Of a stretch of 21,637 bases of DNA, positions 1 to 21,637 are shown piece after piece. This DNA is from a virus. Under the pieces are notes generated by a model, which saw only the letters and a program-made list of their open reading frames with translations, was not told where the DNA came from and did not search any database. The stretch is taken from positions 1 through 21,637 of IMG/VR virus record IMGVR_UViG_3300006803_000114; one strand, given 5' to 3'. Made by a program: the position numbers and the translations under genes. How positions within the stretch are numbered: the first letter of the stretch is position 1; every line of letters starts with the position of its first letter.

Positions 1-18
1 CACTTACAACTAAAAAAC

Positions 19-79
19 TTTTTTCACTTTTTTTCACATTAGGGCTTGCAAAAGGAACGGATCCGTCCCATTATGCATC
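19..79 (+). promoter_or_regulatory. Early-type promoter with embedded operator, copy 1
   Basis: A sigma70-like promoter is visible: -35 TTGCAA at 46-51, a 17-bp spacer and -10 CATTAT at 69-74. The spacer holds the palindrome ACGGATCCGT at 57-66, a likely operator. Two T-tracts, at about 19-24 and 28-34, lie just upstream, each followed by CAC; they are roughly one helical turn apart and could act as an UP element or bend. The 61 bp are identical to 3099-3159, and a diverged copy lies at 5327-5382. Transcription should start near 81 and run through the A/C repeat into the 93-aa gene. Confidence 0.8.
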
Positions 80-90
80 CCTAGTCAGAA

Positions 91-118
91 ACAACCAACA
101 ACCAACAACCAACAACCA
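91..118 (+). repeat. Four tandem ACAACCA 7-mers in an mRNA leader
   Basis: Four perfect copies of ACAACCA run back to back and continue as ACACCAAAACATT into the start codon at 132. The leader has no Shine-Dalgarno sequence and would be single-stranded in RNA. Its composition matches the shorter AACAACCAAC leaders of many genes here, so it probably acts as an A/C-rich translation enhancer rather than a mobile repeat. Confidence 0.75.
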
Positions 119-131
119 ACACCAAAACATT

Positions 132-413
132 ATGAGCAATTACTATCACGACGCCCAACAAGAGCACAACGACCACGTCATGTTTGCCCGCGAGGATTAC
201 ATACGGGAGGCATACGGATCCTCAGAGATCGACGGAGACGCCGAAGCCGCAATCGAAGATGCAAGATGGGAAGCAAACTGGGCATCATTATCGCCAGAAG
301 AGAAAGCCGCAATCGAAGCCAAGACTCTCAAAGCCGAACTCGAAGAGGCGAAAGCGTGGCAAGCAATGATCGACGACAACAAGAAAAACGAAGAGCTCGG
401 GATCCCGTTTTAA
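132..413 (+). CDS. Small acidic protein with an SSB-like C-terminal tip
   Basis: This is a 93-aa acidic, Glu/Ala-rich, probably helical protein of unknown family. It is the first gene behind promoter copy 1 and follows a long A/C leader, so strong expression is likely. There is no signal peptide or membrane segment. It ends EELGIPF: acidic residues followed by Ile-Pro-Phe, the pattern bacterial SSB proteins use to recruit partner proteins. The phage SSB in this window ends EDEIPF and also begins MSNY. The rest shows no OB-fold. A hairpin terminator follows at 431-459, so it may be a single-gene transcript. The SSB-tip idea is inference from terminal residues only. Confidence 0.8.
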   Translation: MSNYYHDAQQEHNDHVMFAREDYIREAYGSSEIDGDAEAAIEDARWEANWASLSPEEKAAIEAKTLKAELEEAKAWQAMIDDNKKNEELGIPF

Positions 414-430
414 TCAAACCAAGCCCAACA

Positions 431-459
431 CCCTGACCCGTAAAAAGGTCGGGGTTTTT
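431..459 (+). terminator. Rho-independent terminator
   Basis: CCCTGACC (431-438) pairs with GGTCGGGG (447-454) through eight base pairs including one T-G wobble, leaving an 8-nt loop and a following TTTTT. A nearly identical hairpin occurs at 3441-3469. It separates the 93-aa gene from the next gene, whose leader begins directly after it. Confidence 0.8.
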
Positions 460-483
460 GGGTGCAAACCAGAAACCAACATT

Positions 484-726
484 ATGAACAAAACAACAAT
501 CACAACAATCACCGTCAACGGATGGAACATCACAGCGGAGCCATACAGCGACCCTTGCGTATTGGTCGACATCGAGAGCCCGTGCGGCAACTACGGCGGA
601 AGCATTGCTCTCGTCGAAGACACAGGGGCCGTCGAGGACTATCGCACACACTCCAAAAGAAAGGCAGTGCCGAAATCCGTGATCAAAGCGGCACAACATC
701 TTGAAGACAATTTTTTCAACAAATAA
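484..726 (+). CDS. Hypothetical protein, 80 aa
   Basis: I do not recognise this 80-aa protein. The N-terminal half (MNKTTITTITVNGW and on) has alternating Thr/Ile/Val residues that suggest beta strands, while the C-terminal part is more basic and helical (KRKAVPKSVIKAAQHLEDNF). The start is chosen at 484 because it follows the A/C-rich leader ACCAACATT just downstream of the terminator. The first codons are themselves rich in AAC and ACA, as in other genes of this window. A separate 243-nt frame at 462-704 overlaps most of it but has arginine-rich shadow composition. No function can be proposed. Confidence 0.7.
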   Translation: MNKTTITTITVNGWNITAEPYSDPCVLVDIESPCGNYGGSIALVEDTGAVEDYRTHSKRKAVPKSVIKAAQHLEDNFFNK

Positions 727-736
727 AACCAACACA

Positions 737-1030
737 ATGAAACCCGAACAAGAAACCGTCAAAATCAATCCTTGGGCCATGATGGGCCACATTGCGGAGC
801 TCTACGCCGACAACGAGAACCCGGAGATCGCCCGGCAAATTTACATCGGCGTTACATCGGATTACCCCGGGGTCGACACGCCCGAGAAATTCGATCAATG
901 GGATGCATGGCGGGTTTACCGACTCACCGTATGGGAGCACAAGGGCGTCCTGGCCGGGCATTACACAAACATCTCATGGCAAGACGCCTCGAAAGCCGAA
1001 TGGGAGCAAAAAACCCGGGATCTCGAGTAA
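737..1030 (+). CDS. Hypothetical protein, 97 aa
   Basis: This is a 97-aa soluble protein rich in Trp and acidic residues, of no family I recognise. The frame is open from an ATG at 701, but that start lies inside the preceding gene; 737 follows the leader AAAACCAACACA and is preferred. The centre contains a run of aromatic residues (QWDAWRVYRL) and the C-terminus is a charged helix. It is the last small gene before the terminase block and is followed by a 171-nt gap with palindromes. No terminator was seen directly after it. Confidence 0.7.
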   Translation: MKPEQETVKINPWAMMGHIAELYADNENPEIARQIYIGVTSDYPGVDTPEKFDQWDAWRVYRLTVWEHKGVLAGHYTNISWQDASKAEWEQKTRDLE

Positions 1031-1201
1031 GGTCAGTTTCGGGAGTTTCGGCAAAGGCCAGTCATTCGGAAATTCCGAATCAATAGCGCGACTTGCACAC
1101 GATACGCGGGCGAGGAAAAAAACGGGCGACATGTGACGGGCCCGGATCCGGGCGGGACGTTTCCGCTTGCACTTGGAACGTCGACGCGGCAATGTCGAGA
1201 T
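1031..1201 (+). promoter_or_regulatory. Palindrome-rich gap before the terminase genes
   Basis: No convincing gene lies in this 171-nt gap. It contains ATTCGGAA-A-TTCCGAAT, a perfect 8+8 inverted repeat at 1064-1080, and the 14-bp palindrome GCCCGGATCCGGGC at 1140-1153. The 7-mer GTTTCGG occurs twice near 1037-1052. A weak promoter candidate, TTGCAC (1167-1172) with 17-bp spacing to CAATGT (1190-1195), sits just before the terminase start. The inverted repeats could be operators or part of a packaging-recognition site, since pac/cos sites often lie near the small terminase gene. Neither role is shown by sequence alone. Confidence 0.45.
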
Positions 1202-1648
1202 ATGGCAAAACTCAAGCTCACGACAGCGGTCATCGAGTCGATTTGTTCATCGATCCGGGGGGGCTCTTATATTCTGGCCGCGTGCGGTCGGGCCCGGGTT
1301 TCTCGACGATCCTTTTACGAGTGGAAAGAGCGAGGCGAGAAAGAGCGCGAAGAGGGGCGGAACACGATACACGTCAAATTTATCGACGCACTCGAGCACG
1401 CCGAAGCCGACAACGAGGTCATGCTCGTCGAGTCAGTATCATCAGACGTCGACTGGAGAGCGAAAATGGAGATCCTCAAGAGACGATACAAAGAGAGATG
1501 GGGTGACAGCTCAAAAACAGAGCTCTCGGGCCCGGGCGGGCAACCATTGCCAACGGCAGCAATTCCGCCGCTCACGATCATCTACAAAAACGAGGGACAT
1601 GAGGTGCCCGAATTTATCGACCAGACGGACGAGACGCCAAAAACATGA
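1202..1648 (+). CDS. Terminase small subunit (DNA-packaging recognition protein)
   Basis: The protein would recognise the phage packaging site and load the large terminase. It is 148 aa from the ATG at 1202. A longer frame from 1133 adds a proline/glycine-rich, low-quality N-terminus and is less likely. Residues about 14-45 form a helix-turn-helix-like segment (SICSSIRGGSYILAACGRAR, then SRRSFYEWKERG) typical of small terminase subunits. This is followed by a charged helical central region, and the tail from about residue 103 is Pro/Gly-rich and disordered. It overlaps the large subunit by ATGA at 1645-1648, so the two are translationally coupled. The adjacent large subunit makes the call secure in context. 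Confidence 0.8.
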   Translation: MAKLKLTTAVIESICSSIRGGSYILAACGRARVSRRSFYEWKERGEKEREEGRNTIHVKFIDALEHAEADNEVMLVESVSSDVDWRAKMEILKRRYKERWGDSSKTELSGPGGQPLPTAAIPPLTIIYKNEGHEVPEFIDQTDETPKT

Positions 1649-3060
1649 TTGCACAAGATCAAGGCGTCGAGCTCGTCTTGCAACCGAAGCAAAAGGCGGC
1701 AATCAATAGCCCGGCACGGGAGACTCTTTACGGAGGGGCCGCGGGAGGGGGCAAGAGTTGGCTATTGCGGGCCGCGGCGATTCTTTGGAGTTTACAGGTG
1801 CCGAAATTGCAAACGTATCTCTTTCGGCGTACTTGGCCAGAACTCGAATACAACCATTTGCAAGGATCCGGGAGTTTCCGGGACATGCTCGGGCCGATCA
1901 TGAGCTCAGGGCACGCGAAGATCGTCGGGAAACAAGTCCGATTCAGCAACGGGAGCCGAATCAACCTTTGTCACTTAGCGAACGTCAACGACCTCACGAA
2001 ATATCAAGGGGCCGAGATTCACGTATTGCTACTCGACGAGGCGACGCACTTCACAGAGGCCGAGTACAGATACCTCCGGGCCCGGATGCGTATCGGGACG
2101 CTCGAGGTGCCCGATCATGTCGAGACACAATTCCCGAGATCGATCCTCGGGACAAACCCCGGGGGCGTCGGGCATCATTGGTGCAAAGCGGGATTTGTCG
2201 ATCAAGGGGATTTCATCGTCAAGAGAGCGGGCAAAGCCGAGGGCGGAATGACTCGAGTTTTCGTCCCGGCAAGGCTCGAGGACAATTTCGCAATGATGAA
2301 AAACGACCCCGACTATGAAGAGCGACTCGAGGGGCTCGGAGATCGTGAGTTGATCAGAGCCCTGAGAGATGGCGACTGGGAAGTCATAGCCGGGGCAATG
2401 TATGGGGGAGTATGGAGAAAGGAAAAACACGTTTGTCGACCTTTCGACATTCCGATCGACTGGGAAGTATGGGTCGGAGCCGACGACGGATATGCAGCTC
2501 CGGCGGCAATGTATTGGATCACACAAAACCCAACGACAAAGACGTATTATGTGATCGCCGAACTATACGCCGAGGGCATGCTCCCGAGAGAATACGCCGA
2601 GCGGGCTCTCGCGATCAACGACAGGCTCGGGCGTTGCGATCACGAAGGGGAGCCCGTCAGACACGAGGCACCGATCGTCGGGAGTATGGACTCGGGAGCA
2701 TTCGCCAACATCGGCAGCGCGGACGCATCGGGCAAAGAGGCCATACCCCGGGGGAAGCAATTGCAAGCTCTTGGGCTCAGGATCAAGCCCGTCGAGAAAT
2801 GGGCGGGATCAAGGGTGCACCGGGCCCAACTCTTGCACCTCTTACTCGCCCCGAACCAGCTCGACCCCGAAGGCGGGCCCGGCATTGTCTTTTTTGAGAA
2901 TTGCGTCAACGCCGTCAGAACGATCCCGGCCCTTGGGAGATCGACATCAAACCCCGAGGACGTCGACACAACTCACGAGGATCACGCATACGACGCGATC
3001 ACATACGCGTTGCAAAGACGGCGGACAAAGAGCGGGAAACGCAAAATCGGGGGGCTTTAA
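1645..3060 (+). CDS. terL: Terminase large subunit (packaging ATPase/nuclease)
   Basis: This is the motor that pumps DNA into the prohead and cuts concatemers. The 471-aa length is normal for the family. A Walker A motif GGAAGGGKS lies at residues 30-38, with K37 as the expected ATP-binding lysine. The Walker B motif LLLDEA at about 128-133 ends in D131-E132. The C-terminal RNase H-like nuclease has likely metal-binding acidic residues at D280 (GADDGY), D349 (SMDSGAF) and D450 in DHAYDAITYAL. All core motifs are intact. Its start overlaps the small subunit stop. Promoter copy 2 begins 38 bp after its stop, so transcription of the next block is probably initiated independently. Confidence 0.96.
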   Translation: MIAQDQGVELVLQPKQKAAINSPARETLYGGAAGGGKSWLLRAAAILWSLQVPKLQTYLFRRTWPELEYNHLQGSGSFRDMLGPIMSSGHAKIVGKQVRFSNGSRINLCHLANVNDLTKYQGAEIHVLLLDEATHFTEAEYRYLRARMRIGTLEVPDHVETQFPRSILGTNPGGVGHHWCKAGFVDQGDFIVKRAGKAEGGMTRVFVPARLEDNFAMMKNDPDYEERLEGLGDRELIRALRDGDWEVIAGAMYGGVWRKEKHVCRPFDIPIDWEVWVGADDGYAAPAAMYWITQNPTTKTYYVIAELYAEGMLPREYAERALAINDRLGRCDHEGEPVRHEAPIVGSMDSGAFANIGSADASGKEAIPRGKQLQALGLRIKPVEKWAGSRVHRAQLLHLLLAPNQLDPEGGPGIVFFENCVNAVRTIPALGRSTSNPEDVDTTHEDHAYDAITYALQRRRTKSGKRKIGGL

Positions 3061-3098
3061 GAGAGCGGCAAACCCTTGTATTTACAGGGAAAAGAAAG

Positions 3099-3159
3099 TT
3101 TTTTCACTTTTTTTCACATTAGGGCTTGCAAAAGGAACGGATCCGTCCCATTATGCATC
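3099..3159 (+). promoter_or_regulatory. Early-type promoter with embedded operator, copy 2
   Basis: These 61 bp are identical to 19-79. The -35 TTGCAA is at 3126-3131, the -10 CATTAT at 3149-3154 and the operator palindrome ACGGATCCGT at 3137-3146. The ATG of the next gene is at 3164, only nine bases beyond the -10, so the transcript would have a leader of about three bases. Perfect conservation over both T-tracts and the -10 suggests recent duplication or strong selection. Confidence 0.8.
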
Positions 3160-3163
3160 TCCA

Positions 3164-3418
3164 ATGAACGACACGACCAACACAACGACAAGCCCGATCG
3201 CCCAACTTATCAAGGGCAACCAGCAAATCGCAAGCGCGAAAACTTTCGCCTCGCATGCTGAGATTCTTGATTTCATTCAGACAGCCGTCACGGGCAATAT
3301 GGAGGGGCAAGAATATATGCACGGCAGGGAGATCCTCGACGACGTGCTCGACGATTTGATCAGATACCGATCAAGCCTCGAGTCGATCGACGCATACGTC
3401 AAGGCGAACAAGCTCTAA
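3164..3418 (+). CDS. Hypothetical protein, 84 aa, directly behind promoter copy 2
   Basis: This is an 84-aa protein of unknown family. Residues 1-9 are MNDTTNTTT, an A/C-rich coding start shared with two unrelated genes at 3477 and 5392. The remainder is acidic and helical, with ILDDVLDDLI near residue 62 and no membrane segment. The frame is open far upstream inside the terminase gene, but 3164 is the only start downstream of the promoter -10. The expected transcript is nearly leaderless. A terminator follows at 3441-3469, so the gene may form its own short transcript in early infection. Confidence 0.75.
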   Translation: MNDTTNTTTSPIAQLIKGNQQIASAKTFASHAEILDFIQTAVTGNMEGQEYMHGREILDDVLDDLIRYRSSLESIDAYVKANKL

Positions 3419-3440
3419 GCAAAGCCCCATTTCCCCATTA

Positions 3441-3469
3441 CCCTGACCCGTGAAAAGGTCGGGGCTTTT
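3441..3469 (+). terminator. Rho-independent terminator
   Basis: CCCTGACC (3441-3448) pairs with GGTCGGGG (3457-3464), with loop CGTGAAAA and a short CTTTT tail. It differs from the hairpin at 431-459 by only a few bases. The ATG of the next gene at 3477 lies eight bases beyond, so read-through is needed to express that gene unless another promoter exists. Confidence 0.7.
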
Positions 3470-3476
3470 GGGTGTA

Positions 3477-3797
3477 ATGAACAACGAAACCAACACAACA
3501 GCAATCGCCGCCCGCCAACTCGAAATCCTCATTCGCACTCAAACCCGCGAATGGTACGGCGACGAGGATCACATCGGCGAAGAGGGATACGGCAGATATA
3601 AATGCAAGGGATCGTCCGATTTCGTGACGAAAGTCAACGAGGCGGATCTCATGTATTTCGAAGACGCAATCAAAGCGGCATTCAACGCGGAGTACAACGT
3701 CAATGGGCTTTTCTTTCGATACGAGGCCCGGGAGATCGAGATATATCACAAGCCCGGTCACATTACCCTCAACGTCGAGATCGAGCGCGAAGGCTAA
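3477..3797 (+). CDS. Hypothetical protein, 106 aa
   Basis: This protein has 106 residues from the ATG at 3477. A longer frame from 3450 would start inside the terminator hairpin and is rejected. The start is MNNETNTTAIAA, again encoded by AAC/ACC/ACA codons. The body is acidic with many aromatic residues and probably has mixed alpha/beta structure; the C-terminal stretch GHITLNVEIEREG looks like a beta strand. No family is recognised. The gene is followed within eight bases by the first GCCCCC-TCCG-GGGGGC hairpin. Confidence 0.75.
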   Translation: MNNETNTTAIAARQLEILIRTQTREWYGDEDHIGEEGYGRYKCKGSSDFVTKVNEADLMYFEDAIKAAFNAEYNVNGLFFRYEAREIEIYHKPGHITLNVEIEREG

Positions 3798-3804
3798 TCA
3801 ACAA

Positions 3805-3820
3805 GCCCCCTCCGGGGGGC
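3805..3820 (+). other. Intergenic GC hairpin, unit 1
   Basis: GCCCCC-TCCG-GGGGGC forms a 6-bp perfect stem with a 4-nt loop. There is no T-run, so it is not a typical intrinsic terminator. It sits between TAATCAACAA and an A/C-rich leader ending AACAACATG. The same module recurs at 5610, 5829, 6111 and 6375, with a variant at 4435. Possible roles are mRNA processing or stabilisation, or insulation of adjacent cistrons. Confidence 0.7.
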
Positions 3821-3836
3821 GCAACTCACCAACAAC

Positions 3837-4073
3837 ATGAAAGCACAAACAAACAACGAAATAGACGCCCGGCAAGAGTGGATCAAAGAGACTGATCGAT
3901 TCGAAAAAATGGAATGGATGGCGGAGACATGCTCGACGACATTTATGAGAATGCACCTCGTCAATGAAATGACGAGTTGGTTTGAAGAGGACGACTTTGA
4001 CAAGTTTTTCGATCACATCTCAGCATGTTGGGAAATCGAAACGCCGCCCGAAACCCAAATCGAAAGAGAATAA
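3837..4073 (+). CDS. Hypothetical acidic protein, 78 aa
   Basis: This is a 78-aa acidic protein rich in Glu, Met and Trp and probably all-helical. The central MEWMAETCSTTFMRMHLVNEM segment is amphipathic (written here only to show composition), and the following WFEEDDFDKFFDHI segment is strongly acidic. The family is unknown. The start follows the leader CACCAACAAC with no Shine-Dalgarno sequence. Its stop TAA shares one base with the ATG of the next gene at 4073, so the two are probably translationally coupled. The acidic, small, early-region character is typical of host-takeover proteins, but no target can be named. Confidence 0.75.
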   Translation: MKAQTNNEIDARQEWIKETDRFEKMEWMAETCSTTFMRMHLVNEMTSWFEEDDFDKFFDHISACWEIETPPETQIERE

Positions 4074-4213
4074 TGAGAGAGCTCAAACGCAAAATCAGAG
4101 TCGAAATTTTAAGGGCAAAAAAAGACCCGATATTCAAAGGCTCAATTTGGATCCTCACAATACACGCGGCAAGCGTCGCAATTTACGCAACAATCACAAT
4201 CCTGACACAATGA
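4073..4213 (+). CDS. Small single-pass membrane protein, 46 aa
   Basis: This 46-aa protein begins at 4073, overlapping the preceding stop as TAATG. A longer frame from 4025 lies inside the preceding gene and is rejected. Residues 1-22 are basic (RELKRKIRVEILRAKK), and residues about 23-44 form one hydrophobic helix (IWILTIHAASVAIYATITIL). The positive-inside rule predicts the N-terminus in the cytoplasm. It overlaps the next gene by ATGA at 4210-4213, making a three-gene coupled set. A holin-like or membrane-anchoring role is conceivable, but one short helix is not diagnostic. Confidence 0.65.
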   Translation: MRELKRKIRVEILRAKKDPIFKGSIWILTIHAASVAIYATITILTQ

Positions 4214-4425
4214 TCGAAAACAACCAACAACGCAAAGACGAGGCCGTACAGACGCTCGAGCGTCTCGACAGCATAAGATACAACAACGACCTTGCCGGGG
4301 CCCCTGAGCTCGCCGAGGACGTCATCAACGAGATCGCAGAGCAAGAGCGTCTCGAGGCAAAAGCATTTTGGGCCCGGATGCACGAGCAAGGGCACACGCT
4401 CGAGCTCGTCGAGGTGCCCAACTAA
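4210..4425 (+). CDS. Hypothetical protein, 71 aa
   Basis: The 71-aa protein is Glu/Ala/Leu-rich and probably a helical bundle or coiled coil (for example AEDVINEIAEQERLEAKAFW). A longer open frame reaching back to 3982 overlaps two genes and has shadow composition. The ATG at 4210 overlaps the previous stop as ATGA and is followed by AAC-rich codons (MIENNQQRK). No family is recognised. A variant GC hairpin follows at 4435. Confidence 0.7.
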   Translation: MIENNQQRKDEAVQTLERLDSIRYNNDLAGAPELAEDVINEIAEQERLEAKAFWARMHEQGHTLELVEVPN

Positions 4426-4434
4426 TCAAATCAA

Positions 4435-4452
4435 GCCCCCCGGGAGGGGGGC
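4435..4452 (+). other. Intergenic GC hairpin, variant unit 2
   Basis: GCCCCCC-GGGA-GGGGGGC forms a 7-bp stem with loop GGGA, flanked by the same TCAA and ACAACCAAC sequences as the other units. The loop is closer to the reverse complement of the usual TCCG loop. Conservation of the stem despite an altered loop suggests structure, not sequence, is selected. Confidence 0.65.
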
Positions 4453-4470
4453 ACAACCAACAAAAACAAA

Positions 4471-4650
4471 ATGGAAAACGCAAACGACAAAAACAACGCT
4501 CTCGAGTATTCCGAGGACGACGAGATGGAAACCGGCAAGGGGTGGTATTGGCAACAACAGCACGGAGAATGGTTTACGAGCCAACTTTTCGAGACGGCGG
4601 AAAAGGCGATCGAAGCCATGAACGAGGGAACCGTCAAATTCGGAGCGTGA
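4471..4650 (+). CDS. Short hypothetical protein, 59 aa
   Basis: The ATG at 4471 follows the leader CACAACCAACAAAAACAAA and opens a 59-aa frame ending TGA at 4648-4650. It starts MENANDKNNALEYSEDD and contains a Trp-rich core, GKGWYWQQQHGEWFTSQLF, then a helix ETAEKAIEAMNEG. The pattern W-Y-W...GEWF followed by a helix resembles small phage proteins with a beta-hairpin plus helix, but I do not recognise the family. It is placed exactly between the hairpin at 4435 and the next gene at 4653, which supports it as a real gene despite its length. Competing frames over this stretch are Arg/Lys-rich shadows. Confidence 0.65.
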   Translation: MENANDKNNALEYSEDDEMETGKGWYWQQQHGEWFTSQLFETAEKAIEAMNEGTVKFGA

Positions 4651-4652
4651 AA

Positions 4653-5003
4653 ATGGAGTATTTCAATTTTCGCCATATCATGAAGGCCGCGGGGATCCCG
4701 AAAAGCAAAGTTAACAACTGGTCGACGGGGCACGCTTTGCGAAACATTGCGCAGCAACTCGGGCACGACCCGACTCACATCCTCACGAAAAAAACGAACC
4801 CGAACCCGAGCGTCAAGGCCCCTCACATCATCGCTCATTATCCAATGGAGATTTTTTCGCAAGCCTTGGAACATGTCGCGCAAATATGGGCAAATAGCCC
4901 GAGCAACGACGCGACTCAAATGCAGCTATTCGACGAGAGGCTCGACAACATACCCAACGACGAACTGATCGACGAGGACAACGACAACGAAACAACGACA
5001 TAA
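4653..5003 (+). CDS. Putative helix-turn-helix-like protein, 116 aa
   Basis: The protein has 116 residues from the ATG at 4653, two bases after the preceding stop. Residues about 5-35 (FRHIMKAAGIPKSKVNNWST and on) look like a helix-turn-helix in which KSKVNNW would be the recognition-helix start. The middle is basic and Pro/Asn-rich (TKKTNPNPSVKAPH). The C-terminal 30 residues are very acidic (DELIDEDNDNE). A DNA-binding regulator is a reasonable guess, and it would be a candidate to bind the ACG-N4-CGT operators, but this is inference. It overlaps the next gene as TAATG at 5001-5005. Confidence 0.65.
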   Translation: MEYFNFRHIMKAAGIPKSKVNNWSTGHALRNIAQQLGHDPTHILTKKTNPNPSVKAPHIIAHYPMEIFSQALEHVAQIWANSPSNDATQMQLFDERLDNIPNDELIDEDNDNETTT

Positions 5004-5314
5004 TGCATACTCATATGAGAACAAAAGCAATAATCACCGCGGCCCTGATCGCGGCAACAACCCCGTCACTGATCGCCGACACGATCGTGACAGGGAGGCC
5101 CGACGCATTCGGCAGGACGACAAGCGTCATATACGCCGACAACGGCAGGGTCATAGCAAGGGCGATCACCAACAAGCCCGACGCTTTCGGACGCCGCAAA
5201 ACGACGTATGTGAGCAACCGGGGCAAAGTCGTCGCAGAGTCTCAAACTGACAGGCCCGACTCATTCGGGCGCAGGATCACGAGGTTTCTCAAACTCCGCA
5301 AGGCCCGTAAATAG
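5003..5314 (+). CDS. Exported basic protein with three PDxFGR repeats
   Basis: The 103-aa protein begins at 5003, overlapping the previous stop; M5 at 5015 is an alternative start. Residues 5-25 form a signal peptide: RTK, a hydrophobic Ala/Ile core, then SLIAD as a possible cleavage site. The mature part is three repeats with exact 26-residue spacing, PDAFGR at 33-38, PDAFGR at 59-64 and PDSFGR at 85-90. The first two are followed by a predicted beta-hairpin containing an N-x-G or N-R-G turn. The tail is basic (LKLRKARK). An envelope or periplasmic role follows from the signal peptide. No enzyme motif is visible and I do not recognise the family. Confidence 0.75.
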   Translation: MHTHMRTKAIITAALIAATTPSLIADTIVTGRPDAFGRTTSVIYADNGRVIARAITNKPDAFGRRKTTYVSNRGKVVAESQTDRPDSFGRRITRFLKLRKARK

Positions 5315-5332
5315 GGCACCGGGGGCTTTTTT
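5303..5332 (+). terminator. Possible weak terminator overlapping promoter copy 3
   Basis: GCCC (5303-5306) can pair with GGGC (5314-5317) or with the GGGGGC at 5321-5326 that is followed by TTTTTT. The stem is short. The T-run also forms the first T-tract of promoter copy 3, so one element may end the upstream transcript and activate the next promoter. Confidence 0.3.
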
Positions 5333-5382
5333 CACATTTTTTCACATTAGGGCTTGCAAAAGGGACGTTTTCGTTGCATTAT
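5327..5382 (+). promoter_or_regulatory. Early-type promoter with diverged operator, copy 3
   Basis: This copy has -35 TTGCAA at 5354-5359, 17-bp spacing and -10 CATTAT at 5377-5382. The upstream block TTTTTTCACATTAGGGC is conserved. The spacer differs from copies 1 and 2 in its central four bases (TTTT instead of GATC) but keeps ACG and CGT at the same positions (5365-5374). The ATG at 5392 lies nine bases beyond the -10, the same geometry as copy 2. It should drive the run of hairpin-separated genes up to about 6775 and perhaps further. Confidence 0.75.
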
Positions 5383-5391
5383 GTTTACACG

Positions 5392-5601
5392 ATGAACAAC
5401 ACGACCAACACAACAGCCGCCAAGCACAGAGAAAAGTCAGTCTCAGAAAATGAGTTTGATCGCATAAGCCAGAAATTCCCGGGCGTGCAAGTCCGCAAGT
5501 TTCAAGCGTCAGGATTGAAAGAGACTTTCCTCGTGAAATGGCTCGACGGAGAAAAGGCACCTTACGACCTCGTCTATTTATTCCGGGCCAATTTCGGATA
5601 G
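5392..5601 (+). CDS. Hypothetical protein, 69 aa, behind promoter copy 3
   Basis: The 69-aa protein starts at 5392 with MNNTTNTTAAKHRE, the same A/C-rich coding start as the genes at 3164 and 3477. An upstream in-frame ATG at 5374 lies before the -10 and cannot be used by this promoter. The rest resembles a small mixed alpha/beta fold (EFDRISQKFPGVQVRKF, FLVKWLDGEKAPYDLVYLF). The final strand ends FRANFG. No family is recognised and there is no membrane segment. A GC hairpin follows nine bases after the stop. Confidence 0.7.
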   Translation: MNNTTNTTAAKHREKSVSENEFDRISQKFPGVQVRKFQASGLKETFLVKWLDGEKAPYDLVYLFRANFG

Positions 5602-5609
5602 TCAACACA

Positions 5610-5625
5610 GCCCCCTCCGGGGGGC
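5610..5625 (+). other. Intergenic GC hairpin, unit 3
   Basis: GCCCCC-TCCG-GGGGGC, 6-bp stem, no T-run. It is followed by CACAACCAACACAAACCAAC and the ATG at 5648, the same hairpin-plus-leader arrangement as the other units. Confidence 0.7.
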
Positions 5626-5647
5626 ACAACCAACACAAACCAACAAC

Positions 5648-5821
5648 ATGAAATTCACATATTCCGCCAATTATTCCACCGAGTCAGGCAAAGTATTCTC
5701 GATCTATTTCGACACCGTCGAAGAGGCTTTGCTCATGCTCAAGACATTCAAAAAGCATTTCGGCGGGCTTTGCCTTGTCAATTGTTCATGGACAATCGAC
5801 GGAGAGAATTTTATCGCCTAA
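5648..5821 (+). CDS. Short hypothetical protein, 57 aa
   Basis: An ATG at 5648, directly after the AACAAC leader, opens a 57-aa frame ending TAA at 5819-5821. It begins MKFTYSANYSTESGKVFSIY and continues FDTVEEALLMLKTFKKHFGG, then ends with LCLVNCSWTIDGENFIA. The predicted order is strand, strand, helix, strand, strand, a plausible small alpha/beta fold. Two cysteines (C42 and C46) could be structural. It fills the space between two GC hairpins exactly, with good codon composition, so it is very probably real. Function is unknown. Confidence 0.7.
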   Translation: MKFTYSANYSTESGKVFSIYFDTVEEALLMLKTFKKHFGGLCLVNCSWTIDGENFIA

Positions 5822-5828
5822 ACAACAA

Positions 5829-5844
5829 GCCCCCTCCGGGGGGC
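5829..5844 (+). other. Intergenic GC hairpin, unit 4
   Basis: GCCCCC-TCCG-GGGGGC, followed by ACAACCAACGAGAACCAAC and AACATG. The surrounding 50 bp are almost identical to those around 6375, including the first codons after the ATG (ATGAAAAC). Confidence 0.7.
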
Positions 5845-5866
5845 ACAACCAACGAGAACCAACAAC

Positions 5867-6103
5867 ATGAAAACAGACATACAACACGCCCTCGACACCG
5901 GGCTCATTTGCGAAAGCATGCTCACCCCCGAAGAGGTATTCGAAGCCAAGCTCGACGACGCCGACAAGGCCTATGCCGAGCAACATGATCTCAGCTTTGA
6001 AGACATGTTTTATTTCAAAGCCGAGATGCAAGCCGAAGCCGAGGCAGAGGCACTCAACAAGATACGAATCGCCGTCCGCGACGCCTATCCAATCGTCGAC
6101 TAA
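5867..6103 (+). CDS. Hypothetical acidic helical protein, 78 aa
   Basis: This 78-aa, strongly acidic protein is rich in Glu and Ala. It has one long predicted helix in the C-terminal half (AEMQAEAEAEALNKIRIAV). The N-terminus MKTDIQHALDTG follows the AACAACATG leader. A possible metal-binding set of acidic residues (KLDDADKAYAEQHDLSFED) is visible but does not match an EF-hand spacing convincingly. No family is recognised. GC hairpins lie on both sides of the gene. Confidence 0.7.
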   Translation: MKTDIQHALDTGLICESMLTPEEVFEAKLDDADKAYAEQHDLSFEDMFYFKAEMQAEAEAEALNKIRIAVRDAYPIVD

Positions 6104-6110
6104 ACAACAA

Positions 6111-6126
6111 GCCCCCTCCGGGGGGC
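6111..6126 (+). other. Intergenic GC hairpin, unit 5
   Basis: GCCCCC-TCCG-GGGGGC between TAAACAACAA and GCAATCAATCATCAAA. The downstream leader here is A/T/C-rich rather than the usual AACCAAC, showing that the hairpin can be kept while the leader drifts. Confidence 0.7.
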
Positions 6127-6142
6127 GCAATCAATCATCAAA

Positions 6143-6367
6143 ATGGAACCAAAAAACTATCCCGAAATCATGGGATCATTACTCGGGCGAAGCATTTGCC
6201 TCGAGGTCGATCTCAAGCACTTACTCGACGAGATCATCAATATGGACACGTCGACAATTGAGAGCGCAACATACGAAAGATTAGAGCTCGCCAAGAGGGC
6301 GAGCAAGATCCTATCATATACGCAAGAAACGATCCTCAACGCCGAGGACAAACTCAAAATCACCTAA
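6143..6367 (+). CDS. Hypothetical protein, 74 aa
   Basis: This is a 74-aa helical protein. The sequence shows two amphipathic helices (LEVDLKHLLDEIINM and TYERLELAKRASKILSYTQE) joined by a short acidic linker. It may be a small helical bundle or an oligomerising adaptor. There is no signal peptide, zinc motif or enzyme motif. The start ATG at 6143 lies 16 bases after hairpin unit 5. No recognised family. Confidence 0.7.
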   Translation: MEPKNYPEIMGSLLGRSICLEVDLKHLLDEIINMDTSTIESATYERLELAKRASKILSYTQETILNAEDKLKIT

Positions 6368-6374
6368 TCAACAA

Positions 6375-6390
6375 GCCCCCTCCGGGGGGC
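6375..6390 (+). other. Intergenic GC hairpin, unit 6
   Basis: GCCCCC-TCCG-GGGGGC, followed by ACAACCAACGAAAACCAAC and AACATG. It is the last unit of the series; downstream genes are joined by overlaps or short gaps instead. Confidence 0.7.
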
Positions 6391-6412
6391 ACAACCAACG
6401 AAAACCAACAAC

Positions 6413-6775
6413 ATGAAAACAATATACAAATACAACATCAGCCCCGGACAAGGGGGGATCGCTCGAGTCAAAATGCCCAAAAACGCGGTCGTCATGCACT
6501 CCGACGCCAACGAGTCAGGGCTCTTTGTATGGGCCCTCGTCGACATCAAGGCAGAAACGGAGAATCGCTATTTCGGATTATTCCAGACAGGCCAGAAATT
6601 GCCCGACTCGATCGCCGATTGCATCTTGATCAAGACCTTTGTGACTCGATTGCTCACTAAGGCCCCGGTCGTGCCCGGCGACATGCCCGAGTTTAAGACA
6701 TGCGTCGATCACTTATGGGAAGTCTCAGCAAAAACAGTCAAAGAGCTCCGCGAAATCCACAATCAAACCAACTAA
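6413..6775 (+). CDS. DUF7352-like phage protein
   Basis: This 120-aa protein begins MKTIYKYNI and then has IARVKMPKNAVVMHSDANES, GLFVWALVD and FGLFQTGQKLPD. This order (MKTIYKY start, MP-x-x-A, WALVD, F...GTG-like segment) is the pattern I associate with the small DUF7352-type phage proteins, which have no known function. The fold is probably mostly beta. The family call is from memory of the pattern, not from a search. The C-terminal VDHLWEVSAKTVKELREI extends beyond the usual short form. The gene lies after the last GC hairpin and eight bases before the next gene. Confidence 0.6.
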   Translation: MKTIYKYNISPGQGGIARVKMPKNAVVMHSDANESGLFVWALVDIKAETENRYFGLFQTGQKLPDSIADCILIKTFVTRLLTKAPVVPGDMPEFKTCVDHLWEVSAKTVKELREIHNQTN

Positions 6776-6783
6776 TCGAGATT

Positions 6784-7242
6784 ATGTGGATATTTACAAG
6801 TGACGAGTTTCTGAGCGTCGTGAGGCACCGGGACAAACCCGACAGCCTCATGATCAGATACCGAAGCCGGGAGCAAGCCGAGGCATGCACGCTCCCGGGG
6901 GACGTATCGATTACACAACTTGCCGACTATATCGCCCGGAAGACGGTCAAAGAAACCGACTTTGTCGATTGGATAATAAACAAGACGGCGTCGTTGCAAT
7001 ACGACAACTACAAAAACAGCACCGCCGATACCCTCATGCACAAGGCCCCTCTCATGAGAGTATGGGATACAATGTATCAATGGCAAAACGAGAGCGAATA
7101 CGGCGACGAGTTTCACGCGTCTCACCCCTCATCAGCATACTGGCACGATTACGCCGACGACAAGGAAACGGTTTTCTGTGAGAATTGTTGGGAGTTTCAC
7201 GGCCCTGATCAGGCATGCAAACAAAGAGAGGGGGTCGAATGA
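6784..7242 (+). CDS. Conserved phage protein with a C-terminal CCHC zinc-knuckle-like tail
   Basis: The 152-aa protein starts at 6784 (MWIFTSDEFLSVVRHRDKPD). A longer frame back to 6700 lies inside the preceding gene. The start, followed by LMIRYRSREQAEA near residue 22 and LQYDNYKNS...MRVWDTMYQWQ at 71-101, matches a widespread uncharacterised phage and bacterial family whose members share the MW-x-FT start, R-x-R and YDN(F/Y)K...VW-x-MY motifs. At the C-terminus C132, C135, H139 and C145 form a C-x2-C-x3-H-x5-C arrangement that could bind zinc. The stop overlaps the next gene by ATGA. Role unknown; the nucleic-acid neighbours suggest replication or nucleotide handling. Confidence 0.7.
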   Translation: MWIFTSDEFLSVVRHRDKPDSLMIRYRSREQAEACTLPGDVSITQLADYIARKTVKETDFVDWIINKTASLQYDNYKNSTADTLMHKAPLMRVWDTMYQWQNESEYGDEFHASHPSSAYWHDYADDKETVFCENCWEFHGPDQACKQREGVE

Positions 7243-7586
7243 AAGTCGACACACCTCAACTCGAGAACGTCACGACAGGCGATCTTGTCGCCGAGCTCAA
7301 CAGCCGGGGACACAACCCGGAAGACGCCAAGGCCGAGCAAATCGTCAGCCTGATCGCCAGACGATACGGGATCGATCGGACGACATTACTCACCAAGCAC
7401 AAAGAGGGCAAAAACGTCGCGGCATATCTGATCAGGAAATGCACGGAACTCACATGGGCCGAACTGAGCGACATGCTCGGATACTCCGATCACACCGGGG
7501 CCGTTTACGCATGTAAAAAGGGAGAGCAAACATACGAGGCCGAGGGCTTTTCGACAATCTGGGGAAACACAGAAACAAAACAATAA
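7239..7586 (+). CDS. Stand-alone DnaA domain IV-like DNA-binding protein
   Basis: The protein is 115 aa from the ATG at 7239, which overlaps the previous stop. Residues about 34-97 resemble the C-terminal DNA-binding domain of the replication initiator DnaA: IVSLIARRYGIDRTTL, then AAYLIRKCTELTWAELSDML and GYSDHTGAVYACKKGE. The last stretch aligns with the DnaA signature, in which a conserved Asp-His pair is followed by a small residue and a helix. There is no AAA+ ATPase domain, so it cannot act as DnaA alone. It could recognise DnaA-box-like sites at a phage origin, recruit host initiator or act as a competitor. Its position two bases before the SSB gene supports a replication role. Confidence 0.65.
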   Translation: MKVDTPQLENVTTGDLVAELNSRGHNPEDAKAEQIVSLIARRYGIDRTTLLTKHKEGKNVAAYLIRKCTELTWAELSDMLGYSDHTGAVYACKKGEQTYEAEGFSTIWGNTETKQ

Positions 7587-7588
7587 TC

Positions 7589-8056
7589 ATGAGCAACTAC
7601 AACAAAATAATACTAATAGGCAATCTCACAAAAGACTGGGAAATCAAACAATTCGAGGGCGGCAATTGCGTTGCCAGCGGATCGATCGCAGTCAACGAGG
7701 CGAGGATCGACAAAGACGGCAACAAGATCGAGACAACCCTTTTCGTCGATCTCACGGCATGGGGCAAGCTCGCCGAAACCCTCAGCAAATACACGAAACG
7801 AGGATCCTCGATTTTAATCGACGGCAAACTCAAGCTCGAGGATTGGCTCGACAAAGAGACGGGCGCGAAGAGATCGAAACATTCCGTCACAGTGACAAAC
7901 ATGCAGTTTCTCGGAGCGGCACCGTCGAAAGACCCCGAGGCGAAGCCATACGAGGCCCCGGAGAGGCCCCAACAACAACGAGCGTCTCATTTACCTCCGA
8001 GCAACCCCGTCAGGCAGCAAGCCGCAAATCAGCAAGAAGACGAAATCCCATTTTAA
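7589..8056 (+). CDS. ssb: Single-stranded DNA-binding protein
   Basis: This 155-aa protein coats single-stranded DNA during phage replication and recombination. The N-terminal OB-fold covers residues about 1-110, with NKIILIGNLTKDWEIKQF, the strand VASGSIAVNEA, FVDLTAWGKLAETL and YTKRGSSILIDGKL, all as in bacterial SSB. A Pro/Gln-rich flexible linker follows. The C-terminus ends EDEIPF, a near-consensus SSB tip for recruiting partner proteins. Length and layout are normal for the family. It lies directly downstream of the DnaA-like gene and one base before the next gene. Confidence 0.95.
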   Translation: MSNYNKIILIGNLTKDWEIKQFEGGNCVASGSIAVNEARIDKDGNKIETTLFVDLTAWGKLAETLSKYTKRGSSILIDGKLKLEDWLDKETGAKRSKHSVTVTNMQFLGAAPSKDPEAKPYEAPERPQQQRASHLPPSNPVRQQAANQQEDEIPF

Positions 8057-8057
8057 T

Positions 8058-8321
8058 ATGAAAGACGCTAGCGAAGAAAAAGACGGATACAAAAAGATCG
8101 CGCAGGGGATCAACGACATCGTCGTGAAATGCCGAAAGCAATACGGCGACAAATGGCCGGGAATGAGGGCCCGGGCCCGGGAGCAATTGCAAATGCAAGT
8201 CACGAGCGATCTCAATGAGCGGAGCGTCGCACTAGCGACAGCAATGCAAGCAATGGACGAAAACAACGAAGACCTCGCCGTCGTGCTCGTCGCGGCCGCT
8301 TACGACCCCGAGAAATCATGA
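8058..8321 (+). CDS. Hypothetical helical protein, 87 aa
   Basis: This is an 87-aa, largely helical protein that begins one base after the SSB stop and overlaps the next gene by ATGA at 8318-8321. It has a basic centre (KCRKQYGDKWPGMRARAREQ) and an Ala/Leu-rich C-terminal helix (ATAMQAMDENNEDLAVVLV). The basic helix could bind nucleic acid or an SSB partner, but no family is recognised. The DNA for the basic segment contains a GC-rich palindrome (CCCGGGCCCGGG near 8170), which looks like a consequence of Ala-Arg codons. Confidence 0.7.
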   Translation: MKDASEEKDGYKKIAQGINDIVVKCRKQYGDKWPGMRARAREQLQMQVTSDLNERSVALATAMQAMDENNEDLAVVLVAAAYDPEKS

Positions 8322-8683
8322 GCGAGAAAGCAGTCAAAGCAATTCAAGAGGGGATCTTTTACATCTACAAAGCGAAATGCACGAGCGTTTACGATGGCGA
8401 CTCGATCACCCTCGACATCGATCTCGGATTTAATCACACCATGAGCGATCAGAAAATTCGCCTTTATGGGATCAACACGCCAGAGATCCGAGGCGACGAG
8501 AGAGAGGCCGGGCTCGTCTCGGCGGAGCGACTCAGAGGGCTCATACTCGGCAAAGAGATCATGCTCGTCAGTCACAAAGACAAGTCAGGCAAATACGGGA
8601 GATGGCTCGGGACGATTTACCTCGAGGGGCAAAATCTCAATCAATTACTCGTCGACGAAGGCCTCGCGGAATTGTATAGTTGA
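8318..8683 (+). CDS. Staphylococcal-nuclease-fold (thermonuclease-like) protein
   Basis: The protein cleaves DNA or RNA if active and is 121 aa with no signal peptide, so it would act in the cytoplasm. The SNase/TNase OB-fold is seen from about residue 14 on: KCTSVYDGDSITLDIDLG, IRLYGINTPEIRG and YGRWLGTIYL. Likely catalytic residues are R48, E56 and R95, matching Arg35, Glu43 and Arg87 of staphylococcal nuclease. D28 would be a calcium ligand. The usual second Asp of the R-x-x-x-x-D-T-P-E motif is Asn (N53), a variant common in phage members, so activity remains plausible. Its job may be host DNA breakdown or recombination beside SSB. Confidence 0.85.
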   Translation: MSEKAVKAIQEGIFYIYKAKCTSVYDGDSITLDIDLGFNHTMSDQKIRLYGINTPEIRGDEREAGLVSAERLRGLILGKEIMLVSHKDKSGKYGRWLGTIYLEGQNLNQLLVDEGLAELYS

Positions 8684-8690
8684 GCAAGAC

Positions 8691-8843
8691 ATGAGCAACC
8701 CGGCAAAAAACGACATCACAGGCGATCCGATCAAGACGAAGGCCCCGAACGAAACATATCGGAAAGGGTGGGATCGCATTTTCGAAAATAAGGGCCCGAA
8801 ACAAACGGGGGAAACCAAACAACAACAAAAAAATGCAAAATGA
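8691..8843 (+). CDS. Small conserved phage-type protein, 50 aa
   Basis: The ATG at 8691 lies seven bases after the nuclease stop. The 50-aa product reads MSNPAKNDITGDPIKTK and continues with ETYRKGWDRIFENKG and a Gln/Lys-rich tail. The pair DITGD-x-I-K and Y-x-x-x-W-D-x-I-F recurs, in my recollection, in many short phage proteins of unknown function, which supports this as a real gene. A longer frame reaches back to 8466 but is an Arg/Ser-rich shadow of the nuclease gene. The next gene starts at 8833, overlapping the last 11 bases. Confidence 0.65.
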   Translation: MSNPAKNDITGDPIKTKAPNETYRKGWDRIFENKGPKQTGETKQQQKNAK

Positions 8844-9033
8844 CCCGGGCCGAATAAAGAAAGAGGGCCAAATGCTCGACAAACTCCGACACTCGGATCA
8901 GGTCAACATGTCGAAAGTTTTACTCGCAGCCGCGAAGCTCAACGAGGCGAAAGTGAGCGACGAGCAAAAAGCAAAATTTATCGTATGGGACGGGGGATCT
9001 TTCAATGGGCCCTCATTCCTCGGGCCGACATGA
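8833..9033 (+). CDS. Hypothetical protein, 66 aa
   Basis: This 66-aa product starts at 8833 within the last codons of the preceding gene; M14 at 8872 is an alternative start with no overlap. It is helical and Lys-rich at the N-terminus (IKKEGQMLDKLRHSDQVNMS) and ends in a Gly/Ser/Pro tail (VWDGGSFNGPSFLGPT). The family is unknown. A 63-nt gap with a promoter candidate separates it from the portal gene, so this may be the last gene of the early block. Confidence 0.6.
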   Translation: MQNDPGRIKKEGQMLDKLRHSDQVNMSKVLLAAAKLNEAKVSDEQKAKFIVWDGGSFNGPSFLGPT

Positions 9034-9052
9034 AAAACGCAAATCGAGGGAA

Positions 9053-9087
9053 TTGTTTTTGACGCAAGAGGGCATTGTGCGTAAAAG
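9053..9087 (+). promoter_or_regulatory. Candidate promoter for the portal and head genes
   Basis: TTGACG (9059-9064) is separated by 17 bp from TAAAAG (9082-9087), and the preceding TTGTTTTTGACG is repeated exactly at 17320-17331 upstream of the capsid gene. The ATG of the portal gene lies nine bases beyond the -10, the same distance as at promoter copies 2 and 3. Against it, AAAGGA at 9084-9089 is a possible Shine-Dalgarno seven bases before the ATG, which would imply an upstream transcript. Confidence 0.4.
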
Positions 9088-9096
9088 GACTGTGAA

Positions 9097-10614
9097 ATGA
9101 GCATCGAATCAGTACATACGCAGTACGAAGAGGCGGTCGAAGGATGGAAAACCGTCATTGATTGCATATCGGGAGGGCGTACCATCAAAAAGCTCGGAGA
9201 GACATATCTCCCGAAGCTCGACGGACAAACCGAAACGGAATATCAAAAATTTAAGAATCGCGGGAATTTTTTCAATGGCACAGCGACAGCAAACCGGGCG
9301 CAAACCGGGCTCTTGACACGCAAGCCCCCGGAGGCCGAAACCGAACTCGACGATTCGATCATTGCGGACGTCGACTTGCAAGGCAACGACATCTCGGGAT
9401 ACGTCGTCGAGCTCGCCGAGGCAATCTCGAGCACGGGCCGGGCGTGCACTCTGATCGAATGGTCGGAAGAGGAACAAAGGCCTTATTTTGCTTTTTACAG
9501 GGAGGTCGACATCCTCGACTGGCACACAACCCGGAGCAAAGGCAAAAACGTCCTCGACTATCTCAAAGTGAGAGAGCGAGACGACGAGATGAAAGAGGAC
9601 GACATCTCGACGGCGAACACAGAGCGAATCAGGATTTACAGGCTCAGAGATGGAATACTGACAGTCGACGTTTACAGCGACAGGAACAAAACGAGTCAAG
9701 TCACGGGATCCGGGGTGCAAACTTATCTCGGGAAGGGCGTCACGTCATCAATGGAAGCCGAAGAAAGCCTCGAGCCGAAGCGAGGGGGCAAGAATCTCGA
9801 TTTCATTCCCGTAGTTTTTCACGGGGCAACGCATACCCGGCCAGACGTCGGAGAAATCCCGCTCGAGGATTTGGCACAAATCAACATCAGTCACTATGTT
9901 TCAAGCGTCGACCTCGAACATGCAAGGCATATTGCAGCATTACCGACACCGTACGCGACAGGGATCGACGACAGCAACGGGGGCTCATTCAAGCTCGGGA
10001 CGGAATACGCGTGGATCAGCGAGAACGACAACGCGAAATTCGGGTTTCTCGAGTTTACGGGAAGCGGGCTCAGTGAGCTCACAAAGGCCCTCGAAGAGAA
10101 AGAGAAACAAATGGCCGCTCTTGGCGCGAGATTGCTCTTTGCGGAGTCGCGAGACGCCGAGGCATTCGAGACAGTCCAACTCAGGGCAAGCGCAGATACG
10201 GCAAGCCTCAGCCGAATGGCGGGGGCAATGAGCGCAAGCCTCAGCCGGGCAATGCAAATCGCGGCGTGGTGGACGGATAAAACCTCAGCCCAACGGCCCA
10301 GTGATTACGCCGAAAGCAATTTCCTCGTGATTGCTCAAGACTTTGTCTCGGCAGGGATGCAAGCCCAACACCTCACGGCCCTCGTCTCAGCCCTCCAAAT
10401 GGGGGCGATCTCATACCCGACGTTTTTCTACAACCTCCAAAAAGGCGAGATTTACCCGGACGGGCTCACGCTCGACGAAGAAAAACGCGATCTCGAGCAA
10501 GAAAACCCTATGCCAACACCTCAGCCCGGGCCCGAGCTCGAGCCCGGGCCCGGGCCCGATCAAGCCGAGGAAACGCCAGAGCAAGCCGAAGAGCAAGCCG
10601 AAGGCGAAGAGTAA
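9097..10614 (+). CDS. Portal protein, DUF4055-like
   Basis: The protein forms the dodecameric ring through which DNA enters and leaves the capsid. The 505-aa length is normal. YLPKLDGQTETEYQKFKNRG near residue 38, then FNGTATANRAQTGLLTRKPP and GYVVELAEAISSTGRACTLI, and LAQINISHYVSSVDLEHARH near 262, follow the pattern of the DUF4055 phage portal-like family. The long helical region at about 327-395 fits the portal stem and crown. The last 50 residues are Pro/Gly/Glu-rich (PQPGPELEPGPGPD) and disordered. Its position, followed by a MuF protein 12 bp away, is the classic head order. A possible Shine-Dalgarno, AAAGGA, precedes the start. Confidence 0.85.
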   Translation: MSIESVHTQYEEAVEGWKTVIDCISGGRTIKKLGETYLPKLDGQTETEYQKFKNRGNFFNGTATANRAQTGLLTRKPPEAETELDDSIIADVDLQGNDISGYVVELAEAISSTGRACTLIEWSEEEQRPYFAFYREVDILDWHTTRSKGKNVLDYLKVRERDDEMKEDDISTANTERIRIYRLRDGILTVDVYSDRNKTSQVTGSGVQTYLGKGVTSSMEAEESLEPKRGGKNLDFIPVVFHGATHTRPDVGEIPLEDLAQINISHYVSSVDLEHARHIAALPTPYATGIDDSNGGSFKLGTEYAWISENDNAKFGFLEFTGSGLSELTKALEEKEKQMAALGARLLFAESRDAEAFETVQLRASADTASLSRMAGAMSASLSRAMQIAAWWTDKTSAQRPSDYAESNFLVIAQDFVSAGMQAQHLTALVSALQMGAISYPTFFYNLQKGEIYPDGLTLDEEKRDLEQENPMPTPQPGPELEPGPGPDQAEETPEQAEEQAEGEE

Positions 10615-10626
10615 AAAATCGACGCT

Positions 10627-13600
10627 ATGGCCTCAGCGAATGAATACCTCGAGGACTGGTCGAACACAAACGCGATCAACATTTTACGCGTCGAGGCCGG
10701 GATACGAAAGGACGTGGTCAAAGAGCTCGAGAAGCTCGAGCAAAACCTTGTCGGGCAAATAGCGAAAGCGAGCCCGAGCAAAAAGGGGAGTTTGCAAGCA
10801 TTGCTCAAAGACACGAGCGCAACGATCAATGGCTCATACCAGACGATCAGCAAGAATCACGGGGCGGATCTCGACAAACTGGCAAAGACGCAAATCAAAG
10901 GCACGACAGCCGCACTCAATGGGGCGATAGGCGTCCCGATATTGCGGAGGCAAGTCACAGAGACGCAAGTCAACGCCGTCATGAAGCGGAGCAATGTCGA
11001 AGGGCACAGCTCGGGGGCGTGGTGGAAAGCTCAAGACAAAAGCCTCCGATTCAAATTCGAGGGCCAAATGAGGCAAGGATACCTCGCCGGGGAAGACGTG
11101 GGGGATCTCGCAAAGAGGATCCGGGGCACCAAGGCGAACAACTACAAAGACGGGATCATGAACGTCTCGAAGGCTCAAGCCGAGGCACTAGCGAGAAGCT
11201 CAGTACAAACCGTTAGCAACGAGGCCCGGCTCAAGACGATCGAAGAAAACGACGACATTGTCAAAGCCGTCAAATGGATGGCAACCCTCGACGCGAGAAC
11301 GACGAAGACGTGCATGGCCCTCGACGGCAAGACTTGGAGCGTCCCGGAATACAAGCCGATCGATCACGACAAAGAATTTCCCGGGCCAACAGCTCATTGG
11401 GGGTGCCGATCAACGCAAGTCCCGGTCATGCCGAGTCTCGCGGATCTCATCGGGAAGCCGATAAAGGCAATGGACGACATGGAGTTTCAAGACGCCGTGC
11501 AAGCCAAGCTCGAGGCGATGGGAATGAGCGAAGAGCAAAGAGCCGCGGCCGTCGTCAACTCAAGAGCAAGCATGGACGGGCAAGTCCCAAAAACGAAGAC
11601 TTACAATGAATGGCTCGGAACCAAATCGCCAGCATTTCAGAACCAAGTCCTCGGGCCGACTCGAGCGAAACTTTTCAGAGAGGGGCAACTCACGATCAGC
11701 GATCTCACCAATCAAAACAATCGGCCGCTCAGGCTCAATCAGCTCAACGCGGCAATCGACTCAGACGGGCCCGAGATAGCAGTCGAAACGGAAGGGATCC
11801 CGCAAACGCAAACCCCGGCGATCAAGCTCGTCGCGGATTTGCCACAAACAACCCTCGCGAGAAAGCTCGCACAGGGCGAGGGATACGAAACCGTCGACGC
11901 CGTTTATATTGACGGGCTCGGGCAACTCAAGCCTCCGACCCCGGGGGAATTTGCCGAATACAAGGGCGTGCTCAACCTGAGCATCGACACCGATCAAGTC
12001 ACAGGGCAAAAGCTAAAACTCGACGACATCAACCTCTCGACAGACAAGGTCGTCAAAGAGGATCTCGAGAAGCTGGTCGAAAAGCCGATCACGAAAAAGA
12101 TTTTCGTCGTCAGGCAAGAGGACGGGAGTCTCGTCGCAATCGACGGGCATGCAGAATGGGCCGCGGCAAAGCTCAGGGGAGACACGGAGATCGACGCGTT
12201 TGTGCTCGACGTGAAGCAATACAACGCCGAGCAAAAGATCGCCGACGAGGTCGACTTTGCAAAAGCGGGCGACAAAAGCTCGATCAAGCTCGTCGAAGCA
12301 ATGGACGGGCTCAAAAAGACATTCCCGAATCTCGAGCCCGACACTCTACTCAAGCAAGCCGAGGGCGTGGTCATCGAGAAACAAGCGGCAGCAACAAAAG
12401 CGAGTTATCTCAGCAAAGCCAAAAAGGCAATCGCCGAGGGCAAAATCCCGACAGCCGCGCAGCAAAAAGCAATAAGCACACTTACCGGGCCCGAGATTAC
12501 AGCTTTTAACGAGGACGTCGAAGCATACACAGCCAAGGCTCAAGAGAAACAACTCAATAAGACGTTTACAGACGACCTCAAGAGCAAGCTCGAGCAATTC
12601 AAGACGGGCACAGAAGAGCAACAATCAGTTTATGATTATTTAGGCGAGAAGATCGAGGCGGAGTTTCCGACCTCGACAAAGGATCTCGACGCGGCAATCA
12701 AAATGCTCAACTCCGAGGTCGACGACGTCGCAGCATTCGAGCTCGCGAAACTTGTCGTCGAAGGCGGATCCAAATACAGCCAAATCAACGAGAAGACATT
12801 CAAAGAAACAACAGGTTTCACAACAGGAACGAAAAATTTCGGCGATTTGGTCGACACACTGCCAGACGGGCAAGCTCACGCGATACTCGAGAAATTCAAA
12901 GCCGTAAAAGCAGAGAAAACAGCGGCGGCAACGGAAGCGACATATCTCAGCAAGGCGAAAAACGCAATCGCAGAGGGGAAGAAACCGACCCCGGCACAGC
13001 AAAAGGCGATCGACAATATCCCAACAAGCGAGCTCGACGACTTTTACAAAGACGTCGACGAGAAGAAAGCGGCAAAAAAGACAGAGGTTTTCAGTATGAA
13101 GATCGAAGGGCTCGAGGCCGCGATCGCCGATCAGGAGAAACAACCAGTCAAGCAAACGGAGACGACAGCCAAGCTCGACAAAGACGTCAAAAACCTCGAC
13201 CTCTATTTCCCGCAAGCCGACAAGCTCGAGTTTGTCAAACAACTCAACGGATCAACAAAGCCTCAGCTCATGGTCGACCCGGAGACGGGCAAACAATGGG
13301 TCGTCAAGAGCGACAAGTTTGAGAATAACCTGACCAAGCAAGCCCTATACAGCGAGGCGACAGCCGACAAAATTTATCGAGAGATGGGGGCAAAGGTGCC
13401 GGGATCCAAGGCAATGGTCATCAATGGGGATACTTACAAGATCGCCGAGTATGTCGACAATAGCCTCGAGCTCGGAAAATGGCAGAGCAAAGTCAACACA
13501 GCCAGCGGAGACTCTCAGCTCGGGGCGAAAGTCAAAACCAAGCTCAGAGAGCACTTTGTCCTCGACTCATTACTCGGGAACCGGGACGTCGCCGGGCAAT

Positions 13601-15780
13601 CAAACGACAACATTCTCGTCACTACCGACTCGGAACCCTTTCGGATCGACAACGGATCATCGTTGTCATTCAGAGCAAAAGGGGACAAAAAAGACTCGGA
13701 CGCATGGGGCCCGGTCGTCGGAGAGCTCGAATCAATGAGGGGCCCATTGGCGGCGGGAGAAACCGCGGACATATTCAAGGGCATATCTCAGAATGAGATT
13801 CACAATCAAATACGGGACATCGTCAAAAACAAGGCGAAGATCCTCAATATTGCAAGCGAATCACAACAGTCGAAAGACGTCACGATCCTCGAGCAAAGGA
13901 TCGACTATCTCGAGACATTACTCCCGGCGGCAAAGAAAGAGGTCAAAAAGAAAGTTTCACTAAGGGGAGACGGGCTCGATTATTTCCATAAAGATTTCGA
14001 GACAGCATCAGCGAAGCGATACGGCACAACCATCAAGGCAGGATTTGACACATTCGAGGATCAAGCCCTCTCTGTGTGGAAAGAGACAACCCCGACGGGG
14101 GAAAAGGTGGTCAAGATCCAAGGCAAATTGCTCAAAAAGTCATCTCAAGATTTGATGAAAAATCTCGAGAAAGCCGGGCTCGACTTATCAGGAACAACGG
14201 CCCCGGCGTCTCAAACAGCGGCCCCGGCAATAAGCCCGTACGAAGTCGACGGCCACTGGCTCGCGTTGAAAAAAGCGGCGGGAAACATCGGATACCATGC
14301 AAGCAACAAAAACGGGGCGTCGGTAACTTACAACCCCGAGACGATGAAAGGGCTCGACGACGTAAAGTCTCAAATCGAAACCTTTTTAAAACTTCAAAAG
14401 GACAATCTTTATGGGATGGCCGATCTCGAATCGAAGCAAGCAAAAGAGCTCATCGAATCGATCGAAGTCCTCGGGTATTACGACAAAATGGCGGACGATT
14501 TGCTCAAAGCAAAAAAAGCAGAAGCCCCGCCGTCGAAAATATGGAAACGATACGAGCCTAAAGTCATTGACGCCGCACCGGCAGTAGAAAAAACAAACGA
14601 GGTCGTCATCAATGGGGTCACAATAACAAGAAGTAGAGACACACAATTCAATTTCACAAAAAAAGTCGTCGGGGCCGACGGCAGATTGCAAGACACGACA
14701 GAGGTCAATGGAACTATTGACGGGAGGCAATTCGATCACAAGGTCGACAAAATGATCATTGCCAAGGCCGGGGGCGTAGAGGTGACAATTGTCCCGTATG
14801 AGGGCCGCACTCCGAAATCAAGCCCGGACACGACGCGGGGAATGAATGGCTTTGTCAGGGTCAAGATACAGGGCGACGACAGCACAGCGGCAACGATCGA
14901 GGGCATGAGAGCATTGCAAGCGATCGGGCTCAAAGTGGATCCGCCAACACAAGCACAGCGAGAGCTCTTGTATATTCACAAAACAGCCTATCTCAACGAC
15001 GACATTTCCGATCCGGCATACAAAAAAGCAACAGGCGGGAAAGGCACGCCAGAAGCAAAGCTCGAAAAGGTCAAACAATGGGCCGAATCAAAATACAAAA
15101 TCACGATACCTCGAGAGCCGAAGGACTATCATCGATATTACAACCCCGACGGGGAGCCCCCTCTCAATGGAGTCGGAGACGTAATTTACAGGCGAATGGA
15201 CGTCGACCCGGACTATGCGAAAAAGAAAGAGGACGAGGTCGTCTTCTATCATAGATCAAAATATCTCAAAAAAACCGTCTCTGCATGGCTCGAAAACGGA
15301 GGGCATACGACATCAACAGAAGATCGACTCAGGACGGGGGCGGACATGACGGGCGGCGAGTCATCAGAGACGGACATGAGAAGAGGGGGATCGGCATTTC
15401 TTTATTCCAACTTGACAAGCCCGCAAACGGCGCAGCAATTAACGGGCGTAATATTCAAAGGCGACAACCTCACAAGGGTCGATCTCGCTAGTCACAATTA
15501 CGACTCATACGGAGAATGGGAAGCATCGGCAACCGGGCTTCGCAGGAGATCCGTTGACAAGATAGCCGAGCAAAGAGGGATCGGAGTCAATAACAACTCG
15601 GGACTTTTCAAAAATGGCTTGCCAATGACGGAGGTACAGTATATTACTATGGGCTCACAGAATGCTCGTGCCGAATATCTCAAGGAATTGAAAGCGGCAG
15701 GTTTTAAAGAGTGGCCAGACGGGCGAAGGCTCGAGGACGTCGTGATTTCAACCATACAGCAACACGTCGGAACACAATGA
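10627..15780 (+). CDS. Giant MuF-type minor head protein fused to a multidomain (polyvalent) effector
   Basis: This is a 1717-aa fusion, several times longer than a typical MuF protein (about 300-500 aa). Residues about 110-262 are the MuF domain: ALARSSVQTVSNEAR from 187, ATLDARTTKTC and the terminal HWGCRS near 257-262. Residues about 425-540 resemble a ParB/sulfiredoxin-like fold, with FVVRQEDGSLVAIDGHAEW (IDGHAEW at 505-511). Residues 587-630 and 766-810 are a duplicated helical unit. About 860-1060 form a lipid/protein-kinase-like domain: WVVK with K894, catalytic loop LLGNRDVAGQSNDNILV (N985, D987, N995) and metal-binding IDNGSSL (D1008). The C-terminus (about 1510-1717) may be an ADP-ribosyltransferase-like domain (R1522, TTST at 1561-1564, EWE at 1630-1632). 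The protein is probably packaged in the head and injected. Domain calls after MuF are pattern-based. Confidence 0.85.
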   Translation: MASANEYLEDWSNTNAINILRVEAGIRKDVVKELEKLEQNLVGQIAKASPSKKGSLQALLKDTSATINGSYQTISKNHGADLDKLAKTQIKGTTAALNGAIGVPILRRQVTETQVNAVMKRSNVEGHSSGAWWKAQDKSLRFKFEGQMRQGYLAGEDVGDLAKRIRGTKANNYKDGIMNVSKAQAEALARSSVQTVSNEARLKTIEENDDIVKAVKWMATLDARTTKTCMALDGKTWSVPEYKPIDHDKEFPGPTAHWGCRSTQVPVMPSLADLIGKPIKAMDDMEFQDAVQAKLEAMGMSEEQRAAAVVNSRASMDGQVPKTKTYNEWLGTKSPAFQNQVLGPTRAKLFREGQLTISDLTNQNNRPLRLNQLNAAIDSDGPEIAVETEGIPQTQTPAIKLVADLPQTTLARKLAQGEGYETVDAVYIDGLGQLKPPTPGEFAEYKGVLNLSIDTDQVTGQKLKLDDINLSTDKVVKEDLEKLVEKPITKKIFVVRQEDGSLVAIDGHAEWAAAKLRGDTEIDAFVLDVKQYNAEQKIADEVDFAKAGDKSSIKLVEAMDGLKKTFPNLEPDTLLKQAEGVVIEKQAAATKASYLSKAKKAIAEGKIPTAAQQKAISTLTGPEITAFNEDVEAYTAKAQEKQLNKTFTDDLKSKLEQFKTGTEEQQSVYDYLGEKIEAEFPTSTKDLDAAIKMLNSEVDDVAAFELAKLVVEGGSKYSQINEKTFKETTGFTTGTKNFGDLVDTLPDGQAHAILEKFKAVKAEKTAAATEATYLSKAKNAIAEGKKPTPAQQKAIDNIPTSELDDFYKDVDEKKAAKKTEVFSMKIEGLEAAIADQEKQPVKQTETTAKLDKDVKNLDLYFPQADKLEFVKQLNGSTKPQLMVDPETGKQWVVKSDKFENNLTKQALYSEATADKIYREMGAKVPGSKAMVINGDTYKIAEYVDNSLELGKWQSKVNTASGDSQLGAKVKTKLREHFVLDSLLGNRDVAGQSNDNILVTTDSEPFRIDNGSSLSFRAKGDKKDSDAWGPVVGELESMRGPLAAGETADIFKGISQNEIHNQIRDIVKNKAKILNIASESQQSKDVTILEQRIDYLETLLPAAKKEVKKKVSLRGDGLDYFHKDFETASAKRYGTTIKAGFDTFEDQALSVWKETTPTGEKVVKIQGKLLKKSSQDLMKNLEKAGLDLSGTTAPASQTAAPAISPYEVDGHWLALKKAAGNIGYHASNKNGASVTYNPETMKGLDDVKSQIETFLKLQKDNLYGMADLESKQAKELIESIEVLGYYDKMADDLLKAKKAEAPPSKIWKRYEPKVIDAAPAVEKTNEVVINGVTITRSRDTQFNFTKKVVGADGRLQDTTEVNGTIDGRQFDHKVDKMIIAKAGGVEVTIVPYEGRTPKSSPDTTRGMNGFVRVKIQGDDSTAATIEGMRALQAIGLKVDPPTQAQRELLYIHKTAYLNDDISDPAYKKATGGKGTPEAKLEKVKQWAESKYKITIPREPKDYHRYYNPDGEPPLNGVGDVIYRRMDVDPDYAKKKEDEVVFYHRSKYLKKTVSAWLENGGHTTSTEDRLRTGADMTGGESSETDMRRGGSAFLYSNLTSPQTAQQLTGVIFKGDNLTRVDLASHNYDSYGEWEASATGLRRRSVDKIAEQRGIGVNNNSGLFKNGLPMTEVQYITMGSQNARAEYLKELKAAGFKEWPDGRRLEDVVISTIQQHVGTQ
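12385..13065 (+). repeat. Duplicated helical unit inside the MuF fusion
   Basis: Two segments, from about 12385 and 12922, encode AAATKASYLSKAKKAIAEGK and AAATEATYLSKAKNAIAEGK, each followed by PT-x-AQQKAI and an acidic helix. They lie about 540 bp apart (roughly 180 residues) and are similar at both the protein and DNA level. This is an internal duplication of a linker or scaffold module between the ParB-like and kinase-like domains. The intervening DNA is unique sequence. Confidence 0.7.
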
Positions 15781-16157
15781 AAACAAAAGCGAAAATACTT
15801 GAAGATCTCAACGAGAGCGGCGGAATGTTTTTCCGGGATCCAATGATGAAAGACAAAGAGGTATTCAGCTATTGCGGAACCATTGACGACGAAAACGGGG
15901 AGCCATACGTCTTTTATCACGTCGCCGAAAAGGGGCATTTTATAGGCAAGCTCGAAGACTTTATCCCGGGCGGGGACGGAAAGCTCGTGAAAATCTACAA
16001 AGACGACATACCAGAGTATCAACTCGTGCCCCCGGATCGCGTGATTCAAATGCCAAGAGGGGAACTTCTCGACAGGATCGACCAGAATCGAGAGTTTATG
16101 ACAAGAGACGAGGCGATCGATCAACTGGGTATTCCGACTCCGGAAAACAATCCATGA
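15777..16157 (+). CDS. Hypothetical protein coupled to the MuF fusion, 126 aa
   Basis: The 126-aa protein starts at 15777 and overlaps the 1717-aa gene by ATGA, so it is translationally coupled to it. A longer frame from 15711 lies inside that gene and is rejected. It begins MKTKAKILEDLNESGGMFFR and has aromatic, beta-rich segments (YVFYHVAEKGHFIGKLEDFI), then a C-terminal acidic tail. No family is recognised. The tight linkage to a candidate toxin or effector makes an immunity protein or chaperone possible, but an independent head function is equally open. Its own stop overlaps the lipoprotein gene by ATGA. Confidence 0.75.
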   Translation: MKTKAKILEDLNESGGMFFRDPMMKDKEVFSYCGTIDDENGEPYVFYHVAEKGHFIGKLEDFIPGGDGKLVKIYKDDIPEYQLVPPDRVIQMPRGELLDRIDQNREFMTRDEAIDQLGIPTPENNP

Positions 16158-16324
16158 AAAAAATAATACTGACAATACTGACAGGGGCCCTCGTTTCGAG
16201 TTGTACGCCCGCACAGATGGCGGCATGGCCCGTTGCGATAGGAATCAAGCAAGAGGGCGTCGAAGCGTCATACAGCGCAAAAGGGGGCCTCGTGATCACC
16301 GTCGATCAGAAAACTGGCAAATAG
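16154..16324 (+). CDS. Small lipoprotein, 56 aa
   Basis: An ATGA overlap at 16154 opens a 56-aa frame ending TAG at 16322-16324. It begins MKKIILTILTGALVSSC: a basic start, a hydrophobic stretch and a lipobox VSSC with Cys at position 17, so it should be lipidated and exported. The mature peptide is about 40 residues and contains YSAKGGLVITVDQKTGK. Phage lipoproteins of this size can act in lysis (spanin-like) or superinfection exclusion, but no partner spanin is seen here, so the role is open. It is the last gene before the palindrome at 16344 and a terminator, so it ends the operon of the MuF fusion. Confidence 0.75.
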   Translation: MKKIILTILTGALVSSCTPAQMAAWPVAIGIKQEGVEASYSAKGGLVITVDQKTGK

Positions 16325-16343
16325 GCCAAAACACGAATAGACT

Positions 16344-16365
16344 TACCTCGCCACGTGGCGAGGTA
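16344..16365 (+). other. Perfect 22-bp palindrome
   Basis: The arms TACCTCGCCAC and GTGGCGAGGTA are perfect inverted copies around a central ACGT. In RNA it would form a nine-bp stem with a four-base loop, ending 20 nt after the lipoprotein stop; as DNA it could be a dimeric-protein operator. It has no T-run of its own but lies just ahead of the terminator-like hairpin at 16372. Confidence 0.75.
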
Positions 16366-16371
16366 GAAAAC

Positions 16372-16412
16372 AGCCTCTTTCGTATCGGACACGACGCGGG
16401 AGGGGCTTTTTT
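16372..16412 (+). terminator. Terminator-like hairpin before the scaffold gene
   Basis: AGCCTCTTTC (16372-16381) can pair with GGGAGGGGCT (16398-16407) over ten positions including wobble pairs, followed by TTTTT. The loop is 16 nt and the stem is uneven, so it is weaker than the hairpins at 17286 and 18493. It ends the MuF-lipoprotein transcript in this reading. Confidence 0.5.
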
Positions 16413-16414
16413 AG

Positions 16415-16443
16415 TTGCGGGGAGGGGCGTCGGCGGATATGAA
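16415..16443 (+). promoter_or_regulatory. Candidate weak promoter for the scaffold gene
   Basis: TTGCGG (16415-16420) is followed after 17 bp by TATGAA (16438-16443), and the scaffold ATG at 16453 lies nine bases after the -10. The spacing matches promoter copies 2 and 3 and the portal candidate, but each hexamer is only a partial match. AAGGAG at 16445-16450 ends two bases before the ATG, too close for an optimal Shine-Dalgarno. Confidence 0.3.
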
Positions 16444-16452
16444 AAAGGAGAA

Positions 16453-17238
16453 ATGCTGAAATACATCATAAACGACATAGACAGCGTCGACGAGGCGAGC
16501 CGATCGCTTTACGAAGACGACGGGACGGGCAAGTTTGTTTTACAAGTAGAGGGCGCAGTCCCGAAACAACAGGTCGACGACTTTCGGGCGAACAACCTCA
16601 AACTCAAAACAGCCCTCGAGAAATTCAACGGCCTCGACCCGGAGAAAGCCGCGGAGATTGCGGCCGCGTATCAGGGCGTGACGGACGGCACGTATGTTGA
16701 AAACGCCAAAAAGGCGGACGTCGACAAAATGCTCGAGTCGAGGACGGCGGAGATGCAAAAGAAATACGAGAGCGAATTGACTCTCGCAATCGAGACAGCC
16801 TCGACAATGAAAAACGAGTTGCAAACCGTCAAAGTCAATCAAGCACTCTTGACAGCGGGCGCGACGGCGGGATTGCGCAAGGGAGCCGAGGCGGATCTCC
16901 TGAGCCGGGGCCGGGAAGTATTCTCACTCGACGATCAAGGCAACCTCGTCGCAAGGGATGAAAAGGGCGAAGTCAGATACGGAGCCGCGGGCCAAGCATT
17001 CAGCCCGGGTGAGTTTATCAAAGAGCTCGCAAGCAAAGCCGAGCACTTATTCGACCCCAACGCGGGCGGAGGTGCGGGCGGGAGCGGAAGCTCAGACAGC
17101 TCAATGGGAGGCTCGAACCCATTCAAGAAAGAAACGCACAACATGACGGAGCAAGCAAAGCTCATCAAAACGGATCCGCAAAAAGCAAAGCGTATGGCAG
17201 CGCAAGCGGGCGTCACGATCTCGATCCCGGGAATGTAA
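16453..17238 (+). CDS. Capsid scaffolding protein (putative)
   Basis: This 261-aa protein would guide capsid assembly and then leave or be cleaved. The start is at 16453; the open frame extends back to 16201 but the extension is Arg-rich and crosses the lipoprotein gene and the palindrome. It begins MLKYIINDIDSVDEASRSLY, then VDDFRANNLKLKTALEKFNG and a long coiled-coil-like region (about 85-160). A Gly/Ser-rich linker precedes the C-terminal motif NPFKKETHNMTEQAKLIKTD ending in AAQAGVTISIPGM. The order acidic start, coiled coil, linker and basic TEQ...AAQAG end is typical of phage scaffolds. It lies directly before the major capsid gene, as expected. Confidence 0.75.
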   Translation: MLKYIINDIDSVDEASRSLYEDDGTGKFVLQVEGAVPKQQVDDFRANNLKLKTALEKFNGLDPEKAAEIAAAYQGVTDGTYVENAKKADVDKMLESRTAEMQKKYESELTLAIETASTMKNELQTVKVNQALLTAGATAGLRKGAEADLLSRGREVFSLDDQGNLVARDEKGEVRYGAAGQAFSPGEFIKELASKAEHLFDPNAGGGAGGSGSSDSSMGGSNPFKKETHNMTEQAKLIKTDPQKAKRMAAQAGVTISIPGM

Positions 17239-17285
17239 TTTGCACGAGTCACAGCTCAAAACAGAGCAAAAGGAACAACGCCGAC

Positions 17286-17327
17286 ACACGTCCGGGGGAA
17301 AAACACCCTCGGGCGTGTTTTGTTTTT
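17286..17327 (+). terminator. Strong Rho-independent terminator between scaffold and capsid genes
   Basis: ACACGTCCGGGGG (17286-17298) pairs with CCCTCGGGCGTGT (17306-17318) over 13 positions, two of them wobble pairs, around loop AAAAACA, and is followed by TTTGTTTTT. It should stop or attenuate transcription entering the capsid gene, so the capsid gene either has its own promoter or read-through is tuned. Confidence 0.85.
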
Positions 17328-17456
17328 GACGATTCACGGCCCGGCATGCTTAAACAATAGCGAAGACCAAAATCGAAAAGCCCCGGGGGGGTGGATCGAC
17401 GTTTCGGGGAAACGGATGCACGGTCGACAAAACACAAAACACAACATCAAAACATT
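17320..17456 (+). promoter_or_regulatory. Candidate capsid promoter and long leader
   Basis: TTGTTTTTGACG (17320-17331) repeats the element at 9053-9064; it offers a -35 TTGACG, with a poor -10 near TTAAAC at 17350. The leader that follows has a small hairpin CGTTTC-GGG-GAAACG at 17400-17414 and a GCCCCGGGGGGG run near 17380. It ends in the A/C-rich stretch ACAACATCAAAACATT, matching the ending AAAACATT of the 93-aa gene leader. No Shine-Dalgarno is seen. Confidence 0.35.
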
Positions 17457-18467
17457 ATGGCAAAAACACAAGTTGCAGACATCATCGTCCCCGAACTTTT
17501 TGAGGGATACGTTGTCGAGCGTACAGCGGAAAAGAGCCGACTCTTTCAGAGCGGGCTCATCTCGATCGAGCCGACTCTCGTCAGCAAAATCACCGAAGGC
17601 GGACAAACGGTAAACATTCCATTTTTCCAAGACCTCGCAGGAGTCGACCAAGTCCTCAGCGACGGAAGCTCACTCACTCCGAAGAAAATCGTTGCCACAA
17701 GCGACGTCGGGATCGTGCATTTGCGCGGCGACGCCTTCTCTGTGAACGACCTCAGCCGCAAGCTCTCGGGCGCGGATCCGCTCAACACGATCATCGATCT
17801 TTTTGCAGACTATTGGATGCGTAAGCATCAAGACTTGCTACTCTCAACGCTCACGGGCGTATTTGGAGAAGCAACAATGGCAGCAAACTCAACCCTCGAC
17901 ATCTACCATACATCAGGCGGAGTCGGAACGGCAGGAGTCGACAACGTGATCAACGGCGACGTAATCCTCGACGCAAAGCAAAAGCTCGGCGACAACAAGG
18001 GATCACTCACCGCGATTGCAATGCACTCAGCCGTCGAAACCAAGCTCGCACAAGACGACTTGATCGATTACATCAAGCCCTCCGAAGGGATGGCCGAGAT
18101 CAAAGTCTTTCAAGGAATGGAAGTCATCGTCGACGACAAAATCACCATCGAGACAATCGACGGAGATCCCGTCTACTCGACTTACTTGTTCGGACGAGGT
18201 GCCTTTGCATACGCTCCCGGCGACGGCAGCGAAGCCGCCGAAGGCGGAGAGGGCACATGGGCCGTTGAAATGGATCGCGACGCACTCGCAGGAGATAGTC
18301 ACATCATCAACCGCAAACGATTCATCTTACACCCTCGCGGCGTAAAATGGCTCGGAGCGGCAATGGCCGGGCTCGCCCCAACAAACGCCGAGGTTGAAGA
18401 TCTCACAAACTACTCACAGGTTTACGAGACAAAGAACGTGCGTATCGTACGCGTCCGTCACAACTAA
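17457..18467 (+). CDS. Major capsid protein
   Basis: This is the shell-forming head protein, 336 aa. The start at 17457 follows an A/C leader; an upstream in-frame extension from 17391 falls in the leader hairpins and is rejected. VPELFEGYVVERTAEKSRLF, then SGLISIEPTLVSKITEGGQT, IPFFQDL and the GIVHLRGDAFSVNDLS segment follow the pattern of the phage coat-protein family with an HK97-type fold. DLFADYWMRKHQDLLLSTL is the central helix. The C-terminus NVRIVRVRHN is typical of an ordered capsid. The gene is bracketed by two strong terminators, and the codons look more GAC/GTC/GCC-biased, consistent with high expression. Scaffold upstream confirms the order. Confidence 0.92.
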   Translation: MAKTQVADIIVPELFEGYVVERTAEKSRLFQSGLISIEPTLVSKITEGGQTVNIPFFQDLAGVDQVLSDGSSLTPKKIVATSDVGIVHLRGDAFSVNDLSRKLSGADPLNTIIDLFADYWMRKHQDLLLSTLTGVFGEATMAANSTLDIYHTSGGVGTAGVDNVINGDVILDAKQKLGDNKGSLTAIAMHSAVETKLAQDDLIDYIKPSEGMAEIKVFQGMEVIVDDKITIETIDGDPVYSTYLFGRGAFAYAPGDGSEAAEGGEGTWAVEMDRDALAGDSHIINRKRFILHPRGVKWLGAAMAGLAPTNAEVEDLTNYSQVYETKNVRIVRVRHN

Positions 18468-18490
18468 GCCGCCCCCGGCAAAGAATATTC

Positions 18491-18535
18491 GGGGGGGGGA
18501 CTACGGGACAACCGAAGTCCCCCCCTCTTTTTTTT
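18491..18535 (+). terminator. Strong Rho-independent terminator after the capsid gene
   Basis: GGGGGGGACT (18493-18502) pairs perfectly with AGTCCCCCCC (18516-18525) over 10 bp, with an internal CGG/CCG pairing in the loop, and the stem is followed by TC and eight T residues. It closes the capsid transcript. Confidence 0.92.
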
Positions 18536-18558
18536 AAGACTTAAACAAACAATAAATC

Positions 18559-19026
18559 ATGGAAGAGCGACAACTCAGGAAAACGATCATTCACAACCCG
18601 AACGTGCCCGTACGCCGCAAGCGCAAACCGCTTAAAGTTTCGAAAGACATGCAGAGGGCTCAATCTGAAATCAAGATGCAAGCACGGCAACGCCGGGCCG
18701 CACTCGACGCGGAAAACAAGCGGATCCAAGCGGGCGGAAAGCCAAAATCGGCCGATAAAGCCCCCGAGGCAAGCACAGCCGCAAGCAATCAAGACAGCGT
18801 GCCCGTAGAATCGACTCAGAAAGCCCCAGAGGCGTCGACAGCATACATCGGCACCAAAGATGGCAAGTCATACGCTCAAGAGCGTCACGCCGAAACCTTA
18901 GCGAAAAAGCTCAAACTGAGCAAAGACGCAATCAAAGAAACCGACGACGGATATGTCCTCGAGATCCCGGCCGACGAAATCCCAGAGGGGCACGAAGCCG
19001 TCGAAGGGGTCAAACTCAAAAAATAG
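18559..19026 (+). CDS. Hypothetical head-neck region protein, 155 aa
   Basis: The first gene after the capsid terminator encodes 155 aa. The N-terminal 60 residues are strongly basic (RRKRKPLKVSK, RQRRAALDAENKR), the centre is Ala/Ser/Pro-rich and low complexity with KAPEASTA present twice, and the C-terminal 50 residues are an acidic-basic domain (GYVLEIPADEIPEGHEAVEG). The family is not recognised. Position after the capsid gene suits a head-completion, connector or capsid-associated protein. The basic N-terminus could contact packaged DNA. The start at 18559 follows AACAAACAATAAATC, with no Shine-Dalgarno. Confidence 0.7.
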   Translation: MEERQLRKTIIHNPNVPVRRKRKPLKVSKDMQRAQSEIKMQARQRRAALDAENKRIQAGGKPKSADKAPEASTAASNQDSVPVESTQKAPEASTAYIGTKDGKSYAQERHAETLAKKLKLSKDAIKETDDGYVLEIPADEIPEGHEAVEGVKLKK

Positions 19027-19038
19027 AAAACCAAAGAA

Positions 19039-19320
19039 ATGACATTCGACATCACAACAGACGGAACGACGACATTTTCACTCAGCCCGCTCAGTCACTA
19101 CGTCGCCGTAGTCGAGGGAGTATTTGGCGGGGCGACTGTGATCGTAAAATCGGCGGGCGGCGTGCTTTACCTCCCGTGGAGAGAGGGCGACGCAACAATC
19201 GCACTCCCGGACGCCTCAGAGTTTCGCGCAGTCAGCGCGGGAGGGGAAATTGTCGTCGCCTCAGCAAGCGGCACAACAGCTCTCAAAGTTTCAATCTCAA
19301 AAGTGAGCCCGACTTGCTAA
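19039..19320 (+). CDS. Small beta-rich structural protein, 93 aa
   Basis: This is a 93-aa protein with alternating Thr, Val, Gly and Ser residues along most of its length (HYVAVVEGVFGGATVIVKSA, EIVVASASGTTALKVSISK), so it is predicted to be a beta-sandwich. There is no signal peptide. The size and fold suit a head-decoration, stopper or neck protein, but I cannot pick one. It lies between the 155-aa gene and a tiny ORF that precedes the fibre gene. Confidence 0.7.
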   Translation: MTFDITTDGTTTFSLSPLSHYVAVVEGVFGGATVIVKSAGGVLYLPWREGDATIALPDASEFRAVSAGGEIVVASASGTTALKVSISKVSPTC

Positions 19321-19327
19321 CAGAGCC

Positions 19328-19402
19328 ATGCCTCAACCAATCACAAAGCCGATCACTCGCCCGACAACCGGGACGATCAGCACGACAAAAATCAAGCCTT
19401 AA
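19328..19402 (+). CDS. Possible 24-aa micro-ORF
   Basis: An ATG at 19328, seven bases after the preceding stop, opens a 24-aa frame MPQPITKPITRPTTGTISTT plus KIKP ending TAA at 19402. It is Pro/Thr/Ile-rich with two ITKP/ITRP repeats. Its fit in the 94-nt gap before the fibre gene suggests a real gene or leader peptide, but at this length an accidental frame is quite possible. Confidence 0.4.
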   Translation: MPQPITKPITRPTTGTISTTKIKP

Positions 19403-19414
19403 ACAAAAAAGACA

Positions 19415-21460
19415 ATGCCCGACTATACCGTCAAAGCAGACATCAATACACTCCTACGGGCCGACGATTTCCCGGACGCCCGGACAAAGCTCGGCCTTGG
19501 ATCCGCGGCAACCTCAAATCAAGAGGATTTCGCGACAGGCGCGGAGGGCGATCTCGCGGGGACGGCATTACAGCCCGCCGCGATAGGAGTCACAGTCGGG
19601 GCCCATGTCGACGCCGCATCAAACGCGGAGGCGATCGCGGGCACAGAGGCGGGGCTCAGGACATTCTCACCTCTGAGGATTGCGGAAGCAATCACGGCCC
19701 TCGGGTCGGGGGGAATAACCGTCGGAGATACGACAGAGATCAACCTCACTCTCGCAGCCGGGGAAATTACAGCCGACATCAACGCGGCATCAATCGCAAT
19801 CGGAAAACTCGACGGATCAATCAATACAAGTCTCGGCAAAGCCGACACAGCATTGCAAGCCGCCGCAATTGGAGTCACGGTCGGAGCTCACCTCGACGCC
19901 GCCTCAAATGCCGAAGCAATAGCAGGAACGGAGGCTGGGCTCAGGACATTCTCACCTCTGAGGATTGCGGAAGCGATCACGGCCCTCGGGTCGGGGGCGA
20001 TCACCGTCGGAGATACGACGGAGATCAACCTCACCCTCGCAGCCGGGGAGATTACAGCCGACATCAACGCGGCCTCAATCGCGATCGGAAAGCTCGACGG
20101 ATCAATCAATACGAGTCTCGGCAAAGCCGACACAGCATTGCAAGCCGCCGCAATTGGAGTCACGGTTCAAGGATTTGACACGATTCTCGAGAATACGACA
20201 GCAAGCTATACAACCGAAGAGCAAACCAAGCTCGCCGGGATATGGGGAGGCGAAAACAAGGTCGACGCGACAACGGCCCCGACAGCAAACAGCGACTCAG
20301 CAAATACCGACACAAACGGAACATTTTCAGTCGGGAGCGTATGGGTCGACACGACGGCAAACGAGGCGTATCGTTGCGTCGACTCGACTCCGACAGCGGC
20401 CGTATGGGTCAACACAACCCTCGGGACGGACGACCTCGCACAAATTGCAACGAGCGGATCCGCAAGCGATCTCACAACCGGGACGCTCTCGATCGCCAGA
20501 ATCGCGGCGGGATCGATCACGGAAAACGAGCTCAATGCAACGACAAACAGCTCTCTCGATCTTGCAGACACGGCCAGTCAGCCGGGTCACATGCACACGC
20601 AAGTCGATATATCAGATTTGTCCTCAGCTTCGACAGGCGTGCTCACAGGCGGGATATTGAGACTCGGAGCAACATCGACCCGATTCTCGATCGACGACGG
20701 CACAGGGATCATCGTCGACGAATTTGGGGCGGTCACGGAGGTAGCATGGTCGGGATTACTCAACAGAGAACCGACAAACCTCAACGCCCAACAAATTACC
20801 TTTTTGAGCATCAATGCCGCCGGGCAAATTCTCGAGCAATCCGGGCCATGGACACCGCAACAACGGAGGGAGCAAATTTGCATCGGCGTCGCCGTGCATG
20901 TCGATTTCACAAATGTCGTCGCGGTAAACAATGAGCAATCGATTGCATTCAATCCCATGAGCTCGACGTATGACATCGGCGGGGCCCTTGGTTTCCTTAA
21001 CCTCGACGGGAACGTGTTCTCGCCCGACGCTCAGACGGCGACAATGGCGATCGCAAAATCGGAGGGGGAAATTTTCAAAATGGGGGCAAATTACAACGTC
21101 AACACAAAGTCCCCTCACAACAAAACCCTCCCCTTACTCGATCCCGTGATTTTTGGGTATAGATACTCGGCGGGAAATACGGACGCGAATCAAACTGTCA
21201 TTGACCCGAACAACCTCGACGACGGGGCAAACGGATTGACGCCGATTTCCGGGAATGCAAATGCGAATATCTGGTCAATACAAAGAATTTACAGCTTCAT
21301 CTCAAACAATGTATTCATACAAAGGGGAGTCGAAGAGTTTGGGAGTCAAGCCGACGCGATCGCCGGAGTTGGCTCCGAGAATTACATGGTCGAATCCTCG
21401 ATCGAGGCAAACGGATTATTTCGTGGATATCTCATTGTCAAAAAGGCGAAACCGACTTGA
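19415..21460 (+). CDS. Tail-fibre-like protein with a 95-residue tandem repeat
   Basis: The 681-aa protein is probably a fibre or appendage. The N-terminal domain (about 1-53) is followed by a 95-residue unit at 54-148 repeated at 149-243, with only three residue differences. The repeats are Thr/Ala/Gly-rich (VGDTTEINLTLAAGEITADI) and presumably beta-helical. A central linker includes the segment VGSVWVDTTANEAYRCVDST, common in phage fibres. The piece SQPGHMHTQVDISDLSS (GH-x-HTQ-x-DI) is typical of tail-fibre proteins. The C-terminal domain (about 420-681) contains QRREQICIGVAVHVDFTNV, a pattern I associate with phage fibre heads. The stop overlaps a TTG start of the next gene. No receptor can be deduced. 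Confidence 0.8.
   Translation: MPDYTVKADINTLLRADDFPDARTKLGLGSAATSNQEDFATGAEGDLAGTALQPAAIGVTVGAHVDAASNAEAIAGTEAGLRTFSPLRIAEAITALGSGGITVGDTTEINLTLAAGEITADINAASIAIGKLDGSINTSLGKADTALQAAAIGVTVGAHLDAASNAEAIAGTEAGLRTFSPLRIAEAITALGSGAITVGDTTEINLTLAAGEITADINAASIAIGKLDGSINTSLGKADTALQAAAIGVTVQGFDTILENTTASYTTEEQTKLAGIWGGENKVDATTAPTANSDSANTDTNGTFSVGSVWVDTTANEAYRCVDSTPTAAVWVNTTLGTDDLAQIATSGSASDLTTGTLSIARIAAGSITENELNATTNSSLDLADTASQPGHMHTQVDISDLSSASTGVLTGGILRLGATSTRFSIDDGTGIIVDEFGAVTEVAWSGLLNREPTNLNAQQITFLSINAAGQILEQSGPWTPQQRREQICIGVAVHVDFTNVVAVNNEQSIAFNPMSSTYDIGGALGFLNLDGNVFSPDAQTATMAIAKSEGEIFKMGANYNVNTKSPHNKTLPLLDPVIFGYRYSAGNTDANQTVIDPNNLDDGANGLTPISGNANANIWSIQRIYSFISNNVFIQRGVEEFGSQADAIAGVGSENYMVESSIEANGLFRGYLIVKKAKPT
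19574..20143 (+). repeat. 285-bp tandem duplication in the fibre gene
   Basis: Units 19574-19858 and 19859-20143 are adjacent and exactly 285 bp (95 codons), followed by a 21-bp start of a third copy. Most DNA differences are at third codon positions. The three amino-acid changes are P/A, V/L and G/A at residues 54/149, 65/160 and 100/195. Confidence 0.93.
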
Positions 21461-21637
21461 ACTCAGCCGATACGACATTCATTGCAGCGTCGAAATTCGG
21501 GGCAAGCGGCGGCGGCGCAAGCGGGGCAAGCCCTCACACCCCCGAAGGGACGGCCGTCCAATCAACCGGCGAAACCGAGGGACTCAAATTCTTGAGAGAA
21601 GACGGAGACGGAACAAGCTCGTGGCAAAAGGTCATAG
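21457..21637 (+). CDS. Partial structural gene, cut by the window end
   Basis: A frame opens with TTG at 21457, overlapping the fibre-gene stop as TTGA, and stays open for 60 codons to the window edge. The translated part is NSADTTFIAASKFGASGGGA, then a Ser/Gly/Thr/Pro stretch and GLKFLREDGDGTSSWQKVI. The FLREDGDGTSSWQ segment resembles ends of phage tail-fibre or structural repeats (a FLR-x-DG...SWQ pattern). Use of a TTG start is inferred because no ATG lies in the open frame. The gene is truncated at its 3' end. Confidence 0.55.
   Translation, partial: MNSADTTFIAASKFGASGGGASGASPHTPEGTAVQSTGETEGLKFLREDGDGTSSWQKVI

Follow-up and report, generated by a model that had tools for sequence, protein, structure and literature searches.

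Small helix-turn-helix (HTH) proteins such as the Cro/CI-type repressors and the Aca autoregulators bind palindromic operators that overlap the promoter, also at the promoter of their own gene. The morons of lambdoid phages, small genes with an own promoter and terminator located between conserved phage genes, usually have unrelated promoters. Among repeated phage sites, the SPBRE of Bacillus phage SP-beta is a 15-bp motif bound by the tyrosine-recombinase-like protein MrpR, which maintains lysogeny (PMC10516654), and the SAS and extended SAS of Cluster K mycobacteriophages contain a Shine-Dalgarno-like core with a proposed role in translation (PMC3203893).

The DNA analysed here, in the following called the window, is a viral record of 21,637 nt (21.6 kb) in which terminase, portal, SPP1-like capsid, SSB and nuclease genes are present. 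As with SPBRE and MrpR, a short site is repeated at the promoters of numerous phage genes, most of them uncharacterised, and would be bound by one phage-encoded repressor; unlike MrpR, the candidate of the window phage is a small protein with a predicted HTH, HTH84, and no integrase has been detected. The likeness to SAS consists in repeats at a fixed short distance before the ATG of many non-structural genes, approximately half of the SAS being accompanied by an upstream inverted repeat, whereas the repeat of the window phage is a promoter with a dyad in its spacer and has no Shine-Dalgarno sequence. HTH84 resembles the Cro, CI and Aca proteins in its small size, its predicted HTH and the operator-like dyads at its own promoter, but agrees with them in the predicted fold only, with middling scores. 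Equally, two promoter copies of the window are moron-like, each consisting of promoter, one gene and a terminator-like hairpin; in contrast to lambdoid morons, however, one promoter family with one operator would serve several cassettes.

The window phage and its relatives

An 18.7-kb record (L101) overlaps the window at 99% identity over 976 bp and, as judged from this sequence, is an upstream extension of the same or a very near phage. Further relatives are a 53,875-bp (53.9 kb) contig (G001), which carries five operators and is probably complete because of its 123-bp terminal repeat, and the records L008, L114 and L115, with a terminase identity of 84-85% where the gene is present. Compared with 84,980 bacterial genomes, the terminase finds its nearest relatives mostly at approximately 40% identity and scattered over phyla. 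No tRNA genes were found in the records scanned, and the families PF00589, PF00239 and PF00717 (integrase, resolvase and S24 repressor) have no match in the window, G001, G004 and G010. As these three lysogeny-type families were not matched, a virulent lifestyle is suggested and the phage is probably virulent rather than temperate.

A promoter family with a putative operator in its spacer

The sequence TTGCAA-N17-CATTAT, which a sequence-only reading of the window had located at 46, 3126 and 5354, is matched exactly at 46-74, 3126-3154 and 5354-5382, always on the plus strand, occurs nowhere else in the window and was found zero times in 100 dinucleotide shuffles of it. The identity of copies 1 and 2 over 61 bp, equally claimed by that reading, extends exactly over 19-79 versus 3099-3159, and copy 3 matches the two at 51/61 positions. 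Copy 1 (19-79, plus strand) is composed of a TTCAC-N5-TTCACA repeat at 23-38, the -35 TTGCAA at 46-51, the dyad GGAACG-GATC-CGTCCC at 54-69 and the -10 CATTAT at 69-74. Copy 2 (3099-3159, plus strand), with the repeat at 3103-3118, the -35 at 3126-3131, the dyad at 3134-3149, the -10 at 3149-3154 and 9 nt from there to the ATG at 3164, stands directly after the terminase gene, a position that is equivalently occupied in L008 and G001. In copy 3 (5327-5382, plus strand), the repeat at 5331-5346 and the -35 at 5354-5359 are followed by the dyad GGGACG-TTTT-CGTTGC at 5362-5377, the -10 at 5377-5382 and 9 nt to the ATG at 5392.

Related phages contain 12 distinct copies, five of them in G001, with the consensus CTTGCRAARGGRNCG-N4-YGTYCCAnnnT. 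These were aligned without gaps, leaving out copy 1, the core of which equals copy 2, and one further copy in L008 with an 18-bp spacer; in all 12 aligned copies the spacer has 17 bp. The -35 region is invariant in CTTGC and AA, between which one A has changed to G in a single case; in the -10, which reads CAnnnT, A2 and T6 never vary (12/12). The spacer reads RGGRACG-N4-YGTYCC and thus holds a 16-bp dyad, GGRACG-N4-YGTYCC, which touches the -10, as the last base of the dyad, C, is at the same time the first base of this hexamer. The three sites are most likely one phage promoter family recognised by a host RNA polymerase of the sigma-70 type; the hexamers score 8/12 against the E. coli consensus, which may not be that of the host, and went unlisted below the scan threshold of 9/12.

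Selection on the half-sites with a free centre had been deduced from copy 3, in which ACG (spacer positions 6-8) and CGT (13-15) are retained and differences occur at positions 5, 9, 10, 12, 16 and 17. For this claim the window alone is weak, with a chance of 0.037 that both triplets escape six random spacer changes, but the 12 copies of the relatives sustain it: paired arm positions of the dyad are complementary in 74% compared with a mean of 26% for permuted columns (p = 5e-5), and the next best centre with 8-bp arms reaches 0.54, at the alignment edge near the start codon. The conservation of ACG-N4-CGT among relatives, on which the sequence-only reading had been staked, was thus found, although this motif is too narrow and the conserved dyad is GGRACG-N4-YGTYCC. 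The four positions of the dyad centre and the five after the -10 vary almost freely. When up to one mismatch is allowed, the three promoters are the only places of the window at which the dyad is matched. Conservation in the relatives supports the original proposal of a regulator site located in the spacer, here read as an operator with dyad symmetry.

Could the similarity of the promoters reflect nothing else than recent duplication of a cassette, with half-sites free of selection? The 61 bp shared by copies 1 and 2 would be explained in this way, and it agrees with such a process that copies resemble each other more within one genome than between genomes and that cassette genes change position between phages. 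As the sole explanation, duplication is nevertheless highly improbable, since conservation across the 12 copies covers the arms but spares the centre, and since the promoters after the terminase gene in three diverged phages keep the -35 and most of both the dyad arms and the -10 with a changed spacer centre and a changed region after the -10.

Upon a degenerate pattern search in 2.9 million viral contigs, the promoter was recovered from the clade of the window phage and as one isolated match in an unrelated context. It was not found in the distant relatives G002, G003, L011 and L012, and only one site came up when a version of the operator was sought in G003. As a separate observation, G003 carries a different repeated palindrome. 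This distribution bears on the possibility that the dyad is the target of a host regulator, LexA-type or another global repressor, by which the phage would read the state of its host. Such repressors typically bind between -35 and -10, but a host site should also turn up in other phages of that host, whereas this one is confined to one clade and the isolated match; LexA motifs are not known to fit the dyad either. A host regulator is consequently considered quite unlikely, and a regulator encoded by the phage itself is preferred.

The candidate regulator HTH84

The sequence-only reading had named as possible regulators the product of the 116-aa gene at 4653 or a gene outside the window. The former has been discarded, as tblastn detects it in the window phage only and not in G001 or L008, which keep the operator; its structural model has a pLDDT of 54.5, and a significant family match was not obtained. 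The second option fared better: HTH84, a protein of 84 aa encoded outside the window at L101:13024-13278, would fit the role much better. The window phage, G001 and L114, all three of which have the operator, share HTH84 at 75-84% identity. By sequence, HTH84 has no significant match in Pfam, PHROGs or among PDB sequences. The predicted model (pLDDT 80) has its best structural matches in the HTH domains of POU, XRE, P22 c2 and Aca1 proteins, with Z values of 5-7.8, which are middling, and Foldseek E-values above 0.001. A lambda-repressor-like HTH is predicted for HTH84 with fair confidence; due to the missing sequence match the protein is not assigned to a known family, but considered only to work like a member of one.

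The promoter of HTH84 itself provides a circumstantial tie to the operator. In the three phages it reads GTGACGATCTCGACGC-TTGAC-GGAACGGGCAAGCCCC, GCAACGAGATCGGCGC-TTGAC-GGAACAAAGACATTCC and GGAACGTAAACAAAAC-TTGAC-GGAACGTAAACATACC, in each case with two operator-like dyads 21 bp apart around the -35 TTGAC. With a scoring matrix built from the promoter spacers only, this dyad pair ranks first of all positions in the records of L101 and G001 and belongs to the two best in L114. When spacings from 17 to 29 bp are compared, 21 bp, a value found after the fact, comes out best in all three promoters. The individual dyads are imperfect matches with scores of 2-11, compared with 12.6-19.4 for the promoter family, and sit approximately 3 bp closer to the -35 than there; moreover, the three regions are homologous and hence not independent. 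The distant relative G003 has homologues of HTH84 and of the neighbouring ParB-like protein, with the operator absent.

This neighbour, encoded at L101:13294-14166, is a competing candidate, which would bind the dyad either as a KorB-like regulator or at centromere-like sites. Its product matches ParB-like partition proteins in PHROGs, in the phages that carry HTH84 it is conserved as well, with 55-59% identity, and proteins of the ParB family bind palindromes of about the length of the dyad. However, a ParA was not seen among the open reading frames read, and the sites lie with fixed geometry in promoter spacers instead of being dispersed. The tandem dyads suggestive of autoregulation precede HTH84, although the two genes possibly share an operon, so that this argument does not separate them cleanly. 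We regard the ParB-like protein as an unlikely binder and continue to prefer HTH84.

Upstream repeats and a DnaA-like protein

The paired T-tracts that had been noticed before the promoters do exist, although a direct repeat, TTCAC-N5-TTCACA with a period of 10 bp, is the more accurate description. Most copies have TTCA(C/A)-N5-TTCACA approximately 43-59 bp before the predicted start, and in the eight phage records searched the TTCAC-N5-TTCACA arrangement occurs only in front of these promoters. At the promoter pair preceding a 225-aa gene (L101:5691 and its G001 orthologue) the repeat is absent and the operator is still there. The repeat could function as an A/T-rich UP element or as the site of an activator.

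An activating function has equally to be weighed for the protein at the spacer, which would then act by MerR-like twisting of the DNA instead of repression. Hexamers that are weak by E. coli standards and a dyad inside the spacer are compatible with such a mechanism; the spacer of 17 bp, however, is the normal optimum, with 19-20 bp in MerR-type promoters, and an activator or an UP element would already have its site in the direct repeats at about -59 to -43. Activation from the spacer is accordingly very unlikely, and the spacer-bound protein is preferably seen as a repressor.

A 123-aa protein encoded at 7215-7586 (plus strand; DHTGAVYACKK) contains a DNA-binding domain like domain IV of DnaA (Pfam, 1.8e-8), with E. 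coli DnaA domain IV as the closest solved structure by sequence; the window phage shares this protein with G001 and L115. In its 3' half, the DnaA box TTATNCACA is similar to the TTCACA boxes just upstream of the -35, and TTTTTCACA differs from this box in one base. That this protein binds the TTCACA repeats is a guess. By extension, a DnaA domain IV devoid of its ATPase might have turned into a transcription activator at the TTCACA boxes with HTH84 repressing at the dyad, which would tie the early genes to the replication program; we hold this extended scheme to be doubtful.

Translation starts and cassette genes

The distance from the -10 to the ATG is exactly 9 nt in 12/14 copies; copy 1 and one L008 copy have an A/C-rich leader instead, which in copy 1 spans approximately 50 nt with AACAACC repeats between the promoter and the gene at 132. 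Because of this fixed distance nearly leaderless mRNAs are predicted, with an RNA start that, in copies 2 and 3 as in the other copies with 9 nt, would precede the ATG by approximately 3 nt. The genes of the window phage are generally without Shine-Dalgarno sequences and have A/C-rich stretches around the start, and in the promoter-proximal genes this stretch falls after the ATG. CA repeats 3' of the start codon have been reported to enhance leaderless translation (PMC9031893).

Behind copy 1 lies a 93-aa gene (132-413, plus strand), the orthologues of which in G001 and L115 are found behind other copies of the same promoter. It is followed by an intrinsic-terminator-like hairpin (430-455, plus strand) with a homologue in L101 and 89% identity to the hairpin (3441-3464, plus strand) after the 84-aa gene of copy 2 (3164-3418, plus strand), for which a nearly leaderless mRNA with A/C-rich first codons is predicted. 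Copy 3 precedes a 69-aa gene (5392-5601, plus strand), and a comparable hairpin with a T tail is missing from its strand. Gene content at the places of copies 1 and 2 differs among the relatives. As the promoter copy in front of an orthologous cassette gene differs from phage to phage, the cassettes appear to move, with the promoter travelling along or being reused. Models of defence systems gave no match among the cassette genes.

Proposed mechanism and significance

From the promoter copies, their conservation, the dyad, the 9-nt spacing and the tandem dyads before HTH84, all present in the sequence, we infer transcription, the direction of regulation, binding by HTH84 and timing. We consider it fairly probable that this is a phage promoter family with a spacer operator, most likely bound by an autoregulated HTH84 repressor, that brings about a Cro-like early shut-off. 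The promoters would drive short cassettes of small genes, some ending in a terminator-like hairpin, and, being unoccupied at the beginning, would permit early expression of the cassettes. Upon accumulation, a dimer of HTH84 would occupy the dyad, which takes up the spacer between roughly -27 and -12, block the access of polymerase and shut the cassettes off, and HTH84 would repress itself via the dyad pair, spaced by 21 bp, of its promoter. Early-gene shut-off is favoured over maintenance of lysogeny because no integrase, resolvase or S24 protein was detected.

The proposed switch is a well preserved and essentially familiar one, as multi-copy repressor-bound and start-codon-linked phage repeats are already known; here an in-spacer operator would be compactly combined with near-leaderless starts. 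For uncultured phages with uncharacterised accessory genes, the locus offers a testable regulon that consists of operator, candidate repressor and target genes. The promoter sequence may equally serve as a tag for spotting such promoters in metagenomes, and phage mRNAs almost devoid of a leader, with A/C-rich first codons, are predicted from the arrangement.

Weaker promoter-like sites and other repeats

A weak match to the TTGCAA-N17-CATTAT promoter family, which is not clearly above background, lies at 1167-1195 in the window (TTGCAC-N17-CAATGT, with GGAACG within the spacer), and the terminase small subunit starts 6 nt 3' of it. The related phage record L008 holds a weaker promoter version at 3918-3950 (CTTGTAAAGGGGACG...CATTTT), left out of the count of promoter copies, with an ATG 7 nt downstream.

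A single repeat family in the window, the GCCCCCTCCGGGGGGC hairpin, sits between small genes and occurs in five copies (3805-3820, 5609-5626, 5829-5844, 6111-6126 and 6375-6390), each followed on its 3' side by A/C-rich sequence (AACCAAC...) and then ATG. A 16-bp palindrome, TGCGAAAATTTTCGCA, is found in G003 (L106-L108), a distant relative without the promoter, at 15 places, exact or one base off and frequently at gene junctions; G003 also encodes homologues of the ParB-like protein and of the candidate repressor HTH84.

Large genes and translation starts

The 1717-aa protein (10627-15780) combines an N-terminal head-morphogenesis domain with a very long C-terminal extension, and the 681-aa gene at 19415 contains a 285-bp repeat in two tandem copies (19562-20131) that are 89% identical.

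Since Shine-Dalgarno sequences are absent at most gene starts in the window and A/C-rich stretches flank the ATG, 5' or 3', at most genes, the sequence points to a host using non-Shine-Dalgarno initiation.

What the first reader, a model, noticed from the sequence alone, without database searches (positions are those of the whole stretch)
10627..15780. 1717-residue MuF fusion is a strong candidate for a virion-injected polyvalent effector
The protein links the MuF head domain to a ParB/sulfiredoxin-like segment, a kinase-like domain and a long C-terminal region. Known MuF fusions carry toxin or effector domains into cells with the DNA (established for polyvalent proteins of phages and conjugative elements). 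Here four or more distinct modules occur in one chain, and the combination with this specific kinase-like fold is unusual.
Basis: partly seen in the sequence, partly recalled or inferred. Interest (0 to 1): 0.8.

Follow-up and report, generated by a model that had tools for sequence, protein, structure and literature searches.

The report
Phage head protein with kinase-ADP-ribosyltransferase tail
A phage head protein carries, on one very long chain, a protein-kinase-like enzyme followed by an ADP-ribosylating-enzyme-like domain; many environmental phages share this pairing, which suggests a widespread way for phages to send host-modifying enzymes into bacteria with their DNA.

Summary
The ORF is real: 10627-15780, 1717 aa, between portal and scaffold/capsid genes. 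Its N-terminus is a MuF head domain. Residues ~447-534 resemble ParB/SerK (weak). Residues ~860-1104 are a complete CtkA/PI4K-II/HipA-like kinase (Z 15.6) with conserved catalytic residues. The unassigned C-terminus (1321-1717) folds confidently (pLDDT 87); its last ~170 residues best match the ADP-ribosyltransferase (ART) DarT (Z 8.6). No Pfam family reached its cut-off there.

The combination is not unusual: 44 of 46 distinct, not 5'-truncated ORFs with this ART carry the kinase, 39 of 46 a detected MuF. Of 46 kinase ORFs without this ART, 41 show an R-S-E-type ART motif. Kinase-ART coupling looks like the defining feature.

In the window's subclade the ART glutamate kept by 56 of 59 relatives is Ser/Thr and a conserved Arg is Asn, yet the domain stays under purifying selection. 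Against its nearest kinase relative, the ART module appears exchanged. A 126-aa ORF overlaps the stop codon: candidate immunity or partner gene. Virion delivery is inferred, not shown. New variant of a known kind.

The parts
9097..10614 (+). portal protein (DUF4055), gene directly upstream
   Evidence: Pfam PF13264 E 3.5e-34; PHROG 145 portal E 2.4e-103
10627..15780 (+). the 1717-aa MuF fusion protein, whole ORF
10627..11766 (+). MuF / head-morphogenesis part, residues 1-380
   Evidence: Pfam Phage_Mu_F 145-264, PHROG 241 1-375, NCBIfam TIGR01641 SPP1 gp7 minor capsid 154-267
11965..12228 (+). ParB/SerK-like stretch, residues ~447-534 (weak; among the loci held, found only in the window and L012)
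   Evidence: low-confidence model
12304..13191 (+). helical spacer, residues ~560-855, with two similar stretches (around residues 584-620 and 763-799)
   Evidence: sequence; helices in model
13204..13938 (+). CtkA/PI4KII/HipA-like kinase domain, residues ~860-1104; K894, E910, D987, N995, D1008 conserved
14026..14172 (+). small strand-strand-strand-helix element with a conserved E-D pair, residues ~1134-1182
14647..15255 (+). pre-ART subdomain, residues ~1341-1543, found before this ART in 88 of the 90 ART ORFs
15247..15777 (+). DarT-like ADP-ribosyltransferase fold, residues ~1541-1717; H1542 and R1569 conserved, S1658 where 56 of 59 distinct ORFs have Glu, N1595 where 53 of 59 have Arg
15777..16157 (+). 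126-aa ORF overlapping the stop (ATGA); candidate immunity or partner protein, no relative found

Best explanation
The gene encodes a head-built, DNA-co-delivered host-modifying protein. The MuF part is thought to dock it at the portal inside the capsid; a small ParB/SerK-like insert and a helical spacer follow. The business end is a C-terminal unit of about 860 residues: a CtkA/PI4K-II/HipA-like kinase, a small linker element, a pre-ART subdomain and a DarT-fold ADP-ribosyltransferase. On entry the kinase would phosphorylate, and the ART bind or modify, a host target so that early infection favours the phage. Shown here by computation: the frame, the gene order, the folds, the conserved kinase residues, and the conserved kinase-ART order. 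Inferred: packaging, injection, phosphorylation, ADP-ribosylation, targets. In this subclade the ART lacks the glutamate that nearly all relatives keep, so either it uses another catalytic set or it works as an NAD- or substrate-binding domain that aims the kinase. The small overlapping gene probably protects the producing cell or assists packaging.
For: Gene order portal-MuF fusion-scaffold-capsid. Kinase fold Z 15.6/15.4/15.2; conserved residues K894 92 of 94, E910 93 of 94, D987 94 of 94, N995 94 of 94, D1008 93 of 94 nonredundant domains. ART: pLDDT 87.3, pTM 0.86; DarT chains rank 1-7, Z 8.6-7.2, then a Salmonella NAD-binding effector (7dn9) 5.3 and OspC3 5.0. Kinase in 55 of 59 distinct ART ORFs, 44 of 46 not truncated at the 5' side. 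Other ART type in kinase ORFs without this one: of 46 C-termini examined, R in 44, first Glu of ExE in 43, second in 43, all three in 41 (counted from the rows); Pfam at E 0.01 finds ADPrib_exo_Tox in 10, ART in 5, ART-PolyVal in 1 of 46. Purifying selection between L013 and L015: dN/dS 0.23 ART, 0.29 kinase, 0.20 MuF, 0.44 linker (ratios). Overlapping downstream ORF.
Against: No virion proteomics or activity data. Foldseek's best E for the ART is only 0.012, the tool warns that best Z values of 7-8 are common for models without a clear match, and no sequence search of PDB or Pfam hits an ART. The near-invariant Glu is missing in this very protein. The ParB part is low confidence. Two MuF-ART ORFs (L004, L149) have no kinase, so the pairing is not absolute. 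The kinase substrate could be a lipid or small molecule: PI4K-II ranks level with CtkA.
Confidence: 0.7

Rival explanations
1. Only the kinase is enzymatic. The window's ART has become a non-catalytic pseudo-ART that binds NAD or the target and positions or regulates the kinase.
For: Ser at the Glu position (window, L013/L014) or Thr (L015), and Asn at a conserved Arg in all three, while 56 of 59 and 53 of 59 distinct ORFs have Glu and Arg. The ART-characteristic Glu is essential in DarT1 (E152; PMC11543638, passages). The domain is still under purifying selection.
Against: H1542 and R1569 are kept; which model residue overlays DarT E152 was not measured on coordinates; some ART-superfamily enzymes work without this Glu (recalled).
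Confidence: 0.35
2. A MuF polymorphic toxin: the cargo harms a competitor or superinfected cell and the small downstream gene is its immunity gene, as for Bxa/Bsi.
For: Stop-overlapping 126-aa ORF; 29 of 61 ART genes examined have a downstream ATG ORF overlapping the stop at offset -3 or 0 (counted). The small ORFs fall into several groups. C-terminal module apparently exchanged between the window and L012. Published precedent Bxa (PMC11699363, passages).
Against: Phage genes are packed and I ran no control for other gene junctions, so a close downstream ORF is weak evidence; some groups of small ORFs merge when the seed is changed; the window's small ORF is an orphan; no toxicity data.
Confidence: 0.3
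3. The long extension is structural, for example for head-neck assembly or DNA ejection, with enzyme folds reused only as scaffolds.
For: MuF proteins are structural in phages such as SPP1 (PMC5576092, passages); the stretch between MuF and kinase varies greatly in length.
Against: The five kinase residues are kept in at least 92 of 94 nonredundant domains and the ART Glu in 56 of 59 ORFs. 979 phage records match the protein but none covers 80% of it, and the 40 listed cover only the MuF part, so the extension is not needed for heads in general.
Confidence: 0.1

Closest known systems
MuF polymorphic toxins, e.g. Bxa of a Bacteroides prophage and Apk2 (PMC11699363, PMC5576092; passages read)
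   Same: MuF N-terminus in the head-gene block, enzymatic C-terminus including ARTs, small ORF directly downstream
   Different: The word 'kinase' has 0 occurrences in both main texts; here a kinase precedes a DarT-like ART and the protein is 1717 aa
Polyvalent proteins (PMC5512222; passages and the protein-kinase section read)
   Same: Many domains in one chain; MuF, ART, kinase and ParB among the listed parts; predicted injection. The paper also reports MuF fused to a zeta-toxin-like kinase in phages, so MuF plus some kinase is already in print
   Different: Their main kinase group lacks the C-terminal lobe, whereas this one aligns over 221 residues of CtkA; the zeta-toxin kinase is a different enzyme. 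Their ARTs are of the Tox-ART-HYD2 clade; this one is nearest DarT by fold
Phage T4 Alt (as described in PMC5512222 and PMC9503650 passages)
   Same: Head-delivered ART concept; PMC9503650 reports Alt/VIP2 and N4-type ARTs fused to MuF
   Different: T4 Alt is placed in the R-S-E clade in PMC9503650; no kinase partner known to me (recalled)
DarT1 / DarT2 DNA ADP-ribosyltransferases
   Same: Fold of the last ~170 residues, Z 7.2-8.6
   Different: 7-14% identity; in the window's clade the Glu is replaced; DNA as substrate is not shown
CtkA, PI4K-II, HipA/HipT kinases
   Same: Fold and the kinase Lys, Glu, Asp, Asn, Asp (roles assigned from general knowledge)
   Different: 12-20% identity; Pfam HipA models hit 1 of 8 alignment members each at E 0.0075 and 0.21, and not the window
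Pseudanabaena phage Pan1 head morphogenesis protein UXO93730 and Actinomycetia phage DSL-LC01 WJZ48510
   Same: Share the C-terminal ART module
   Different: Pan1 lacks the kinase; DSL-LC01 is over 3000 aa with kinase and no MuF hit in the part held

Membership tests
MuF (SPP1 gp7-like) head proteins | Phage_Mu_F domain above curated cut-off | tested here: met
   49.3 bits, cut-off 29.6; TIGR01641 45.7, cut-off 39.65
MuF (SPP1 gp7-like) head proteins | gene between portal and scaffold/capsid | tested here: met
Polyvalent proteins | two or more distinct effector domains in one chain near virion genes | tested here: met
   kinase and ART folds, gene order
Polyvalent proteins | packaged and injected | not testable with these tools
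   needs proteomics
Polyvalent-protein kinase group of PMC5512222 | loss of the C-terminal kinase subdomain | tested here: not met
   model aligns over 221 residues to CtkA residues 2-292, model range 480-724; feature as worded in the section read
CtkA/PI4KII/HipA-type kinase fold | whole-domain structural match | tested here: met
   Z 15.6, rmsd 4.4, 221 aligned
CtkA/PI4KII/HipA-type kinase fold | catalytic Lys, Glu, Asp, Asn, metal-binding Asp | tested here: met
   present and conserved; roles recalled
HipA (Pfam HipA_C, HipA_2) | Pfam model above cut-off | tested here: not met
   no hit for the window; best E 0.0075 in 1 of 8 relatives
ART superfamily, DarT-like | ART fold | tested here: met
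   DarT chains rank 1-7, Z 8.6-7.2, and further ARTs at ranks 8, 9 and 12; Foldseek E only 0.012
ART superfamily, DarT-like | catalytic Glu | tested here: not met
   S1658 in the Glu column of the family alignment; met by 56 of 59 distinct ORFs; overlay on DarT coordinates not measured
ParB/sulfiredoxin | fold and the conserved His/Arg motif | tested here: inconclusive
   weak profile hits; window reads GHAEW where SerK has GHHRW
MuF polymorphic toxins | downstream immunity gene | tested here: inconclusive
   overlapping ORF present, function unknown
MuF polymorphic toxins | toxic C-terminus | not testable with these tools
   needs expression
MuF polymorphic toxins | carried by temperate phages | not tested
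   window is a fragment; relatives lie in bacterial genome contigs such as Geminisphaera colitermitum TAV2

The most novel reading that the evidence does not exclude
A CtkA/PI4K-II-like kinase is a standing partner of phage head-delivered ADP-ribosyltransferases of at least two unrelated clades, so phosphorylation and ADP-ribosylation are one coupled act, for example phosphorylation priming or gating the ART. In the window's subclade the ART has become a constrained variant site with new chemistry or a substrate-aiming role.
Probability: 0.3. Interest if true: 0.78.

Novelty: new variant of a known kind. Interest (0 to 1): 0.58.

Why it matters
Head-delivered phage ARTs and MuF fusions are known in general. 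A kinase that accompanies ARTs of two different types across many viral contigs would define a coupled effector unit, not random domain shuffling. It gives a direct test: does the kinase phosphorylate the ART, its target, or a lipid or nucleotide? The C-terminal ART module reached no Pfam cut-off where cut-offs were shown and no Pfam E below 0.0026, so it could be curated as a family. A pairing of this kinase with an ART was not seen in what I viewed of the papers returned by my searches. Most of those papers were seen only as listings, five as passages (PMC5512222, PMC9503650, PMC5576092, PMC11699363, PMC11543638) and one of these also in one section; preprints and most subscription papers are not held.

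Tried and rejected
Single-protein search of viral contigs gave only two fragments with 100% identical segments. Alignment A1 gave 80 pattern hits, none a relative. A4 had no stretch conserved enough to search. The central region 11716-13240 had no phage-database match. PDB sequence searches with the whole protein, the kinase profile and the ART-module profiles gave only hits that I judge to be chance. Pfam hits such as Fibrinogen_aC, AOC_like and Stonustoxin_helical are below cut-off and were rejected. Influenza PB2 hits have rmsd 8 or more and were rejected. The search of predicted viral structures with the ART model gave no match at E 0.001 or better; the best was a Mycobacterium phage Larenn protein at 4.7e-3. 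A CYTH/triphosphatase likeness of the pre-ART part (PH1819 E 0.55; VIA Z 2.9 and 2.8) is too weak to claim; that PH1819 and 1yem are CYTH proteins is recalled. Rfam found nothing in the window.

Rows dropped and limits; five of 46 rows (L029, L051, L055, L070, L087) lack one or both Glu, and two of these (L029, L051) also the R; the columns come from an automatic alignment of diverse ends. In one search, C-termini shorter than 120 aa and near-duplicates were dropped; 46 of the 59 remaining references went into, leaving out six from named phages and seven truncated or redundant ones. For the first structure job all 52 computed relatives were used. For the second, 35 of 42 computed relatives plus L012 and the window were used; six were left out for length and L156 without a special reason. 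The counts cover the ART ORFs of the loci held, window and two named phages included; loci from later genome searches are not in them. Kinase relatives were capped at 80 of 409. The genome scan returned 4 relatives from 159 pattern matches.

Full report
What is there. The window is a 21,637-base virus record with no megablast match among 50,697 phage records. One frame of 1717 codons occupies 10627-15780. Around it lie small and large terminase genes (1133-1648, 1645-3060), a DUF4055 portal (9097-10614), a scaffold-like and a major-capsid gene (within frames 16201-17238 and 17391-18467) and a tail-fibre-like gene (19415-21460).

N-terminal part. Residues 1-380 are a MuF/SPP1-gp7-type head protein. 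In the phage collection 979 records match the full protein, none covers 80% of it, and the 40 listed all lie within residues 1-359.

ParB-like part. Residues ~447-534 are the least certain. The window and L012 share this insert; iterative searching of the loci then held found no third copy, and a scan of viral contigs returned only a 99% identical fragment of the window's kind (L001) and L012's contig. The best external hits are ParB-fold proteins, SerK and ParB, but the model is poor there. L013 and L015 lack the insert.

Kinase. tblastn with this part found 19 phage records, four of them annotated ADP-ribosyltransferase or ADP-ribosyltransferase toxin. An eight-member alignment keeps the Lys, Glu, Asp, Asn and Asp expected of a kinase. 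The search with it gave 409 relatives in viral contigs, of which 80 were kept. The model of residues 381-1340 (mean pLDDT 74; kinase blocks 83-97) matches CtkA, PI4K-II, HipT and HipA at Z 15.6 down to about 11 over roughly 200-230 residues. Foldseek's first list is led by ordinary protein kinases with poor superposition. The window keeps K894, E910, D987, N995 and D1008.

C-terminal ART module. The end of the protein is related to the ends of Pan1 UXO93730 and, by alignment and profile, DSL-LC01 WJZ48510. Two further viral-contig scans gave 69 and 17 loci, partly overlapping. The 397-residue model is confident. The best structural matches are DarT structures (Foldseek prob 0.99, E 0.012; VIA ranks 1-7, Z 8.6-7.2), then a Salmonella effector bound to NAD (7dn9, which I recall as SopF) and OspC3, with the ART CteC at rank 12; other rows match only the helices or strands of the pre-ART part. 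The tool warns that best Z values of 7-8 are common without true kinship, so the assignment rests on the ARTs standing together at the top and on the motif. The family signature is N-E-T-x-F-K, with Glu in 56 of 59 distinct ORFs; the three exceptions are the window, L014 (same protein as L013) and L015, which also have Asn at a conserved Arg (50 of 53 and 48 of 53 in the alignment used for folding). DarT1 E152 and DarT2 E160 are known catalytic glutamates (PMC11543638, passages); that column 1658 is the same site is inferred from its place at the start of a strand and its conservation.

Architecture. Of 90 ART-bearing ORFs, 60 read MuF-kinase-preART-ART, one of them with two MuF hits. After collapsing to 59 distinct C-termini, 55 have the kinase. 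Of the 46 not truncated at the 5' side, 44 have it and 39 have a detected MuF; the two without are Pan1 and L149. The distance from kinase to pre-ART is 197-331 residues, median 257, n=54. In kinase ORFs without this ART, 46 C-termini were examined: R in 44, first Glu in 43, second Glu in 43, all three in 41, and Pfam at E 0.01 finds ADPrib_exo_Tox, ART or ART-PolyVal in 10, 5 and 1. The kinase therefore accompanies two different ART types.

Exchange and selection. The window and L012 are 79% identical in MuF and 70% in the kinase, but 25% in the following stretch and 24% from residue 1341 on, where the window is 45% identical to L013. This points to exchange of the C-terminal module just after the kinase. 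Between L013 and L015, which both lack the Glu, dN/dS is 0.23 in the ART (0.168/0.730), similar to MuF 0.20 and kinase 0.29 and below the linker 0.44 (ratios from a simple pairwise count). The variant site is therefore not simply decay.

Downstream gene. ATGA joins the fusion gene to a 126-codon ORF, 15777-16157. Among 61 ART genes with downstream sequence, not all distinct, 57 had some ORF of 45 codons or more starting within -30 to +150 by a permissive rule, and 29 an ATG at offset -3 or 0. No control was made with other gene junctions. Those small proteins fall into several groups, some of which merge when the seed is changed; the window's has no relative among the 57 and no PHROG. Published MuF toxins have immunity genes or candidate immunity genes here (PMC5576092, PMC11699363; passages).

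Hosts. The genome-contig scan gave four loci: Geminisphaera colitermitum TAV2, a Verrucomicrobia MAG, a Deltaproteobacteria MAG and a Hydrogenedentota MAG. In TAV2's family 2 of 150 genomes searched match the ART profile, TAV2 included, and in its order 3 of 177 match the kinase profile. This suggests, without proof, a Verrucomicrobia link.

Verdict. The new points are the kinase-ART pairing across ART types, the DarT-like ART module and its variant site in this subclade.

Noticed in passing
window 19-106, 3099-3186, 5327-5414: Three copies of an 88-nt element (83-100%) containing TTGCAA-17 nt-CATTAT, with a palindromic ACGGATCCGT between the hexamers in two copies: looks like a promoter with built-in operator.
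   Followed up: no
window 3789-3851, 5594-5656, 5813-5875, 6095-6157, 6359-6421: Five copies of a 63-nt unit (70-100%): GC-rich hairpin GCCCCCTCCGGGGGGC, followed in four of five by ACCAACAAC just before an ATG, without an obvious Shine-Dalgarno.
   Followed up: no
window 19562-20131: 285-nt tandem duplication (89%) inside the tail-fibre-like gene.
   Followed up: no
window 7589-8056 and 8318-8683: Single-strand DNA-binding protein and an endonuclease-like gene (PHROG 44 and 452) sit between the terminase and portal genes.
   Followed up: no
L012 and L180 (IMGVR_UViG_3300006803_000001, 53,875 bases): The related fusion gene is split over the two ends of the contig with about 40 residues shared, which suggests a circular or terminally redundant genome.
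   Followed up: partly
window 14605-14937 (residues ~1327-1437): Start of the pre-ART part shows faint likeness to CYTH/triphosphatase folds.
   Followed up: no
L005, L008, L009: The kinase-ART or kinase genes of Dolphis, Mecenats66 and fHe-Yen8-01 are each followed by a ~160-aa gene, then by one annotated nucleotide phosphatase, NUDIX hydrolase or 'particle associated protein'; in fHe-Yen8-01 all three are annotated particle associated.
   Followed up: partly
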